A stretch of DNA of 64,000 bases, from positions 2,294,001-2,358,000 of the forward strand of contig NZ_CP119573.1 of the NCBI RefSeq assembly GCF_029278605.1. The letters run 5' to 3'. Made by a program: the position numbers and the translations under genes. Origin of the DNA: Cupriavidus sp. WKF15 (lineage in GTDB: Bacteria > Pseudomonadota > Gammaproteobacteria > Burkholderiales > Burkholderiaceae). The notes below the pieces were generated by a model. That model did no database searches. It was not told the origin of the DNA and saw nothing but the letters and a program-made list of their open reading frames with translations. Shown in pieces: positions 1 through 64,000 of the stretch (position 1 is its first letter; every line of letters begins with the position of its first letter).

Positions 1-1123
1 CGGGGTCGAGCACTGTCACGCCCGCTTGCAGGTGATAGCGCACGCCCTGCCGCGCCTTCATCACCGCACGGTCTTCCTGGGACAGCTGGCTCCAGTCGTC
101 CTGCTCCGCGCACACGGCCGCCGGGCCATACACTTCGGTCAGGCCATATACATGGGTCAGCTCGAAGCCCATGGCTTCCATCTGTGCGAGCACCGCGGCC
201 GGCGGCGGTGCGCCGGCCACCATGCCGCGCACCGGCCCGCGCAGGCCTTCGCGCCACGACGGCGGCGCGTTGACGAGCGCGGTGTGCACGATGGGGGCCG
301 CGCAATAATGCGTCACGCCCTCATCGCGCATCAGGTCGAACACCAGGCGCGGCTCGAACTTGCGCAGGCACACGTTCACGCCGGCGCGCGCGGCGACGGT
401 CCAGGGGAAGCACCAGCCGTTGCAATGGAACATCGGCAGCGTCCAAAGGTAGACCGGGTGCTTGGGCAGGTCCCACTCGAGGATGTTCGAGATCGCGTTC
501 ATCGCCGCGCCACGGTGGTGGTACACCACGCCCTTGGGGTCGCCGGTCGTACCCGACGTGTAGTTCAGCGCAATGGCGTCCCACTCGTCGGCAGGCATCT
601 GCCACGCATAGTCCGGATCGCCCGAGGCCAGGAAGGATTCATAGTCGGTATCGCCGAAGCGCTCGGCCTGCGGCCCCAGCGCGTCTTCCACGGCGATGAC
701 CTTCAGGCCGGGGATTTCGAGCGAAACCTGCCGGGCAAGGTCCGCGAATTCCGTATCGGCCAGCAGTACGCGCGCCTCGCCATGGCGCAGCATGAAGACC
801 AGGTTGGCGGCGTCGAGGCGGATATTCAGGGCGTTCAGCACAGCGCCGGCCATCGGCACACCGAAGTGCGCTTCCACCATCGCCGGCGTATTGGGCAGCA
901 GCGCCGCCACGGTATCGCCCTTGCCGACCCCGGCCCGTGCCAGCGCGCTGGCCAGGCGCCGTGCCCGCGCATAGGTGTCGCGCCAGTTCTGGCGCACCGG
1001 ACCGTGCACGATGGCAAGCCTGTTGCCATACACCTCGGCCGCGCGGACCAGGAAATCAATCGGGGTGATCGGCACGAAATTGGCCGTATTGCGGCCCAGG
1101 CCGCTGTCGAAATCTGTGGGCAT
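1..1123 (-). CDS. Acyl-CoA synthetase (AMP-binding), 3' end outside window
   Basis: This is the N-terminal 374 codons of an ANL-superfamily fatty-acid/acyl-CoA ligase, which activates a carboxylate with ATP and CoA in the cytoplasm. The phosphate-binding signature YTSGTTGDPKGVVYHHRG is clear, and TEVYGPAAVC downstream matches the adenylate-binding motif. The protein starts MPTDFDSGLGRN. The C-terminal lid domain of about 170 residues lies beyond base 1, so the gene is cut by the window and not broken. Substrate cannot be read from the sequence; medium-chain AlkK-like ligases are the closest pattern I recognise. It is divergent from the Crp-type regulator at 1350, which may control it (inference). 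Confidence 0.9.
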   Translation of the reverse strand, partial: MPTDFDSGLGRNTANFVPITPIDFLVRAAEVYGNRLAIVHGPVRQNWRDTYARARRLASALARAGVGKGDTVAALLPNTPAMVEAHFGVPMAGAVLNALNIRLDAANLVFMLRHGEARVLLADTEFADLARQVSLEIPGLKVIAVEDALGPQAERFGDTDYESFLASGDPDYAWQMPADEWDAIALNYTSGTTGDPKGVVYHHRGAAMNAISNILEWDLPKHPVYLWTLPMFHCNGWCFPWTVAARAGVNVCLRKFEPRLVFDLMRDEGVTHYCAAPIVHTALVNAPPSWREGLRGPVRGMVAGAPPPAAVLAQMEAMGFELTHVYGLTEVYGPAAVCAEQDDWSQLSQEDRAVMKARQGVRYHLQAGVTVLDP

Positions 1124-1284
1124 TGCTTGTGTCTCCGCTGAACTCTTCTGCACCGGGGCGCTGTTACTTTTTCGTACAGAAGGCTATCATCGCACACGCC
1201 CGCGCTCTGTCGTCCGGATGACAAACTCCCCGGAAACCCGCGCCAGGCAAGGCTTACAGGTTTCTTACAAGGCCAGCGTGAATG

Positions 1285-1320
1285 TCTCACAAGGGGTCTC
1301 GCAAGGGGCCTCGCAAGGCC
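1285..1320. repeat. Three tandem 12-bp repeats in a divergent promoter region
   Basis: Three consecutive 12-bp units, TCTCACAAGGGG, TCTCGCAAGGGG and CCTCGCAAGGCC, lie between the divergent acyl-CoA synthetase and Crp/Fnr genes, ending about 30 bp before the Crp start. A related TTACAAGG motif occurs twice just upstream. They could be an iterated regulator site or a local slippage product. Confidence 0.55.
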
Positions 1321-1349
1321 GGATTGCCTGATTGCCCAACCCGTCCTCA

Positions 1350-2048
1350 ATGACTGCGCCCGACCTTTCCCCATCCGCCTCGCCGCTGGCAAGCCATGCC
1401 TGGTTTCGCGCCCTCTCGCCGGAACACCAGGCGCTGGCCGCGCGCGCCACGATGCTGCAGGAATTCCCCGCCGGGGCCTTCATCGCCCGGCGCGGGGAGC
1501 CATCGCGCGACTGGATCGGCGTCGACAGCGGGCTGATCAAGCTGGCCGTCTATACGCCGGACGGCCGTGGCTGCACGTTTTCGGGCGTGCCCGCGGGGGG
1601 CTGGTGTGGCGAGGGCAGCGTGATCAAGCGTGAACTACGCCGCTATGACGTGATCGCGATCCGCGATTCGCGCGTGCTGCTGGTGCCGGAGCCCGTATTC
1701 AACACCTTGCTCGCGCAGAGCCTGCCCTTTTCCAGTTTCGTGGTGACGCAGCTCAACGAACGCATGGGACAGTTCATCGCCACGGTGCAAAACGACCGCC
1801 TGCTCAGCGCCGATGCGCGCGTGGCACAGGCGATCGCTCAGCTATTCCATCCATCGCTGTGTCCGCGCACCAGCCCCGTACTGGAGCTGTCGCAGGAAGA
1901 GATCGGCCTGCTGACCGGCCTGTCGCGCCAGCGCGTCAACCAGGCGTTGCGGCGGCTGGCCGACGAGGGCCTGGTCCACCTGGCCTACCAGACCATCCGC
2001 GTGACGGACTTGCCGCGGCTGCGTCACTTCGGGCTGTCGGAGCTGTAG
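1350..2048 (+). CDS. Crp/Fnr-family transcriptional regulator
   Basis: A 232-residue regulator with a cyclic-nucleotide-binding-like beta-barrel (about residues 20-130) and a C-terminal Crp-type winged helix, where SQEEIGLLTGLSRQRVNQAL is the helix-turn-helix. There is no Fnr-type cluster of N-terminal cysteines, so it is unlikely to be an Fe-S oxygen sensor. I chose the ATG at 1350; a TTG at 1332 is also in frame but neither has a strong Shine-Dalgarno sequence. The divergent acyl-CoA synthetase is a plausible target, and the palindrome just after the stop could be an operator for this family. Confidence 0.85.
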   Translation: MTAPDLSPSASPLASHAWFRALSPEHQALAARATMLQEFPAGAFIARRGEPSRDWIGVDSGLIKLAVYTPDGRGCTFSGVPAGGWCGEGSVIKRELRRYDVIAIRDSRVLLVPEPVFNTLLAQSLPFSSFVVTQLNERMGQFIATVQNDRLLSADARVAQAIAQLFHPSLCPRTSPVLELSQEEIGLLTGLSRQRVNQALRRLADEGLVHLAYQTIRVTDLPRLRHFGLSEL

Positions 2049-2060
2049 GCCGCCGGCGAA

Positions 2061-2078
2061 ATGTCGCCCCGGCGACAT
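2061..2078. promoter_or_regulatory. 18-bp palindrome, TGTCG-N6-CGACA type
   Basis: ATGTCGCC and GGCGACAT flank a 2-bp centre, a perfect 8-bp inverted repeat 13 bp after the crp-like stop and 67 bp before the next start. Its TGTCG-N6-CGACA layout resembles Crp-family half-sites, but with so short a loop it could also act as an RNA hairpin. Confidence 0.4.
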
Positions 2079-2144
2079 CGTCGACGGTTGCGCCGCCCTT
2101 AGAATGCTGCGACAGTAACCGGCCGCGCTCCAGCCACTGCCCGC

Positions 2145-2798
2145 ATGCCCCTTGTCAGCCGCAACCCCGTCCGCATAACCCGACTGCGCTTTCCATTCGC
2201 CGTGCGCGTGGAAGCATGGCAGGGCGCGGCCCGGCTGCGCGACGCCAATGCGCGCCGCGACGTGCGGCCTGGCGATCCCTTCGTGGTACCGGCATTCGCG
2301 CATTTCGACTGCGAGTTGCAGGCCGCGCCATTGCAGCCCTGCACCATCACGCTCGAAGCCGTGCCCGACGCGGTCTGCCCGCGCATGAATGCCATCCAGC
2401 ATGACAAGCACTGGTCGCGTACGCTCGCGAGGCTGGTCTTTGAACATCCGACCGTCGACTGGAATGCCGCGCGCCTCGGCGAACAGTGGCAGGTCACCCA
2501 GCGCCTGGTGCGCGCGCGCCTGTTCGCCGAAGGCGAGGCGCTGCATCCGATCGTGCGGGAACAGCGTGCGGCACGGGCCTTCTACATGCTGGCGCTGCCC
2601 GACGCCAGGCCTGGGCTGCCACCCGCGCGGCTGGACCTGCTTGCCACCGAGTCGGGCTTGCGCTCCGCGGCGGCATTTGCCAGCGCGTGCGCCAATCTAT
2701 TTGGCGTAGAGCCGACGCAACTGCTGCCGGGCCTGCCCGGCACCAGGCGCGCCGGAACGCCGGCCTGGAACGGCTGGCCGCTTCCGGCTACGGCCTGA
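2145..2798 (+). CDS. AraC-like regulator (weak match)
   Basis: A 217-residue protein. The last 90 residues look like a divergent AraC double helix-turn-helix: an R-A-A-RAFYMLAL helix, then TESGLRSAAAFASACANLFG, which matches the second AraC motif (S-x2-F-x3-F-x3-G-x-P-x-x). The first 120 residues resemble an AraC N-terminal sensor with a proline-gated beta structure (RPGDPFVVPAF). The first helix-turn-helix is poorly conserved, so DNA binding is likely but unproven. It lies downstream of the Crp-like gene on the same strand with a 96-bp gap. Confidence 0.5.
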   Translation: MPLVSRNPVRITRLRFPFAVRVEAWQGAARLRDANARRDVRPGDPFVVPAFAHFDCELQAAPLQPCTITLEAVPDAVCPRMNAIQHDKHWSRTLARLVFEHPTVDWNAARLGEQWQVTQRLVRARLFAEGEALHPIVREQRAARAFYMLALPDARPGLPPARLDLLATESGLRSAAAFASACANLFGVEPTQLLPGLPGTRRAGTPAWNGWPLPATA

Positions 2799-2808
2799 TT
2801 TCACAGGG

Positions 2809-3246
2809 CTATCGCCGCAGGCTCAGCACGATCACGCCCGCGGCAACCAGGCCGATGCCAAGCCATTCGCGCGGGGCCGGCCGCTCGCCGAGGAACAGCA
2901 CGGCGAACAGCGCCACCAGCACCAGGCTGAACTTGTCGACGGGCGCCACCTTGGAGGCATCACCGATCTTGAGGGCACGAAAGTAGCAGACCCACGAGGC
3001 ACCGGTGGCCAGGCCGGACAACGTGAGGAAGACCCAGTTCCTGGCCGAAAATGCCGAGGGGTCCATCCACTTGCCGGTGGCCACCACGAACGCGGCCAGC
3101 ACCACGAAGATGATCACCACGCGAACCAGGGTGGCCATGTCCGAGTCGATGCCGGCCAGGCCAACCTTGGCGAAGATAGCGGTCAGGGCCGCGAACACCG
3201 CGGACAACGCGGCCCAGGCAAACCAGCTCGATGTGGCAGGCATCAT
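2809..3246 (-). CDS. EamA/DMT-family small membrane transporter
   Basis: A 145-residue integral membrane protein with about five hydrophobic helices, corresponding to a single EamA domain; many DMT transporters are twice this length and single-domain forms are thought to dimerise. FLGERPAPREWLGIGLVAAG is the typical last EamA helix with its conserved GE motif. A GGAG sits upstream of the double ATG at 3246/3243. Substrate is unknown. It is convergent with the AraC-like gene. Confidence 0.8.
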   Translation of the reverse strand: MMPATSSWFAWAALSAVFAALTAIFAKVGLAGIDSDMATLVRVVIIFVVLAAFVVATGKWMDPSAFSARNWVFLTLSGLATGASWVCYFRALKIGDASKVAPVDKFSLVLVALFAVLFLGERPAPREWLGIGLVAAGVIVLSLRR

Positions 3247-3364
3247 CTATAAAGCTCCGGCAAAAACCGGGCATCACGGCCCGGCGGAGCCTGAAGTATA
3301 TCGGCGCCGCGCACACATGGGCCTTGCGCCGATGCGCCAGAGTCCGCGCGGACCGGAAGGCAAA

Positions 3365-3384
3365 GGGGCCGCGTGCGCGGCCCC
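3365..3384 (-). terminator. Hairpin after the MFS remnant
   Basis: A perfect 9-bp stem, GGGGCCGCG/CGCGGCCCC, with a 2-base loop lies 17 bp past the MFS remnant's stop; on the minus strand it is followed by TTTGCC. It reads as an intrinsic terminator that survived the loss of its gene. Confidence 0.55.
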
Positions 3385-3401
3385 GCAGCGCTCATCTGTC
3401 G

Positions 3402-3778
3402 TTACGCGTGCGCAGGACGCGCATTCCGGGCCGCACTCGCCTGCAGCTGCAAGCCGGCCATCCGCTGCCTTGAGCGCTCGGGGTTGGTCATGGCCGCGCC
3501 CGCAAGACCACCCACGATCATCAGTGCCCCACAGACCGCGAAGCCGGTCTCATAGCCATGCGCGCCGGTTGCATTCTGTACGAGGTAGCCCGTCACCAGC
3601 GGCGCCAGGATGCCGGCGATCGATGAGATCGAGGCGTCGATCGACAGCAGCGCGCCACGCTGCGCGGGCGGGCAGACCTCGGCCAGCATGGCCGGCCCCA
3701 GCGAGTAGATCGACGGCGCCAGCGCGCAGCTTGCCGCCGGCAATGCCACGCGCTGCCAGTTGCCACCGATGCGACCGC
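3402..3778 (-). pseudogene. C-terminal remnant of an MFS transporter
   Basis: About 125 codons in one frame give the last helices of a major facilitator superfamily carrier: SIYSLGPAMLAEVCPPAQRG is the typical cytoplasmic loop motif, and ISSIAGILAPLVTGYLVQ the following helix. The frame can be followed back to about 3778, where recognisable MFS sequence stops and unrelated, repeat-like DNA begins. Some 300 N-terminal residues are missing, so this is a truncated gene. The natural stop and its terminator hairpin are kept. Confidence 0.75.
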
Positions 3779-4262
3779 ACGTTTGGCGTGGTCTGCGGCG
3801 TGGGTCGTATGGGATTTAAAGCGACGAGCGGAAGGGGACTCTTTTCGAACTGCCAGCGGGTTGGCGATGTCGGGGATGTCGCGCTTGGCAGGCGCTGCTG
3901 TTTCGCCGGCGCAGCCGGCGACTTACTCTTTTGTCCGAGCGACAAAAAGAGAAAGCAGAAAAACGCGTCGCCTGGCGGCTGGCCATCAACGATGCGCTCC
4001 TTGTTTTCAAGCGGCTTTGGTCTCGCGAGACGTGGTTGCCCGTTCGAGCCTGCTACGCATAGTGAGTCAGAACCCGTGCCTGCGTTAACCGGCTTTTGTT
4101 ACGATCCCCATGTAGGGCGGTGGCCGCCTGCTAACACCGGTATCGCATCATCGCCTTCGGCTGCTACGCGGCTCACTAGTCGGCATGCACTGGCATCAGC
4201 ATTGCTGGCGCAGGCGCTTCCCCGCCGGCTAAGCGGCGGAACAGCAGCTACCGCTAACGCCC
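3779..4262. other. Gene-poor stretch with possible dispersed repeat
   Basis: No convincing gene on either strand. It contains a short AT-rich patch around 3935-3970 (CGACAAAAAGAGAAAGCAG) and GC-rich stretches that give only shadow frames. Its abrupt border with the MFS remnant suggests a rearrangement point or a dispersed intergenic repeat; I cannot show copies within this window. Confidence 0.35.
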
Positions 4263-4430
4263 TTACCCAACCGAATGCAGGGGCGACAACGAATACGCAA
4301 AGACCAGCGCAGCCACAATGGCCGGAGACCCCAGCCGAATTGCAGTACTGCGTGTCAGCACGCCTAGATAGACGTACAAGCACACCAGCACCATCGCAGT
4401 CAGGTACAAGAGGCCGTCATAGACTTGCAT
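4263..4430 (-). CDS. 55-residue membrane protein
   Basis: A short frame reads MQVYDGLLYLTAMVLV at the start, then YVYLGVLTRST, and a second hydrophobic stretch IVAALVFAYSLSPLHSVG before a TAA. This gives two predicted membrane helices joined by a short polar loop. GGGAGA precedes the ATG by about 5 bases. The residue pattern and ribosome-binding site argue for a real gene despite its size. Function is unknown and I do not recognise a family. It lies alone between the rearranged region and the DUF2501 gene. Confidence 0.5.
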   Translation of the reverse strand: MQVYDGLLYLTAMVLVCLYVYLGVLTRSTAIRLGSPAIVAALVFAYSLSPLHSVG

Positions 4431-4627
4431 GGATGTCTCCCGCGGGGTCTTGCCCCGGATGTTTTTATTGGTCTACATCGTGCTGCCGCCAGGCCGCTTC
4501 TAGTGGGGGGACGCCCTGGCGCAATGCCTTTGCTGTCTGTTGCAAACCATGGTGGCCACTTCGATGCGGTGTGGCAATCATGGAAATCCCTGCGAAAAAT
4601 GCGAAAACAATGATGCGGTGCGCAAAA

Positions 4628-5107
4628 TCACAGTAGCGATTTACCCTGCGAGAGCACCTTCTCGCATACCTGCTCGGTGGCCCTTGCCTTCAGGCCGCTG
4701 CCACTGAGGTCCAGTGTCTTGCCGTGGCTATCCTGCAGGATGCCCCGTGCGCCGCTGGTAAAACCGGTGTCCGTCGAGGCCTGGGACGGCCCGCCGAGTT
4801 TGTCCATCAGCTTGTCCTTGACCGACGCCGCCCCGCTCGCACCGAGATAGTTGTTCTTGATGCAGAAGTCCAGCAAGCCAGCGACATTGCCCACGCTGCC
4901 CGAGGAAAGCGACTGCAGCGAAAGACCGCCGCCCATTCCGCCAAGCGCTGCCGCGCTCTCCGCGGCGCCGCCGCCTCCCATGGGGTTCTTCAGCACGTCA
5001 CCCAGCTGTGCCCGCGACACCGGCGCCAGGCCCATGAACACGGTTGCGGCCAGTGCCAGGGTGGCAAAACGGCGCGCCCGCTCAAGCGATGTCTTGCCTG
5101 CCTCCAT
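4628..5107 (-). CDS. DUF2501-family secreted protein (YjjA-like)
   Basis: A 159-residue exported protein: a Sec signal peptide (ATLALAATVFMGLAPVSRAQ), a Gly-rich linker, then the DUF2501 region with LLDFCIKNNYLG and the two cysteines of the family (one in FCIKNN, one in TEQVCEKVL). The ATG at 5107 was chosen because it places the signal peptide correctly; the frame extends further upstream without coding character. Family members such as E. coli YjjA are periplasmic and of unknown role. Confidence 0.8.
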   Translation of the reverse strand: MEAGKTSLERARRFATLALAATVFMGLAPVSRAQLGDVLKNPMGGGGAAESAAALGGMGGGLSLQSLSSGSVGNVAGLLDFCIKNNYLGASGAASVKDKLMDKLGGPSQASTDTGFTSGARGILQDSHGKTLDLSGSGLKARATEQVCEKVLSQGKSLL

Positions 5108-5198
5108 CGTCCCTTCCCTCCGTCGATGGCCACGTAGGTCAGCTACTACTATAGTGCGCGCGGCAGTCTTGTACCCTGCCCGGCACTTACGGCTGCCT

Positions 5199-5621
5199 TC
5201 AATCGGCGGGGAGCATCTGCGGGTTCCAGGCGACCTCCCACAGATGCCCATCCGGATCGGAAAAGTAGCCCGCGTAGCCACCCCAGAAAGTCGGCTGCGC
5301 AGGCTTGACGATGGTGGCGCCAGCGGCGGCAGCCTGCTGCATGACCGCGTCAGCCTCGGCCTGGCTGCTGACGTTATGCGCCAGGGAACATCCGGGCGCC
5401 GCGCGCACGGAGAGCGGCAGACCACTGTCGTGCGCGAGGCTGGCCCGTGGCCAGATGGCCAGCTTGAGGCCGGGCTGCAAGTCGAAGAAGGCCACCGCGC
5501 CATGCTCGAACTGCTCGCCGACGATGCCCTCGGTCGTCAGGCCCAGCCCTTCGCGGTAAAAGCGCAGGGACCGCTGCAGATCGTCAACGCCCAGCGTAAT
5601 CAGGGTGACACGTGGTTTCAT
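5199..5621 (-). CDS. VOC-superfamily protein (glyoxalase/dioxygenase fold)
   Basis: A 140-residue two-module vicinal oxygen chelate protein. It begins VTLITLGVDDLQRSLRFY, the first beta-alpha-beta unit, and ends YFSDPDGHLWEVAWNP, the second unit with the metal-ligand glutamate. A strong AGGAGG lies 8 bases before the ATG. Substrate is not evident; this subgroup is often labelled lactoylglutathione lyase-related. It is 34 bp downstream of the old yellow enzyme gene on the same strand, suggesting cotranscription in electrophile detoxification (inference). Confidence 0.85.
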   Translation of the reverse strand: MKPRVTLITLGVDDLQRSLRFYREGLGLTTEGIVGEQFEHGAVAFFDLQPGLKLAIWPRASLAHDSGLPLSVRAAPGCSLAHNVSSQAEADAVMQQAAAAGATIVKPAQPTFWGGYAGYFSDPDGHLWEVAWNPQMLPAD

Positions 5622-5655
5622 GCAGCATCCTCCTTCGGCTTCGGATGGGAACGGC

Positions 5656-6771
5656 TCAACGCTGGCCGAAGCTCGCGTCCGAGAACAGGTCCTTCAGTTC
5701 GCGCGGCTGCGAACGCCAGTATTGCTTCGGCGCCGCCACGCTTGCCCCCAGCTTCGCCGCGGCATGCCAGGGCCAGCGCGGGTTGTACAGCATGGCGCGC
5801 GCCAGCGACACCGCATCGGCCTCGTTGCCGGTGATGATGGCTTCAGCCTGCTCCGGTTCGGTAATCAGGCCTACGGCGATGGTCGGCAGGCCTACTTCGG
5901 CCTTGACGCGCTGTGCGTAGGGCACCTGGTAGCCTGGCCCGAGCTTGATCGCCTGCGCCGGCGAGACGCCACCCGTGGTCACATGGATCGCGGCACAGCC
6001 CCGCACCTTGAGCGCCTGCGACAACGCCACCGTGCCGTCGATATCCCAGCCGCCCGGCACCCAGTCCGTGGCCGAGATGCGCATCCACACCGGGCAGTCC
6101 GCGGGCACGGCTGCACGCACGGCGTCAAAGACCTCGATCGGGAAACGCGTGCGGTTTTCCAGGCTGCCGCCGTATTCGTCATCGCGATGATTCGCCAGCG
6201 GCGACAGGAACTGGTGCAGCAGGTAGCCGTGCGCGCCATGGATCTCGATGCCCTGGATGCCGAGCCTTACCGCGCGCACCGCGGCCGCGACGAAATCATC
6301 GCGGACCTTATCCATGCCTGCGCGGTCCAGCGCGGTCGGCGGCACTTCGTCGTCAGCGTGCGGCACAGGCGACGGCGCCACGGCCTGCCAGCCGCCAGGC
6401 GCGCCGGGACGGACCTGCTTGCCGCCATCCCACGGCGCCTGGCTGGACGCCTTGCGCCCGGCGTGCGCGAGCTGTATGGCCACGGCAATGGGCGAGTGCG
6501 CGCGGATGGCACGCAGCACACGGCCCAATGCAGCCTCGTTGCCGTCGTCATAGAGGCCCAGATCTCCCGCGGTGATACGGCCTTCCGGCGAGACCGCGGT
6601 GGCTTCGAGGATCAGCATGCCCGCACCGGACAACGCCAGCGAACCGAGGTGGATCATGTGCCAGTCGCCCGCATTGCCGTCCTGCGCCGAATACTGGCAC
6701 ATCGGCGCAATGATGATGCGGTTGGACAGGGTCAGCTTGCCGATATCGAGAGGATCGAACAGATGGCTCAT
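5656..6771 (-). CDS. NADH:flavin oxidoreductase, old yellow enzyme family (YqjM/XenA type)
   Basis: A 371-residue FMN-dependent ene-reductase. IAPMCQYSA carries the cysteine typical of the YqjM/XenA class, HGAHGYLLHQFLSP is the alpha/beta-barrel signature, and NHRDDEYGGSLENR is the conserved FMN/phosphate segment. These enzymes reduce activated C=C bonds of enones, nitro compounds and similar electrophiles using NAD(P)H. Length matches the family. The VOC gene follows at 34 bp, so the two probably form a small operon. Confidence 0.92.
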   Translation of the reverse strand: MSHLFDPLDIGKLTLSNRIIIAPMCQYSAQDGNAGDWHMIHLGSLALSGAGMLILEATAVSPEGRITAGDLGLYDDGNEAALGRVLRAIRAHSPIAVAIQLAHAGRKASSQAPWDGGKQVRPGAPGGWQAVAPSPVPHADDEVPPTALDRAGMDKVRDDFVAAAVRAVRLGIQGIEIHGAHGYLLHQFLSPLANHRDDEYGGSLENRTRFPIEVFDAVRAAVPADCPVWMRISATDWVPGGWDIDGTVALSQALKVRGCAAIHVTTGGVSPAQAIKLGPGYQVPYAQRVKAEVGLPTIAVGLITEPEQAEAIITGNEADAVSLARAMLYNPRWPWHAAAKLGASVAAPKQYWRSQPRELKDLFSDASFGQR

Positions 6772-6946
6772 GGGGAAACCCTTGTGTTTCGGATCAGGAC
6801 GCGCCGCGTAGCCGGATGCTTACGGTGGATTGCGGGATTCTAGGCCGAGGCCCAACTTCCCGCTTGTCGCCGCGCGCGACCGAAATCCGGCACGCGCGCC
6901 AGCGCCATCGCCGCCGCGCCACGGCTTGGTCAGCGACATGAGATGT

Positions 6947-8353
6947 TCAATGCTTGACAGCGGGCATCACCAGGCGCAAGCCGCTGGCCACGGCGGCGAC
7001 ACCGGCAAACCCCGCGCCCAGGGCCAGCGCCAGCCCGGGGCCATGGTTGCCCGCCAGGCCGAAACTGAGCGCCACGAGCGCCGCGCCAGTGGACTGTCCC
7101 AGCAGCCGCGCCGTCGCGATCACGCCGCTGGCACCGCCGCTGCGCTCGCGCGGGGCACTGGCCATCAGCGCCTTCAGGTTCGGCGACTGGAAGAAGCCGA
7201 AACCGGCGCCACAGATGCACATCCGGATGCCGATCTCCAGCGCGCTGGGGTTGGCCGGCATCAGGGCCAGCGACGCCATGCCTGCGCTCATCACGGCCAG
7301 CCCAACGCCGCCGAGCAGGCCCGGCGGATAACGGTCGGACAGGCGTCCGGCAACTGGCCCCATCAGCGCTACCACCACGGACCACGGCGTCAGCAGGAAT
7401 CCCGTCTCCACCTGGCCTCGGCCGAGCACGTGCTGGAAATAGAACGGCAGCGAGACAAAGGCCAAACCCTGCGCCGCAAACGAGCAGACCGCCGTCAGGG
7501 TCGACAGCGCGAACATCGGGCGGCGGAACAGGTCCACCGGCAGCATCGGCGCAGGGTGGCCGCGCTCGCGCCACAGCAGCAGGCCGAACGCCACCACGAA
7601 GATGCCCGCCGCGGCCAGCGACTCCGCCAGCGGCGCGCGCTGCGCGCCTTCGCCCAGCGCGAAGATCAGCGCGGCAAACGCCACCACGTTCAGCAGCGCG
7701 GCCACGCGGTCGAACGCGTGCTGGCTGCGCGGCGTCTGCGGCAGGGACCCGCGCGCGATACCGAGCGCGAGCAGGCCGATCGGAAGATTGACGGCAAACA
7801 GCCATGGCCACGAGCCGAAAGACAGGATTACCGACGCCACGGTCGGCCCCAGTGCGAACGAGACGCCGACCACCAGTGCATTCAGCCCGACACCGCGGCC
7901 GAGTCGGTGAATCGGAAAGATCGTACTGATCAGCGCCGTATTGACGCTCATGATGGCGCTGGCCCCGATACCCTGCAGCAGCCGCGCCGCCGCCAGCGAC
8001 GGCAGCGACCACGCCAGCGCGCACACCACCGAGGCGGCGATGAACACCGTCACGCCACCGATATAGACGCGCCGGTGCCCAAGGATGCCGCCCAGTGCCG
8101 CGAACGGCAGCAGCGTGGCCACCATCGCGAGCTGGTAGGCATTGATCACCCAGACCGACGCCGCAGGCGTCGCATGCAGGTCCGCGGCAATCGAAGGCAA
8201 GGCGGTGTTGGCGATCGCCGTGTCCAGCGTGGCCAGCGCCACGGCGATCATGATGGCTGCCATGCCGCGGCGCTCGCGCGACGTCATGGTATGCGAGGCA
8301 ACGGCGGCAGACGCCGGCTGTGAGACGGATTGGATCGGAGCGGGACTGGACAC
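6947..8353 (-). CDS. MFS multidrug exporter, DHA2 (14-TMS) family
   Basis: A 468-residue membrane protein with about 14 hydrophobic segments. ALATLDTAIANTALPSIA is helix 1 with the DHA2 motif C-like D, and LGGILGHRRVYIGG is motif A between helices 2 and 3. Members such as EmrB and QacA export lipophilic drugs by proton antiport across the inner membrane. I used the GTG at 8353; an ATG at about 8287 (MTSRERRGM) is an alternative. No adaptor gene accompanies it, so it probably works alone. Confidence 0.88.
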   Translation of the reverse strand: MSSPAPIQSVSQPASAAVASHTMTSRERRGMAAIMIAVALATLDTAIANTALPSIAADLHATPAASVWVINAYQLAMVATLLPFAALGGILGHRRVYIGGVTVFIAASVVCALAWSLPSLAAARLLQGIGASAIMSVNTALISTIFPIHRLGRGVGLNALVVGVSFALGPTVASVILSFGSWPWLFAVNLPIGLLALGIARGSLPQTPRSQHAFDRVAALLNVVAFAALIFALGEGAQRAPLAESLAAAGIFVVAFGLLLWRERGHPAPMLPVDLFRRPMFALSTLTAVCSFAAQGLAFVSLPFYFQHVLGRGQVETGFLLTPWSVVVALMGPVAGRLSDRYPPGLLGGVGLAVMSAGMASLALMPANPSALEIGIRMCICGAGFGFFQSPNLKALMASAPRERSGGASGVIATARLLGQSTGAALVALSFGLAGNHGPGLALALGAGFAGVAAVASGLRLVMPAVKH

Positions 8354-8479
8354 GGGGATCGCGCGGTTGCGGCCGGATCATGGCCCGGCACGGTTCAACC
8401 GAGACGATACGGGAAATTCCTTCAACGCGCTGAAGACGGCTTCATATGTATGTACATTTGAAGCCATTCCCTCTGCCGC

Positions 8480-9247
8480 TCAGGCAACCGACAGACCGCC
8501 GTCCACGCTGATGCTCTGCCCGTTGATGAAGCGCCCGGCGGCCGAGGCCAGCAGCAACGCCAGGCCAGCTACGTCGCCCGCTTCGCCGATGCGCCGCATC
8601 GGATTGCGCGCGGCCAGTTGCGCCTCGCGGTCCGGGTCGCCCCACAATGCCTCGCGCGAGAACTCCGTCCGTACCGGGCCGGGGTTGATGGCGTTGACGT
8701 TCACGCCGCTCGCTCCCAGTTCGAGTGCCAGGCTGCGCACCGCCTGATCCACGGCAGCCTTGGTGATGCTGTACATGCCCAGGTATGCGGAGCCGCGCTT
8801 GGCCGCGATGCTCGACATGAAGGTGATCGAGCCATCGCGCCGCGCCACCATTTGCGGCGCCAGCGCGTTGACCAGCAACAGGTTGCCGCGCACATTGCCG
8901 GCCATGGCCGCGTCGAACACTTCCGGACCCTGGCTCAGCAACGATCCCACCGCACCGTCCGCCGCCGCATTCAGCACCAGGGCATCTACCCGGCCAAACG
9001 CCGCCAGCGCTTGTTCCGCGAATGCGCGCACGCTGGCCAGGTCGGCGATGTCGCAGGCAATGCCCCGGGCGCGTATCCCCTCGCTCTCCAGCTGCGCGGC
9101 AACGGTCTGTGCGACATCGCCGTCACGGCCGGAAACCACGACAGCGGCACCGGCATGTCCGAGCGCACGCGCCATTTCAAGGCCCATGCCCTTGGTAGAG
9201 CCGGTCACGACGGCCACGCGGCCCGAAAGGTCAAAGAGGTTCTGCAT
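8480..9247 (-). CDS. SDR-family oxidoreductase
   Basis: A 255-residue classical short-chain dehydrogenase/reductase. The N-terminal TGSTKGMG is the nucleotide-binding motif, LNAAADG replaces the usual NNAG, the serine is in FMSSIAAKRG, and YSITKAA contains the catalytic Tyr-x3-Lys. INPGPVRTEF and the C-terminal NGQSISVDGG are family landmarks. The start at 9247 is set by AGGAG 8 bases upstream; a longer in-frame extension lacks support. Substrate unknown. It is divergent from a TetR regulator that probably represses it. Confidence 0.9.
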   Translation of the reverse strand: MQNLFDLSGRVAVVTGSTKGMGLEMARALGHAGAAVVVSGRDGDVAQTVAAQLESEGIRARGIACDIADLASVRAFAEQALAAFGRVDALVLNAAADGAVGSLLSQGPEVFDAAMAGNVRGNLLLVNALAPQMVARRDGSITFMSSIAAKRGSAYLGMYSITKAAVDQAVRSLALELGASGVNVNAINPGPVRTEFSREALWGDPDREAQLAARNPMRRIGEAGDVAGLALLLASAAGRFINGQSISVDGGLSVA

Positions 9248-9388
9248 TACAGGGACTCCTGTCGATTGGAGGACACAAGGAAGGCGTGACCGACCGGCAC
9301 GCCGTTTAAATGACGAACAACATTTATTGAACAAATTATGGCCATCATCTAAAATTCGTCAAGGATCAATTTCCGAAGGAGCCTTCAG
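9248..9388. promoter_or_regulatory. Divergent SDR/TetR promoter with inverted repeat
   Basis: An AT-rich 141-bp spacer between divergent genes. TGACGAA at 9311-9317 and TTCGTCA at 9355-9361 form a 7-bp inverted repeat 44 bp apart, about four helical turns, flanking the AT-rich core. This is a candidate TetR operator pair; the repressor identity is inferred only from adjacency. Confidence 0.4.
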
Positions 9389-9985
9389 ATGGCGCGTGCA
9401 TCACGGGAACAAGCCGACAAGAATCGGGAAGCCATCGAACAGGCGTCGTCGCGCCTGTTCCGCGAACGCGGGCTGAATGGCGTCAGCGTGGCCGAGCTGA
9501 TGGCTGGCGCCGGGCTGACGCACGGCGGCTTCTATGGGCACTTCGCCTCGAAGGACGCACTCGCGGCGCAGGCCTGCACGCGCGCATTCGACGAGGCGGC
9601 GGCACGCTGGGAACGCCGCATCGATCGCGCGGCGGGCGACCCGCAAGCCATGCTGGCCAACCTGGTCGAGCCCTATCTCACGCGGGCGCATTGCGCCAAC
9701 CCCGGCGACGGCTGCGTGGCGGTGGCACTTGCCAGCGACGTGGCGCGCGAGCCGGCCGACAAGCCGGTACGGCTCGCTTACCTGGAAGGCTTCCGGTCGC
9801 TGGTCCGGGATATGGAAACGACCGTGGCCAGTGACAGCGCCGAGACGCGCCACAAGGAAGCCCTGATCCGCATGGCGATGCTAGTAGGCGCAGTTACGCT
9901 GGCACGTGCCATCGAAGGCGACACCATGTCCGACGGCATCCTGGACGCCGTGCGCGAACGGCTGCTCGGAACGTCTTCCGGCTAA
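9389..9985 (+). CDS. TetR-family transcriptional regulator
   Basis: A 198-residue regulator. The N-terminal helix-turn-helix is clear: ASSRLFRERGLNGVSVAELM followed by AGLTHGGFYGHFASKDAL, which is the highly conserved TetR recognition region. The C-terminal 140 residues form a helical ligand-binding domain with a cysteine pair at AHCANPGDGCVA typical of the TetR_C_13/YcdC-like subgroup. AAGGAG precedes the ATG by 8 bases. Divergent orientation from the SDR gene suggests local autorepression and control of the SDR. Confidence 0.9.
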   Translation: MARASREQADKNREAIEQASSRLFRERGLNGVSVAELMAGAGLTHGGFYGHFASKDALAAQACTRAFDEAAARWERRIDRAAGDPQAMLANLVEPYLTRAHCANPGDGCVAVALASDVAREPADKPVRLAYLEGFRSLVRDMETTVASDSAETRHKEALIRMAMLVGAVTLARAIEGDTMSDGILDAVRERLLGTSSG

Positions 9986-10091
9986 CCCGCCACAATTCCG
10001 AAACGCCCTGATTTACCGCTCTGCGTGCCCCACCGGGACACGCATGCCCTGACTCATCCCCGCGCTCGCAAGCGCCCCGACAGAGAGACCC

Positions 10092-11402
10092 ATGTTCGCC
10101 CAAGCGATTTCCAGCCGGCTCGACCGGCGCGGCATCCACTATGCGTGGCTCGTCGCTGCCGTCACCTTTCTCGTCATGCTCACCACGTCGGCGGCACTCG
10201 GCCTGCCCGGCGCCTTCCTCAAGCCGCTGAGCAGCGAGATGGGATGGAACACTGACCAGATTTCCTCGATCCTGGCCTTCCGTTTCGCGCTGTTCGGATT
10301 GATGGCGCCGTTCTCGGCGCTCCTAATGGAGCGCTTCGGCGTGCGCAACGTGGTGTGCGCCGCCCTGGCGCTGATTGCCGGCGGCATGGCGCTGGCCACG
10401 GTCGTCACGGAGTTGTGGCAGCTGTTCCTGGCATGGGGCGTGATGCTCGGCATCGGCTCCGGCATGACCGCGCTGGTGCTGGCCGCCGTCGTGGCCAACC
10501 GCTGGTTCAGCGCGCGGCGCGGGCTGGTGATCGGGCTGCTCACCGCCAGTTCGGCCACCGGCCAGCTCGCCTTCCTGCCGGCGGCAGCCTGGCTGATCGA
10601 ACACATGGGCTGGCGCGTGGCCGTGCTGCCGGTGCTGGCTGGCTGCGCGGTACTGGCCGTGCTGGTGTTCGCGCTGATGCGCAACCGCCCCGCCGACGTC
10701 GGCCTGGCCGCATTCGGCGAGGTCCCTGCCGCGGTCCCGGTGGCTGCGGCCCCGCCACCCCCTCCCCTGACACTGCGCGGCCCCTTCGTCGTGCTGCGCG
10801 ACGCCATGCGCAACCAGGCCTTCTGGGTGCTGGCCGGTACCTTTTTCATCTGCGGCCTGTCCACCAACGGTCTGATCCAGACCCACTTCATCGCGCTCTG
10901 CGGGGACTTCGGCATGGGCCCTGTGCCGGCCGCCTCGGCGCTGGCCATGATGGGCGCGTTCGACTTCGTCGGCACCATCCTGTCCGGCTGGCTGTCGGAC
11001 CGCTATGACAGCCGCAAGCTGCTGTTCTGGTACTACGGGCTGCGCGGCCTGTCGCTGTTCTGGCTGCCCCATTCCACCTTCACCCTGTACGGTCTGTCGA
11101 TCTTCGCGATGTTCTACGGCCTGGACTGGATTGCCACCGTACCGCCCACGGTCAAGCTGGCCGCCACCGCGTTCGGCCGCGACCGCGCGCCGATGGTGTT
11201 CGGCTGGATTTTTGCCGCCCACCAGATCGGCGCGGCCACGGCGGCGTTCGGCGCGGGCCTGAGCCGTACGCTGCTGCTGACCTACACGCCCGCCTTGTAT
11301 GCCGCGGGCGCGGCGTGCTTCGCGGCGGCTCTGCTGGCGCTGTTCGTCAGGCGTGCCGCGACGTCGGGCAACGCCGCCGCGGTGCAACCGGCAAACGGCT
11401 GA
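10092..11402 (+). CDS. MFS transporter (oxalate/formate antiporter-like)
   Basis: A 436-residue carrier with 12 predicted membrane helices and a central proline/alanine-rich cytoplasmic loop (VPVAAAPPPPPL). WNTDQISSILAFRFALFGL and GWLSDRYDSRKLL (motif A of the second half) fit the monocarboxylate/OFA-type MFS group, which moves small organic anions. The transported compound is not evident. It lies 106 bp downstream of the TetR gene on the same strand and could be part of its regulon. Confidence 0.85.
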   Translation: MFAQAISSRLDRRGIHYAWLVAAVTFLVMLTTSAALGLPGAFLKPLSSEMGWNTDQISSILAFRFALFGLMAPFSALLMERFGVRNVVCAALALIAGGMALATVVTELWQLFLAWGVMLGIGSGMTALVLAAVVANRWFSARRGLVIGLLTASSATGQLAFLPAAAWLIEHMGWRVAVLPVLAGCAVLAVLVFALMRNRPADVGLAAFGEVPAAVPVAAAPPPPPLTLRGPFVVLRDAMRNQAFWVLAGTFFICGLSTNGLIQTHFIALCGDFGMGPVPAASALAMMGAFDFVGTILSGWLSDRYDSRKLLFWYYGLRGLSLFWLPHSTFTLYGLSIFAMFYGLDWIATVPPTVKLAATAFGRDRAPMVFGWIFAAHQIGAATAAFGAGLSRTLLLTYTPALYAAGAACFAAALLALFVRRAATSGNAAAVQPANG

Positions 11403-11417
11403 GAGCTCGCCACGCGC

Positions 11418-12050
11418 TCAGAACTTCGGAATCCTCAGTGTCTTGCTGACCATCAGCGAGCCGGACAGCGCGAACAGCAGCACTAGCGGATGCAGCTCGG
11501 CCGGCCCGATCGTCCATGCGCCGCCGGGCAGCGCCGCGCCGATGCGGTCCTGCGCGGCGCACCAGGCCAGCACGCCTGTCAGCAGCACGCTCGTGGGGAT
11601 GGGCGTGCCCTCGAAATACTTCACCTTGCCGCTGCCGGCCGACAGCGTCTCCGCGGTGACGTTGAAACGCGCGAGCCGGCTGACGCCGCAGCAGACAAAG
11701 ACAATCAGCACCGCCAGGTCCCAGCCGCCGCGCATGCCGGCGGCAAACGCCAGCGTGGCCGGGCCGACGCCGAAGGAGATGATGTCGGCCAGCGAATCCA
11801 GCTCGCGCCCAAGCGCCGAATGCTGGTGCCGCCAGCGCGCGATGCGCCCGTCGAGCACGTCGAAGATGAATGCCAGCGGGGCCAGCGCGGCCGCCGTGAA
11901 GAAATGCGCCGGCGTCGGCGTGGCCACGTAGAACATGGCGAAGAACACCGACGCCATCCCGCAGGCCGCATTGCCCAGCGTGAACACATCCGCAAGCTGC
12001 AGCTCGCGCAGCATGGAGAAATGGCGGGGCCGTTCCTGAGGTGCCGACAT
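11418..12050 (-). CDS. pssA: CDP-alcohol phosphatidyltransferase (phosphatidylserine synthase-like)
   Basis: A 210-residue inner-membrane enzyme with the full CDP-alcohol phosphotransferase signature, read as DGRIAR, then GRELDSLAD after eight residues, giving the DG-x2-AR-x8-G-x3-D-x3-D pattern with both metal-binding aspartates. ADVFTLGNAACGM at the N-terminus is typical of bacterial type II phosphatidylserine synthases, which make PS from CDP-diacylglycerol and serine. The usual PssA in this order is about 260 residues, so this may be a second shorter paralogue. An ABM-domain gene lies 10 bp upstream on the same strand. Confidence 0.78.
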   Translation of the reverse strand: MSAPQERPRHFSMLRELQLADVFTLGNAACGMASVFFAMFYVATPTPAHFFTAAALAPLAFIFDVLDGRIARWRHQHSALGRELDSLADIISFGVGPATLAFAAGMRGGWDLAVLIVFVCCGVSRLARFNVTAETLSAGSGKVKYFEGTPIPTSVLLTGVLAWCAAQDRIGAALPGGAWTIGPAELHPLVLLFALSGSLMVSKTLRIPKF

Positions 12051-12060
12051 CTGGTTTGGC

Positions 12061-12351
12061 TCAGAGTACCTTGGACACGTGGCCGACCTGCGGCGCAGCC
12101 GCGAAGCAGTCGCTGACCAGCGCGCGCCACTCCTGGAATTCCGGCGCTTCGCGGAAATGCACCATGTGGTCTTCGACCGTTTCCCACTCGACTACAAGCG
12201 TGTATTGCTGCGGCTGCTCGATCGAGCGGAACAGCTGCACGCCGTGACACCCGCGCGAACGCAGGAACAGCGGTTTGGCCTTGGCGACGCCCTGCTCGAA
12301 CTGGCCTTCGCTGCCAGGCTTGACGGTGATTTGCGCGATTTCCTTGATCAT
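12061..12351 (-). CDS. Antibiotic biosynthesis monooxygenase (ABM) domain protein
   Basis: A 96-residue single-domain dimeric alpha-beta barrel protein. It opens with IAQITVKPGSEGQFEQ, contains GCHGVQLFRSIEQPQQY and VEWETVEDHMVHFREAPEFQ, which is the standard ABM/Dabb layout, and ends in a short C-terminal strand. Such proteins act on quinones or haem-like ligands, but no catalytic residue can be assigned here. It is separated by only 10 bp from the phosphatidyltransferase gene, so the two are probably cotranscribed. Confidence 0.85.
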   Translation of the reverse strand: MIKEIAQITVKPGSEGQFEQGVAKAKPLFLRSRGCHGVQLFRSIEQPQQYTLVVEWETVEDHMVHFREAPEFQEWRALVSDCFAAAPQVGHVSKVL

Positions 12352-12378
12352 GATGTCCCTGTATCTGGTTGGGTGGCT

Positions 12379-12394
12379 GCCGGCACGTGCCGGC
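12379..12394. promoter_or_regulatory. 16-bp perfect palindrome upstream of the ABM gene
   Basis: GCCGGCACGTGCCGGC, a perfect palindrome, lies 27 bp upstream of the ABM start and 110 bp upstream of the nuclease start on the other strand. It is a candidate operator for the divergent pair, with no regulator assigned. Confidence 0.35.
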
Positions 12395-12503
12395 GGATGA
12401 CATTACCTTAGCACGATCACGCGGGTGGATCGCGCGGCCGCAATCCTTTCGTGACTCGTGCACCGTAGCATCGCAGCTTCTGTCGAAGCCATCATGAACC
12501 GCC

Positions 12504-13355
12504 ATGCTAATGAAGCCGCTGAATGCCCTGACCGCCGGACTGCTGCTCGCCGGCCACACCACCCTCGCCCTTGCGGCCACCGCGGCGTGCGGGTCACCGT
12601 CGACGCTGATTGCCGATGTGCAAGGCGCGGCGGCCGTTTCGCCGCTCGTGGGCAAGCCCGTGGAGATCGAGGCCGTGGTCACGGCCGACTACAGCGGCCC
12701 CGACGGCTTCATGGGCTTTTTCATCCAGCAGGGCGACGACAAACGGCAGCACCGGCCGGGTGTATCCGAGGGCTTGTTCGTCTACGCGCCGCGCTACGCC
12801 GCACGTACCGGCGACCTGCTGCGGCTGGCCGGCACGGTGGAGGAGCGCTACGGCCAGACCCAGCTGGCCTTGTCGGGCATGCCCTCGCTCTGCGCGACGG
12901 GGCGCTCCGTCACTGCGGCCAGTCTTGTGCTGCCCTTTCCCAGCGAGATGGCACTGAGGGCACACGAAGGCATGCTCGTCACCCTGCCTCAGACCCTGAC
13001 GGTCAACGACACGCATGAACTGGGCCGCTACGGCAGCCTGCTGCTCGGGCTCGGCCGGTTGCGCACGCCTACTGCCGTCGCCGCGCCACGCGAAGAGGCT
13101 GCACGGGCTGCGGCCGAGAACGCGCTGAACCGGCTGGTACTGGACGATGGTTCAAGCCACCAGAACCCGGCGGTAGTTCCCTACCCCGCTCCCGCCCTGA
13201 GCACCGCAAACCCGGTGCGCGCCGGCGACACCGTGACCGGCCTGCGCGGCGTGCTGGAAAAGCGCTATGGCAGCTGGCGCGTGCAGCCCGTGCCCGGCGC
13301 CGCACCTCCCCGGTTCACCGCCGCCAATCCTCGCCAGCCTGCCCCCGTACGCGCC
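12504..13355 (+). pseudogene. ExeM/NucH-type extracellular nuclease, 5' half (split by island)
   Basis: The first 284 codons of an extracellular endonuclease: a signal peptide (TAGLLLAGHTTLALAATA), then an OB-fold-like region with GFFIQQGDD and LRLAGTVEERYGQTQL typical of the ExeM/NucH N-terminus. At 13355 the frame runs into the inserted island and would terminate after about 47 foreign residues. The catalytic domain resumes at 37480. The last host codons (CCC GTA CGC GCC) join in frame to ACG GGC ACC GAC on the right side. The gene is inactivated as it stands, because this half lacks all active-site residues. Confidence 0.9.
13348..13355. repeat. Left target-site duplication of the island
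   Basis: TACGCGCC, identical to 37472-37479, immediately outside the TGT end. Eight bases is the only length that makes both flanks equal when the ends are taken as TGT and ACA. Confidence 0.85.
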
Positions 13356-13382
13356 TGTTCCAGAGGAATGCCATTTGTCAAA
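13356..13382 (+). repeat. Left terminal inverted repeat of the island
   Basis: Begins TGTTCCAGAGGAATG and ends in TTTGTCAAA (13374-13382). Aligned with the reverse complement of 37445-37471 it matches at about 19 of 27 positions, including TGT, CC, AAT and all of TTTGTCAAA at identical spacing. Confidence 0.85.
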
Positions 13383-13519
13383 TCCATGGGTGGTGCCACG
13401 AGCAGCACTGAGAACCCTTCGAATATAGGGATTGTCGACGCCTTGCATGGTCGCGCACGTAGCAAACCTTGCCTGCCGTCAGGTGCGTTTTCATGAAGAT
13501 GCGAGCAGTATCAGGTGAC

Positions 13520-13537
13520 GGAATGCGATTTGTCAAA
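13520..13537 (+). repeat. Second left-end binding-type repeat
   Basis: GGAATGCGATTTGTCAAA repeats 13365-13382 with a single difference (C to G) 155 bp further in. Repeated copies near an element end are what TnsB-type transposases bind. Confidence 0.7.
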
Positions 13538-13959
13538 AATTGCAAGAACTCAACATCTCCGCGTCGACCAGAACAAGGTCCGCGCCACACTGAGCCAGAG
13601 ATGCGTGCCGTACCTAAGGCGGGATAACGGGCTATAGCGCACAGAGCTCACCTACTGGTCGATAAGACCCGCGACGTACAGCACAAATATATCTGCGCGG
13701 AGCTGGCCGCCGCCTGCATGGGCGTGGTACCCAGAACAGGTTTCTCTGCACCCGGCGCGCCACCGCGGCGTGCCGCTTCCGCGTAAAGTTGCGAAACGAC
13801 CAGACGCGGCAGTCTGCATGCGTCTTCTCACGCAGATAGGCGGCGAGTGCCAGCTCGGCCGTGGTCAGCACCCCACTCTCGAAGTCCTCCGCCGAACTGT
13901 CATGTACGGCATGTACTGCAGGACCGACGACGGTATGTTCCAGCGTTTCAGCCCACGCT

Positions 13960-14384
13960 CCACCTTGCTGTCGAGGGAGGCCGCCACCCCGCATGCGGCA
14001 TATTTTGGGATGATTGACGGCCTGCAGTTGAAGAACTGGTGGAAGACGCATGGCAAGGGTCTTGTGGCCTCCAACATCCGACATTCGCTCGGCCCCACCG
14101 ACGTCAACAATCAGATCCGGTCGACCGCCACGACCACGCCCGAGAATTTCTGGTACTTCAACAACGGGATCACCTTGATCGCCGACGAGGCGGTGAAGGC
14201 GCCGGCGGGCGCCTCGTCCAAAGCGGCGGGCAACTTCAGGCTCAAGAACTCCTCGATCGTCAATGGGGCGCAGACCGTTAGTTCGTTAGCCAAGGTCGAG
14301 GACGATGCCAAACTGGGCATGGTACGCGTGCCATTCCACGTCATTCTGCTGACCGGCACGCCCTCCGGTTTCGGTCAGGAAGTC
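13960..14384 (+). pseudogene. AIPR-family (phage abortive infection-type) protein remnant
   Basis: About 140 codons match the core of AIPR-family proteins: NIRHSLGPTDVNNQI, then ENFWYFNNGITLIADE, then SSIVNGAQTVSSL, in the order and spacing of the family. The N-terminal half is lost or unrecognisable (the frame runs back to 13770 without homology) and the C-terminus is cut at 14385 by a 33-bp inverted-repeat element. AIPR proteins are associated with plasmid-encoded phage resistance. Here the gene is non-functional debris from an earlier cargo of the island. Confidence 0.7.
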
Positions 14385-14556
14385 GGGGTCATCGTACTTT
14401 TGGTGCGGATTCTGGCGCTAGCAAGCCCTGGTGCCGATCGTGGCAAGGCTTTTCAGGTTGCTTCGCCTCGCGTACCTGCCGTTCTTTCAAGTAATTGATT
14501 TAATGCGGTTCCCAAGGCTGGACCGCCAGATTTCGCACCAAAAGTACGATGCCCCC
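14385..14556. mobile_element. Small element with 33-bp inverted repeats
   Basis: 14385-14417 and the reverse complement of 14524-14556 are 33-bp inverted repeats differing at three positions, with the shared core CATCGTACTTTTGGTGCG. They enclose 106 bp without coding capacity. The element truncates the AIPR gene on its left and a tyrosine-recombinase gene on its right. No target duplication is visible, so it may be a MITE or the collapsed remains of an IS. Confidence 0.6.
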
Positions 14557-15064
14557 GAACCTGAAGCACCAGACCGCGCTCGCGGTCGCCTACGGCGCCG
14601 GCTTGCGCGCCAGCGAAGTGGTGGCGTTGAAGGTGACCGATATCGACAGCGAACGCATGAGCCTGCGCATCGAACAGGGCAAGGGTCGCAAGGACCGCTA
14701 CGCGATGCTCTCGCCCGTGCTGCTCGAACGCCTGCGCGTCTGGTGGCGCGTCGCCCATGCCCAAGGCAAGATGCTCGACGGAGGCTGGCTGTTCCCTGGC
14801 CTCAACCCCATCGAGTCGCTCAGCACCCGGCAACTCAATCGCGCCATCCATGCCGCCGCCCAGGGTGCACAGATTGAGAAGCACGTATCCATGCATACGC
14901 TGCGACACAGCTTCGCCACCCACCTCGAACAGAAGGTCGATATCCGCGTCATTCAAGTACTGCTTGGGCACAAGAAGCTGGAGACGACAGCGCTCTATGC
15001 CCAGGTCGCCACTGATCTGCTGCGCGAGGTCGTCAGCCCGCTCGAGAACCTGCGTTCCAACTAG
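14549..15064 (+). pseudogene. Tyrosine recombinase, C-terminal catalytic domain only
   Basis: 171 codons cover the catalytic domain of a tyrosine-type integrase: the first Arg in YGAGLRASEVVAL, the His-x2-Arg box in HTLRHSFATHL, the second His in VLLGHKKLET, and the nucleophile in TTALYAQVA. The N-terminal core-binding domain, normally about 100 residues or more, is missing, cut off at the inverted-repeat element. The sequence belongs to the integrase type found just upstream of IS91-family transposases, and an IS91 fragment does follow it. Confidence 0.82.
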
Positions 15065-15130
15065 AGGTCCTGCCGCCGAGCTCACTGTGCTCGAGGTTGC
15101 GGACATCTTCCGCCTCCACGGGGCGGCCTG
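15065..15130 (+). pseudogene. IS91-family transposase, first ~20 codons
   Basis: Directly after the recombinase stop, a second frame reads VLEVADIFRLHGAA, which matches the N-terminus of IS91-family transposases (LEVADIFR-x-HG). It stops at 15130 where Tn3-related sequence begins. The tandem of recombinase plus IS91 transposase is a known arrangement; here only the start of the second gene remains. Confidence 0.6.
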
Positions 15131-15174
15131 AGGGTCGGCCGGGATTCGTAAAAAATCCGCCACATCTCCGCTAA
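15131..15174. repeat. Possible Tn3-family terminal repeat
   Basis: GGGTCGGCC followed by GGGATTCG and ending CTCCGCTAAG lies just downstream of the Tn3-type tnpA fragment. A GGG start and TAAG end are the hallmarks of Tn3-family 38-bp ends, but no partner copy is present in the window. Confidence 0.35.
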
Positions 15175-15404
15175 GCGGCTGATTTGAATAGGAATCGATC
15201 GATGGATCGAGCGGTGGCACGCGCCGCTGCAGGTCCAGCAGGTAATCCCCCAGCCGGTTGATATGCTCGCGCCGGTAGGGTGACAGCGCCTTGAGCACCT
15301 CGGCATCGATGGGATGCCCCTTCTCCTGCAGATCCTTTAGCCTCCGCGACATCCACTGCACGTTGTAGAGGATGACCATATTGGCCACGAGCTGGTTGTA
15401 CTTA

Positions 15405-16496
15405 TTGAGACTTGCATAAATGCTGACATCACCACAACTCGGCCTGCTTCCAGCACGCGGCAATGATGTTGGCGCGTTGCTGTGCGCTGCGCAGCCGATT
15501 GCGGGCGATCGTTTTGAGTTCGGCGAGCGAGTGTGGGCAGAAGTTGGCCAGGGCATGGCGCTTGAGCCAGGCCCAGAGATACTCCACTGGATTCAGGTCC
15601 GGGCTGTAGGGTGGGACAAAGGCCATCTGCACTGCACCACCAGTGCTATCGAGGTAGTCGCGCACGATGCGACTCTTGTGCTGCGCGGCGCCGTCCCAGA
15701 TGATCATCAGGCGGCGTTTGAGGTGCGCGCGCAGTGCCTTGAGAAACTCCACGATCTGTGCGCTCTTGATCGCGCCGTCGTAAAGGCGGAACAGGCAGTT
15801 GTGATAACTCATTCCCGCGATGGCCGAGACATGCTTCCAGTTGAAATGAAACTGGATGACTGGCGTTTGACCTTTCGGAGCCCAGGTGCGCACGCGCGTG
15901 GGGCGCTCCGAGAGCCCAGACTCGTCAATGAAGACGATCAGCCGTTGCTCCCGCGTACACTTTTTTTGAGCGCGGGCCAAGTCTTGCGCTTCCACGCCAG
16001 AACGGCGTCCTCGTCGCGCTCGATAGCGCGTCGATCTGGGCGTTGGGGCGAGAAGCCGAGCGAATCCAGAATGCGCCAGACATGGGCCTCGTTGTATGAC
16101 ACACCGAAGCGTTGCTCGATGAGTAGACGCACCCGTTTGAGCGTCCACAGTTCGGTGCCAAAGCCATGCTCGGTGGGGCGCTGCAGCAAGGCACGACACA
16201 ACTGCTCGCGCTGGGCATCGTCGAGCAACGACGGCCGTCCACGGGCCATGGTGCGCAGCGCATCGATGCCGCCTTCGTCCAGGCGCGCCTTCCACGTGTA
16301 CACCGTCTGCCGTGCCACGCCCACCGCAGCCGCAACCTCCGCGACCGGCTTGTTCGCTAACAGCATCCGTCCAGCGCGAACCCGCTTTCTGGTCGCTTCG
16401 TCCATCTTCCCAGCCATGCAATCGACTCCCGATCAACGCCTTGATCAGATAACGCGTCAGACTCGAATCGGTTGTCATGATTTATATAAGTCTCAA
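15405..16496. mobile_element. IS630-family insertion sequence (1092 bp)
   Basis: Ends are TTGAGACTTGCATAAATGCT on the left and, as reverse complement on the right, TTGAGACTTATATAAATCAT, an inverted repeat with a few mismatches that continues into TGACA. The element is flanked on both sides by TA (15403-15404 and 16497-16498), the target duplication of IS630/Tc1/mariner elements. It interrupts a Tn3-family tnpA, whose frame is restored by precise removal, so this insertion is relatively recent. Confidence 0.92.
15429..16417 (-). CDS. IS630-family transposase (two frames joined by -1 frameshift)
   Basis: The first frame (16417 down to 15938) starts MAGKMDEATRKRVRAGR and holds the helix-turn-helix domain (AAAVGVARQTVYTWKARL). 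The second, in the -1 frame, holds the DDE catalytic domain: FIDESGL, then IIWDGAAQHK, then PYSPDLNPVEYLW. The junction is a run of seven A (minus strand, about 15961-15967) giving CTC AAA AAA AGT in frame 1 and AAA AAG TGT in frame 2, a textbook slippery site for programmed -1 frameshifting. Fusion length is about 329 residues, as expected for the family, so the element may be active. Confidence 0.88.
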
Positions 16497-16762
16497 TAAT
16501 TACCTTGCGTTGCTCGTGCCGAAGGTTCTCGGCGATGGTGCCGTCGCCGCCGAACATCAGCCACTGTGCGAAGTCGTTGAACTGCTCGCTCTTGTTCGTC
16601 GCGGCATGGATTACCCGGCGTAGCTCCGGGTCGTTCAAGTATTTCAGCAGGAACAGGGTGCGGATCACCCGGCCCAGCTCCCGGAAAGCAAAGTAAATGG
16701 TGAGCCTCCCCTGAAATTTCGCCTCCCAATAAGTCGTGTGTAGTCTCTACCGAGGCAGGCAT

Positions 16763-16990
16763 ACACGGCGGAATTCCAAGTGGCCGCCGTGAGTCAAGGC
16801 CGGGCACGGCATAAGCGCCGTGGCCGCGAGTTGGGCGTGTCAGAGCAGACGCTGCGCAACTGGGTGAAGGCCGAACGGGCTGGCAGGTTTATGCTGGCGC
16901 AAAAGTGGTCACGCCCGAGCAGATGGAGCTCTCACGGCTCCGCGCCGCGAACAAGCACCTGCAGATGGGGCTCGAAATCTCCAAAATGAG
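16763..16990 (+). pseudogene. IS3-family OrfA remnant
   Basis: RRGRELGVSEQTLRNWVKAE is the helix-turn-helix of an IS3-family OrfA, and after a frame break the leucine-zipper start reads VTPEQMELSRLRAANK. No OrfB or inverted repeats remain. The rest of 16703-17030 shows no gene. Confidence 0.6.
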
Positions 16991-17030
16991 AAAGAACCCC
17001 ATTCCAGTCGGCGCTTATCCTTGATTACCC

Positions 17031-17450
17031 TTAATCTGAGGCCCTACGTATCCCGATAACCTCAACGAATTCGCAGGAAAATGCAATGTCAAATCCTGAT
17101 AGCGGCCTAAAATTCACGTTAATACCACCACCATCATTTTCCTCGAAAGAAATTTCGTCAATCCACCCGACGTCTGGAATACTGTGAATATTAACTCCAC
17201 CTTGCAGAACATTTTTAAACATAAAATCTATAACGCAATCCTTCTCCGTCCCGTTATAATTCGGATTATCTTGACCCCAATGGTGAATGGATATGAGAAT
17301 TTCCAGAATCGATTCGCCCCTCACCATAGCCCTCCGGATGCAGATGCTGTTTATTTCTGCGTCATGGAAAGCCGGCCAATATCCAAATACATCCTTAACT
17401 AAATAAGCGCCATTTATAAGCGAAATTACGTCGTTACCGTTACCATTCAT
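17031..17450 (-). CDS. Imm50-type immunity protein
   Basis: A 139-residue acidic protein. GYWPAFHDAEINSICIRR near residue 25 is the hallmark W/FHDAEI segment of Imm50 immunity proteins, followed by ILEILISIHHWG and a beta-rich C-terminus (FDIAFSCEFVEVIGI). GC content is much lower than in flanking chromosomal DNA. It starts 8 bp after the stop of an orphan RHS toxin tail on the same strand, the usual toxin-then-immunity order, so it probably neutralises that toxin. Confidence in the family is moderate to good, from motif memory. Confidence 0.65.
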   Translation of the reverse strand: MNGNGNDVISLINGAYLVKDVFGYWPAFHDAEINSICIRRAMVRGESILEILISIHHWGQDNPNYNGTEKDCVIDFMFKNVLQGGVNIHSIPDVGWIDEISFEENDGGGINVNFRPLSGFDIAFSCEFVEVIGIRRASD

Positions 17451-17457
17451 AGTAAAG

Positions 17458-17672
17458 TCACTCCCATATTCCTCTTAAATTACCTTTATTTCTTTGGCAT
17501 CGGACAAATTGGAAGCGCTTTCCCTCTGAGTCATAGTACCGGACATTCCCATTCCACGGATTAATGTAATATCCACCCGGCGGTCCCGTAAGAGGCAGAC
17601 CGCGCTGTTCGCCAAGGCCGTCCGAGTATGATATTGGGTCACCGTCGACATACGAGTAGCTACGCCATTTAA
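17458..17672 (-). pseudogene. Orphan RHS toxin C-terminal module
   Basis: An open frame with no start codon reads SYSYVDGDPISYSDGLGE, the end of an RHS core (NxYxYVxGDPixyxDPxG), then GPPGGYYINPWNGNVRYYDS and a basic tail ending at 17458. The segment replaces only the C-terminal tip of an RHS protein. Such orphan modules act as donor cassettes that can recombine onto a full RHS protein. The toxin activity of the short tail is unknown. Its immunity gene follows directly. Confidence 0.65.
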
Positions 17673-17684
17673 TTTAACTTCACA

Positions 17685-18038
17685 TCAAGAACCAGGAATG
17701 AAGTAACTCCAGGTTTCTGGCATAATTTTTATTCGATCTGGCGTGTCTTTGTAAATTTCAATTTCCGTGCAAATTCCCTGCACAACGTGTAGTAGGACGT
17801 GAATATCAACCCCATCCATATCCTTCCCATATAATTCAACGGGCACCCGGTAACGCACCGCTGCGAATACCGGACTGGATATTTTAAGACTTAAGCTTCC
17901 ATCATCATCAATTATACGCACATGGCATGAGGCCAGCTGTTGCCTGATCTCTGCAGATCCCTGGTAATCCGCAGCGGCTAGAAGATCGATTAGCTTTTTT
18001 TCAGCTAGCGAGGGGTCTCTATAGTCTTCGGGATCCAT
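17685..18038 (-). CDS. Probable immunity protein for the RHS toxin upstream
   Basis: A 117-residue, mildly acidic protein beginning MDPEDYRDPSLAEKKLIDLL. Its ATG overlaps the RHS toxin stop as TAATG, a tight translational coupling seen for toxin/immunity pairs. A central beta-rich part (SLSLKISSPVFAAVRYRVPV) and a C-terminal ETWSYF are the only other landmarks. It may belong to the DUF6984-type small proteins found at polymorphic-toxin loci, but I am not sure. GC content is low, like Imm50 next door. The role as immunity protein is inferred from position. Confidence 0.55.
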   Translation of the reverse strand: MDPEDYRDPSLAEKKLIDLLAAADYQGSAEIRQQLASCHVRIIDDDGSLSLKISSPVFAAVRYRVPVELYGKDMDGVDIHVLLHVVQGICTEIEIYKDTPDRIKIMPETWSYFIPGS

Positions 18039-18866
18039 TAGTAATAGGTTCCTATGTTTACCTTTCCGCAAGAAAGCGGATAAGCGCGAAACGTCAGATT
18101 AACGCCCCCAACGTTCACGGTTCCCCAAAACCCCGCGCCTGGGGAGATATACGGTAATATTGGAATGACGTAAGATGTAATTGCACTTTCGGCCGCGGAT
18201 TGCGATATCGAACCTGGAAGGTGGCGCGCTCCGTGGCCAAACGTTATCTGAGTGCCATCTGGATCAATATAACCTATCGGATTACCATTCACATATGAGT
18301 ATATGTTTTGCCCACCCGCGAAGCCGATGGGATCCTCGGCCACGAAGCGTCCGAACCCCGGGTGGTAATAGCGGGCACGGTAGTAGTAGAGCCCGGTGCC
18401 ATCGTTCTCGCGCCCGGTGTACTGCGCCGCATTGCCGCTGACCTCGCCGCTGGCCGTGACGGCCCCATAGGGCTCGTAGGCGTAGCTGGTCTTGACCACT
18501 CCGGCGCCATCGGTCAGCGCCAGGGTGCTGCCCAGCGCGTCGGTGACGAAGCTCCTGGTGCCCTGGGTCATGTCGGTGCGGCTGAAAGTCTCATCCAGCC
18601 CCAGGCCGGTGAGCAGGTTGGCGCTGGGCGTGCCGCCGGCGAGCTCCTGCACCGCGTTCAGCCCGTCGTAAGCAAAGCTGGTGCCGGTACCGACCACCGT
18701 CTTGCCGCTGCGCCGCCCCATTGCATCATAGGTGAAACTGGCCGTCGCGCCGCCACTGAGCGCACTGAGCCGGTCGCGCGAGTCCCAGCTGTAGGTCAGG
18801 TTCCCGTCACCCGTCACGTTGCCATTGGCGTCATAGGTTAGGCTGGCCCCGGCCCAGTTGGTCAGC
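18038..18866 (-). pseudogene. RHS-repeat protein C-terminal fragment with toxin domain
   Basis: The last 276 codons of an RHS/YD-repeat protein. YD repeats (SFTYDAMGRRSGKTV, FAYDGLNAVQEL) lead to the RHS core box YYYRARYYHPGFGRFVAEDP, after which the variable toxin starts: FGHGARHLPG, then GFWGTVNVGGVNLTFRAY, ending VNIGTYY. The toxin layout (HxARH, then RAY, then GTYY) resembles BECR-fold ribonuclease toxins, but I cannot name the family with certainty. The N-terminal part of the RHS shell, normally over 1000 residues, is lost at about 18866 against unrelated DNA, so the toxin cannot be delivered from this copy. Confidence 0.75.
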
Positions 18867-18870
18867 CGAG

Positions 18871-19050
18871 GGCATCGCGTGGTTCAACGGCCTGCAGGAA
18901 TCCGAGCGGGCTCGCTGGCTGGCCGACGCAGAAAGCGCGCGGCCCGTGGACGCATGGGGCGCGTACTTGCGCCAACTGGCCTACCAGGACGCCCTCAGCG
19001 AAGCGGAGAACTGGCCGGCCAGCCGCATCGGAAGCGCGATAGATTTGGCA
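18871..19050 (+). pseudogene. Fragment of a plasmid/ICE-type small protein
   Basis: A frame without start reads GIAWFNGLQESERARWL, then RPVDAWGAYLRQLAYQ. The W-(F/W)N-x2-(S/P)-x2-ERA-x-W pattern is common in short accessory proteins of plasmids and integrative elements. It is truncated at both ends between the RHS fragment and the lysyl-oxidase gene. Confidence 0.35.
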
Positions 19051-19102
19051 CCGCTCGCTTTCAATTCAGGTTCTTTCTTTGGCTGTGACCCGGTGGTCAG
19101 GC

Positions 19103-21649
19103 TCATGATTGGCCGCTGCCTCCAACAAGTTTGCGCAAAGCTTCCGCAAACTCTGGTTGTGACACGAGTTCGCCGAGGCGTCGGAGAATATCCGATGTTT
19201 GAAGTCCTTCGGCTCCCTCGATTTTCGCGAGTTCATCCTTGGACGTCGCCGAATTCTTCTCGCAGCACATGCGTGCGCATTGCTGTAGCATTGCCGCGTC
19301 AATGTGGTGCTCGGCGAGAAAACGTCCGAGCGCGTCATTTTTCAGCAGGCAATCCAGCAGGCAGCAGAGCAGGTCGCCACGGTGGTCCGTCGGCGTTGCC
19401 GGGGACGGTGAATTGCCTCCAATGACAGTTACGCCAGTCAGAAGGTGCTCACGCGTGAATGCTTCTCCGCGGTGTGTCCATCCGCTGGCAACCAGATGGA
19501 ACTGGTAAACACCGGCCAGGCTCGCGACCATATCCGTTTCGAAAACTCCGGGTCTAACCTCGGTAAGCGAGAGCGTGGTCTGGGTGCCGTCTGGTAGACG
19601 CAACTCGGCTTGAACCTGGGCGCTGCGTATTAGCGGGATACCGAACTCGGTCAGCGTTGCGCGCAGGGCCAGGGTCGCTCCTGGTTCAAAGCTGCCCTGC
19701 GTCAGGTTGGCCGACAAACGTACGTTAGAGTAGGCATGCACACTCACGTTGTAGCGCGCGGTGTATTTTCCGATGCGGGAGATGGAGGTGCTTCGCTCCC
19801 CATCGTCAATGCCAAGAACGGCGTGCCATAAGCCCGCGTGCGCAGGCTTGCCCCCACCAAGCAATGGCAGCCCGAAGCGGTAATACAGCATGTTCGTGCC
19901 CGACGCCACCGTCGCGCCTAACGCGAGTGCTTCGGTGGGGCCCACTACGTGGCCAGCGGGGGTCTCAAGCGCGAAATCCACAATGGGCAGGTCAGTCAAC
20001 AAGATCGCGGTGGCATCTATATCGGACGAGTTGAGCCTGAAGGGTACACGCACCTTTTGCCCTCGGCTGATATAGCCGCTTGGATCCTTCACGACGTTGT
20101 TGTTCGTCACGGCGGCCAGGATTTGCAGGAAGTATTTGCTGAGGCGAAAATAATCGTCGATAGCACTTGAGAGAGCGCCGCTGATCAGCAGATAACCGCC
20201 CGTCCCCATCGTAAGTGCCGTGAGGGCGGATGTACTTACCTGCTGGGCGGTGCCGAGACCAATCGCAAAGGTGCGATTGGTGATCAGGTCCTTGACGTCC
20301 TTGATGAACTTGTAGGTATTCTCAAGTCCATCGGTAAATACGACAATCGCCTTGTTGTCGTATCCCGTAACCGGATCGATCGTAGTGCGCGCCTGCTCTA
20401 GACCGTTTCCGATCGATGTAGCCCCGTGCGGCATGGTTGCCTTGATGTCTGCCGTGAGCTTAGGCCGGTTGATATCTATCGAGGGGTCCGTTAGCGGCAG
20501 CACCGCGTCGACGAAGTAAGCCTTATCGTCGAAGCGAACGAGGCCGATGCCATTGTTCGCCTGCGCAAGCTCGACGAACCGTGAAGCGGCGTCATGAAGC
20601 ACGTCTATCCGATTGGCGCCCGTGCCAGCCGGCCAGCCCATGCTGCCAGACTGGTCAAGAGCCAAAACAACGGCCACCGTGGGACGCTTGATCGTGTTCG
20701 CAATGATCGGGACAGTCCATTCTTCCCCGGTCTCGTTGCACTTTACCTTGACCTCGCCCGTCCCAACGTCGCCCGCATTTGTGCCTTTGTAGGTTAGCCA
20801 GAGAAAAGCGTTCCTCGGCAAAAGAGAGTGTTCCTCCGCCAGCATTGAGCCGGGGGTACTCAACGTTCCGAATGTGGTGCCGGCAGAACCGGTCAGCGTG
20901 GTTGGGCCGCTGACGATCGAAAAGCTCACGGCACGGCAAGACCGGACTTCGAACTCTACCGGGCGAACGGCGGTCTCACCTGCTGGCACATCGTTGAAGT
21001 TTACCGTTGGGGTTGTGAGAGCATGGTAAATCGGTGGATCGATGATGTTCTGTTCGCCGGTTCCAGCGAGGCGGACGCCAACACAGATGGTATTGTCGTC
21101 GTAGGTGTCCTCGGGAACTACGTGACTGGCGTTCGTGGTAGCCACGATTGTGTAGTCGCCGTCCGGTACGCCGTCGATAACGATAAACTGGCAAGCCAGT
21201 TCTCGGCTGTACACGTCGGCCCATCCCACCGTGATTCCCTGGTTGCTCACACAGTCGGTGAACTTCTTCTGGCCCGGGTTCGCGAAATCTTGGATGGGCT
21301 CGATATCGACCATGCAGAAACCCTGCTTTTTGCCCGGAGCGGCCTCGTCTCCTTGGGCGTTGTAAAGCGCGTAGACGTTATAGTCTTTCAGATGAAAATG
21401 ACCGTGCGCTTGCGAATATTCGTACCACGAGGGATGGTTTTTAGGGTCGCCGATGACCAAGTCGGTGTCTCCGATGTTTTTGCTCATAAAATCGAATTTC
21501 AGAATTCGATGCATGCCTGGCGTCACGCAGCCGTCCAGAATTGAGCCGGCAGTGCCGGACTTCTGATTTGCTGGCACATGCGCTGCATCAGGAAAGTCGA
21601 AATCAACGACTGCGAAACGGCGCAGCTCCGGGACCAAATTAACACCCAT
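19103..21649 (-). CDS. Lysyl-oxidase-like domain fused to VWA domain
   Basis: An 848-residue protein. Residues about 1-195 resemble the lysyl-oxidase (copper amine oxidase) fold: GMHRILKFDF, the copper-ligand cluster AHGHFHLKDY (His82, 84, 86), KKQGFCMVD, and VPDGDYTIVATTNASH. Residues about 215-320 form a beta domain opening NFNDVPAGETAVRPVEF. A VWA domain follows from about 322 with the MIDAS motif DQSGS at 332 and FTDGLEN later. Ig-like beta regions and a short cysteine-rich helical tail (LLCCLLDCLL) end the protein. No signal peptide is visible. The start at 21649 was chosen because upstream codons lack coding character. It is a paralogue of the tyrosinase/VWA protein next door and lies downstream of it. 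Proposed role: oxidative cross-linking of protein targets held by the VWA part (inference). Confidence 0.85.
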   Translation of the reverse strand: MGVNLVPELRRFAVVDFDFPDAAHVPANQKSGTAGSILDGCVTPGMHRILKFDFMSKNIGDTDLVIGDPKNHPSWYEYSQAHGHFHLKDYNVYALYNAQGDEAAPGKKQGFCMVDIEPIQDFANPGQKKFTDCVSNQGITVGWADVYSRELACQFIVIDGVPDGDYTIVATTNASHVVPEDTYDDNTICVGVRLAGTGEQNIIDPPIYHALTTPTVNFNDVPAGETAVRPVEFEVRSCRAVSFSIVSGPTTLTGSAGTTFGTLSTPGSMLAEEHSLLPRNAFLWLTYKGTNAGDVGTGEVKVKCNETGEEWTVPIIANTIKRPTVAVVLALDQSGSMGWPAGTGANRIDVLHDAASRFVELAQANNGIGLVRFDDKAYFVDAVLPLTDPSIDINRPKLTADIKATMPHGATSIGNGLEQARTTIDPVTGYDNKAIVVFTDGLENTYKFIKDVKDLITNRTFAIGLGTAQQVSTSALTALTMGTGGYLLISGALSSAIDDYFRLSKYFLQILAAVTNNNVVKDPSGYISRGQKVRVPFRLNSSDIDATAILLTDLPIVDFALETPAGHVVGPTEALALGATVASGTNMLYYRFGLPLLGGGKPAHAGLWHAVLGIDDGERSTSISRIGKYTARYNVSVHAYSNVRLSANLTQGSFEPGATLALRATLTEFGIPLIRSAQVQAELRLPDGTQTTLSLTEVRPGVFETDMVASLAGVYQFHLVASGWTHRGEAFTREHLLTGVTVIGGNSPSPATPTDHRGDLLCCLLDCLLKNDALGRFLAEHHIDAAMLQQCARMCCEKNSATSKDELAKIEGAEGLQTSDILRRLGELVSQPEFAEALRKLVGGSGQS

Positions 21650-22078
21650 GACGAACCTCCCTTTTAGCTTCGGGGACCGCAACAGAGCCGAATTTTCCCA
21701 GGCAGCAGTCCAGTGCCTGCCGCGTTGCAATCTGAATGCACATGGCTGCTGCTCCAAAATCCCTCTAACGCGCGCTCCGACGGCAACGGCGAGGCAAAGA
21801 GACGATACGCCAATTTTTTTTGATATTTGCCAAGAGCGACTCGCATCCTATGGGGTCCGCCCCGATGTTCGAACTCTCCAGATCACGCTGCATTCGCCGA
21901 ACCGCCTTGAGGAAAGGGTCAATGACCCCGAAAACCTGGGAACGCTGTCGCGCCAGGCGATGATGATGCGATTGCCGCTGCCGCTCCCAAGCGCGCACAG
22001 CGACACATGCCTGATTCCATTACCGTCCGCGCTGGCGCGACTGCCCACTATGCTTCCTTCACCAAACTACTGGTGCAG
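21650..22078. other. 429-bp spacer between the two VWA genes
   Basis: No convincing gene; short frames here lack a ribosome-binding site and protein-like composition. It probably holds the promoter of the lysyl-oxidase/VWA gene, with an AT-rich stretch (CCAATTTTTTTTGATATTTG) near 21810-21830, and possibly the end of the tyrosinase/VWA transcript. Confidence 0.35.
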
Positions 22079-25009
22079 TTACGCTGTGCCTTCACGCTCT
22101 GCGAGTTCTTGTGCGGTCGGACCGGCGAGTCTCGCTTTACACCACGTCTCGAAACAGGATGCGACGGCCTTTGGATCGACACCGCGCTCCACGAGGAGAT
22201 GACCTAGTGACTTTGAACCGAGCAGACACTGGATCAGCCTGCACAGTTCCTCATCCCGTGCTTTCGTGGACGGTCCACTTGTCGGCAGCGGGTTGTCTCC
22301 ACCTAGAATGGCCGTCGCGGAAAGTAGTTGTTCGCGTGTGAAAGGGACCCCCCGCATAGTGAGGCCGGACGCCACCAGACGGATCCGGTAGACTCCCGCA
22401 AGGATCGCAGTCGTGCTGCCGTGGAAGCGGCCCGGATCTGTTTCGGGCAGCACCAGCGTCACCCGGGTATTGTCGGGCAAATCCAGCTCCGCGTACACGT
22501 TAGCGCGGTGCTCCACTGGGATACCGTATTCCGTGAGGGTCGCGGAAATAGTGACGCTGGCCCCGGGTTGGAGACTGTTTTGTGTCAGCCGTGCGTCCAT
22601 CCGAAGGTTCGTGAACGACTGAACGGTGAAGCTGTAACGGATTCCGCCCGAACTCGCACCCGCAGCGTTGGCAGCCGCCCAGCGCGATCCCTTCCGGTCG
22701 GCCATCTCGATAATCGCGTACCAGGTCCCAGCCCGGGCCGGTTGCGCTCCAAGCGCGAGCGGAAGCGTGAACCTGTAGTAACTCATGTTGGTGCCTACAC
22801 CATGCGCCGCCCCTAAGCCTGCGGCCGATGCAGGCGTCATTACGTCCCCCGCAGGCGTTTCGATGTAGAAATTGACTCCCCGATGATCGGTCAAAAGAAT
22901 CGTGGTTGCGTCGATGTCGGCTTCGTTTAGCTTGAAGGGAATACGTACCTTCATACCGGGAAAGATGGTCCCGTTCGGATCAGTAACGACGCTCGTGTTG
23001 GAGACCCCTGCAAGTACTTGCAGGAAATACTTCCGAAGGCGGAACTGATCGTCGATGGAGGGGCTCAGCGGGCCGCTAAGAAGCACGTAGCCGCCGGTGC
23101 TTCTCGTTATTGCATTCAGCGCCCCAGCGCTTACTTGCTGCGCGGTACCCAGACCAATGGCAAAGGTCTGCGCGTCTAGGCTTCCCATGACGTCAGCGAT
23201 GAATTGAGAGGTGTTCTCAAGTCCATCGGTAAACACGATCATGGCCTTCTTGAGATACGCGTTCACAGGGTTGAGCGTGGTCCTGCCAAGGGCGATTCCA
23301 TTCCCGATCGACGTCGCGCCCTGAGGCTGTAGATTGTCGATGGTCGTAACCATGTTCATGAGGTTCGGATCGTTTGTGGCGCCGGTAAGCGTGGTGACAT
23401 TAAACCCAGGGTAGGCTGCCTGGTCGAAGCTCACCATACCTACCCCGTTGTTGGCCTGAACGAGTTGACAGAAGTTCGTCGCCGCCTGATGGAGTACGTC
23501 GATCCGCTTTGTGGTGGCGTCAACGCCGGCGAGCCAGCCCATACTTCCTGACTGATCCAGAACAAGCATCACGCCGACCGTAGGCCGCATGATGCTGTTG
23601 CCGTGAATGGAGAAGACGAAGTCCTGGTTAGTTTCCACGCAGTGGATCGTCACCGATCCAACGGGAGCCGGTCCTGGCGCCCCACCTGTAAATTGGAACC
23701 ATATCCGGGCTACCTGCAACTGGTGAGGGCCGCTGGGCACAACAACGGTGTCCCCAGGAGGATTCTGTACAGAGTAGGGCGCGCTAGGCCCGAAGCCAGG
23801 CTTTACTTGCAGCGTGACAGCGCCGCACGCGAAGATCTCGAAGACGGCGGCGCGGGAAGCGGTCTCGCCCTGCGGCACTTCGTTGAAGTTGATGTCGTTG
23901 CCAGGATTCTCGGCCGCTATAACGCGCACTGTGGTCGGCAATGTGTCATAGCACGGTGGCGCGACGACAGAGAGATCGTGGTAGTCGTGCGGAGAGCCTT
24001 GGTTCTCATGAGTCGGCTCCCACGGGCGGATGTCATGATATTCGCCGTGACCTGTGCTCCAAGGTTCGACCAGATGCTTAAGGTTCTGATTCGAATGGGC
24101 TCCCACCGCGATGACGTCCACGTCCATGTTCGACTCGAGCCCATAGACTTGGTTCGGATCCAGCCGCTCCGGGTGCATCGGATCGCACTGCCACATGGCG
24201 TAAACCCGATCGACGTTGGAGTGGAGCAGGAACACAAACGGGTCGCGAAAAGCATCATGCGGGCTGATGTTAGCGAAATAAGGGTGCGCCGAGTTGTGGA
24301 TCGTTTCCCACGCCGTACGGAAATAGTTCGGCATGACGTTGTTGACGAAGTTCTGGTCGGTTCCATGGTTATTAGGGACTGCAGGGCCGAAGTCCTGAAG
24401 GCCCAGGACGTGGTTCTCCTGTGCTGCAGTGATGAGCGGCGCTGGAGCCGGCCCGGGGTAGCGGGACGGTCGCTCGACGTACTGTGGGGGATCGACTGGA
24501 TTGGTGCTGTTGTCCCGATCCTGTGGGTGACCGGAAGTACCGGCCAGTGGGTCGTAGAATCCCGCGCTGAGCCAAGGATCTCCAATCGCGTCATCACCGG
24601 GATTCACGGCTTGACCGTCTGGGAGTCCCGGCGACCCCATGAAATTGACGTCGAATAAGTTGAGCGTTCCAGTGTTCCCGCCTCCGAGGTTTGAATTGGG
24701 GAGGGCGCGAGGATCTTCCTTGAAGTCCCAGTAGTGGAGCGACAACTGAGGGTTGATCTCCCGGATCAGTGCCTCGAAGCGGTTGGTGATCTCGCGGTGC
24801 CACGGCAAAAACTCGGGGCCACCATGCACGTGTGTCGCTTGATGAATCTCATCCTGTTTGAACCACCAGCTCACGCCGCCCGGTGGCGTATCGCTCCGGC
24901 TGCCAGGATAGTATCGGTTGTTCAGTTCCTTGATAGCGTCGCGCAGCATGGCGCGCTCCGCAGGATCGACCGATTTGATATTCCGCCTGATGCCGTCTCC
25001 CAGTGCCAT
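22079..25009 (-). CDS. Tyrosinase domain fused to VWA domain
   Basis: A 976-residue protein. Residues about 1-350 are a tyrosinase (type 3 copper) domain: HGGPEFLPWHR gives His62 and His71 of the CuA site, and HNSAH plus DPFVFLLHSNVDRVYAMWQ give His238, His242 and His263 of CuB. The third CuA ligand is probably His56 or His60. A beta domain starts NFNEVPQGETASRAAVFE (about 374), then a VWA domain with MIDAS DQSGS at 485 and GATSIGNG and FTDGLEN further on. The C-terminal half aligns throughout with the lysyl-oxidase/VWA paralogue, including AQQVSAGALNAI and a cysteine-containing tail. No signal peptide is visible. Tyrosinases oxidise phenols and Tyr side chains to quinones, which cross-link with amines. 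Confidence 0.88.
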   Translation of the reverse strand: MALGDGIRRNIKSVDPAERAMLRDAIKELNNRYYPGSRSDTPPGGVSWWFKQDEIHQATHVHGGPEFLPWHREITNRFEALIREINPQLSLHYWDFKEDPRALPNSNLGGGNTGTLNLFDVNFMGSPGLPDGQAVNPGDDAIGDPWLSAGFYDPLAGTSGHPQDRDNSTNPVDPPQYVERPSRYPGPAPAPLITAAQENHVLGLQDFGPAVPNNHGTDQNFVNNVMPNYFRTAWETIHNSAHPYFANISPHDAFRDPFVFLLHSNVDRVYAMWQCDPMHPERLDPNQVYGLESNMDVDVIAVGAHSNQNLKHLVEPWSTGHGEYHDIRPWEPTHENQGSPHDYHDLSVVAPPCYDTLPTTVRVIAAENPGNDINFNEVPQGETASRAAVFEIFACGAVTLQVKPGFGPSAPYSVQNPPGDTVVVPSGPHQLQVARIWFQFTGGAPGPAPVGSVTIHCVETNQDFVFSIHGNSIMRPTVGVMLVLDQSGSMGWLAGVDATTKRIDVLHQAATNFCQLVQANNGVGMVSFDQAAYPGFNVTTLTGATNDPNLMNMVTTIDNLQPQGATSIGNGIALGRTTLNPVNAYLKKAMIVFTDGLENTSQFIADVMGSLDAQTFAIGLGTAQQVSAGALNAITRSTGGYVLLSGPLSPSIDDQFRLRKYFLQVLAGVSNTSVVTDPNGTIFPGMKVRIPFKLNEADIDATTILLTDHRGVNFYIETPAGDVMTPASAAGLGAAHGVGTNMSYYRFTLPLALGAQPARAGTWYAIIEMADRKGSRWAAANAAGASSGGIRYSFTVQSFTNLRMDARLTQNSLQPGASVTISATLTEYGIPVEHRANVYAELDLPDNTRVTLVLPETDPGRFHGSTTAILAGVYRIRLVASGLTMRGVPFTREQLLSATAILGGDNPLPTSGPSTKARDEELCRLIQCLLGSKSLGHLLVERGVDPKAVASCFETWCKARLAGPTAQELAEREGTA

Positions 25010-25047
25010 GGCTTACTCCCAACCGTATCTCAAACGGAAAGTGTGCT

Positions 25048-25410
25048 TTAGAACGTCGACTCGCAGATGGAGCATGCGCGCGAACCAGTCAATTCAATGG
25101 ACTGGCACCACAGACTTAGCCGCCAGGGATCACCGTGATCAATTACTAGACCAGCCGTGAGAACCTCGCTTTCCTCTTGCTTCTTCAAGCCATCCCACGT
25201 ATCCGCATGTCCAGCGGATCGCCTTGCCTCCAGCGGCACTGGCGCAAACGCTTGCCTCGCGGCCAGCCGTCCCCGCCAGATCAGCCACGTATGGTTTCCA
25301 CCGTGAAGCTGCGTCTCAGGGGCGCAAAGCATTTGGCCGCAGTGCAAGACCGAATAGTTGATTGCCGGGTTGGGCATTTGGAGCATAGGAGTTGCCAGGG
25401 TGGCAATCAA
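25048..25410 (-). CDS. Hypothetical protein upstream of the tyrosinase/VWA gene
   Basis: A 120-residue frame ending 38 bp before the tyrosinase/VWA start, on the same strand. It has two cysteine pairs (CGQMLC, and CQSIELTGSRACSIC at the end) and a tryptophan-rich patch, TWLIWRGRLAARQAF. No family is recognised, and the ribosome-binding site is weak. It may be a small gene cotranscribed with the tyrosinase or a chance frame. Confidence 0.3.
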   Translation of the reverse strand: MIATLATPMLQMPNPAINYSVLHCGQMLCAPETQLHGGNHTWLIWRGRLAARQAFAPVPLEARRSAGHADTWDGLKKQEESEVLTAGLVIDHGDPWRLSLWCQSIELTGSRACSICESTF

Positions 25411-25763
25411 GCGAGTCTGTCAAGCTTATTTTTTTAAATCTGGCGTAAATGCTTTTTAATATCAGATTTGAAACACTTTTACGCCAAATGAGCGACTCTG
25501 AGCGCTTTTATTGGATGAGAGCCTCCAACAGACAGAAAGCCTACTGATGCTGCAAGGCGACTGCGGCGATGGACACGCCCGGCTGCATGCAGGCCTGGAC
25601 ACGGGGCAGATGTGGCCGTGCAGGCAATGCGCGAAACGCGAGATCTCATTGATTCCGTCGCATGGATCAAGGAAGAGGGCGACAAGGACAAGCCGCTGGC
25701 CGCGCTCGATGCCGTCCTGGCACTCTAGCGTACCGAGACAGCCACGCGGGGTGACGATTTCGA
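25411..25763. other. Gene-poor stretch with an inverted repeat
   Basis: TGGCGTAAA at about 25441 and TTTACGCCA at about 25479 form a 9-bp inverted repeat around an AT-rich loop, possibly an IS end or recombination site. A short frame at 25620-25727 reads MRETRDLIDSVAWIKEEG and looks like a gene tail. No intact gene is present. Confidence 0.35.
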
Positions 25764-26260
25764 TTACGAGTACCCGTTTTCTTTGAACCAGGTGGCATAT
25801 GCTTCAGAGGAATCTACTTCTGCCAGGATCTCGATCTCCTGATCGGGCGCTGTGGCATGCGAACAATCGAGTAGCCGTCGTCAAGCATGAGTGTTGGTCG
25901 CGCGCGCCAACGCTTCTATTCCGCCAGCTTCCTTGCTGCCAGCTGTTTGGCTTCGTCCGGACTTGCAGCAACGCCGTAGTTCGTGGACCTATCCCACGCG
26001 CCGCCATCCAGGCAGCGAACTTCAAACTGACCGTCTTCACGCGTCACGGCGTATGGCCGGTCTCACCATTCGTCCAACTCCGCCGCTGAACGGGCTTCGT
26101 TGGGCGTCTGGTCGAAGTTCTCTGGCAGAACGGGATCTACTGAAAAGGATTCGGATTGCGCCTTGCGCGCGCACCAGTCCTGGTGGGCCTGTTGAAGATG
26201 ATGCCAGCGCCGTTCGGGGACGTTTCCTCGCGGCCACAGTAGACGATGGGTTGCCTTATC
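25764..26260 (-). pseudogene. Two decayed small accessory genes
   Basis: Minus-strand segments can be followed only by changing frame. The upstream one ends PENFDQTPNEARSAAELDEW then TGA. The downstream one reads AVTREDGQFEVRCLDGGAWD, then shifts to PTLMLDDGYSIVRMPQRP, then shifts again to DQEIEILAEVDSSEAYATWF before a TAA at 25764. The pieces are clearly coding but carry at least two indels, so the second gene is dead. Both resemble small hypothetical genes of Burkholderiaceae plasmids and islands; no function is known. Confidence 0.55.
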
Positions 26261-26336
26261 TTGTTAATCGCATTCATTGAGCGGATAATCTCGACGTCGT
26301 GTGCCTAAATAACGTTAGCAGCAGCTTTCATCTTCT

Positions 26337-26438
26337 ATGACAGCCAACGAACTACGTGAGTTTCTTCAGTATGTAGGTGTTTTTGGTATCGGGGGGATCG
26401 TTTCGTTGGCAATCGGCTCGGCAGTCTGGCGGAATTAG
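26337..26438 (+). CDS. 33-residue predicted membrane peptide
   Basis: MTANELREFLQYVGVFGIGG leads into a hydrophobic helix (IVSLAIGSAV) and stops after WRN. It could be a very small membrane protein or the N-terminal leftover of a larger one. No clear Shine-Dalgarno sequence precedes it. Confidence 0.3.
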   Translation: MTANELREFLQYVGVFGIGGIVSLAIGSAVWRN

Positions 26439-26535
26439 GGGCAAGGTCGCTGGTGTCGCGCGTCGGTGGACGAGCTGGGCAAGATCAGCCCGCTGTGGGT
26501 CACCGTCCGAGCTTATCCTCGAAAGGCGTTGAACC

Positions 26536-26985
26536 ATGACTGCAACTTTTGAACAGCTCGCGCGTGCGGCGCGATACCCTGGCCTAGATGTTCTCCATTT
26601 CGCGTACCAAGGCGAAGTGGAGAGCTTGGATTTTGTTGATGAGGACCGAATGTGGGTAAGCCTCATGGTAGATCCTTGCGAGCTTGCCGAGTGGAGGACG
26701 CCGCTAGGGCATTGGCAGCGCCTCAAGGAGAGTCCGGGGACTATCTACGCGCTACCTCAAGATGTCCCTTCCTCCACTCGGTGGCGAGGTTCCGGCCAGG
26801 CCATAAATATTATTTTGGACAAGAGCTGGATGACTAGCTCTCATTCAGCGGCAGTGTCCCCTGCTGGTGGACAGTATCTGCTTACGACGCAAGACCGTGT
26901 CCTGCGCCAGTTGATCCGCGAGATCTACGAGGACAACCAGTACGAGGCGCACGTTGGCCTCGCGCGGATCGCGGGCGCACGGCGC
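26536..26985 (+). pseudogene. AraC-type regulator, N-terminal remnant
   Basis: About 145 codons beginning MTATFEQLARAARYPGLDVL resemble the cupin-like N-terminal half of an AraC-family regulator: ESPGTIYALPQDVPSSTRW, then GQAINIILDKSWM, then DRVLRQLIREIYEDNQ. Protein-like sequence ends at about 26985, where the frame runs on through unrelated GC-rich DNA with no helix-turn-helix domain. The gene is therefore truncated and cannot bind DNA in the usual way. Confidence 0.45.
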
Positions 26986-27120
26986 CGCCTCCCGGGCCAC
27001 GGCGGCACAGCGGGTAAGCAGCGCGGCTTCGACGACGCGGGCGCTCATGGCGGGCGTCTCCCTTGGCAACGGACCAAACGCGAGACCGGCGAGGTGTTCT
27101 CACTTGCCGGCTCGGCGGCG

Positions 27121-27807
27121 TCACGTCGGGTCGGGATCGACTCCCCCATGCTGACGCAGAAAGTCCGCGAGCGCCTGATGCCCAAAGCGGCTCGCGATGG
27201 ACAACGCCGTGGAATTCCCCTCCGAGCGCACGTTGACGTCGGCCCCGGCGGCGACCAGCGCGTCGGCGATCTCAAGCCGGTTATTTCGCGCGGCGTACAT
27301 CAGCGCGGTCGCCCCGCGCCCGCTCCGCGCATTGACGTCCACTCCATAGCGCAGCAGGTCATTGACGCGCGTGAGATCGCCATCTGCCGCAGACTGCATC
27401 AGCTCGGTCAGGCCGTTCTGCTCGACGAGCTTTGCCTGATGGCGCGCCTCGCGCTGCGCAGGCGTGAGCGTCCAGTGGCGCAACCAGCCATAGGCGAAGT
27501 ACAGGATCAGCGCCACACTCGCTACGAGCCCGATCCATGTATGCGCGAGCATCTTGGCGAACACCATGGTGACGATGACCAGCAGGAATTGGCCAGCCCC
27601 CTTGCCCAGCGACTCGACCCTGCGGGACCTTCCGGACCCATCCAACAGAATCGGCGCTGCCGGTCGCGGCGGCACCGCCTCGCCGCGCTCGGTAAGAATC
27701 GCCTCGATGGTCGCATGGGCGTCCTCGGAGAGCTCGTCGCCGAGCGCACGGCGCTGCAACAGATAGGCGGAGTCGTAGCGCTGTAATGTTTCCTTGAAAC
27801 TCGACAT
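27121..27807 (-). CDS. Membrane-anchored ankyrin-repeat protein
   Basis: A 228-residue protein starting MSSFKETLQRYDSAYLLQRR. A hydrophobic pair of helices at about residues 75-110 (VIVTMVFAKMLAHTWIGLVA) is followed by three ankyrin repeats: GLTELMQSAADGDLTRVNDL, GATALMYAARNNRLEIADAL and STALSIASRFGHQALADFL, each ending in the GxDVN turn or its variant. The start at 27807 has AAAGGGG upstream. Ankyrin repeats mediate protein binding; the partner is unknown. It is an isolated, probably intact island cargo gene. Confidence 0.82.
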   Translation of the reverse strand: MSSFKETLQRYDSAYLLQRRALGDELSEDAHATIEAILTERGEAVPPRPAAPILLDGSGRSRRVESLGKGAGQFLLVIVTMVFAKMLAHTWIGLVASVALILYFAYGWLRHWTLTPAQREARHQAKLVEQNGLTELMQSAADGDLTRVNDLLRYGVDVNARSGRGATALMYAARNNRLEIADALVAAGADVNVRSEGNSTALSIASRFGHQALADFLRQHGGVDPDPT

Positions 27808-28071
27808 GGTCCCCTTTCTTCGATCCGATTCGCCGCCAATCAACACATCCGTTCCGGTTGCTTAGCCATGGCGCGATTCCGGTGGAAAGCCGCCAGCGTA
27901 GTGACAACCTCGGCCCGCTCGTACCCCCGTTTCGTGGGGTCAGTGGCCCGGGCTGCTGGCCACTGTCGCGGCCCGGACGGCCGCCGCAGCGAACGTCGCC
28001 TCGTAGGAAGTCAATTTGCTTGTAAGCACTAAATTTTGTGCGCCGGCACCTTGGAACAGCCGTCGTTACCG

Positions 28072-28313
28072 TTATTTGCCCGGCTGGCCGGGCGGCCCGC
28101 TTTGCGGCAGGCAACGGATTCGAGCCGCCGCCTCAAAGCACAGACTCACCCGCCCGGACTCCGTATCGACCACCCAGACGCGATCCTCCTGCGCGAGGAT
28201 CCGCGCGCCGTCGCGATCTGATAGCGGCCATGTTTCTCGCAGCCGCCCAGCACGATGAGCAGGCAACACGCAATGGCGATTCGCAGGGCCATTTGCGGAC
28301 GCGTCTTCGACAT
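28072..28313 (-). pseudogene. Small lipoprotein gene with a frameshift
   Basis: One frame gives a perfect lipoprotein signal (IAIACCLLIVLGGCEKHG) and then YQIATA; the next frame continues EDRVWVVDTESGRVSLCF, which is the typical C-terminal half of small Burkholderiaceae lipoproteins of this kind. A single-base change near GATCGCGACGGCGCGCGG, about 28210, breaks the reading frame. Either the gene is dead or there is a sequencing error. Start at 28313 (MSKTRPQM). Confidence 0.55.
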
Positions 28314-28626
28314 GGTGCTTCCCCTTGCTCGATTGGTTGAAATCGCCGCCGCCGTTCTGGATGACCTGACTGCTGGTTTCACGTCCCATGGTATCGCAGT
28401 GCGACCGCGAGACTCTGCAAATTTGCCGTCGACCGGGATCGCGCGACCATCGCGCAATATCAAAAATGAAACGTTCTGAATGGCATTTAATTCAGCATTA
28501 GATCATTTTCATCACGCGATCGGCTACCGCCTCGGGATTAGCGATCGACTATCCTTCGCTCATGAGCTGGAGCGTTGACACAGCGCTCGTGATCGTCCGC
28601 GCCGCACTACCAACAAGAGCGGGGGC
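28314..28626. other. Spacer before the hydrolase lipoprotein gene
   Basis: 313 bp without a convincing gene. An AT-rich block (CAAAAATGAAACGTTCTGAATGG region, then TTAATTCAGCATTAG, about 28457-28502) marks a likely promoter zone for the hydrolase gene at 28627. Confidence 0.3.
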
Positions 28627-30027
28627 ATGATGCGACACTTCATTTCCTTGTTGGGCAGCGTGCTGCTAGCCGCCCAAGTGGGGTGCACAGCCCCAAGTCC
28701 ACCCCCAAAGCCCGACAATCAATCGAGCCTGCCGAGCTATCGTCCGCCGGTCTACCAGCAACCGACCTCCCCCATCTCTGAACCGAGCCCGCCGGTCGAG
28801 CGGCGCAAGCGGCCGTTCTATCAGCCGAGTTCCCCAGCATATCAACCGCCCGTCGCTCAGCCTAGCTCCCCCACTCCGCCACCGTTGGCGAAGCAGCCGA
28901 GCCCTCCTAACGGCGAGCAGCCACATGAAGCGGCGGATATCCGCGAGAAGCGCCACGCTGCGCGCCCTCCTGCTGCTAATCCCGCACCGCCCGTTTACTT
29001 ACCTTCACCCGCGGTACTTGCCCATCATGGCGAGCCGGCGCCTTACGCCCTCGTCAAGGTGTTCTTTGGGACCGACCGACAGGTCATTGGCAGTACCGCG
29101 CCAACCACGGCATTTGGCGCGCAGCGCTCAAGTCTGGTCAGCTATGGCGAGGTCGACGTGAGCATTCCGCGTGACCATAGACAGGGCGCACTGGAGTCGC
29201 CTTCACTCTGGCGGATGCGATTTCGAGTGGACCCGAACAAGGACGTGATGGTCCTGCACACGTCAGTCATGACCAAGGAGGCATTCGCTGCTGCATTAAG
29301 GACTGAGGTCAAGGCATCTTCGAAACCGAGCCTGCTGATCTTTGTTCACGGCTATAACGTGAGCTTTACAGACGCCGCGCGCCGCACGGCGCAGATTGCC
29401 TACGACCTCGCCTTTCCGGGCGTCGCGGTGTTTTTCAGTTGGCCGTCTCAGGATCAATTTGTCGATTACACGGTCGATGAACAGAGTATCGAATGGGCGC
29501 AACCCCACTTGGAGCAGTTCTTACATGATCTCCTGAGCCAGTCAGACGCCGACAGGGTCTACCTGATCGCCCACAGCATGGGCAACCGCGCGCTCACTAG
29601 GACGCTTGTGTCACTGGCGGCCAAAGATCCGACGATCGTCCGGCGCATTAAGGAGGTCATTTTGGCCGCCCCCGATATTGATGCCGACGTCTTTGTCGAA
29701 CAGATCGCGCCGGGGCTAGCGCAACTTGGCGCCCCCGTAACGCTTTATGCATCGTCCAACGACCGTGCGCTCATGGCGTCGAAGCAGGTGCATGGCGGAG
29801 CCCGAGCGGGCGAAGCGGGCGATCGCCTCGTCGTGTGCCAAGGCATTGAAACGGTCGACGCGTCAAACACGGATACCGGCCTAATCGGGCATTCCTACTT
29901 CGGCGACCGGCGTTCGGTGCTGGCCGACATGTTTTACGTCGTCCGGAATGACGTACGGGCGGCGCAACGCTATGGCCTCAGGGCCCTGACTCTGAAAAAT
30001 CAGACCTATTGGCTGATTGAGAAATAG
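28627..30027 (+). CDS. DUF900-family alpha/beta hydrolase lipoprotein
   Basis: A 466-residue protein. The N-terminus is a lipoprotein signal with lipobox-like LLAAQVGC, then a Pro/Ser-rich linker of about 120 residues containing repeats such as PSYRPPVYQQP and PSSPAYQPPVA. The catalytic part (about residues 140-460) is a DUF900 alpha/beta hydrolase: LLIFVHGYNVSF is the oxyanion region, YLIAHSMGNRAL holds the nucleophile Ser in GxSxG form, and GHSYFGD supplies the likely catalytic His. Probably attached to the envelope by its linker. Substrate unknown; relatives are annotated as esterases/lipases. Confidence 0.85.
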   Translation: MMRHFISLLGSVLLAAQVGCTAPSPPPKPDNQSSLPSYRPPVYQQPTSPISEPSPPVERRKRPFYQPSSPAYQPPVAQPSSPTPPPLAKQPSPPNGEQPHEAADIREKRHAARPPAANPAPPVYLPSPAVLAHHGEPAPYALVKVFFGTDRQVIGSTAPTTAFGAQRSSLVSYGEVDVSIPRDHRQGALESPSLWRMRFRVDPNKDVMVLHTSVMTKEAFAAALRTEVKASSKPSLLIFVHGYNVSFTDAARRTAQIAYDLAFPGVAVFFSWPSQDQFVDYTVDEQSIEWAQPHLEQFLHDLLSQSDADRVYLIAHSMGNRALTRTLVSLAAKDPTIVRRIKEVILAAPDIDADVFVEQIAPGLAQLGAPVTLYASSNDRALMASKQVHGGARAGEAGDRLVVCQGIETVDASNTDTGLIGHSYFGDRRSVLADMFYVVRNDVRAAQRYGLRALTLKNQTYWLIEK

Positions 30028-30272
30028 TCGTCGCGCGGAGTGTTGCGGGCGCCGAGGCCGACGCTCAGCCCCACCACCAGCGCGATCGCAAGGATGAGAA
30101 GGGCGAGCCAGATGGCGACGAACGGGGTTGGTAGCCGCGCTCGTGTTCGTTCATGGGGAGGAGTTCCGTTCAGGGTGACTCGGCTTCGGCGGACGGTCGA
30201 TGCGGTCCGTCGCGGGAGCTCGGCACGGCGGTCGTTTCCGGGGGGCGGCCGTGCCGACTCACTTTGCCGCAC
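30006..30272 (-). CDS. Small membrane protein, start uncertain
   Basis: The C-terminal 45 residues include one strong membrane helix (FVAIWLALLILAIALVVGLS) and end YFSISQ. The longest frame starts at 30272, overlapping the stop of the next upstream gene by 14 bp and giving 88 residues, but its N-terminal half is Arg-rich and unconvincing. Alternatively, an ATG at about 30154 in another frame reads MNEHERGYQP and would join by a frameshift. The 3' end overlaps the convergent hydrolase gene by 22 bp. Confidence 0.4.
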   Translation of the reverse strand: MRQSESARPPPGNDRRAELPRRTASTVRRSRVTLNGTPPHERTRARLPTPFVAIWLALLILAIALVVGLSVGLGARNTPRDDYFSISQ

Positions 30273-30540
30273 GCAACTCCTCCCGGATCATGTCATAGCT
30301 CTCCAGTACGTAGAGCTCGCGCTGCGCGCGCACGACCCCGCCGGCGTCGTCCTCCTCATTGACGTAGTCATGGGGCTGCGCCAGCACGAGGTGCACTTGG
30401 CTACCCAAGGCATCGCGCCGCGCGGAGACGTCGACAAAGCTGGTGATCTGATCCGCGCGCAGACTCCCCCTGCGCGGCCCCGGTTCCGGGTCGGTGGAAT
30501 CCCAAACAATGGTGACTTCCAAGAATCGCTCCAACATCAT
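30259..30540 (-). CDS. Hypothetical acidic protein
   Basis: A 93-residue protein starting MMLERFLEVTIVWDSTDPEP, with a mixed alpha/beta composition and a C-terminal helix ELYVLESYDMIREELRAA. No family is recognised. Residue use and the balanced composition suggest a real gene, and it may be cotranscribed with the short membrane protein that overlaps its end. There is no signal peptide. Confidence 0.45.
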   Translation of the reverse strand: MMLERFLEVTIVWDSTDPEPGPRRGSLRADQITSFVDVSARRDALGSQVHLVLAQPHDYVNEEDDAGGVVRAQRELYVLESYDMIREELRAAK

Positions 30541-31610
30541 GGCGCTCCGTGATGACCGTGGCAGGCGGCGCCGCAGCGGCGCCAAGGCAGTCTAGCACGC
30601 CGCCACCGTCGATCCCGTCGGCGGGCGGGCCCCGCCGCGTCACCTGTTCTCGCCCTGCCATATCCGCGCGGTCGTGCCCCCATCTGGTCGGGGACAGCGC
30701 CCCGGTTCGGTTGGCGCATCGGGGTCGAGCACTAGTAGTGATGGACCGCGGCGCGGATCGAGCCTCAACTGAAGGGGTCGCACGCGGTCACGCGCCGGTG
30801 TCGGCCTTGCCGAAAGGCGGTTGACGGGTCAGCCTGACGCCTCGGAACAGGCGTGGGTTTCCGGGGGCCTCGCCACATCGGGCCGGCGTGGTCGTCGCCT
30901 CCCCACACTGGGCGTGCACGGGCCGGGCGCTTTACGCGCCCACCGTGATCACGACGAAGCGCTTCTCAGCCTCCGAAAGATAGCGGACCGGGCTCTTTTG
31001 TTCCCGCTCACGCACCTTGGCAGTCGACGTGATGCCGTGCACGACGACCCCTATCGCGAGCCCGGTGCCCCACGCGAGCACGGGAGTTGCAGGGCAACCT
31101 TTTTAGAAGCCGTCCACCCCGCTGTGCCGGGGATCGCAAATTTCTCCACCGCTTTGACGAGGACATCGCCAATCCCTTTGGCGGCTTCGACGCTAAAGAT
31201 CTGGCGCGCGTATGCGCTCAGATTCGCCGGTTGCCACTAGCAGCATGTGAAAACGTACCGCGGCGGATATACGCAGCCCCCGCGAGGCCGGCTACCGCCC
31301 ACTAGCGCCCACGTTGCGCCGGTGATATGGGGGCCATTGCCCAACCCGATGTGAAGGACTGCGAACGCTCAAGCATTTTTGCTTGGCAATTTTCGTCACG
31401 CCGACGGCATCCATCACCGTCAATCTGTTTCGGGTATGAAACTTAGTAATTTTTCAATCAGTGCAAAATACAATTTAATTGTATTCTACAAAGTCGACTC
31501 TAGAGTGAACAGGACTGCCTGAATGGCAGAATCTTATTGCTTACGTGCGTATTTGCTTCAAGGCATTTCGTAATGCCCATGACGCTCAAATGCTACTGGC
31601 GGTCCGGATT
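30541..31610. other. About 1 kb with no intact gene
   Basis: Only GC-rich shadow frames are present. A segment near 30750-30855 is repeated at 32456-32553. Around 31100-31300 a short frame gives RFDEDIANPFGGFDAKDL, possibly a gene scrap, with no recognisable family. AT content rises from 31430 onward. Confidence 0.4.
30750..30855. repeat. Direct repeat, copy 1
   Basis: Shares GAAGGGGTCGCACGCGGTCA-type sequence and CAGCCTGACGCCTCGGAACA with 32456-32553, roughly 80 percent identical by eye over about 100 bp with one small gap. The two copies bound 1.7 kb that holds the 31764 gene. Confidence 0.6.
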
Positions 31611-31688
31611 ATGAAGCACGCCATTATGCTGACGATCTCAATCCTTGTTGGATTGTCGTCGTCGGGTTTTTCGCAGTCGCAACTGTAG
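31611..31688 (+). pseudogene. Signal-peptide-like leftover
   Basis: MKHAIMLTISILVGLSSSGF followed by SQSQL and a stop. It has the layout of a Sec signal peptide with no mature protein behind it, so it is probably the 5' tip of a deleted exported-protein gene. Confidence 0.3.
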
Positions 31689-31763
31689 GGTCGGCCGTTT
31701 AATAGTGACTAAACGTGTGTTTAGCAGACAACTCTGATGGCAGTTCACTTACGGAGGTTAGCG

Positions 31764-32237
31764 ATGCATACTCCTCTTCCACCCAATTGGGAGAATCTTT
31801 ACTGGTGGGCGCTTCATAACCCCTTTGGCGGTGATCCTCGCCATCAAGGGCCCTACACCACCATGCTAGCAAGGGAGGAGCCAGTCCCAGTCCCTTGGCG
31901 CGCCACTCAACCCGAACCGAACTCTTGGTCACCTGCGGCTGCGTTTCTCATCTCTGCGATCGGTCTTAACCAAGTCGCGCGACAGATGCCAGAAGGGCCA
32001 ACCCGTTCGGATCTGACCAAAAGCACCGACCGGGCTATTCGCGAGTTCATTGATGGTTGCGGCACACGAGTGCCGGGCTTTCATTGGCCGTGGCCGGGAC
32101 CGAACCCGTCTATTCAAGCCTTGGTGTCAGAACTCGGGATCGCCGCGCAAGGTTTTGATGGAACGATGCGGGAGGAAATCCTTCAAGTCGCTGGCCGGAT
32201 TGTTCAAGAGTCCTTCGGTTCCGAAGCAAACGGCTAA
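31764..32237 (+). CDS. Hypothetical protein
   Basis: A 157-residue soluble protein starting MHTPLPPNWENLYWWALHNP, with GGAGG 7 bases before the ATG. It is Trp/Pro-rich in the first half (PVPWRATQPEPNSWSPAAAF) and has two helices near the end (ALVSELGIAAQGF, EEILQVAGRIVQESF). No family is recognised. A start further upstream in frame is possible but lacks a ribosome-binding site. It lies between the two copies of a direct repeat, so it may be a small mobile cargo unit. Confidence 0.55.
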   Translation: MHTPLPPNWENLYWWALHNPFGGDPRHQGPYTTMLAREEPVPVPWRATQPEPNSWSPAAAFLISAIGLNQVARQMPEGPTRSDLTKSTDRAIREFIDGCGTRVPGFHWPWPGPNPSIQALVSELGIAAQGFDGTMREEILQVAGRIVQESFGSEANG

Positions 32238-32455
32238 CTGCTACTTGGCAGCGCCGCCCTGATGGCGGTTTCTCGGACTTCCGTGCTGTGCAGGCAAGCG
32301 GTCGATCACGCACCGGATCCGCAGCCGCGTGAAAACTCGGCTTCGGTGCGCTTTGCGGAAGTCCGCGCCCCTATACGTCGGGCTGCTCCTGCGCGCAGGG
32401 CGCACCGGATCGATCCCCAAACCGAGTCGCTCGTCCCGTTGCCAGTGCCGATCCG

Positions 32456-32553
32456 GCGGCACGGATCGAGCCTGAAATGAAGGGGTCGCACGCGGTCAAG
32501 CGCCTGTGTCGGCATCGCCGGAGGGGGCAGCCTGACGCCTCGGAACAGGCGAA
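32456..32553. repeat. Direct repeat, copy 2
   Basis: Second copy of the sequence at 30750-30855, again containing GAAGGGGTCGCACGCGGTCA and CAGCCTGACGCCTCGGAACA. AT-rich DNA of the next operon begins right after it, so it marks a composition border inside the island. Confidence 0.6.
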
Positions 32554-32712
32554 ATCCCTCCATACATCACCGTTCCAGGACGCTCGAAGCGTTGGCTTGT
32601 ATAAATCAAGCCTTGACTAGATGCCTGTTGATGCCGAGCAACTTATATGCATCTCGGTTTCATTAACTTTACGTAATCGATACGCGTAACATCAGGTATG
32701 AATTACATTTAC

Positions 32713-32740
32713 TTGCACTCTCCTGCGGCAGAAATACGAT
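32713..32740 (+). promoter_or_regulatory. Candidate promoter of the MNIO operon
   Basis: TTGCAC (32713-32718), a 16-bp spacer and TACGAT (32735-32740) resemble a sigma-70 promoter. Transcription would begin near 32748, inside the longer in-frame extension of the precursor frame, which supports the GTG at 32809 as the true start. Confidence 0.35.
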
Positions 32741-32808
32741 GTATCGGAGGCATCCGCCTTATTTGGATCCTCCAGGTCATTCGTAGATCGTGGCAAAAGG
32801 AGAATATC

Positions 32809-33048
32809 GTGCAAACTTCGGAAAAATCACGCGTAAGTAATCATGTAAAGATTGTAGTCACAGAAGGCAAAGTTACCTTGGAGGATCTTCACAAAGCACT
32901 CGATGAGGCAATTCGGGTCATGGTGCCGAAAGGTGGGTGCAACTGCGGTCTTACCGGATTCGATCTCAGTTTTCTGCGCGGAGATCCTGAACTGACCCAG
33001 TTAGCTCAGATCCCGAATGTACAGGGTGGTCTTGTGACGCGCGAGTGA
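32809..33048 (+). CDS. Candidate RiPP precursor peptide of the MNIO cluster
   Basis: A 79-residue peptide from a GTG start with GGAG 8-9 bases upstream. Residues 1-40 form a leader-like part with an amphipathic helix (TLEDLHKALDEAIRVM). Residues 41-79 form the core candidate: GGCNCGLTGFDLSFLRGDP (Cys44, Cys46, Asp52, Asp59), then a Pro/Gln-containing tail ending LVTRE. Cys, Asp and Asn near a short peptide's C-terminal half are known MNIO targets. It overlaps the GTG of the MNIO gene by 4 bp. No hydrophobic signal peptide is present and the peptide is not Cys-rich like bufferins. I do not know a named family. Which residue is modified cannot be read from sequence. Confidence 0.6.
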   Translation: MQTSEKSRVSNHVKIVVTEGKVTLEDLHKALDEAIRVMVPKGGCNCGLTGFDLSFLRGDPELTQLAQIPNVQGGLVTRE

Positions 33049-33989
33049 AGGGACAACCACTTCATTGTCTATCAAAAAAAATGGCCCCTCATATGGAAAC
33101 GTATTTGAATCCCACTGACGCAGAGGGAGGCATCACGGTGGCGCTAGGCGTGACATATGAGGGGCGCGACCCGGATCTTCTTAGCCGCCTTCTCCCCAAT
33201 GTTGCCTATGTGGAGATAACTCTCGAAACGATAGCTGAAGTTAAGGACGGTAAAATTGTGCTCAGCGACGAGATTATGTCGGAGTTCAAAAATATGGGGA
33301 ACGCCGCAAAGATCATCGTGCATGGCGTTAGCTTGTCGATCGGCTCACATGATAGTTGGGGCGTAACATATCTTCACCTGCTGGACAAATTTATGGAGCA
33401 GGTGGATGTGGCTTGGCACAGCGAACACCTCGGTTATACCAAGGTTGACGGCGAGCATCTTGGTATTATGCTTGCATTGCCAAAGACCGAGCAGGCCCTA
33501 GATTTAGTTTGCGAGCGAGTACACCGAATACAGGAGCGCTACAGAATTCCTTTTCTCCTGGAAAACATCGTTCACGTTATTCCTGATTTTGATGGTGACT
33601 ATGACGACGCCGAATTCCTTAATCAACTATCTCGCAGAACTGGATGTGGCCTAATACTTGATGTCTATAACCTTGAGTGCGATGCACATAATCACGGTTT
33701 TGACATCCGCAATTTCTTGGATAGGCTTGATGCGAGAAGCATCAAAGAAGTACACATGGCGCGAGGAGTGGAGCATAACGGGTTCCTCTTGGATGTACAT
33801 TCTCAATTGCCATCTAATTCGACAATCCACCTTGCTAAGGACGTTGTTTTGTCTGCACAGGACAGTGTCCAGGTTGTGGTGTATGAGTTTATGCCAGAGG
33901 CAGTGCCAGGTCTCGGTCATACCGCCATTGCTGAAGAGTTGGCTCGGATGCGCCGATTCTTTTCGGGATTAAGCCATGCATCTCGCTAA
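33045..33989 (+). CDS. MNIO-family (DUF692) iron oxidase, RiPP-modifying
   Basis: A protein of up to 314 residues with all DUF692/multinuclear non-haem iron oxidase landmarks in order: HGVSLSIGS (His93), WHSEHLGY (His128), FLLENI (Glu173), LILDVYN (Asp206), NHGFD, VHMARG (His237), LLDVHSQ (Asp250/His252) and VVYEFMPE (Glu281). Family members MbnB, TglH, ChrH and ApyH use two or three irons and oxygen to remodel Cys, Asp or other residues of peptides bound with a partner protein. The start is uncertain: GTG at 33045 overlaps the precursor stop, while an ATG at 33079 (MAPHMETY) is an alternative. GC content is well below that of the chromosome. Confidence 0.88.
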   Translation: MKGQPLHCLSKKMAPHMETYLNPTDAEGGITVALGVTYEGRDPDLLSRLLPNVAYVEITLETIAEVKDGKIVLSDEIMSEFKNMGNAAKIIVHGVSLSIGSHDSWGVTYLHLLDKFMEQVDVAWHSEHLGYTKVDGEHLGIMLALPKTEQALDLVCERVHRIQERYRIPFLLENIVHVIPDFDGDYDDAEFLNQLSRRTGCGLILDVYNLECDAHNHGFDIRNFLDRLDARSIKEVHMARGVEHNGFLLDVHSQLPSNSTIHLAKDVVLSAQDSVQVVVYEFMPEAVPGLGHTAIAEELARMRRFFSGLSHASR

Positions 33990-34509
33990 TCACCAGAGAA
34001 AGCTATTGGGATTAATTCGATCCTCATATCAAGTTGGACCTGATGACGAGGCGTACTTTCATGTCGTTGCGCAATCAAGGGATCTGATCGAAGCAAGGAC
34101 TAATATTGTTTTGTGGCGCGCATATGTGCTGCAGCGTGCCTGCGTATTGACGTACCGCCTTCTTGAGAGACGCGGAATTATTGGCGATGTGTTAGGTAAG
34201 TTTTGCATGGAATATAATATTTCGCCATTTCGTGAAACACAAGGGCCAGCATTCCTCGAGATGCTGAGCAATCACGACGATCTTATAGTTGCATCGGTGG
34301 CTCGATTTGAGCTCGCATTGTTAAGAGTCAGACAGGGGGATCCCAATATCTATATCATCAAATGGAATATCGACCCACTTGGGATTCTTAATAGCCTTGC
34401 CAAGGACGTCCCATATGATGGCGCCCTTGTCGATCAGGGGTGCTATGAAGCTATTGTGTCTAAAACACTTCCAAATTTGTTTAACGTTGCCAAAGTGGAA
34501 GAACATTGA
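33976..34509 (+). CDS. MNIO partner protein (MbnC/TglI-like role)
   Basis: A 177-residue mainly helical protein whose ATG overlaps the MNIO stop by 14 bp. NHDDLIVASVARFELALLRV matches the P-x-L-x-D-x-ARFE-x-A element of the DUF2063/MbnC-like partner proteins, and IKWNIDPLGILNSL matches the W-x-x-DP-x-x-x-L segment near their ends. In characterised systems the partner binds the leader peptide and forms a complex with the oxidase. The order precursor-oxidase-partner supports one pathway. No transporter or protease gene follows, so export and leader removal would need proteins from elsewhere. Confidence 0.65.
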   Translation: MHLANHQRKLLGLIRSSYQVGPDDEAYFHVVAQSRDLIEARTNIVLWRAYVLQRACVLTYRLLERRGIIGDVLGKFCMEYNISPFRETQGPAFLEMLSNHDDLIVASVARFELALLRVRQGDPNIYIIKWNIDPLGILNSLAKDVPYDGALVDQGCYEAIVSKTLPNLFNVAKVEEH

Positions 34510-34769
34510 ATGGACCGCCGTGGGGTGAGGTAGCGCATCGTCTCGATATTTGAGGGTATCTAGCAGTACGCAGAAAAGTTTAGGGATGAACCGTGCTATT
34601 ACGATAAGAAGGCGGCGCAGCGGGGGGTTTTGGATCGTAATGTGAATGGATGTCGGACCCGTTAGTCTAGCGTCGGAGCCACCTGTCACTGGAACGGCTT
34701 AGCTAGCTCCGCATCCGCAGATCGATAGTCTTCAACGAGTATGACCTCATGCGGACCGAATCTCTGAAG
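34510..34769. other. Spacer between convergent MNIO operon and tniQ-like gene
   Basis: 260 bp with no gene seen; it presumably carries the terminators of the two convergent units, although no strong hairpin with a T-run stands out. Confidence 0.35.
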
Positions 34770-36392
34770 TTAGGCCTCTCTCCCCAGCCCATGGCAACTA
34801 TCTCGGCTATTCGCGATCTTTCTCCTTGCCTGGTACTCGGCATTTGATTCATGTGAGCACAAAATCAGCTTATCGATACGGGGTAGCATTCGTGCCACGC
34901 GCAGCGTAGTAGGATTCAATCCCGCTTCGCTCAATATTGCCACGAAGGAGCATCGTCGTGGGGGATTGCTCTCGTATATCCGATCGATAGCCTGTCGAAC
35001 GCGATCTTCTAATGCCGAGCATTGCCTATTTGTCATCTTTGCTAACCGCGTCTCCGTACTTTCCTCGTTTCTTCTTCCACGGCGTTTTTCGAGACGCTGC
35101 TGCCACCATATTTCGTCATTTCTCTCAAGCCAAGCAAACAGGTTAGGGGACTTTCGGCGGAGCGCACTGCGACTCAACAGCGGAAAGATCCGTTCCAGAG
35201 CGACCCACCGTTCCCGCGCCTCACGACATCTCAAATTGCTCCGAATGTTGTCATAGAGCGGACGTAGGCCATCTTCCCGCAAATACTCGTCGATTGTCGT
35301 AGCCCATCTCACGCCGATAAGATCTCGGATTTCCTCACGCGTACGACCTGCCGCCACCAACGCTGGAAGATCTGGCCTTCCGTATCGCCTACGACGGTCA
35401 ACAGGAATCCGATACGCCGCTCCGGCGGTTCTTGCCACCCAATCGTACGGCCATGTCCGTAGCGCTTCGGACTTCAACGAATGCGGCACTTTGGCACCGT
35501 ACTGCCCGTCTTCCATTAGGAATTGTTCGAATAGGATGATGTAGACGGGATGAATGGTACAAGCACGTTCTTCGTTCGCATGCCCTGCATCCCCAATCCA
35601 CCAAAGCAGGTCATTGATGCGCCAAGGATATTGAGCGAGCCTCAGAAGTTGCTCGTCCGACACGCTGCCTCGACAAAACTTGTGGAAATCTTGGCGCAGC
35701 GCCGAAGTTCTAAACGCGCCGTATGGGTGAACATACCCACGATCACGAAGAAGATCGACGAGCTTCCTCTTGAACGGGCCGACCGCGTTGGCCTCGTCTG
35801 CGACCCTTTGTGCCGCCCGGGCGAAACGCAGGGCGCCGCGGGGAGCGGCAGTAACGGCCTTCTTCGGCGGTCGTGCCCCCTCAACCCGCTTGGACAGCAG
35901 GTTTCCACATGCATAGCAGGCCGTCACGAATGGAATCTGATGAGGGCAAAGGATCGCGCGAACCCCATACCTTCTCCACATAGCCCATTCACACTTCCCG
36001 CACGTCCGTACGGGCCGGTTATCGCAATTGACCCAGGGTGGAAAGAAAGGTGGTATGTAGTAGCCACCATTACCCGTCACCACCCGTTGAAGCAGATTCG
36101 CACGCCCGGTCGGTGTCATCCCGAGACCCGCTAGCGCGCACAGCGTGTTTTCATTCAGCAGAGTCGGCACCGAATACAGCCCACCGGACACACGCTCTAT
36201 GACGGACAGGGGTACGGTCACCGTGGCAAATGCTGTCGTCTGCAGATATCTCACTGCCTTTATCCGCGCAGAAGAATAGTCACCAGAACTCCATGAACCC
36301 AGTATCATATCGGCAATACTGCTTGCAGTTGCGTACGGAGGCAGTTCCACGATAGGGACGGATAAATGCTTTTCGCTCGGTGCTGTCATCAT
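34770..36392 (-). CDS. TniQ/TnsD-like transposition target-selection protein
   Basis: A 540-residue protein. The N-terminal TniQ region contains ETAS-type loop LNENTLCALAGLGMTPTGR and the zinc-binding cluster CGKCEWAMWRRYG, then CPHQIPFVTACYACGNLL. A TnsD-like C-terminal region carries helix-turn-helix-like repeats and ends LPRIDKLILCSHES then YQARRKIA, the family's closing pattern. TnsD/TniQ proteins bind the target site and recruit TnsC. The ATG at 36392 has GGAG 9 bases upstream; a longer start at 36464 is possible. It faces inward from the right end of the island, as in Tn7 relatives, but tnsA, tnsB and tnsC are absent. Confidence 0.78.
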   Translation of the reverse strand: MMTAPSEKHLSVPIVELPPYATASSIADMILGSWSSGDYSSARIKAVRYLQTTAFATVTVPLSVIERVSGGLYSVPTLLNENTLCALAGLGMTPTGRANLLQRVVTGNGGYYIPPFFPPWVNCDNRPVRTCGKCEWAMWRRYGVRAILCPHQIPFVTACYACGNLLSKRVEGARPPKKAVTAAPRGALRFARAAQRVADEANAVGPFKRKLVDLLRDRGYVHPYGAFRTSALRQDFHKFCRGSVSDEQLLRLAQYPWRINDLLWWIGDAGHANEERACTIHPVYIILFEQFLMEDGQYGAKVPHSLKSEALRTWPYDWVARTAGAAYRIPVDRRRRYGRPDLPALVAAGRTREEIRDLIGVRWATTIDEYLREDGLRPLYDNIRSNLRCREARERWVALERIFPLLSRSALRRKSPNLFAWLERNDEIWWQQRLEKRRGRRNEESTETRLAKMTNRQCSALEDRVRQAIDRIYESNPPRRCSFVAILSEAGLNPTTLRVARMLPRIDKLILCSHESNAEYQARRKIANSRDSCHGLGREA

Positions 36393-36412
36393 TTGGCTCC
36401 AGAGGGTTAGGC

Positions 36413-36958
36413 TCACCGCATTGCGCGCTTGCCTGTCATTGCTCTCTTTAGACTGTCCAGCCACGCCGGCAGATCGAACTTTTGACCTGCGATGGCACGC
36501 GAAGCCATGGCCGGCAAAGGTGCGGCTCTGCCTGCGCCATGCTCAATGGCCGTCCCGCCATGCCCGGCGGTGCTGCGCGGCAGCGCAACTCCATCATCGG
36601 AAGACTCTATGAGGTCCTGAAACGGTTCCCCTTCGTCGACCATGTCGATGTCTACCGCAACGGACTCTTCCCCATCGCCTTCGTCCTTGTCTCGTTCCTT
36701 TTTCTGAATCAATAGACATCTGCGCAAGCCCTTGGCAACTTCTTCGCCAACGGCGTCGCCGACATCTCCGGCGTAGGTGTCCAGCGACTTGATAGTGGCG
36801 GGCAATTCCAGGAGTTCAAACCTTTCGCTTCCCTGCCCTCCTGGGCTGAGACGCACCCCGGACGGCCATTCGAGATCGACGTGGCGTTCCCTCCCGATCC
36901 CTCGCGGCTTGTGGCGATATGGAGGCGAGCAAGGCCTCATACACAATAAACACCTCAC
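36413..36958 (-). CDS. Unknown protein upstream of the tniQ-like gene
   Basis: A 181-residue frame (GTG at 36958, or ATG at 36940) ending 20 bp before the TniQ start on the same strand. It contains HVDLEWPSGVRLSP, an acidic middle (KKERDKDEGDGEESVAVDID) and a C-terminal helix FDLPAWLDSLKRAM. Codon use looks coding. From its position it could be the leftover C-terminal part of a core transposition gene of the island, but I see no TnsA, TnsB or TnsC motif, so the function is unknown. Confidence 0.4.
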   Translation of the reverse strand: MRCLLCMRPCSPPYRHKPRGIGRERHVDLEWPSGVRLSPGGQGSERFELLELPATIKSLDTYAGDVGDAVGEEVAKGLRRCLLIQKKERDKDEGDGEESVAVDIDMVDEGEPFQDLIESSDDGVALPRSTAGHGGTAIEHGAGRAAPLPAMASRAIAGQKFDLPAWLDSLKRAMTGKRAMR

Positions 36959-37370
36959 AAATATGGATTACGAGAGGCGATAATGTCGCACTCGCGCAGC
37001 ACTGACTGGCTGCAGGATGGTATAGACGAAAGATGCCTGCATGACGCCGCCAGAAATCTCCTTGCTACAGTGGGAGGTTTCAAGGCGAAGTCGAAAAGTC
37101 CCTTATAGGGTAGGCGATCTTTTTCTGGCACATGCGGACACTTTCCGTGCGGTAATCGAGCAGTCTCAGACGACAGCCATGCGAGCGGCCCTGGCGCCCT
37201 TGCCGTGGCGACAGGGTCTTCGCGCCAGGGCTCGCATGACCTATACTGGGCTTGGCGGTCGGCCTCTCCAGCGCGATGGCTGTCGAAACCAAAGCGCTCG
37301 AACAGAAAGACAGAAGAACCAAAGAATCCTGTACGCCATCGGTTGCCGAGCGCTCCGAGCAACAACTGGA

Positions 37371-37383
37371 GCGATTTGTCAAA
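37371..37383 (+). repeat. Right-end internal binding-type repeat
   Basis: GCGATTTGTCAAA, identical to 13525-13537 near the left end and in the same orientation on the top strand. Confidence 0.6.
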
Positions 37384-37419
37384 GCTCGGTGCCTCAAGGG
37401 TTTCCAGCCAATTCCGCCA

Positions 37420-37432
37420 GGTTTGACAAACC
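37420..37432 (-). repeat. Right-end binding-type repeat, second from tip
   Basis: GGTTTGACAAACC, a perfect 13-base palindrome around TTTGACAAA, 41 bp in from the right tip on the strand matching the terminal copy. Confidence 0.6.
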
Positions 37433-37444
37433 TCAAGCAGCGAG

Positions 37445-37471
37445 TTTGACAAACCGTATTATCCCGGGACA
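37445..37471 (-). repeat. Right terminal inverted repeat of the island
   Basis: Reads TGTCCCGGGATAATACGG then TTTGTCAAA on the minus strand, with the same 18-base spacing from tip to TTTGTCAAA as the left end. Confidence 0.85.
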
Positions 37472-37479
37472 TACGCGCC
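37472..37479. repeat. Right target-site duplication of the island
   Basis: TACGCGCC, identical to 13348-13355, directly after the terminal ACA. Confidence 0.85.
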
Positions 37480-38580
37480 ACGGGCACCGACATGCGCGTG
37501 GCCGCATTCAACGTGCTCAACTACTTCAACGGCAACGGCCAGGGCAGCGGCTTCGACGCCCCCGACAACCGTGGCGCCAAGAGCCCTGCCGAGTTCGCGC
37601 GGCAGGAAGCCAAGCTGCTCGCGGCACTGCGCGCGCTTGACGCGGACGTGATCGGCCTGATGGAGGTGGAGAACAACGGCTTTGGTCCGCGCAGTGCCGT
37701 GCAGCGCCTGGCGGCCCTGCTCGGACCGGACTGGCGCGCGGTCGAGCCCGGCACGCCAAGGCTTGGCCTGGATGCCATTGCCGTCGCGCTGCTCTACAAC
37801 CAGCGGATCGTGAGGCCGATTGGCGCGCCCGTGACGACGGTGCTCGAGGCGCGCAGCCGGCAGCCGCTCGCACAGGTGTTCGCGCCTGTCGGCAGTCCCT
37901 CGAATGCCTTCACTGTCGTGGTCAACCACCTCAAGTCCAAGAGCTGCACCGATGCCGAAGGGCCCGACCGGGACCAGGGCGACGGCCAGGGTTGCTGGAA
38001 CGCGACCCGGTTGCAGGCAGCGCGGGCGCTGGCCGAGTGGCTCAAGACCTTGCCGGCCGGCCCCGCGGGCGCAGGCACGCTGGTGATCGGAGACCTCAAC
38101 AGCTATGCCGGCGAAGACCCGGTCAGCCTGCTGGCACGCGAGGGCTATGCGGACATGATCGCAAGGCTGGCCGGACGCGACGCGTACACCTATGTCTTCG
38201 ACGGGCAGGCTGGCTACCTTGACTACGCCCTGGCCGATGCCGCTCTCGCCACGCGTGTCCGGGCTGTCAGCATCTGGCATGCCAACGCCGACGAACCTTC
38301 AGCCTTTGGCTACGCGCAGGCCTATCGCAGCGCGGCCCAGCAGCAGCGCTACTACGCGCCGGATGCCTGGCGCGCCTCGGACCATGATCCGGTGTTGGTC
38401 GACCTGTCCTGGCGCGAGCCCGTGCCGGACGCCGCGCCCGCCCATCCCGGGGGCGGCAATGCGGTGACCGAGCCCGACGGCGGCGGTGGCGTCTTAGGGA
38501 CCGTCGCACTGCTGGCCATTTTGCTCGCCGCAGGCGCAACGCTTGCCATGCCGACAGCCCGGCGCCGGAAGGCACGGTAA
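37480..38580 (+). pseudogene. ExeM/NucH-type extracellular nuclease, 3' half with GlyGly-CTERM-like tail
   Basis: The catalytic 366 residues of the split nuclease, in the endonuclease/exonuclease/phosphatase fold: AAFNVLNYF, LMEVENNG (metal-binding Glu), VVVNHLKSK, VIGDLNSYAGEDP and ASDHDPVLVDL (catalytic Asp-His). The C-terminus carries GGGG, then a hydrophobic helix (VLGTVALLAILLAAGATL) and RRRKAR, the layout of a GlyGly-CTERM sorting signal processed by rhombosortase in ExeM relatives. The ATG at 37492 could be used, but the product would lack a signal peptide. The joined gene would be 650 residues, normal for the family. Confidence 0.9.
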
Positions 38581-38643
38581 TCGCCCAGCCAATGATGCGC
38601 CGCCCTCCGCAATCCGCGCGGCACGGGCTTCGGCAAGGAAACA

Positions 38644-38675
38644 CGCGGGCTTCTCCGGCAGCCCGCGTCTTTTAT
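38644..38675 (+). terminator. Intrinsic terminator after the nuclease gene
   Basis: CGCGGGCT and AGCCCGCG form a perfect 8-bp stem with an 8-base loop, followed by TCTTTTAT, 64 bp past the stop. Confidence 0.75.
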
Positions 38676-38706
38676 CTGAAAGCCGCCAGGCTCCCCCCTC
38701 GCGCGA

Positions 38707-39168
38707 TCAGGCGCGGACCTCGTGGCGTGCCAGCCCTTTGATCAGGTACAGCACCACGAGCACGTTCGCCACGGCGAGGCTTGCATGCATCCAGCTCGGG
38801 TGCGCCAGCGCTTCATAGAGTTCCAACGGCAGGTAGATGCCTCCGGAAAACACCCCAAGCCAGTTGCCCCATGCCAGCCGGTGCCACAGTCCCCAGGCTT
38901 CGGCAAAGCGCATCAGGGCGTACACCGCGGCGGAACCGCCGATGGCCCACAGGCGCGCGTCGCTCGGGTGTGCCAGCAGGGACAGGAAGATAGTGGGATA
39001 GCGGCTGGCCGGGTTGATGTGCAGGCGCATGATGATGGCTTCGGCAAGCGCCTGCGCATCACGATGCAGGAAAGCCACCAGCCCCAGGCCGGCCACGATA
39101 ACCAGCGCGCCTTTGGCGGCTTCGAACAGCGCAATGGTCCTCAGGCCGAATACGTGCTGCTTCGCCAT
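38707..39168 (-). CDS. DUF2127 membrane protein
   Basis: A 153-residue protein with four hydrophobic segments. It begins GLRTIALFEAAKGALVIVAG, the standard DUF2127 opening, and contains YALMRFAEAWGLWHRLAWG and GIYLPLELYEALAHPS, which are also typical. Function unknown; members lie in the inner membrane of many proteobacteria. A 24-bp palindrome lies just upstream of the start. Confidence 0.88.
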   Translation of the reverse strand: MAKQHVFGLRTIALFEAAKGALVIVAGLGLVAFLHRDAQALAEAIIMRLHINPASRYPTIFLSLLAHPSDARLWAIGGSAAVYALMRFAEAWGLWHRLAWGNWLGVFSGGIYLPLELYEALAHPSWMHASLAVANVLVVLYLIKGLARHEVRA

Positions 39169-39196
39169 GAACGGGCTCCGGGGGGTTGTGATCCGA

Positions 39197-39220
39197 GGCC
39201 CATATTGTGCAATATGGGCC
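39197..39220. promoter_or_regulatory. 24-bp palindrome upstream of DUF2127 gene
   Basis: GGCCCATATTG and CAATATGGGCC form a perfect 11-bp inverted repeat with a 2-base centre, 29 bp before the DUF2127 start. It could be an operator or, on RNA, the terminator hairpin of the upstream gene. Confidence 0.5.
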
Positions 39221-39257
39221 GCCCCCGCGCACCACCGTCAATGGCAACGCCACGTCG

Positions 39258-39692
39258 TCAGCGTGTGTACTCGCGCTCCTGCATCGGGCCGTCGGCCTCA
39301 ATGCCGCCGCTCGCTTCCAGTGGACCGTCGACGGTAATGGGCCCGTCGGCAGTGAGATCGCCGTTGACCACCATGGTGCCATGCACGGTCAGCGGTCCAT
39401 TGAAGACCTTGAGGTAGCCAGCTGCATAGGGCACGCCTCGGGCCACGGCGGGTCCGGAGAAGAATGCGGCCGTGAGCGGCCCGCGCGCATGCACGCGCCC
39501 GGCGACGATCAACCTGCCGTGCACCACCACCGGCCCGCGCACATGGGCGGAGCCCGCCACAGTGATCGATCCGGTTTCCTGCGGCTGGGCCTGCAACGGA
39601 CTGGCCGCGCACAAGGCCAGCGCCGCCAGCAGTCCCAGGCTCACTGCCCGCAGCTGACTGGCATGTATCGGAAGAAGTTGGAGGGTTCTCAT
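39258..39692 (-). CDS. Secreted repeat-rich protein, probable beta-solenoid
   Basis: A 144-residue exported protein: signal peptide (GLLAALALCAASPLQAQ), then about eleven short repeats of the form V-x-G-x(2)-x-V-x-G-P, such as GPVVVHGRLIVAGRVHARGP and NGDLTADGPITVDGPLEASG. The regular six-residue period suggests a small beta-solenoid, similar in principle to bactofilins. No enzyme motif. Function unknown; probably a periplasmic or surface scaffold. It sits 21 bp downstream of the PEBP gene and may be cotranscribed with it. Confidence 0.65.
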   Translation of the reverse strand: MRTLQLLPIHASQLRAVSLGLLAALALCAASPLQAQPQETGSITVAGSAHVRGPVVVHGRLIVAGRVHARGPLTAAFFSGPAVARGVPYAAGYLKVFNGPLTVHGTMVVNGDLTADGPITVDGPLEASGGIEADGPMQEREYTR

Positions 39693-39713
39693 TCGGGCTT
39701 TCCGCGTTCCCGC

Positions 39714-40295
39714 TCAGTGCGCGTGCTTCCGGTAAGTACCGAGCAGTTCGGCCTGCGCCAGGATATGCCCCTGCATGGCGCGCTCCAGTGCCGCCTTGTC
39801 GGGCATGCCCAGCTCCGGCAATGCCACGTCGAGCGCATACAGCTTGAGGAAGTAGCGATGGCGCCCGATCGGGGGGCACGGGCCACCATAGCCGGTCCGG
39901 TGCCAGTCATTGAGCCCTTCGCGGGCGCCGGGCGGCAGTTCTTCGCGCCGCACGCCCTGGGCCAGTGCGCTTGCCTGCGGCGGCAGGTTGTACAGGACCC
40001 AGTGCACCCAGGTCTGGCGTGGCGCGGCCGGGTCCGGCGCGTCCGGATCGTCGACTATCAGGGCAAGGCTGGCCGTACCGGCCGGCATGCCAGACCATGC
40101 CAGCGGCGGCGAAGCATCTGCGCCCTCGCATGTGAAGCGGGCCGGGATTTCATCGCCATGGGCGAATGCGGAGGATGTCAGGGCAAGCGGCATGTGCGGC
40201 CTCGTCTGTGACTGTGACGCAATGGCCAGCACCGCTGCGCCGGCCAGCAGCCAGTGCAGCCTGCGGAAAGGACGCCGGGCCATGGGATAGGTCAT
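39714..40295 (-). CDS. YbhB/YbcL-family (PEBP) protein
   Basis: A 193-residue exported phosphatidylethanolamine-binding-like protein. After an N-terminal hydrophobic anchor or signal (LLAGAAVLAIASQS), it shows IPARFTCEGADASPPLAWSG, then LIVDDPDAPDP, then VHWVLYNLPP, and near the end TGYGGPCPPIGRHRYFLKLY, all diagnostic for YbhB/YbcL. These proteins have a conserved ligand pocket, but their bacterial role is unclear. It heads a short unit with the repeat protein. Confidence 0.9.
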   Translation of the reverse strand: MTYPMARRPFRRLHWLLAGAAVLAIASQSQTRPHMPLALTSSAFAHGDEIPARFTCEGADASPPLAWSGMPAGTASLALIVDDPDAPDPAAPRQTWVHWVLYNLPPQASALAQGVRREELPPGAREGLNDWHRTGYGGPCPPIGRHRYFLKLYALDVALPELGMPDKAALERAMQGHILAQAELLGTYRKHAH

Positions 40296-40390
40296 GTGAT
40301 CCCAGAAGACTACAGCCGGGCTGGCCGCCGTCGGATGGTAATTCCAACTTAGTGCGGATCATGTCGCCGCGCAAGCGACGCCGCCCCGCC

Positions 40391-40948
40391 TCAGCGCGGG
40401 GCCTCGAGCTTCGCCTTGAGGCGCCTGACGGCTTCCGCCGATTCCGCCTCGATGCGCGGGCGCAGCACCAGGCGGTTCAGCAGGATAAACAGCAAGGTGG
40501 GCGACTGGTAGCTGAAAACCCGCTCGAAGCGCGTGCTCTCCTCGCGCGGCGTGAGCGATGGCGTCAGCGCCGGTGTCAGCGTGTAGGTCACGGTACCGGC
40601 CTTGCGTCCCTCGATCTCCCCTTCGATCATCCACGTCCGCGGTGGTTCACTCTTCGTCACGGTCCACACCACAACGCCGCTGCGCCCCGCGACCACGAAC
40701 TTCTCGGTCACGCGCTCGCCGGGTTGCAGCGAGTGATCCGTGGCACCCGCCACGCCCAGCGACGACGGGTGCCAGGCCGGCCAGTTACCGGGTGTGGACA
40801 CGTAGTCGAACACTGCGGCCGGCGGCCGGGCAATCACCACCTCATTGTCGATGCGCGTGGTGTCGGTCCAGGGCAGCGGCACGAACAAGGCCGCGGCGCC
40901 TGTGGCCGCTGCAATCAGAATCCAGAACAGCGTCGTGTGTCGGGGCAT
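40391..40948 (-). CDS. SRPBCC-family protein with membrane anchor
   Basis: A 185-residue protein. An N-terminal helix (LFWILIAAATGAAALFVPLP) anchors or exports it. The rest is a START/Bet v1-like SRPBCC domain: IARPPAAVFDYVSTPGNWP is the typical opening, and a long C-terminal helix (AEAVRRLKAKLEAPR) closes the cavity. These folds bind hydrophobic ligands. The ATG at 40948 was chosen because it directly precedes the anchor; the frame upstream is not coding-like. Monocistronic. Confidence 0.82.
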   Translation of the reverse strand: MPRHTTLFWILIAAATGAAALFVPLPWTDTTRIDNEVVIARPPAAVFDYVSTPGNWPAWHPSSLGVAGATDHSLQPGERVTEKFVVAGRSGVVVWTVTKSEPPRTWMIEGEIEGRKAGTVTYTLTPALTPSLTPREESTRFERVFSYQSPTLLFILLNRLVLRPRIEAESAEAVRRLKAKLEAPR

Positions 40949-41053
40949 GGAGGCGGGGGCCCGCGCAGGTCCGGGTGCGTGGCGCAATGCCTTCAGTGTA
41001 GCGAACCGTTTGCATCGCGCCACTCCCGCCAGCCTCCGCCACCTGCCGCAGCC

Positions 41054-42574
41054 CTAGGGCGCGGAAGCCAGCGAAGCTGCCGGCACGGTCGCCACCGCTT
41101 CCGGCGCCGGCCCCCATCCTCCGCCAAGGCTGCGCACCAGCGCCACCGTCGCCGCGGCCCGCAAGCCCGCCACCACGTTGGCATCGCGTTGCGATTGCAG
41201 CACCGTGCGGTCCGCGTCGATCACGGTCAGGTAGTCCACTGCTCCCGCGTCATAGCGGCTGCGGGAAGTGCGCTGGGCGCGCTTCGCACCGGCCAGCGCG
41301 CTGTCCAGCGCCGTGGCTTGCTGGCTGAGCCAGCGCACGTCGGCCAGGCTGTCCTCGACTTCGCGGAACGCCACCAGCACGGTCTGCCGGTAGCTCGCCA
41401 CGCTCTCCTCGTGCGCGGCACGGGCGCCTGCCAGGTTCGAGCTGTTGCGCCCGCCGTCGAACACGGTCTGCGCAATCGTCGAACCCACCAGTGGTCCGAG
41501 CGCCCACGTGCGCGATGACCACTTGAACAGGTTCGATAGATCCGACGACTCGAAGCCGAACAGCGCCGACAGCGAAATACGCGGGAAGAAGGCCGCCTTC
41601 GCGACGCCGATCCGGGCATTGGCCGCCGCCATCTGGCGTTCGGCGGCAGCGATATCGGGACGGCGCTCGAGCAGCTCGGACGGCAAGCCGGCCGGCACAG
41701 CCACCGGCGTGGTGCTCAGCGACTTCGCTTCCAGTCCGAACTGCGACGGTGACACACCGGTCAATACGGCAAGCGCGTGCTCCTGGTTGGCGCGACGGCG
41801 CTCGGTAGCAGCCAGATCGGCGCGCGCCGTGCCCAGCTCGGCTTCCGCGCGGGCCGGATCGAGATCGGTGGTCTCACCGGCCTCATAACGCTTGCGCAGC
41901 AGCGTCAGCGCATCCTCGCGCAGCTTGATCGTCGCCTGAAGCAGCTCGCGGTCGCTATCCAGCGTACGCAGCGCAAAGTACGCTTGCGCGGTGTCGGCCT
42001 GCAGCGCCAGTTGCACCGAGCGGTACAGGCCCTCGGCACCCTTCTCTTCGGCGCGCGCGGCGTTCACGCTGTTGGCCACGCGGCCGAACAGGTCGAGCTC
42101 GTAGCTGGCAAACGCACGTGCCCTGAGCACGGTCTGCGGCGCCACGCGCGTGCCGTCCGGCAAACCCTGCGACGCGGCCGACGGCTGCGAACGCGTCGGG
42201 TCCAGGCCGACGCTCAGTTGCGGATACAGGTCGGCTTCAGTGGCGCCGGTGAGCGCGCGCGCCTGCTTCAGCCGCGCCGCCGCGGCGGCGAGATCCTGGT
42301 TATAGGTGTTGGCCGCGTCGATCAGCCGGTCCAGCTCGGCATCGCCGAAGATCTTCCACCAGTCGCCGCGATGCTGGCCTTCGGCCGGCGCGGCGGTCTT
42401 CCATTGCGCGCCTTCTGCGGCAGCGGCATCGGCCTCCTTGAAGGTCGCTGCGGTGGGCGTCTCGGGCACCTTGTAGACCGGTGCCAGCGAGCAGCCGGCG
42501 AGCACCAGCGCGGCAGCCAGCGTGGCAAGCCTCGGCAGGTATTGCGTCATCACGTTATTCATCTTGGTCACCAT
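41054..42574 (-). CDS. opcM: Outer-membrane efflux lipoprotein (NodT/OpcM type)
   Basis: About 506 residues. ALVLAGCSLAPVYKVPE is a lipobox and the standard start of RND outer-membrane factors. Two repeated coiled-coil halves follow, with YELDLFGRVANSVNAARAEE and RRPDIAAAERQMAAANARIG marking the beginnings of the tunnel helices and FPRISLSALFG between them. It forms the trimeric outer-membrane channel of the RND pump encoded directly upstream. Its ATG at 42574 overlaps the pump stop as TGATG; ATGs at 42562 and 42550 are alternatives. Symbol by analogy with the Burkholderia ceo operon. Confidence 0.9.
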   Translation of the reverse strand: MVTKMNNVMTQYLPRLATLAAALVLAGCSLAPVYKVPETPTAATFKEADAAAAEGAQWKTAAPAEGQHRGDWWKIFGDAELDRLIDAANTYNQDLAAAAARLKQARALTGATEADLYPQLSVGLDPTRSQPSAASQGLPDGTRVAPQTVLRARAFASYELDLFGRVANSVNAARAEEKGAEGLYRSVQLALQADTAQAYFALRTLDSDRELLQATIKLREDALTLLRKRYEAGETTDLDPARAEAELGTARADLAATERRRANQEHALAVLTGVSPSQFGLEAKSLSTTPVAVPAGLPSELLERRPDIAAAERQMAAANARIGVAKAAFFPRISLSALFGFESSDLSNLFKWSSRTWALGPLVGSTIAQTVFDGGRNSSNLAGARAAHEESVASYRQTVLVAFREVEDSLADVRWLSQQATALDSALAGAKRAQRTSRSRYDAGAVDYLTVIDADRTVLQSQRDANVVAGLRAAATVALVRSLGGGWGPAPEAVATVPAASLASAP

Positions 42575-45500
42575 CACTCTGCGGACGGCACGGCGCGCGA
42601 GGCCGATGCATCGTTTGCCAGGGCCTCGCGGCGCTGCTTGCGCGTGGCCAGCAGGCGCAGCGCCACATAGAACACCGGCGTCAGGAACAGCCCGAAGAAG
42701 GTCACGCCGAGCATCCCGGCGAACACGGCCACGCCCATCGCATGGCGCATTTCCGCACCGGCGCCGGTCGACACCACCAGCGGCACCACGCCCATGATGA
42801 AAGCGAACGAGGTCATCAGGATCGGGCGCAGGCGCAGGCGGCTGGCTTCGATCGCTGCCTGCACCACCGTGCGGCCGTGGTGTTCCAGCTCGCGGGCGAA
42901 CTCCACGATCAGGATCGCGTTCTTCGCCGACAAGCCGACCAGCACGATGAAGCCGATCTGCGTGAAGATGTTGTTGTCCCCACGCGTGAGCCACACGCCG
43001 GTCATGGCGGCCAGCAGGCTCATCGGCACGATCAGGATCACGGCCAGCGGCAGCGTCAGGCTTTCATACTGCGCGGCCAGCACCAGGAACACGAGCAGCA
43101 CGCACAGCGGGAAGATCCACACGCCCGCGTTGCCGGCCAGGATGTCCTGGTAGGTCAGCTCGGTCCATTCGAAGCCGATGCCCTTTGGCAGCGTTTCCGC
43201 GGCAATCCGCTCGGCGGCGGCCTGGGCCTGGCCCGACGAGAAGCCCGGGGCCGGGCCACCGTTCATGTCGGCAGCAGTGAAACCGTTGTAGCGGCTCACG
43301 CTGTCCGGACCGAAGCTCTGCCTGACCTTCACCATCGACGACAACGGCACCATTTCGCCGCTGGCGCTGCGCGCCTTGAGCTGCAGGATGTCCTCGGCAT
43401 GCTGGCGGAACTGCGCGTCGGCCTGCACCTTGACCTGGTACGTACGGCCGAACTTGTTGAAGTCGTTCACGTAGGACGAGCCAAGATAGGTCTGCAGGGT
43501 ATCGAACACGTCTGTCACCGGGACGCCGAGCTGCTTGGCCTTGGTGCGGTCGAGCTGCACGTCGAGCTGCGGCACGTTCACCTGGTAGTTGCTGAAGATG
43601 CCGGCCAGCTCGGGCGTGGCGCGCGCCTTGGCCATGAAGGCATTGGTGGCGTCGAACAGCGCGTCATAGCCGAGCGCGGCGCGGTCCTCGATCATCATCT
43701 TGAAGCCGCCGATCGTTCCCAGGCCCTGTACCGGCGGCGGCGGGAACACCGCGATGAAGGCATCCTGGATCGACCCATACTGCTTGTTCAGGTCCGCGGC
43801 GATCGCACCGCCGGACAGCTCCTTGCCCTTGCGCTTCTCGAACGGATCCAGCGTGACGAACACAATGCCGGCACTCGGGCTGTTGGTGAAGCCATTGATC
43901 GACAGGCCCGGGAAGGCCACGGCCGATTCCACGCCCGGATGCTTGAGCGCGATCTCCGACATGCGGCGGATCACGTCCTCGGTCCGGTCCAGCGTGGCGC
44001 CGTCGGGCAGCTTGGCGAAGCTCACCAGGTACTGCTTGTCCTGCGCCGGCACGAAGCCCTTCGGCACCATCTGGAAGATGCCCCAGGTGGCAAGCAGCAT
44101 CACCGCGTAGACGCCGAACACCGACCCCTTGCGGCGGATCACACCCTTCACGCCGCGGCCATAGTTGTCGGAGCTGCGGCCGAAGAAGCGGTTGAAGCGC
44201 GCGAAGAAGCCGCCGAGCACGCGGTCCATGCCGCGCGTGAGCCAGTCCTTGGGCGCGTCATGCCCGCGCAGCAGCAGCGCGGACAGCGCCGGCGACAGCG
44301 TCAGCGAGTTGAAGGCGGAGATGATCGTCGAAATCGAGATGGTCAGCGCGAACTGCTTGTAGAACTGGCCGGTCAGGCCGGTCATGAAGGCGAGCGGCAC
44401 GAACACGGCGATCAGCGTCAGCGCGATCGCGATGATCGGGCCGCTGACTTCGCGCATGGCCTTGTAGGTGGCCTCCTTCGGCGACAGCCCTTCCTCGATG
44501 TTGCGCTCGACGTTCTCCACCACCACGATCGCGTCGTCCACCACGATGCCGATCGCCAGCACCAGCCCGAACAGGCTCAGCGCGTTGATCGAGAAACCGA
44601 ACGCATGCATCAGCCCGAACGTGCCAACGATCGACACCGGCACCGCCAGCAGCGGGATGATCGATGCGCGCCACGTCTGCAGGAACAGGATCACCACCAG
44701 CACCACCAGCGCGATGGCTTCGAACAGCGTATGGACCACGGCCTCGATGCTATGGCGCACGAACTGCGTCGGGTCATAGACGATGCTGTAGTCCACGCCT
44801 TCCGGCATGTTCTGCTTGAGCTCGGCCATGGTCTTGCGCACGTCGTTCGAGATCTGGATGGCGTTCGAACCCGGCGACTGGAAGATCGGCAGTGCCACGG
44901 CGGACTTGTTGTCCAGCAGCGAACGCAGCGCGTATTCCGACGCGCCGAGTTCGATGCGCGCGATGTCCTTCAGGTACGTGACAACGCCATCGGGCGAAGT
45001 CTTGACGATGATGTCGCCAAATTCCTCCACGGTCTGCAGTCGGCCTTGCGCATTCACCGACAGTTGCAGGTCGGTGCCCGGCAGCGACGGCGACTGGCCG
45101 ATCACACCCGCCGCCACCTGCACGTTCTGCTCGCGGATGGCCTTGACCACGTCCGATGCCGACAAGTTGCGCTCGGCGATCTTGTCCGGATTCAGCCAGA
45201 CCCGCATCGAGTAGTCGCCCGAGCCGAACATCTGCACCTGGCCCACGCCCTGGATCCGCGCCAGGCGGTCCTTCACGTTGATCAGCGCATAGTTGCGCAG
45301 GTACGTCATGTCATAGCGGTCGTTCGGCGAGACCAGGTGGACCACCATGGTCAGGTCGGGCGAACTCTTGACGGTGGTAATGCCCAGGCGGCGCACGTCT
45401 TCGGGCAGGCGCGGCTCGGCCTGCGACACGCGGTTCTGCACGAGCTGCTGGGCCTTGTCCGGGTCGGTGCCCAGCTTGAACGTCACCGTCAGCGTGAGCG

Positions 45501-45765
45501 AGCCGTCGCTGTTGGCCTGCGAGTTCATGTAGAGCATGTCCTCGACCCCGTTGATCTGTTCTTCCAGCGGCGTGGCCACAGTCTCGGCGATCACCTTCGG
45601 ATTGGCGCCCGGGAACTGCGCGCGCACCACCACCGACGGCGGCACCACTTCCGGGTACTCCGAAATCGGCAGCTTGAACATCGAGATGGCGCCGATCAGG
45701 AAGATCAGCACCGACAACACGCCCGCGAAGATGGGACGGTCGATAAAGAATTTCGAGAGATTCAT
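42574..45765 (-). CDS. ceoB: RND efflux pump inner-membrane transporter (HAE1 type)
   Basis: A 1063-residue AcrB/MexF-type transporter. It starts MNLSKFFIDRPIFAGVLSVL, the canonical HAE1 first helix. GIVVDDAIVVVENVER in helix 4 carries the proton-relay aspartates, and two large periplasmic loops flank it, as expected for the duplicated 12-helix architecture; VGLSAKNAILIVEFAREL marks the second half. It exports drugs by proton antiport through the adaptor and OpcM-like channel encoded on either side. The start at 45765 was chosen by homology; the frame upstream is not conserved. Symbol by analogy with ceoB. Confidence 0.93.
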   Translation of the reverse strand: MNLSKFFIDRPIFAGVLSVLIFLIGAISMFKLPISEYPEVVPPSVVVRAQFPGANPKVIAETVATPLEEQINGVEDMLYMNSQANSDGSLTLTVTFKLGTDPDKAQQLVQNRVSQAEPRLPEDVRRLGITTVKSSPDLTMVVHLVSPNDRYDMTYLRNYALINVKDRLARIQGVGQVQMFGSGDYSMRVWLNPDKIAERNLSASDVVKAIREQNVQVAAGVIGQSPSLPGTDLQLSVNAQGRLQTVEEFGDIIVKTSPDGVVTYLKDIARIELGASEYALRSLLDNKSAVALPIFQSPGSNAIQISNDVRKTMAELKQNMPEGVDYSIVYDPTQFVRHSIEAVVHTLFEAIALVVLVVILFLQTWRASIIPLLAVPVSIVGTFGLMHAFGFSINALSLFGLVLAIGIVVDDAIVVVENVERNIEEGLSPKEATYKAMREVSGPIIAIALTLIAVFVPLAFMTGLTGQFYKQFALTISISTIISAFNSLTLSPALSALLLRGHDAPKDWLTRGMDRVLGGFFARFNRFFGRSSDNYGRGVKGVIRRKGSVFGVYAVMLLATWGIFQMVPKGFVPAQDKQYLVSFAKLPDGATLDRTEDVIRRMSEIALKHPGVESAVAFPGLSINGFTNSPSAGIVFVTLDPFEKRKGKELSGGAIAADLNKQYGSIQDAFIAVFPPPPVQGLGTIGGFKMMIEDRAALGYDALFDATNAFMAKARATPELAGIFSNYQVNVPQLDVQLDRTKAKQLGVPVTDVFDTLQTYLGSSYVNDFNKFGRTYQVKVQADAQFRQHAEDILQLKARSASGEMVPLSSMVKVRQSFGPDSVSRYNGFTAADMNGGPAPGFSSGQAQAAAERIAAETLPKGIGFEWTELTYQDILAGNAGVWIFPLCVLLVFLVLAAQYESLTLPLAVILIVPMSLLAAMTGVWLTRGDNNIFTQIGFIVLVGLSAKNAILIVEFARELEHHGRTVVQAAIEASRLRLRPILMTSFAFIMGVVPLVVSTGAGAEMRHAMGVAVFAGMLGVTFFGLFLTPVFYVALRLLATRKQRREALANDASASRAVPSAE

Positions 45766-45883
45766 CTTGGTTCTCGGCCTGTTTTCGGCAAGAAGCCCCC
45801 CTGGCGGCCCGCCGTGGCGGGCGCCATGCACATCAGGGGAAGCAAATGCGATTGACTGTCTGTGGCGGGGCTTCCGGGCCTGC

Positions 45884-47116
45884 TTAGCTCACCGGCTTGC
45901 CTTGCGCCTCGGCGGACGCCTGCTTGCGGTCAGGCGCGGATGGCCGCGGCTCCAGCTCGCTGCGGAACGCCATCGACACCGGTTTCGGCGCCACCGTGTC
46001 GCCGGGGCGCACGCGCTGCAGGCCGTTCACGACGATGCTCTCGCCCGGCTTCAGGCCCTTGCGGATCACGCGCAGCCCTTCATAGGTCGGCCCGAGGTCC
46101 ACCTCGCGATACGTCAGCTTGTTGGCCTGGTCGACCACCAGCACGAACTTCTTGCCCTGGTCGGTGCCGACGGCGCGGTCGTTGATCAGCACGGCGTCGT
46201 GCGGCGCGCCGCCACCGAGTTTGACCTTCGCATACAGGCCCGGCAGCAGGCGCCCGTCCGCGTTGTCGAACACGGCGCGCACGCGGATGGTGCCGCTGCG
46301 CGTATCGAGCCGGTTATCGACCGAATGGATCTTGCCCTCATGCGGATTGCCGTCCTCGTTGGCCAGGCCCAGGAATACCGGCAGGCCGTCCTTGCCGCCG
46401 CCAGCGCCCGGCGCGGTGTAGCGCAGGTAGCTTTGCTCATCCACTTCGAAGCTGGCGTAGACCGGCGAGACCGACACCACCGTGGTCAGCGGCGGCGACG
46501 CCGCGCCGGCGGCCACGAGGTTGCCCACGGTGAGCTCCGCGCGCGACACCTTGCCCGCGACCGGCGCCACGATGCGCGTATAGCTCAGGTTCAGCTTCGC
46601 CACCTCCAGTGCCGCCTGCGCCCCGCGCACGTCGGCCGACAGTTCGCTGGCCGCGTTGATGCGCTCGTCGAATTCGCGCTTCGAGATGGCGTTGTCGTCG
46701 AGCAGGCGCTGGGCGCGGGCCTTTTCCGTCTGCGCGTGCGAGGCGCGCACCTGCGCCGCGGCCAGCGCGGCTTCGGCGCGGGCTACCTCGGCGGCGTAGG
46801 GACGCGGGTCGATCGTAAAGAGCGGATCGCCCTTCTTCACGATCGAGCCTTCGCGGAAATGCACCGTTTCGATCGTGCCGGACACGCGCGGACGGATTTC
46901 CACGCGATCCACCGCTTCGATGCGGCCCGAGAACTCGTCCCACTCGGTAATGGTCTTGCCGACCACGCTCGCTACTTCAATGGCCGGGGCCGGCGGCGGC
47001 GTATTGGCATGCGCCTCGCCGCCATGCCACGGCCGGAGCATGGAGGTGGCGACGCCGGCGCCCAGGACGATCACGATGGCAATCGCGATCCACGTGCGTC
47101 GATTCTGGATACTCAT
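45884..47116 (-). CDS. ceoA: RND efflux periplasmic adaptor (MexE/CeoA type)
   Basis: A 410-residue membrane fusion protein. It has an N-terminal signal anchor (RTWIAIAIVIVLGAGVATS), a lipoyl half (SGTIETVHFREGSIVKKGDP), an alpha-hairpin (about residues 105-175) and the second lipoyl half LNLSYTRIVAPVAGKVSRAE, then beta-barrel and membrane-proximal domains. The lysine-rich C-terminus is usual for this group. It links the pump and the outer-membrane channel. Gene order llpE-ceoA-ceoB-opcM matches the salicylate-inducible ceo operon of Burkholderia (established knowledge). Confidence 0.92.
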   Translation of the reverse strand: MSIQNRRTWIAIAIVIVLGAGVATSMLRPWHGGEAHANTPPPAPAIEVASVVGKTITEWDEFSGRIEAVDRVEIRPRVSGTIETVHFREGSIVKKGDPLFTIDPRPYAAEVARAEAALAAAQVRASHAQTEKARAQRLLDDNAISKREFDERINAASELSADVRGAQAALEVAKLNLSYTRIVAPVAGKVSRAELTVGNLVAAGAASPPLTTVVSVSPVYASFEVDEQSYLRYTAPGAGGGKDGLPVFLGLANEDGNPHEGKIHSVDNRLDTRSGTIRVRAVFDNADGRLLPGLYAKVKLGGGAPHDAVLINDRAVGTDQGKKFVLVVDQANKLTYREVDLGPTYEGLRVIRKGLKPGESIVVNGLQRVRPGDTVAPKPVSMAFRSELEPRPSAPDRKQASAEAQGKPVS

Positions 47117-47324
47117 TTTTCTTCACTCCTGTTGCGGGTTTTCTTCAACTGGGAAAGCAAAAGCGCGAACGCCGCCCACCGGGCCGCGAAATGCGGTCCG
47201 GACCATGTCGGACAGATCAGCAAGACTGTTTGCCGGATGCCGCGCAGTCCGTCTTGGCGGCATCAGTACCGGCTGGCGGTTTTACCCGGAAGGCCTCAGC
47301 CGGCAGGCTCGCTCCGGGTCCTCT

Positions 47325-48236
47325 TCAGGGCCGGCTTTCGCGCCGGGTCGAGGTGTCGTCGGCCGCGGCCAGACATCGCCGCAGGAACCGCGCACCTTCG
47401 TCGACCCACGACTGACAATCCTCGTGGGTCTCTTCCACGCCGTCGCCACAGGCGCCGGGCATGATCATGGCCTCGGCCGGCACCCCGGCCTTGGCAAGGC
47501 GCCCCGCGAAGGCTTCGCCTTCCGCGCGCAGCGCATCCACTTCAGCGACCTGCACCAGCGTGGCTGGCAGCCCCGCCAGCCGCGAGGCCAGCGCCGGCGC
47601 GGCATACGGATGCACGCTGGCGGCCGGCGTCGGCAGGTATTCGCGATAGTTGCAGGCCAGCCGCTGCAGGGTTTCCAGCGGCACCTGGCCGCCGCCCGCG
47701 CCCGTGCATGACGCGTGCTGCAGGCACGGGTCCGTCACCGGGCGGATCAGCCATTGCCCGCGCGGCTGCGCGGCGCAGCGGTCGCGCAGCATCTGCGAGA
47801 GGGCGATCGCCAGGTTGCCCCCGGCCTCTTCGCCGACCAGCGCAAAGCGCGTCTTGTCGACTTTCAGCCGGCGCGCGTTGCGCAGAACCCATTCCACGGT
47901 GCTGTACGCGTCTTCGGGCGCGGCCGGAAACGGGTGGTCCGGCGCCAGCGAATACGCCGGCGTCACCACCACCGCGGGCACCGATGCCGCCAGCGCCTGC
48001 ACCAGTTGACGCGTCTTCTCGAGCCCGCCGTCCACGAAGCCGCCCGCGTGCAGGTACACCAGCCAGGGCAGCAGCGCAGCGCCCGCGGCGGCCGGCGCGG
48101 GATAGCCGGGCGGATAGCAGACGCACACCGAAATCTCGCGCGCGCCGCTTGCCACCGTGTGTTCCACGACGCGTGCCTGCCCGTTGCCATTGGCCGGCGG
48201 GGCGGCGGGAGAGCGTTGGCTGGTCGACTGAGGCAT
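47325..48236 (-). CDS. llpE: Alpha/beta hydrolase, LlpE-like, nucleophile Ser replaced
   Basis: A 303-residue protein of the hormone-sensitive-lipase/alpha-beta hydrolase-3 group. WLVYLHAGGFVDGG is the oxyanion HGGG-type motif (here HAGG), YSLAPDHPFPAAPEDAY is conserved, and MPGACGDGVEETHEDC holds the candidate catalytic His. The nucleophile elbow, normally GDSAGGN, reads GEEAGGN, so the serine is a glutamate. The protein is probably not a serine esterase. It lies first in the efflux operon and divergent from the LysR gene, exactly where llpE lies in the Burkholderia ceo operon. Start at 48236. Confidence 0.85.
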   Translation of the reverse strand: MPQSTSQRSPAAPPANGNGQARVVEHTVASGAREISVCVCYPPGYPAPAAAGAALLPWLVYLHAGGFVDGGLEKTRQLVQALAASVPAVVVTPAYSLAPDHPFPAAPEDAYSTVEWVLRNARRLKVDKTRFALVGEEAGGNLAIALSQMLRDRCAAQPRGQWLIRPVTDPCLQHASCTGAGGGQVPLETLQRLACNYREYLPTPAASVHPYAAPALASRLAGLPATLVQVAEVDALRAEGEAFAGRLAKAGVPAEAMIMPGACGDGVEETHEDCQSWVDEGARFLRRCLAAADDTSTRRESRP

Positions 48237-48592
48237 GGGCACCGGTCCGGCGTGCTGAAAATCGCCAGCGCGCCTATGATGTGTTGCGATGGAACGGATT
48301 ATGGTGATTGACGCCGATGGGATAAAGCGAGAGATAGCCAATGCACTGTTCCGTGTTTGGAATAATCGGCCCGCTGAGACCCCACGCATGACAAGGTCTT
48401 GGGAAATGTGATTCACTCCCGCTTTCGCGGCTGCGCACCTCCTGCCAGGGGCAGCCGGCCAGCGCCCAGTCCACGGGTCGGCAAGCCTGCCATGGCGGCC
48501 GACCGGCACAACCTCCAGGCCTCAGTCTCTCAACCAGCCAGTCCGGTTGCCCGTTCGGCGCGCAGTCAGGAAACCTTCGTCGGAAGCTCATC
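48237..48592. promoter_or_regulatory. Divergent efflux-operon/LysR control region
   Basis: 356 bp without a gene between llpE-like and the LysR gene. Its AT-rich part (about 48280-48365) is the likely promoter zone. A GGAATAATCGGCCCGCTGA-type stretch is present, but I cannot identify a T-N11-A LysR box with confidence. Confidence 0.5.
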
Positions 48593-49534
48593 ATGGATCG
48601 TCTCGTCTCAATGCAGGCCTTCACCCGGGTGGTCGACATGGGCAGCTTCGCGCGTGCCGCCGATTCGCTCGACCTGCCCAAGGCCACCCTCACCCGCCTG
48701 ATCCAGAACCTGGAAACCCATCTTGGCGTCAAGCTGCTGCACCGGACCACGCGGCGCATCAGCGTGACCAGCGACGGCGCGGCCTACTATGAACGGTGCG
48801 TGCGCATCCTGGCCGACGTGGAAGAAGCCGAGCAGTCACTGACGCGCCATAACAACTCTCCCAAGGGCACCCTGTCGGTCGACACCACGGCCGCACTGGC
48901 ACGGCTCGCGCTGATCCCGAACCTGCACGATTTCTTCACGAGCTATCCGGAACTGAAGCTCGACCTCACCATCAACGGCAAGCCGATCGACCTGCTGCAG
49001 GAAGGGGTCGACGTGGTGCTGCGCGTTGGCGAGGTGGACGAATCCATGGTGGCGCGGCGCGTCGGCGAGCTCAAGCTGGCGTTTTTCGCGTCGCCGATCT
49101 ACCTCAACCGCTTCGGCACGCCGCACGAACTGGCCGACCTGGCCCAGCACAAGGCCGTGAACTACCTGTCCAACCGCAACGGACGCGAGTGGCCATGGGA
49201 CCTCGCGCGGGGCCACGAGCATGCCGAGATCCTGCTGCCCTCCGCCATCTCGACGAACGACGGTGATATCTACGTGGAATGCGCGCTGGGCGGCCACGGA
49301 CTCGCCTGCCTGTCGCGCGTGATGGCGGAACCCTACGTGGCCAGCGGGCGGCTGGTCGAAGTCATGAGTGACTGGCAGACCAAAGCGCTGCCGATTTCGG
49401 CCATGTACCCGCAGAATCGCCACCTGTCGGCCAAGGTCCGGGTCTTCGTCGACTGGGTCGCTGACATTTTCGGACGGCATCCCCATTTCGGCGCCGCGGC
49501 GCAGAAAGGCCCGGTCTCGCAGATGGCCGCGTGA
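48593..49534 (+). CDS. ceoR: LysR-family regulator, CeoR/MexT-like position
   Basis: A 313-residue LysR-type regulator. The N-terminal winged helix is clear (MQAFTRVVDMGSFARAADSL, then LPKATLTRLIQNLETHLG), followed by LLHRTTRRISVT. The effector domain starts at about residue 90 (GTLSVDTTAALARLALIPNL) and has the LysR CrgA-like LVEVMSDW segment near the end. It is divergent from the llpE-ceoAB-opcM-type operon, so it probably activates that operon in response to a small aromatic inducer such as salicylate, as CeoR does. The symbol rests on gene order. Confidence 0.85.
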   Translation: MDRLVSMQAFTRVVDMGSFARAADSLDLPKATLTRLIQNLETHLGVKLLHRTTRRISVTSDGAAYYERCVRILADVEEAEQSLTRHNNSPKGTLSVDTTAALARLALIPNLHDFFTSYPELKLDLTINGKPIDLLQEGVDVVLRVGEVDESMVARRVGELKLAFFASPIYLNRFGTPHELADLAQHKAVNYLSNRNGREWPWDLARGHEHAEILLPSAISTNDGDIYVECALGGHGLACLSRVMAEPYVASGRLVEVMSDWQTKALPISAMYPQNRHLSAKVRVFVDWVADIFGRHPHFGAAAQKGPVSQMAA

Positions 49535-49628
49535 CCTGTCCAGTCAAGTAGCTCAATCAGCACCCCTGCGTAAGCGTCGCATCCTATACTGTTGTTTCTT
49601 CCGCAATAACATCAAAGGGAGGGTTCGG

Positions 49629-50165
49629 ATGAAACGCGTACTTTTCGGCCTGGCGGCCACGGCAGCGGTAGCGATGACCCTGGCGGGCTGCGCCGGCACG
49701 GGGACCACCAGCGGCGGCGCCAAGGCCACCGCGACGCTAGAGCCGAAGAGCGGCACGAACACCGGCGGCACTGTCACCTTCACGCAGCAGAGCGGCGGCG
49801 TGATGATGGTGGCGTCGGTCACCGGCTTGCCGCCCAACACCACGCATGGCTTCCACGTGCATGAAAAGGGCGATTGCTCGGCACCCGACGCCATGACCGC
49901 AGGCGGCCACTTCAACCCGGCCGGCAAGCCGCACGGACAGATGAACATGCCCGACCACCACGCCGGCGACATGAACAACCTGACGGCGGATGCGAACGGC
50001 AATGCGCGCGCGAGTTTCCTGCTGCCTGACCTGAGCGTGGGCACCGGCCCGAATGGCGTCATCGGGCGCGCCGTGGTCGTGCACAAGGATCCGGACGACT
50101 ACAAGACGCAGCCGACGGGCAATTCGGGCGGACGGATTGCCTGCGGCGTGGTGGCGGCGTCCTGA
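49629..50165 (+). CDS. sodC: Copper-zinc superoxide dismutase, lipoprotein-type
   Basis: A 178-residue exported enzyme. The N-terminus is a lipoprotein-like signal (VAMTLAGCAGTG). HGFHVHEKGDCS supplies copper ligands, GGHFNP and HHAGDMNNL supply bridging and zinc ligands, and GRAVVVHKDPDDYKTQPTGN and GGRIACGVV are the copper His and the disulphide Cys. It dismutates periplasmic superoxide. AGGGAGGG lies about 9 bases before the ATG at 49629. Confidence 0.95.
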   Translation: MKRVLFGLAATAAVAMTLAGCAGTGTTSGGAKATATLEPKSGTNTGGTVTFTQQSGGVMMVASVTGLPPNTTHGFHVHEKGDCSAPDAMTAGGHFNPAGKPHGQMNMPDHHAGDMNNLTADANGNARASFLLPDLSVGTGPNGVIGRAVVVHKDPDDYKTQPTGNSGGRIACGVVAAS

Positions 50166-50271
50166 GCCGGACCGCGTGCCCGTGCCGGCGCAACGGTTCA
50201 ATCCGCCGTCGCGCCGCTCTCACTGCATCCGTCCTGGCTTTACCATGGCGGGCCGCTTCCAAGTCCCTGTC

Positions 50272-50607
50272 ATGCCTCGCCCGCTCCGCCACGCCCTGCC
50301 CCTCCTGACTGCCGCCGGTCTCGCGCTATCCGGCCATGCCCGTGCCACGGATATCGACTGCGATCCTGCGGCGGCGCCGGCCAGCCAGATGCCGTCGCAC
50401 CGCCTGATCTGCGAATCCGCGCTGTTCTCGATGGGCTACCAGCGCATCTTTGCGGAGCAGCAACGCCTGCTCAAGGCCGGGCAACTGACTGAAGCGGAAC
50501 TCACCGCCTTCCGCGCGAAGCGCGACGGCTGCCAGTCCGCCTCATGCCTGGACACGGTGTTCCGGGAGTGGAAGGCAAAAGCCGCCAACGCCAGCCGCAA
50601 ACCATGA
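50272..50607 (+). CDS. LprI/DUF1311-like exported small protein
   Basis: A 111-residue protein starting MPRPLRHALPLLTAAG (an upstream ATG at 50245 is possible). After the signal peptide come four cysteines spaced as in lysozyme-inhibitor LprI-like proteins: IDCDPAA, HRLICESALFS, RDGCQSASCLDTVF. The R-x2-C and CL-x3-(Y/F)-x2-R ends are the usual DUF1311 pattern. It is probably periplasmic. It follows sodC on the same strand at about 100 bp. Confidence 0.65.
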   Translation: MPRPLRHALPLLTAAGLALSGHARATDIDCDPAAAPASQMPSHRLICESALFSMGYQRIFAEQQRLLKAGQLTEAELTAFRAKRDGCQSASCLDTVFREWKAKAANASRKP

Positions 50608-50625
50608 ACCATCGGCGCATGGCGC

Positions 50626-51717
50626 TCAGGCCTCGCTGAATACCGCGGCCGGCATGCCGGCCTGGGCCTGGGCCTCGGTATCGCGCTCGAAGCGCAGGCG
50701 CGGCAGGTGCTGGGGGAACTCCCGCTGCATGAAGTCGATCAGCGCCTCGCGGATCCTGCAGCGCAGGTCCCACGCCAGCCCCGACGAGGCAGCGGTGCAC
50801 AGCACGCGAAGCTGCATCGTACGCTCGGTGGCATCGGAGACGACGAGGTTGAAAAACCGCCGATCCCACTCCGGCGCGGCGTGCACCACCCGCTCGAGTT
50901 CCTTGCGCAGCGGTGCCAGCGGCATGCCATAGTCGACGTGGAAAAAGACCGAGCCCATGATCTGCGCGCTGTTGCGCGTCCAGTTCTGGAACGGCTTCTC
51001 GATGAAGTACTGCAACGGGACAATGAGCCGGCGCTCGTCCCACAGCCGCAGCACGACGTAGGTCCCCGTGATTTCCTCCACGCGGCCCCACTCGCCCTCG
51101 ACGATCAGCACATCATCGAGCCGGATCGGCTGCGTCAACGCGAGCTGCAGCCCCGCGATCATATTGCTGAACACCGGCTTGGCCGCGAAGCCCGCGATCA
51201 GCCCGACCACGCCGGCCGAAGCAAGCAGGCTCGCCCCGACCTGCCTCGCTCCGGGAAACGTCATCAGCAGCATGGCCGCGCCCATCACCGTGACCAGCGT
51301 CATCGCAATGCGCGAGAGCACGCGTGTCTGCGTATGAATGCGCCGCGCGCCCATGTTGTCGGCCACGTCGACCGGGTGCCGGTCCATCACGCCCTGCGCA
51401 AAGCCGGCGATGATCCGGGCCACCAGCCATGTCGTCGCGGCGATTATCAGCAGGCCATTGAGGTGGCGCAGGCTGTCGATCCAGGGCAATGCGTCCGGCG
51501 CCGCCTGCCACACGGTCTGCAAGGCGAGCAGCGGCAACACGACGCCCGACGCCACGCGGGCTTTCCTGACGATCGCATGCAGCACGGCCGCGGGCCGGGT
51601 CACGCGCAGCAGTACCAGGCCGCCGAGGCGATGCGCGATCAGCGCGACGAACACGGCGGCCACGGCCGCTGCCCATGTACCGAACCAGGGGTGTGCGAGG
51701 AGGATTCCAATATCCAT
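50626..51717 (-). CDS. MscS-family mechanosensitive channel
   Basis: A 363-residue inner-membrane protein with four or five N-terminal membrane helices, then the MscS pore helix and beta domain: LLASAGVVGLIAGFAAKPVF is TM3, and LDDVLIVEGEWGRVEEITGT the following beta domain, with QYFIEKPFQNWTR after it. The C-terminal cytoplasmic cage follows. It releases solutes on osmotic downshift. The length places it in the small/medium YbdG/YnaI-like group. Convergent with the LprI-like gene. Confidence 0.9.
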   Translation of the reverse strand: MDIGILLAHPWFGTWAAAVAAVFVALIAHRLGGLVLLRVTRPAAVLHAIVRKARVASGVVLPLLALQTVWQAAPDALPWIDSLRHLNGLLIIAATTWLVARIIAGFAQGVMDRHPVDVADNMGARRIHTQTRVLSRIAMTLVTVMGAAMLLMTFPGARQVGASLLASAGVVGLIAGFAAKPVFSNMIAGLQLALTQPIRLDDVLIVEGEWGRVEEITGTYVVLRLWDERRLIVPLQYFIEKPFQNWTRNSAQIMGSVFFHVDYGMPLAPLRKELERVVHAAPEWDRRFFNLVVSDATERTMQLRVLCTAASSGLAWDLRCRIREALIDFMQREFPQHLPRLRFERDTEAQAQAGMPAAVFSEA

Positions 51718-51794
51718 CGGTCATCCTTGAACAGGCTGGTGAAATGCGCGGGCAATGTCCGGAACAGCGTTCCGGATCCGGTGGCCGGCCGGTC

Positions 51795-52424
51795 TCAGGT
51801 ACGAATGCCGAACAAGCCGTGCCAGAACGACTCGAACGTGCCCGGGTGACGGTTGGCGCGCCTGGTGTCTTCGGCCTGTGGCTCCGCCGGCTCCTCTGGC
51901 ACGCCATCATCCGACGCCTGCGCTGCCTGCGCGTGTGCCCTGCGCGATACCTGCAAGGCCCATACGCTGTCCGCAATGCGCGCGGCGAGTTCAGCCTCGC
52001 ACTCCTGGCCCAGCAGCACGCCGAAGAGCACGTCGCGATTGTGGCCGTCGTCGGCAAAGCGCATGGCGATGGCAACCATTTTCTCGTAGTGCTCCTGCGC
52101 GGCGCGCTGGGCTTCGCGTTGCGCCGCCTGCTCCTGCGCTTCCTGCTCCGCATGCTCGGCCTGCCAGCGGCGCATTTCCTGCTCGAACACCTCGTCGTAC
52201 ACGCGTCGCTGTTCGTCGTCGGAAAGGATGGCGTAGGCGTCGCGGATGTCCTGGAATGCCGCATGCGCCTCGGCCTCGCGGCCAGGGTTGCGGTCGGGAT
52301 GCCATTTCATGGCGGCACGGCGGTAGGCGCGCTTGATCTCGTCCAGGGTAGCGTCGGACTCGACGCCGAGGGTCGCGTAAAGGGTGGTCATGGCCGATGG
52401 GGCGGCGGCTGCGGAAGGGTTCAT
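51795..52424 (-). CDS. DnaJ-domain protein
   Basis: A 209-residue protein. The J domain is at about residues 13-75: LYATLGVESDATLDEIKRAY, then KWHPDRNPG with the essential HPD tripeptide, then FQDIRDAYAILSDDEQRRVY. A long charged coiled coil follows (EQEMRRWQAEHAEQEAQEQ), and a C-terminal region with no zinc-finger. So it is a type III J protein, a likely DnaK co-chaperone with a specialised client. Start at 52424; an ATG at 52391 is also possible. Confidence 0.88.
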   Translation of the reverse strand: MNPSAAAAPSAMTTLYATLGVESDATLDEIKRAYRRAAMKWHPDRNPGREAEAHAAFQDIRDAYAILSDDEQRRVYDEVFEQEMRRWQAEHAEQEAQEQAAQREAQRAAQEHYEKMVAIAMRFADDGHNRDVLFGVLLGQECEAELAARIADSVWALQVSRRAHAQAAQASDDGVPEEPAEPQAEDTRRANRHPGTFESFWHGLFGIRT

Positions 52425-52650
52425 CCTAGCATGCGATATCGGCGTCCCCGCTCCCGCATGGCCACATGCAGGCCGATGCGCGGCATAAACCAGCATAAAC
52501 CGGCGCAAGCGCTACTTGGCGTCGTTGCAGACCTATGTGCACGGCCGGCTTTGCATGCGGCAAGAACAGACATTACAGTGTTCGACTTGACTGGGCCGGC
52601 CCTGCAGGACCGAGCCCGGACCTTCATCCACTGGCTGAACGGACCCTCCC

Positions 52651-53619
52651 ATGACCACACTGGATCTCCCCACCTACGCAGACGTCGAGGCCGCCGCCAG
52701 GCGGCTCGAAGGCGTCGCCCATCGCACGCCGGTCAATACCTCGCGCACCCTGAACGACATGCTTGGTGCCGAGGTCTTCATCAAGTGCGAGAACTTCCAG
52801 CGCATGGGCGCCTTCAAGTTCCGTGGCGCCTACAACGCCTTGTCGAAGTTCAGCGCGGAGCAACGCCGCGCAGGCGTGGTGGCGTTCTCGTCGGGCAACC
52901 ACGCGCAGGGCATCGCACTGTCGGCCAGGCTGCTGGGCATTCCCGCCACGATCGTGATGCCGCATGACGCGCCCGCGGCAAAGGTGGCGGCCACCAAGGG
53001 CTATGGCGCCAACGTCGTGATCTATGACCGCTACACGGAAGACCGCGAGGCGATCGGGCGCCGCCTGGCCGAGCAACATGGATACACGCTGATTCCGCCG
53101 TATGACCACCCGGACGTACTGGCCGGACAAGGCACTGCGGCGCGGGAATTGTTCGAGGAAACCGGCGCGCTCGACGCATTGTTCTGCCCGCTCGGCGGCG
53201 GCGGCCTGCTGTCGGGCACGGCGCTCGCGACACGCGCGCTGGCACCGCAATGCAAACTCTATGGCGTGGAGCCCGAAGCGGGCAATGACGGCCAGCAATC
53301 GTTCCGCAGCGGTTCGATCGTCCACATCGATACCCCGAAGACGATCGCGGATGGTGCGCAGACCCAGCATCTGGGCCAGTACACGTTCGCCATCATCCGG
53401 CGCGATGTCGACGACATCCTGACCGCGTCCGATGCCCAGCTCGTCGAGGCGATGAAGTTCTATGCTTCGCGCATGAAGATGGTCGTCGAGCCCACGGGCT
53501 GCCTGAGCCTGGCGGCGGCCTTGCAGGACAAGGACGCGCTCCGGGGCAAGCGCGTGGGCATCCTGATCAGCGGCGGCAATATCGACCTGGAGCGCTTTTG
53601 CGCGCTGGTCTCGGCATAG
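52651..53619 (+). CDS. PLP-dependent threo-3-hydroxyaspartate/serine/threonine ammonia-lyase
   Basis: A 322-residue fold-type II PLP enzyme. NFQRMGAFKFRGAYNAL holds the Schiff-base lysine, SSGNHAQGIALSARLLG contacts the substrate carboxylate, and CPLGGGGLLSG is the glycine-rich PLP-phosphate loop. ILISGGNIDLERF closes the fold. Length and motifs fit the threonine dehydratase/3-hydroxyaspartate ammonia-lyase group, which deaminates hydroxy amino acids to 2-oxo acids. No ACT regulatory domain, so it is likely catabolic and not the biosynthetic IlvA. Confidence 0.9.
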   Translation: MTTLDLPTYADVEAAARRLEGVAHRTPVNTSRTLNDMLGAEVFIKCENFQRMGAFKFRGAYNALSKFSAEQRRAGVVAFSSGNHAQGIALSARLLGIPATIVMPHDAPAAKVAATKGYGANVVIYDRYTEDREAIGRRLAEQHGYTLIPPYDHPDVLAGQGTAARELFEETGALDALFCPLGGGGLLSGTALATRALAPQCKLYGVEPEAGNDGQQSFRSGSIVHIDTPKTIADGAQTQHLGQYTFAIIRRDVDDILTASDAQLVEAMKFYASRMKMVVEPTGCLSLAAALQDKDALRGKRVGILISGGNIDLERFCALVSA

Positions 53620-53660
53620 GCCATCGACCCGCGCGCCGGCACCTTCGCCCCTGGCCCCTG

Positions 53661-54179
53661 TCAATACGGGGGATTCACCACCACGTATTGCGATCCCTGC
53701 GGCTGGTACCACGTGGTTCCGCACTGCTGGTAGACCATGCCCGCGTAGTTGACCGGCACGCAACCCGGCGGCACCGTGCGCACCATGGAGCCGATCACCG
53801 CCGAAGTCACAGCGACTGTGGCGGTAACGGCGGCGGCTGTCGCCACGGGGTGGTAGTCGTTGTCCCAGCCGCAGCAGCCGCCGTGTGACTCGACGTTGAC
53901 GTTGACGTTGCGGTTTGAATTGACATTGACATTGCGGCTGGCATTGACGTTGTTGACGCTCGTGCTGCGCACGTTGTTGGTCCGTGCGTCGGCGCGCTGG
54001 TTGTCCACCTGCCTGGCGCCGCCGCCACCGCCGCCTGCCTGACGAGCACCACCACCGCCGGCTTGGGCAGCTGCCGCGCGTCCGCCGCCGATTGCCTCAG
54101 CCGCCGGCGTCCATCCCGCCGTTGCCAGAACCAGCACGGCCGTGCCCGCCGCGAAGCGCTTTCCGAATGCGTGTCTCAT
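53661..54179 (-). CDS. Exported protein with Gly- and Asn/Val-rich repeats
   Basis: A 172-residue exported protein. A signal peptide (AGTAVLVLATAGWTPAAEA) is followed by a Gly-rich part (QAGGGGARQAGGGGGGARQV) and a strict N-x-N-V-N-x-N repeat (SVNNVNASRNVNVNSNRN). A hydrophobic helix at about residues 110-130 and a C-terminal VYQQCGTTWYQPQGSQYVVV, similar to DUF6515-type tails, complete it. It is probably an outer-membrane or surface protein. It lies 12 bp downstream of the DUF2092 lipoprotein gene on the same strand, so cotranscription is likely. Confidence 0.75.
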   Translation of the reverse strand: MRHAFGKRFAAGTAVLVLATAGWTPAAEAIGGGRAAAAQAGGGGARQAGGGGGGARQVDNQRADARTNNVRSTSVNNVNASRNVNVNSNRNVNVNVESHGGCCGWDNDYHPVATAAAVTATVAVTSAVIGSMVRTVPPGCVPVNYAGMVYQQCGTTWYQPQGSQYVVVNPPY

Positions 54180-54191
54180 GGCGTCGCTCCT

Positions 54192-55019
54192 TTACCGGGA
54201 CTTGAGGGGGACGAACTCGGCCTGCTTGGTTCCCGGCGGCGGCTTGAAGGCGAAGGCCGAGCTGCCGGGCCGCGGATTCAGGTTCCACTTGTAGAGCGTG
54301 ACCGACTGCGGCCGCGCCTCGTCGCCGCGATTGGTAATGACGAGCTTGCGCGGCAGCGGCCGGCCGCCGGCGGCAATCCAGATCTGCCAGTCGATCTCGC
54401 CCTGGCGAAACGCGTAGTGGTCGCAGATCTCGCCGCCAATGATGTCCTGACCTGCGTTCATGGCCGACTGCATATTATCGAGCGGGGCGGCATCGGTGCC
54501 CCACAGGAACAGGTCGGCGGACGGGATCTCGACACCGAACCGCGCCCGCAGGCGCTCCGCAAGCGCACCGAGGTTCTCCTTGAATGGTGCCTGGGAGTAA
54601 GACTTCTGCGCCGGTGTATAGAGCGTCACGGTTGTGCCGTCGTAAATCAGCTCACGCTGGGAACGCGCGCTGCGCATCTGGGCTCGCAGCTTGTTCGGGC
54701 GCGCGACATCGAGGTCGGCCGTCGCGGTGTGCTGCAGCTTCTGGCCGTCGGCCAGCACGCGCTCGCCGGACAAGTCGATGACGACCTCGAACGCCTTGAG
54801 TGACTGCAGATACTTGCCCATGTTATTCAGCGCCTGGATCGCTGCCGGGTCGACCGCGTTCGCTGCCGGTTGCGCGCTGGCCGCCGGCGCCGGCGCCGGT
54901 GCTGGCGCGGGAGTCCCGGCTGACGGGCCCGCGGCCGAACCGGAGGCGGTTGGCGGCGCACTGCTGCAGGCGGCAAGGCCCACGAGCGATGCCTGGACGA
55001 AGAGCGTTCTCAGTTTCAT
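54192..55019 (-). CDS. DUF2092-family lipoprotein
   Basis: A 275-residue protein. The N-terminal ASLVGLAACSSAPP is a lipobox, followed by an Ala-Pro linker. The DUF2092 domain runs from about residue 55: AIQALNNMGKYLQSLKAFEV, then LDVARPNKLRAQMRS, then IIGGEICDHYAFRQGEIDWQ, resembling LolA/LppX-like envelope folds. It may bind a hydrophobic ligand or act as a partner of the downstream repeat protein. Function unknown. Confidence 0.82.
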   Translation of the reverse strand: MKLRTLFVQASLVGLAACSSAPPTASGSAAGPSAGTPAPAPAPAPAASAQPAANAVDPAAIQALNNMGKYLQSLKAFEVVIDLSGERVLADGQKLQHTATADLDVARPNKLRAQMRSARSQRELIYDGTTVTLYTPAQKSYSQAPFKENLGALAERLRARFGVEIPSADLFLWGTDAAPLDNMQSAMNAGQDIIGGEICDHYAFRQGEIDWQIWIAAGGRPLPRKLVITNRGDEARPQSVTLYKWNLNPRPGSSAFAFKPPPGTKQAEFVPLKSR

Positions 55020-55364
55020 CTCTTGTTCTCCTTATCCTTGCTGGGCGAACGGCAGACAGGCCATTGCACACCGCTCATCCGGCGCAATGTCTCCAGTGAA
55101 TTTATGGCAACCCCTTCCAAAGCCGTAGTGAATGTTCGCGAGGACGATCTGAAATTTTTCGCTCAGCCCGTCGTCAGGAGAACGCCCCCTTCACGCCAGC
55201 GTGCGGCGTGGCGGAACTCGATGGGGATGGCGGAAGGATCGCCGACGCAGGCGGCGCGCCACGGTCACCTCGCAGTGCAATCCCGTGGCCAGGGCAACGC
55301 GATAGCGTGCCGGGAGGGAGTCATGCCAGGCAGGGCAGGCGCTGCCGGCCTGCCCTGCCCAATG

Positions 55365-55387
55365 TGGCGCCGGCCATGCCGGCGCCA
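55365..55387 (-). terminator. Hairpin after the phasin gene
   Basis: TGGCGCCGGC and GCCGGCGCCA form a perfect 10-bp stem with a 3-base loop, 2 bp past the phasin stop. No clear U-tract follows on the minus strand, so it may also protect the mRNA 3' end. Confidence 0.55.
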
Positions 55388-55389
55388 GG

Positions 55390-55929
55390 TCAGGCCTTGG
55401 CGGAAGCCGCCTTGCCTGCCGCGGCCGCGCTGGCGGCAAGGTTGCCGCGCGCGAACTCGGTCATCTGGTTCGAGACTGCCTGAGCCGAGCGATAGGTGTT
55501 GCCGGCCGCGTCAACCGTCGACTGCAGCAGCGCGGAAATCGCTTCCGATCCGGCCGGTGCATTCTTTACGAAGGTGTCGACAAAGGCCTGCAGATTGCGG
55601 TGATGCTGTTCGTATTGCTCTTCCACCGCTCGGGCCAGCTCCGCCTGCGCCTGCGTGGCGATTTCGCACACCTGGCGCGCATACGTAATGGCCTTCTCTG
55701 CCACGGGCTGGGCCACGCTGCCCTGCACGGCAAGCACGTCCCTCAGGTCCTTGCCCGCCAGCACGGCTTTCAGGCTCTCCTGGCCCTCGGTCAGCGCGGA
55801 TTTGGCGGTCTGGAGATTCAGCTCGGTTAATTTCTGGAAGCCGTCGATGGTCGACTTGGACATCATGGCCAGATTGGCCAGGTTGGTCTTGTGGAGCGCC
55901 GCAAACTGATCAGACGTAAAGGCGGACAT
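55390..55929 (-). CDS. phaP: Phasin (polyhydroxyalkanoate granule protein)
   Basis: A 179-residue, almost wholly helical protein of the phasin_2 family. It starts SDQFAALHKTNLANLAMMSK and contains FQKLTELNLQTAKSALTEGQ and the AVEEQYEQHHRNLQAFV helix, all typical of Cupriavidus/Burkholderia PhaP proteins, with an Ala/Lys-rich C-terminus. It coats PHA granules and controls their size. AAGGAG 9 bases before the ATG at 55929 fixes the start. The long AT-rich leader upstream suits a strong promoter. Confidence 0.93.
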   Translation of the reverse strand: MSAFTSDQFAALHKTNLANLAMMSKSTIDGFQKLTELNLQTAKSALTEGQESLKAVLAGKDLRDVLAVQGSVAQPVAEKAITYARQVCEIATQAQAELARAVEEQYEQHHRNLQAFVDTFVKNAPAGSEAISALLQSTVDAAGNTYRSAQAVSNQMTEFARGNLAASAAAAGKAASAKA

Positions 55930-56305
55930 GCGTGGGTTCTCCTTGAGAGCGACCGGCCAGAAAGGCGCCATGTGCCGCCATGGCGTTCTGACCGAGGTTG
56001 GGTTTCTCGACCACGGCGCGTCGGCCAGAGGCGCACCGCATCGAGCTGCAAAGATTAGAAGAAATGCTCTAAGTCGATCCCTAAGTAATTACCCAAACCT
56101 CGTCGTCGTGGCGCAGCAGTTTGTGCATCATGGGTCATGTTTGTAACATTCAGTTACGATTAAATGCTGCGACGCGAGATGCCACCGTCGCTCGCATCAA
56201 GCCTCCGAAAAGGATCAGAAATCGTACGACCGTGCTGCGCTGCAACTGCGCAGCGGCGGTCTCGGCCCGTTGAACTGCGAATGGCGTGGTGCCGCGGCTG
56301 CAAGC
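55930..56305. other. Phasin upstream region
   Basis: 376 bp with no gene. The stretch from 56050 to 56170 is AT-rich (TAAGAAGAAATGCTCTAAGTC region and TTACGATTAAATGCTGCGAC) and probably carries the phasin promoter. A PhaR-type site, which contains TGC-rich runs, may be present as ATGCTGCGACGCGA, but this is not certain. Confidence 0.4.
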
Positions 56306-56569
56306 TCAGATCTGGTCGAGCAGGCTGCGCACGACATCGGCCAGCCGGCCAGCGCGCTGGCGCCCGTTGGCGTCCAGATCCACGGCGCAGCCGCCGGCCA
56401 GCGCCTTGAGACCGAACAGCGCATCGCCAACATCGCGCCAGCCGGGAAAGTCCGCATGCAAGCGTTCCAGCGCGGCGGCGCCGGACGCCACCCTGGCCGG
56501 CGCGGGTTGCCTGCCGGCAGCGAGTTCGTCGAGGGAGTCTGCGGCATCAAGCAAGCCCTTGCGGTTCAT
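56306..56569 (-). CDS. Small hypothetical protein
   Basis: An 87-residue protein from the ATG at 56569, starting MNRKGLLDAADSLDELAAGR. Mainly helical, with repeated Leu-Asp-Ala segments (GDALFGLKALAGGCAVDLDA, GRLADVVRSLLDQI). No family is recognised and no signal peptide is present. The frame extends further upstream, but that part is Arg/Pro-rich and unlikely to be translated. Divergent from the ytcA-mdtNOP operon. Confidence 0.45.
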   Translation of the reverse strand: MNRKGLLDAADSLDELAAGRQPAPARVASGAAALERLHADFPGWRDVGDALFGLKALAGGCAVDLDANGRQRAGRLADVVRSLLDQI

Positions 56570-56782
56570 CTGTGGTGTCCCCAGGAAATGATCTGTCGTA
56601 GCCGCTGCGATGGCGGCTGCCGCGGTCATGGCCGCAGCTGTGACTGTAGCAGGACACACCTTGCCATGAGCACCGGCGCATGCTGCCCGCGCCAGGGGTG
56701 GACCGCCGCAGCAGCCCGGCGTGGCTTGGACAACGCGCAAGCGGCGCTGCTATATTACGGCGACCATTTCGACCTTGATTCC

Positions 56783-57046
56783 ATGGCACGCTCGCTTGCG
56801 CTTCTCGCGCTGGCCGCTTCGCTTTATGGTTGCGCCGGTGCCCCGTCATTCGGATTGTTCGGCGCGTACTTCCCGCTCTGGCTGCTGAGCGCGTTGGCCG
56901 GCATCGCGGGGGCGCTCGTGTCCTATCGGATCTTCGTCGCGACAGGCTGGGCCGAGATCGTGCGCGCCCAGCTTCTGGTCAACACCGCGATCGGCCTCAT
57001 CCTCGCGGAGCTCGTCTGGTTACTGGGTACGGGACACCTCCTATGA
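56783..57046 (+). CDS. ytcA: YtcA-family lipoprotein
   Basis: An 87-residue inner-membrane protein. LALAASLYGCAGAPSFGLFG combines the lipobox with the conserved CAGAPSF start of YtcA/DUF1656-related proteins, followed by two membrane helices (YFPLWLLSALAGIAGALVSY and QLLVNTAIGLILAELVWLL). In E. coli ytcA lies directly before mdtNOP, and here it overlaps the adaptor gene by 4 bp (ATGA). It is probably an accessory subunit of the efflux system. Confidence 0.85.
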   Translation: MARSLALLALAASLYGCAGAPSFGLFGAYFPLWLLSALAGIAGALVSYRIFVATGWAEIVRAQLLVNTAIGLILAELVWLLGTGHLL

Positions 57047-58092
57047 AAATGGCCGGCGAACGTGGCAGCCCCAAGCGCGGCAAACTGATCACGCTGGCCA
57101 TTGTCCTGGTGGCCGTGCTCCTGTCCGTCTACGCCTACCATCGCACCAGCCGCTATCCGTCGACCGATGACGCATCGCTGGACGCCGACATGGTGCACGT
57201 GGCATCGCCGGTCGGGGGCCGCATCGCCAAGATCCACGTCGCAGAGAACCAGCTGGTAGCCAAGGGCGACATACTGTTCGAAATCGATCCCGTCCCTTAT
57301 CAACTGGCCGTCGCGCAGGCGCGGGCGGATCTTGAGCTGGCCCAGGCCGCGCTCGGTACCCGGCGTCGCACGATCTCCACCGAACGTGCCACGGCGTCGC
57401 TTGCGTCGGAGCAGACGCAGCGGGCCGAGCAGAACTACGCGCTGACCGCACGCACTGTCGAACGGCTGCGGCCGCTGGTTGCTGACGGCTACGTGCCCGC
57501 GCAGCAGCTCGACCAGGCGCAGGTCGCACAGCGCGATGCCAGCGTGTCGCTGCGGCAGGCCCACACGCAACGCACCGCTGCCGCGCAAGCGGTCGGCAAT
57601 GAAGACGATGCCACGGCCGCCGTGCACGCGCGCGAGGCGGCGCTGGCGATCGCCCAGCGCGCGCTCGACGACACCACGGTCCGCGCCCCGCATGCCGGAC
57701 GCGTCAGCGGCCTGACCGTGCTTTCGGGCGAAGTCGTGATCCCCAACCAGTCGCTGTTCCTGCTGGTGCATACCGGCGAATGGTTCGCGATGGCGAATTT
57801 CCGGGAGACCGCACTTGCCGGCATCCATGTCGGCGACTGCGCCACGGTCTACTCGATGATCGACCGCGGCCAGGCCCTGCGCGGCAAGGTGGAAGGCATC
57901 GGCATCGGCATTACCGACACCGACCGCCTCAACCTGCCACGCTCGCTGCCCTATGTGCAGCCGTCGGTGAACTGGGTGCGCGTGGCCAGGCGCTTCCCGG
58001 TGCGGATCCGCCTGGAGGATCCGCCCGAGACGCTGGCCCGCGTGGGCGCGAGCGCAACGGTCGAGATCCGGCATGGCGCAGCCTGCCGCTGA
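57043..58092 (+). CDS. mdtN: HlyD-family membrane fusion protein, MdtN-like
   Basis: A 349-residue periplasmic adaptor. It has one N-terminal membrane helix (LITLAIVLVAVLLSVYAYH), then STDDASLDADMVHVASPVGG, typical of the EmrA/AaeA/MdtN group. The lipoyl half IHVAENQLVAKGDILFEIDP leads to a coiled-coil hairpin (about residues 90-200), and RALDDTTVRAPHAGRVSGLT is the second lipoyl half. It bridges the FUSC transporter and the outer-membrane factor encoded next. The operon order ytcA-mdtN-mdtO-mdtP matches E. coli. Confidence 0.9.
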   Translation: MKMAGERGSPKRGKLITLAIVLVAVLLSVYAYHRTSRYPSTDDASLDADMVHVASPVGGRIAKIHVAENQLVAKGDILFEIDPVPYQLAVAQARADLELAQAALGTRRRTISTERATASLASEQTQRAEQNYALTARTVERLRPLVADGYVPAQQLDQAQVAQRDASVSLRQAHTQRTAAAQAVGNEDDATAAVHAREAALAIAQRALDDTTVRAPHAGRVSGLTVLSGEVVIPNQSLFLLVHTGEWFAMANFRETALAGIHVGDCATVYSMIDRGQALRGKVEGIGIGITDTDRLNLPRSLPYVQPSVNWVRVARRFPVRIRLEDPPETLARVGASATVEIRHGAACR

Positions 58093-60088
58093 CAAGCTGC
58101 GCCTGGGGCTGGCCGATATCGGCGCGCTGCTGGCGCCGCTCCCGGGCCGCACCGCTGCCGCGACGCGCATCACGGTGGCCTGCACGCTGACGGTACTGGT
58201 CACCAGCATCTATGGCACGCCCGAGGCGGCCATCTCCGCCTACATCATCTTCTTCATCAACCGGGCCGACCGCACCACCAGCATCATCATGAGCGCGGCC
58301 GCGCTGGTGCTGATCAGCCTGGTCATTGCGCTGGTGATGTGGCTCGCCGACCTCAGCGTCGACGACCCGATGCTGCGCGTGGCGTGCATGGCGGTGCTGT
58401 CCGCAGCCATGCTGTTCCTGACATCGGCCAGCAAGCTGCGACCGATCGGCGCCATCGTCGCCATGATCATCGGCTTCGGGCTCGATGAACTCGGGCTCGT
58501 GCCCGGCGGCGAAGCCGCTACGCGCGGGCTGCTCTACGCGTTGCTGATGGTGGCGATCCCGATCGGCGTGAACATCGTCGTCAACCTGCTGATCGGCCCG
58601 TCGCCGCGCCGGCTCGCAACGGATCGCCTGGGTCATTGCCTGCGCGTGGCCGCACGCTGCCTGCGCGGTACCGCGGACCACAGCGGCAATGCGCAGGCCC
58701 TGCATGCAGCGCTGCACGACGGCGTCCAGCCCGTTGCCGGCTGGCTCAGGCTTGCCAGGGTCGAAGGCACGGTCAACGCGCAGGATCTGCGCGCGCTGCA
58801 GCAGGCGATGGCATCGACCATGGCGATCCTGCTGGCCGTCGACGTGGCGCAACGGGCTGGCGCGCCAATGCCGGCGGCAACCGCAGCGCCCATCGCCGAT
58901 ACGCTCGACGAGATGGCCCGCATGCTGGACGCAGGCGGCTATCCCGTCGAAATCGGCCCGCCGGCGTCGCTGGCCGACCACCTTGCGCCGGTGCAGCAGA
59001 CTGTCGTGCGCGAACTGGTCGCCGCGATCAATGGCTACGCCGATGCCGGCGCGGCAGCCCCACCGGCGCCGGCAGCGGAATCCGGAAAAGGCGCCGAAAA
59101 CGGCACCGGACACGGCGGCTTCCTCAACGCCGACGCCTTCACGAATCCCGACCATGTCCGCTATGCGCTCAAGACCACCGGCGCGGCAATGTTCTGCTAC
59201 CTGCTTTACCAGCAACTCAACTGGCCCGGCATCCATACGTGCTTCATCACGTGCTACCTGGTGTCGCTCGGGACCATGGCGGAGACCGTCGAAAAACTCT
59301 CGCTGCGGCTGGCCGGCTGCATGATCGGCGCGGCGATCGGCACGGCAGCCATCGTGTACGTCGTTCCCGGCTTGTCATCCGTAGGCGGCCTGATGCTGCT
59401 GGTGTTCGCCGGGACATGGGTCTCCGCCTGGGTGGCGCAGGGCTCGCCACGCATCGCCTACGCGGGCTTCCAGATCGCGTTCGCGTTCTACCTGTGCGTG
59501 GTGCAGGGCCCGGCGCCCGGCTTCGACCTGACCATCGCGCGCGACCGCGTGATCGGCGTGATGCTCGGCAATCTCGTCGTCTACCTGGTGTTCACGCGGG
59601 TCTGGCCGATCAGCATCGCGGGCCGCATCGGGCCGGCACTGGCGGGGCTGGTGGGCCAATGGCAGGCGCTGATCGACACGCCGCAGCCCGCGGCAAGGCG
59701 CCAGCACGCCGCGACCGCACTGGCCCTGCATGGCACGATCACACAGGACCTGATCCTGGCCCACTATGAACCGGCAAGCGTCGGGCCGGCGCCGGAATGG
59801 GTCGACAGTCATCGCGAACGGCTGGCCAGGCTCGATGCCATCTCAGCGCCCATATTCCTGCTTGCCGAGCGCTTTCCTGGCGACCCGGCACTCGCGCAAC
59901 GCCTGAACCGGCTCAGGGCCGATGGCCCGCCCCTGCACGCCGCGCCACCCGCCGAAACCATGCCGGCCGATCTGCATGATATCGAGGCACGCCAGGCACT
60001 GCTCGCCATCATCGACCACCAACTCGACGCGTCCCATGCCGACGCGCTGGACACGGCTTCCCCGTCCTCCATCCATGCGCAAACCTGA
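58073..60088 (+). CDS. mdtO: FUSC-family efflux transporter, MdtO-like
   Basis: A 671-residue inner-membrane protein with two membrane halves of five or six helices each: TRITVACTLTVLVTSIYGTP at the start, and GAAMFCYLLYQQLNWPGIHT opening the second half. A cytoplasmic domain lies between them (about residues 180-350), and a helical tail ends it. ITCYLVSLGTMAETVEKLSL is the conserved FUSC/aromatic-acid exporter segment. It overlaps mdtN by 20 bp. MdtNOP exports sulfa drugs, acriflavine and puromycin in E. coli; the substrate here is unknown. Confidence 0.9.
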   Translation: MAQPAADKLRLGLADIGALLAPLPGRTAAATRITVACTLTVLVTSIYGTPEAAISAYIIFFINRADRTTSIIMSAAALVLISLVIALVMWLADLSVDDPMLRVACMAVLSAAMLFLTSASKLRPIGAIVAMIIGFGLDELGLVPGGEAATRGLLYALLMVAIPIGVNIVVNLLIGPSPRRLATDRLGHCLRVAARCLRGTADHSGNAQALHAALHDGVQPVAGWLRLARVEGTVNAQDLRALQQAMASTMAILLAVDVAQRAGAPMPAATAAPIADTLDEMARMLDAGGYPVEIGPPASLADHLAPVQQTVVRELVAAINGYADAGAAAPPAPAAESGKGAENGTGHGGFLNADAFTNPDHVRYALKTTGAAMFCYLLYQQLNWPGIHTCFITCYLVSLGTMAETVEKLSLRLAGCMIGAAIGTAAIVYVVPGLSSVGGLMLLVFAGTWVSAWVAQGSPRIAYAGFQIAFAFYLCVVQGPAPGFDLTIARDRVIGVMLGNLVVYLVFTRVWPISIAGRIGPALAGLVGQWQALIDTPQPAARRQHAATALALHGTITQDLILAHYEPASVGPAPEWVDSHRERLARLDAISAPIFLLAERFPGDPALAQRLNRLRADGPPLHAAPPAETMPADLHDIEARQALLAIIDHQLDASHADALDTASPSSIHAQT

Positions 60089-61631
60089 TCCCCTGGCCGC
60101 GCTGGCACTGTGGGCGCTGGCGCTGGCCGGCTGCGCGACATCGTCGCTCGATCTGGCACCGGAGCAGCCCGACCGGCCCTGGCAGCCGCTCACCACCGCA
60201 TCCGGCGAAATCGTGCCGGGCGCGGCCGCCGGCCAGCGGGCACCCGCGCCATCCGACTACACGCTGCCGGCAAACCCGGCACTCGCGGCGGTTTCCCCGC
60301 CCGCGACACTCGATCCCGCGCATGCCTACACGCTGCCCGAGCTGATCGACCTGGCCGAGTCCACCAACCCGCTGACGCGCATCGCCTGGAACGATGCGCG
60401 CAACGCGGCGCTGGCGGCCGGCATCGCCAAGGCCAGCTACCTGCCCTATATCTCGGCCGCCGCCATGGGCGGCTACCAGAACGGGCACAGCGCCACATCG
60501 ACGGCGCTGGGGCCGCTCGCCGCGAACGCGTCTACGCACGGCGCCATCTCCGTGCTGTCGCTGCAGTGGCTGCTCTTCGATTTCGGCGAGCGCTCCGGCA
60601 TTGTCGAAGCCACGGAACAGCTTTCGGTGGCGGCGAACATTGCGTTCACCGCCGTGCACCAGAAGATCATCCACGACGTCAGCGTTGCGTTCTACCGCTA
60701 CCAGGCCGCGCGCACGCGTGCCGGCACGGTGCAGCAGGCCATGGACAACGCCGACGCGGTGCAGGCCGCGGCCAAAGCGCGCTACCAGCGCGGCATCGGC
60801 ACCGTGGTCGAAGTGGCACAGGCCACGCAGAACCGCGCGCAGACCAACCTGGCGATGGTCCAGGCCAGGGGCGCCGAGACCGACGCCTACCTGGCACTGG
60901 TCAACGCCGTAGGGATCTCCCCGCTGTCCCGGCCGCGCATCGCGGAGATGCCGTTGCGCCCGCTCCCGCCGACGCTGCGCAGCTCGGTCGAGCAGATCGT
61001 CGACACCGCAATCGCGCGGCGCCCCGATGTGCTGGGCGCCTATGCGGCGCAACGCGCAAGCCAGGCCCGCGTACAGGCGGCCGAGGCCGGCTTCATGCCG
61101 AAGGTCTTCCTGTCGGCGTTTACGTCCTATGCCTCGGGCGGCTCGGCCATTACGGCGATACCGCCGATCGGCCAGCAGCCGCCGACGGTCAACCTGAATG
61201 GCTACCGCTATGGCGCAAGCGTCTTTCTTGGCGTCACGGTGCCGATCTACGACGGCGGGCTGCGCTCCGCCGTGCTGGCGCAGGCACGCAACGATGCCGA
61301 CAGCGCGTCGACCAGGCTCACCCGCGCGAAGGACGAATCGGTGCGGCAGGTGGTGGTCAGCCAGAGCGCGCTGGAATCGAGCCTGGCCGCCTATGATGCG
61401 GCCCGGGCACTGGCCGATGCGGCCCGGATCACCTATGACGCGGCATTCGCCGCCTATCGAAAAGGCGTGGGTTCGGTGACGGAAGCCAACCTTGCGCAGA
61501 ACCAGCTGCTGCTGGCGCAGAACGCCTCGGCCGACGCCTACAGCGGCGCGCTGTCGGCCGCGGCGGCGCTGGCGCTGGCTACCGGGTCGATCGGGTCGAT
61601 TCGGGATGAGGGCGCGTGGCCTGGGCGGTAG
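60075..61631 (+). CDS. mdtP: Outer-membrane efflux lipoprotein, MdtP-like
   Basis: A 518-residue TolC-type outer-membrane factor. [17 protein letters not shown] is the lipobox. Two coiled-coil halves follow, with [20 protein letters not shown] and [20 protein letters not shown] as the strand-helix joints and [20 protein letters not shown] as the first long helix. The gap from the lipobox to the first OEP repeat is longer than in OpcM. It overlaps mdtO by 14 bp and completes the tripartite system. It is distinct from the RND-linked OpcM-like gene at 41054. Confidence 0.9.
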
Positions 61632-61687
61632 GGTTCAGCCGATCTTGGTACCGCGGCAAGCAGGACCGCACACCGCCGGCTCCCGCC

Positions 61688-63193
61688 TTACCAGAACCCC
61701 AGGATCTTCCACCAGACGCCACCCACCACGGTGAAGATGATCAGTTCCAGCACGCACATCACCGCACCGGCCCGCCACCACTGCCCCAGCGTCGCATAGC
61801 CGCTGCCGAAGATGATCGGCGATGTGCCGGTGGCGTAGTGGGTCAGCGTCATCATGATCGCGGAGCCGGCCGCCATCATCAGCATGAACGGCGGGACATA
61901 GGGTGGCGGGATCAACTGCACGCCCACGGTAAGAAAGGCCAGCATCATCGCGCTGATATGTGCGGTCGTACTCGCGAACAGGTAGTGGGAAAACACGAAC
62001 GCCAGCACCAGTACGGCGGCTGTCGGGAGCCAGCCCACGCCACTGGCGACGATGGCATCGCGCATATTGGTCGAGAACCAGGCAATCACGCCAAGCTTGT
62101 TGAGCTGCTCGGCGAGCATCACCAGGGCGCCGAACCAGATCAGGGTGTCCCAGGCGCTCTTTTCCGATAAGACGTCGTCCCAGTCGAGCGTGCCTGTAAT
62201 GATCAATGCGAACAGGCCGAGAAAGGCGACCACGGTCGGGTCGAGCGTGTATGCCGGGCCAAGGATCATCGCCGGCACGTTGGCCCACAACACCAGCATC
62301 ATGGCGAAGACCCCCATCATGACCCGCTCCTGGCCGCTGAGCGGGCCCATGCGGGCCAGTTCGCCTTTGGCATAGTCGACCGCGTTGGGCGTCGCCTTCA
62401 ACTCCGGCGGGCAAAGCACGTAAATGACAAGTGGCATCACAAACAGGCAGAGCAGGCCGGGCAGGAGCATGCATAGCGCCCAGGTGGTCCAGCTCAGGTG
62501 CAGCGACTGCCCGCTGGCCTTGGCCACATAGTCCACGACCAGCGGGTTCGGCGCGGTGGCTGTCACGAACATGGCCGAGGTGATCGGGTTGGCGTGGTAG
62601 TTGACCAGTGCCAGGTAGGTGCCGACCTTGCCCTGTGTCCCCTTGGCCGGATCGGAGTCGAAGGCCCCGGCGATCGAGCGCATGATCGGATGCACGATGC
62701 CGCCGCCGCGCGCGGTGTTGCTGGGGGTGAATGGTGCCAGCACCAGCTCGCAGATCGCGAGCCCATAACCGATGCCAATCGTGCGCTTGCCCAATAGCTC
62801 GATGAACATCAGGCCGATGCGATTGCCCAGCCCGGTCTTCTTCAGCCCGCGCGAGATCAGGATCGCCACAACGATCAGCCAGATCAGCGGATTCGAGAAA
62901 CTGCTGAGGGCATCGGCAATGGCACCTTTGGACGAGTTCGAGGTCACCTGCGCCAGCGACACGATCACGATCGCCATCATTGCCATGACGCCAATCGGCA
63001 TCACCTTGAGAATGATGGCGACGATCGTGGTCAGGAAGATTGCCACCAGGTCCCAGGCGTCGGCCTTCAGGCCAGCCGGCGGGGGTATCAGCAGCAGCGT
63101 GACCAGCACGACTGTACTGATGATGGCCGGCGTCAGCCGGAACGGCACCACCGACATGAAATAGCGATAGATCGCCACGATCTTTGCGAGCAT
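61688..63193 (-). CDS. DASS-family dicarboxylate/sulfate transporter (CitT-like)
   Basis: A 501-residue membrane protein of the divalent anion:sodium symporter family with about 12 membrane spans. VLAPFTPSNTARGGGIVHPI is the first SNT motif and conserved tail, TATAPNPLVVDY the adjacent motif, and ASTTAHISAMMLAFL plus ATGTSPIIFGSGY supply the second half. This set is typical of the 2-oxoglutarate/malate, citrate or tartrate exchangers (SodiT1, CitT, TtdT). GAGGAG lies 10 bases before the ATG at 63193. Convergent with mdtP. The exact substrate is not known. Confidence 0.9.
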   Translation of the reverse strand: MLAKIVAIYRYFMSVVPFRLTPAIISTVVLVTLLLIPPPAGLKADAWDLVAIFLTTIVAIILKVMPIGVMAMMAIVIVSLAQVTSNSSKGAIADALSSFSNPLIWLIVVAILISRGLKKTGLGNRIGLMFIELLGKRTIGIGYGLAICELVLAPFTPSNTARGGGIVHPIMRSIAGAFDSDPAKGTQGKVGTYLALVNYHANPITSAMFVTATAPNPLVVDYVAKASGQSLHLSWTTWALCMLLPGLLCLFVMPLVIYVLCPPELKATPNAVDYAKGELARMGPLSGQERVMMGVFAMMLVLWANVPAMILGPAYTLDPTVVAFLGLFALIITGTLDWDDVLSEKSAWDTLIWFGALVMLAEQLNKLGVIAWFSTNMRDAIVASGVGWLPTAAVLVLAFVFSHYLFASTTAHISAMMLAFLTVGVQLIPPPYVPPFMLMMAAGSAIMMTLTHYATGTSPIIFGSGYATLGQWWRAGAVMCVLELIIFTVVGGVWWKILGFW

Positions 63194-63419
63194 CTGTGAA
63201 GCTCCTCTAAAAGGAGATCGGGGATAAAAGCCAGCCGAAGTCCCGCGCCACTCGAGGCGCACCGAGCGCCCCCCCGCGACGTAGCACTCTTCCAAAGTCA
63301 GGGTGACCGATGTGCCTCGCGAGCAGAAGTGAATCTTTTCGAGGGGAATGTGAAAAGATTACGAGGACCCGACTTTTGGCGACGCGTTGTCAGGTCAGGC
63401 CATCTGGGCCATGGCACCC
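63194..63419. other. Promoter region of the DASS transporter
   Basis: 226 bp with no gene. The segment GAATCTTTTCGAGG at 63331-63344 and GTGAAAAGATTACGAG at 63349-63364 is AT-rich and probably regulatory. Confidence 0.35.
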
Positions 63420-63998
63420 CTACCGCAGGCCGAGCGTGAACGGCAGCAACAGTGCGTTCAGGAACAGCAGGCCATACGTAATCATCACGACCGGCGGAAT
63501 CTGCCGGCGCTGCGCGATCCCGGCCGCCCGGGGCACAGCACGCCTGCGGTTCCATATGTAGCCCGTTCCCACGCCCAGGACGGCAAGCCCCGATACCAGG
63601 CTTTCCACGAGCAACAGCGCCGGCCAGGCCTTCACGCGACGCTCGGGCGTGCCACTGAATACAGGCAGCGCGGCGGCGTTTGCGTCAGGCAAGCCTCCCT
63701 GCCAGGTCGCGGCGGATACCGCCGGAGCCGCTGGAGCCGCTGGAGCCGCTGGAGCCGCTGGAGCCGCTGGAGCCGCTGGAGCCGCTGGAGCGGCCGTGGC
63801 GGCGAATACCACCGGACCAGCGGCTGCCAGCCCCGGCGCGGAGCCGGGCGCATCGCGCAATGCGGTCCTCCCCTGCGACGGCATGGCGCGCGCAGGCGCG
63901 GGCGCGGGTGCCCTCGATGCCGCCACATGATTTGCCGCGCCCGGGCTCTCCGTTACGCCCTGTCGGGCCATGGCCGGCCTGGCCGGCGTTTTCGGCAT
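63420..63998 (-). CDS. Protein with Ala-Pro tandem repeat and two membrane helices, possibly truncated by window
   Basis: A 192-residue frame that starts near the window edge, so its true start may lie outside. The first 65 residues are low-complexity and Ala/Pro-rich; residues about 67-90 are an Ala-Ala-Pro repeat; the C-terminal 90 residues hold two membrane helices (ALLLVESLVSGLAVLGVGTG and VVMITYGLLFLNALLLPFTL) around an Arg-rich loop. No family is recognised. The layout suggests a membrane-anchored protein with an extended proline-rich stalk. Confidence 0.55.
   Translation of the reverse strand: MPKTPARPAMARQGVTESPGAANHVAASRAPAPAPARAMPSQGRTALRDAPGSAPGLAAAGPVVFAATAAPAAPAAPAAPAAPAAPAAPAAPAVSAATWQGGLPDANAAALPVFSGTPERRVKAWPALLLVESLVSGLAVLGVGTGYIWNRRRAVPRAAGIAQRRQIPPVVMITYGLLFLNALLLPFTLGLR
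63724..63790. repeat. 9-bp tandem repeat (about 7.4 units)
   Basis: GGAGCCGCT is repeated about seven and a half times without change. On the coding minus strand it encodes Ala-Ala-Pro units. Such repeats vary in copy number by slippage, always in frame because the unit is 9 bp. Confidence 0.9.
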
Positions 63999-64000
63999 GG

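Follow-up and report, generated by a model that had tools for sequence, protein, structure and literature searches.

The MNIO enzymes (PF05114, formerly DUF692) catalyse unusual oxidations, and are currently being explored family by family. Captophorin-type enzymes are described, in passages of PMC12668002, as forming 5-thiooxazoles on Lys-Cys units with the loss of four hydrogens to yield products that bind copper, and MNIOs elsewhere act on Asp, Asn, Phe and homocitrulline (parts of PMC12452194 and PMC13174530), the Asp and Asn targets tabulated in the former being C-terminal. The same in silico study, published in 2025 (PMC12452194), also lists a putative precursor family, adjamnio-1, named after MNIO cluster 1, for which the relevant passages give WP_073215760 of Massilia sp. 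CF038 as the representative and record no Sec signal and PME-type 2 partners. Within the literature searched, the name 'adjamnio' was found in PMC12452194 only, and no chemistry for adjamnio-1 was found among the matches listed from the MNIO literature in the form of titles, abstracts and passages.

The window, i.e. the whole 64,000-nucleotide stretch of DNA from Cupriavidus sp. WKF15 that was analysed, contains an operon of three genes on the + strand, each of which overlaps the next (Table 1). As an earlier note on this DNA had reported, these genes code for a 79-residue peptide, an oxidase and a partner protein, and are of low GC content, the value of 0.475 for the operon comparing with 0.67 on either side of the 24-kb insert in which it lies. 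Two direct repeats, of 70 nt (87%) and 31 nt (94%), are located upstream of the operon at a spacing of ~1.7 kb (30748-30853 / 32456-32551).

Table 1. Coordinates of the operon, the transposon that carries it and associated features, numbered from the first base of the window.
Feature	Position	Strand	Evidence
Transposon carrying the operon, 24,116 bp, TGT...ACA ends	13356..37471		ends, repeats
Left 8-bp target-site duplication TACGCGCC	13348..13355		
Right 8-bp target-site duplication TACGCGCC	37472..37479		
Shine-Dalgarno-like AAAAGGAG before precursor GTG	32795..32802	+	sequence
Precursor peptide gene, 79 aa, almost certainly adjamnio-1 type, GTG start	32809..33048	+	GGCNCG and two Cys in family rows
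Codons of G42-G43-C44-N45-C46-G47, conserved core and proposed target	32932..32949	+	
MNIO (PF05114, formerly DUF692) oxidase gene, start uncertain	33045..33989	+	Pfam match, ligands
MNIO partner gene, 177 aa, PME-type 2-like	33976..34509	+	no Pfam domain; TglI/NGO1945-like predicted fold
TnsD/TniQ-family gene beside operon	34770..36464	-	PF15978, E 4.5e-18

The link to the published family is provided by Massilia sp. CF038, in which the precursor family of the window adjoins the strain's only close MNIO (locus L003), and the three other MNIO matches of the strain adjoin signal-peptide-bearing peptides judged by eye to be bufferin-like. By elimination within this strain, the window family is almost certainly the adjamnio-1 of the passages in PMC12452194. 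The earlier note had suggested that the locus could represent an undescribed RiPP class: an MNIO operon of RiPP type with a conserved precursor motif is indeed present, but its family had already been listed, as adjamnio-1, in the relevant part of that study.

A protein search with the precursor returned 255 relatives with E values of 1 or less, and the 120 of these that were listed, including the window's own database copy, formed together with the query the set of 121 rows to which the following counts refer. Among these listed matches GGCNCG was present in 121/121 rows, the complete GGCNCGLTGFD, the conservation of which it had been proposed to check, in 120 of the 121, and F-x-RGDP in 116; each row, at lengths ranging from 71 to 113 residues, contained exactly two cysteines. 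Named sources of these relatives, which were few, comprised Acidobacteriota, Burkholderiales, Polyangia and others. In the encoded window peptide the cysteines occupy positions 44 and 46 of 79, with none at the C-terminus, in keeping with the initial description of a precursor that is not Cys-rich and has no C-terminal Cys. The same description had specified the lack of a signal peptide, with which a test of hydropathy agreed in that none of the 121 rows contained, within the first 40 residues, a 12-residue window with a mean of at least 1.6.

No match to the window peptide was recorded in Pfam or NCBIfam, and no relative in the PDB (best E 0.59). Membership of a known family was rejected, only scattered weak matches with best E values of 0.016 to 0.018 being recorded among 43 members; a double-glycine leader cleavage site preceding CNCG was likewise considered unlikely, the distant relatives keeping the second glycine only.

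The oxidase matched PF05114 with an E value of 7e-48 and a score of 163.6 bits against a cut-off of 25. The iron ligands of TglH, as given in a passage of PMC10880893, are His71, His107, Glu151, Asp184, Asn187, His216, Asp229, His231 and Glu258. Eight of these nine correspond to identical residues in the window oxidase (H93, H128, E173, D206, N209, H237, D250 and H252), and the ninth, Glu258, aligns to V279, a position two residues away from a glutamate (E281) conserved in at least 97% of 120 rows. The prior claim that all metal-ligand motifs are in place consequently holds for the first eight, but the ninth is unsettled. The start of the oxidase is also uncertain, the database copy (P0124) comprising 294 residues versus 314 in the window annotation. 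Its NCBIfam scores were nearest to the bufferin maturase and HvfB, in each case below the equivalog cut-off (BufB, 143.1 of 310 bits; HvfB, 121.5 of 360 bits). A second MNIO in the host genome (G000:C3:847173-847955, L009) clusters with bufferin-type enzymes in the oxidase tree.

For the partner protein of the window no Pfam family was recorded, and DUF2063 (PF09836) was not among the nine families matched at E 1 by any of 52 members of the partner family. The ARFE element singled out by the earlier note is present at residues 109-112, but is not universal: of the 120 partner rows, query included, 16 carry ARFE, 96 AQFE and 115 the broader [AS][RQ]FE, and no mention of ARFE as a motif was found in those parts of the MNIO literature searched for it. 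Of the structures compared with the model of the partner, TglI, itself an established MNIO partner, matched best. With Foldseek alone, no match of the partner reached E 0.001, and in the fold comparison the two MbnC rows shared a value of 4.8 with an unrelated row; helical folds are prone to give middling Z values by chance. Without DUF2063, and with a predicted fold related to that of NGO1945/TglI, the partner is of a PME-type 2-like kind.

The precursor is probably a small, perhaps partly folded, cytosolic protein with a GCNCG loop that the MNIO oxidises, assisted by its partner, and modification of cysteine by the oxidase-partner pair of the window is very probable. Support is provided by the recurrence of the gene trio as a unit, by the retention of at least eight of the nine iron ligands and by a predicted partner fold corresponding to that of known MNIO partners; a contrary point is that the partner type of the window is that of TglI and of precursors lacking signal peptides, and not that of captophorins. 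In the proposed scheme the partner and the oxidase would form a complex, in which the partner would bind the N-terminal strand-helix part of the precursor, the putative recognition part in what is a weak model, and present the loop. The GCNCG loop would thereby enter the iron site, and one or both cysteines be oxidised, the most likely target being Cys46, for which the x-Cys-Gly setting resembles the Lys-Cys-Gly of captophorins; a four-electron oxidation, equivalent to about -4 Da per cysteine, would then give a 5-thiooxazole-like group. The resultant product would stay in the cell, and either bind a metal such as Cu(I) or act in redox stress, retention in the cytosol being suggested because neither a signal peptide nor a dedicated exporter was seen. 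Description of the precursor as folded is weak because its structure model is poor (pLDDT 60).

By analogy, thiooxazole chemistry is favoured because the NCBIfam models closest to the oxidase describe captophorin-group enzymes, although a thiooxazole-like modification can be advanced only tentatively, its chances falling somewhat short of even. Because the oxidase is set apart in the tree from the bufferin-type enzymes of the same genomes (100/99, with a long-branch warning), its chemistry may differ from thiooxazole formation, and a different transformation of cysteine can be envisaged, such as carbon excision of the kind conducted by TglHI, macrocyclisation or rearrangement of the kind conducted by ChrH, an enzyme that uses SAM, or a Cys-Cys cross-link, in which case the chemistry would be new. 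Such an outcome would accord with a partner closest to TglI, and with paired cysteines (Cys-x(1-2)-Cys) that are unlike the Lys-Cys repeats of captophorins. However, the proximity of the NCBIfam scores to the bufferin maturase and HvfB argues against it, as does the fact that the target of TglH is a C-terminal cysteine, absent from the window peptide, and on balance it is considered rather unlikely.

Comparison with more distant precursors, taken as the gene read before each of the more distant oxidases, bears on the residues concerned. Precursors of the Dyadobacter-type loci (L006, L034/L041 and L035/L042) carry [SN]GC-x-x-CGLGGRD, that of L036/L043 carries TGCLACGLVGVD, and those of L044, L045 and L046 carry [AG]GC-x-x-CGR. 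L005 (5877-5981) codes for a 35-residue peptide with MGCRTCGLAGWD, located behind AAAAGGAGG; this peptide, the oxidase of which is 53% identical, keeps only the GCRTCGLAGWD core, and is a candidate for a natural minimal substrate. In an alignment (A5) of 14 precursors the sole invariant residues were G43, C44, C46 and G47. Of 16 loci, 15 had the pattern G-C-x(1-2)-C-G upstream of the oxidase, against 119 of 9092 control windows drawn from those loci, a contrast that is descriptive, the pattern having been defined on those same, partly related, loci; the one exception, L047, has CGGCYSG in place of the core. The CNCGLTGFD motif originally highlighted is thus conserved in the close family but is too narrow as a definition, distant relatives sharing G-C-x(1-2)-C-G alone. 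With hhalign, the core family gave probabilities of 6.4 and 0.2% against two distant precursor groups, and these groups 63.8% against each other; profile comparison alone does not prove common descent of the precursor groups, the suggested link between them resting on position and core.

The sharing of G-C-x(1-2)-C-G by 15 of the 16 loci points to the two cysteines, which judged from these alignments are the likely site of action, Asn45 and Asp52 being less likely targets. The MNIO might nonetheless act on one of the latter (Asp52 of GFD, or Asn45) by hydroxylation or in an aminopyruvate-like manner, the cysteines then binding metal or enzyme. Both residues are invariant in the 43-sequence core alignment of precursors, and the range of residues other than cysteine on which MNIOs act elsewhere, according to the cited parts of PMC12452194 and PMC13174530, is consistent with such a role. 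Set against this, the distant precursors, with two residues separating the cysteines, lack Asn45, and L038, L039 and L044 no longer have Asp52, whereas both cysteines and their glycines are preserved; the C-terminal position of known Asp and Asn targets, as tabulated in PMC12452194, also counts against a non-Cys target, which is accordingly regarded as unlikely.

The genes that surround the operon were also compared. Two sigma-like proteins served as queries against 17 loci: that of L002, which exceeds two Pfam sigma cut-offs, and that of L006, which falls short of its cut-off. A sigma-like gene was located divergently upstream of the operon in six loci of distant lineages (L002, L006, L041, L042, L044 and L046), followed in L002 (3813-5427), L044 and L046 by an anti-sigma-like gene; L047 gave a weak sigma match located elsewhere. 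For the sigma types represented by these two queries, no such gene was found in seven of the eight core-family loci, the window included. A metal role of the product, a reading for which the prospects lie a little below even, is indirect because the sigma gene is present in only one of the eight core-family loci and is not found in the window. The Dyadobacter sigma-like protein also matched ISG15 (E 0.006), which was dismissed as coincidental.

With respect to tailoring enzymes, Pfam detected no radical SAM protein, methyltransferase or P450 among 20 neighbour frames of eight loci. The previously noted absence of transporter, protease and methyltransferase genes is borne out for the frames scanned beside the window operon, but does not extend to its relatives: a Peptidase_M3 gene lies directly after the partner, on the same strand, in 3/3 Dyadobacter-type loci (L006:7417-9231, and likewise in L041 and L042) and in 0/13 other loci, and the opposite strand carries a MacB/FtsX-type permease in L005 only and a Neprosin in L001 only. 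The Peptidase_M3 could be either a maturation protease or a chance neighbour, and because its gene lies behind that of the partner, processing is possible in the Dyadobacter-type loci.

The operon is cargo of a TniQ/TnsD (probably Tn7-like) transposon, as indicated by the TniQ/TnsD gene, end repeats and target-site duplication. The sequence TTTGWCAAA occurs five times, twice near the left and three times near the right transposon end, and nowhere else in the 64 kb (0.15 expected); compared over their first 30 bases, the two ends are identical at 20 positions, and the duplicated 8-mer occurs eight times in the 64 kb, both strands considered. The insert splits an ExeM/NucH nuclease gene into pieces at 12504-13496 and 37492-38580, which correspond to profile positions 1-231 and 236-545 of 546, respectively. 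Tn7 makes 5-bp target duplications, compared with the 8 bp observed here. None of the core transposase genes tnsA, tnsB/tniA and tnsC/tniB was present among the 12 Pfam-scanned insert frames outside the operon (TniQ included), and no relative of the window TniQ was detected at any of 18 operon loci searched (15 distinct places). Among named sequences, Cupriavidus replicons are closest to the flank, with ~86% identity over 43% of the 18-kb query. Between 13770 and 18817 the cargo also includes three kinds of protein fragment (AIPR/MzaE-like phage defence, Tn3 transposase and RHS) and an Imm50 immunity gene that looks intact. The transposon also carries, at 19106-21757 and 22082-25009 (-), adjoining VWA proteins, one with a lysyl oxidase and the other with a tyrosinase domain, both of which are domains of copper enzymes.

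Such a setting shows a route by which operons of this type reach unrelated hosts. Alternatively, the window operon could be a decaying passenger of the transposon, neither expressed nor functional. The gene fragments held by the transposon (AIPR, Tn3 transposase and RHS) and the frame-broken copy in Massilia sp. H-1 would fit such decay, as would the result of a scan, limited to sigma-70-like promoters, that found no such site within 400 bases upstream; a promoter and terminator scan of the operon performed no better than shuffles. Against this, all three frames are open, the precursor is preceded by a good ribosome site, and the window proteins retain every residue that the family alignments show to be invariant, such that decay is improbable.

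In each of the seven genomes matched by the peptide searches (the window's own, G399, G400, G401, G405, G764 and G1651), the oxidase and partner were located directly downstream. One of these is the window's own and four had already been reached via the oxidase, so that the independent cases number two, with agreement in both (G764 and G1651); the copy broken in frame is that of G405. Peptide homologues apart from an MNIO, named beforehand as the contrary case, were therefore not seen among these seven, though with that same restriction to two independent genomes. It is most improbable that the peptide is an unmodified metal or iron-sulphur carrier, with the MNIO-partner pair degenerate or separate and merely co-travelling: CxC and CxxC loops are indeed common metal sites, but the iron ligands and the partner are strongly conserved, and 7/7 peptide matches have all three genes, albeit with the Massilia sp. 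H-1 copy frame-broken.

The precursor-oxidase-partner system is rare in sequenced genomes. The precursor was found in one of 60 genomes of the genus, one of 398 of the family and one of 399 of the order, in every case the window's own, in 3/17 genomes of the Massilia CF038 genus, and in 3/140 and 2/140 of two overlapping Acidobacteriota draws. The oxidase search at E 1e-50 recovered 1/347 Acidobacteriota, the centre genome itself, and at E 1e-35 recovered 3/222 and 6/257 genomes, centre included. The precursor was absent from the viral_contigs and plasmids sets, and no MNIO relative was found in phages; 38 plasmid records had an MNIO at E 1e-20, all with <60% identity. Metagenome clusters of the system are numerous.

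A broader and more speculative possibility, for which the likelihood is decidedly less than even, is that these loci form a widespread, mostly uncultured-soil class of small folded cytosolic proteins whose active part is the oxidised G-C-x(1-2)-C-G loop itself instead of a released peptide; the class would include CxC and CxxC variants, a sigma-factor-linked branch and a 35-residue minimal form, would spread by transposon and might make a new two-cysteine product. The operon could reveal whether MNIOs also yield modified proteins that are retained in the cell. The very small gene set, the tightly conserved target and the lack of visible export make it simple to test in E. coli, and the core common to the distant precursors tells which residues to examine.

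Comparison with the known systems places the operon as follows. Methanobactin formation by MbnBC involves a short leader-core peptide, and the window oxidase scores 43 bits to MbnB versus 143 to BufB. In the TglHI/pearlin system the modified residue of TglA is a Cys added at its C-terminus, in contrast to the internal Cys pair of the window peptide as encoded, to which a Cys might conceivably be joined later, and no TglHI-like companion genes for ligation or export were seen beside the window operon. The captophorin systems (BufABC, HvfABC and FonABC; bufferins, oxazolins/fontiphorin) share the precursor-MNIO-partner gene order, have a Cys target followed by Gly (EGKCG), as in the window core, and supply the nearest NCBIfam models of the window oxidase. 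However, their precursors have Sec signals and more Cys or repeats, and their partners are of the DUF2063 type (PME-type 1), whereas the window operon has neither a Sec signal nor DUF2063; the captophorin/bufferin oxidases are also separate from that of the window in the tree. Adjamnio-1 resembles the window family in its Massilia sp. CF038 source, lack of a Sec signal, PME-type 2 partner and Cys-containing motif, and no difference between the two was found in the relevant parts of PMC12452194, in which the transposon setting and the shared distant core do not feature. Beyond that earlier listing, the present analysis adds the transposon setting of the operon, and a G-C-x(1-2)-C-G core widely shared among precursors, including those beside distant oxidases and one of 35 residues. 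The locus is a genuine, well-conserved MNIO operon, previously listed in silico and here carried on a transposon.
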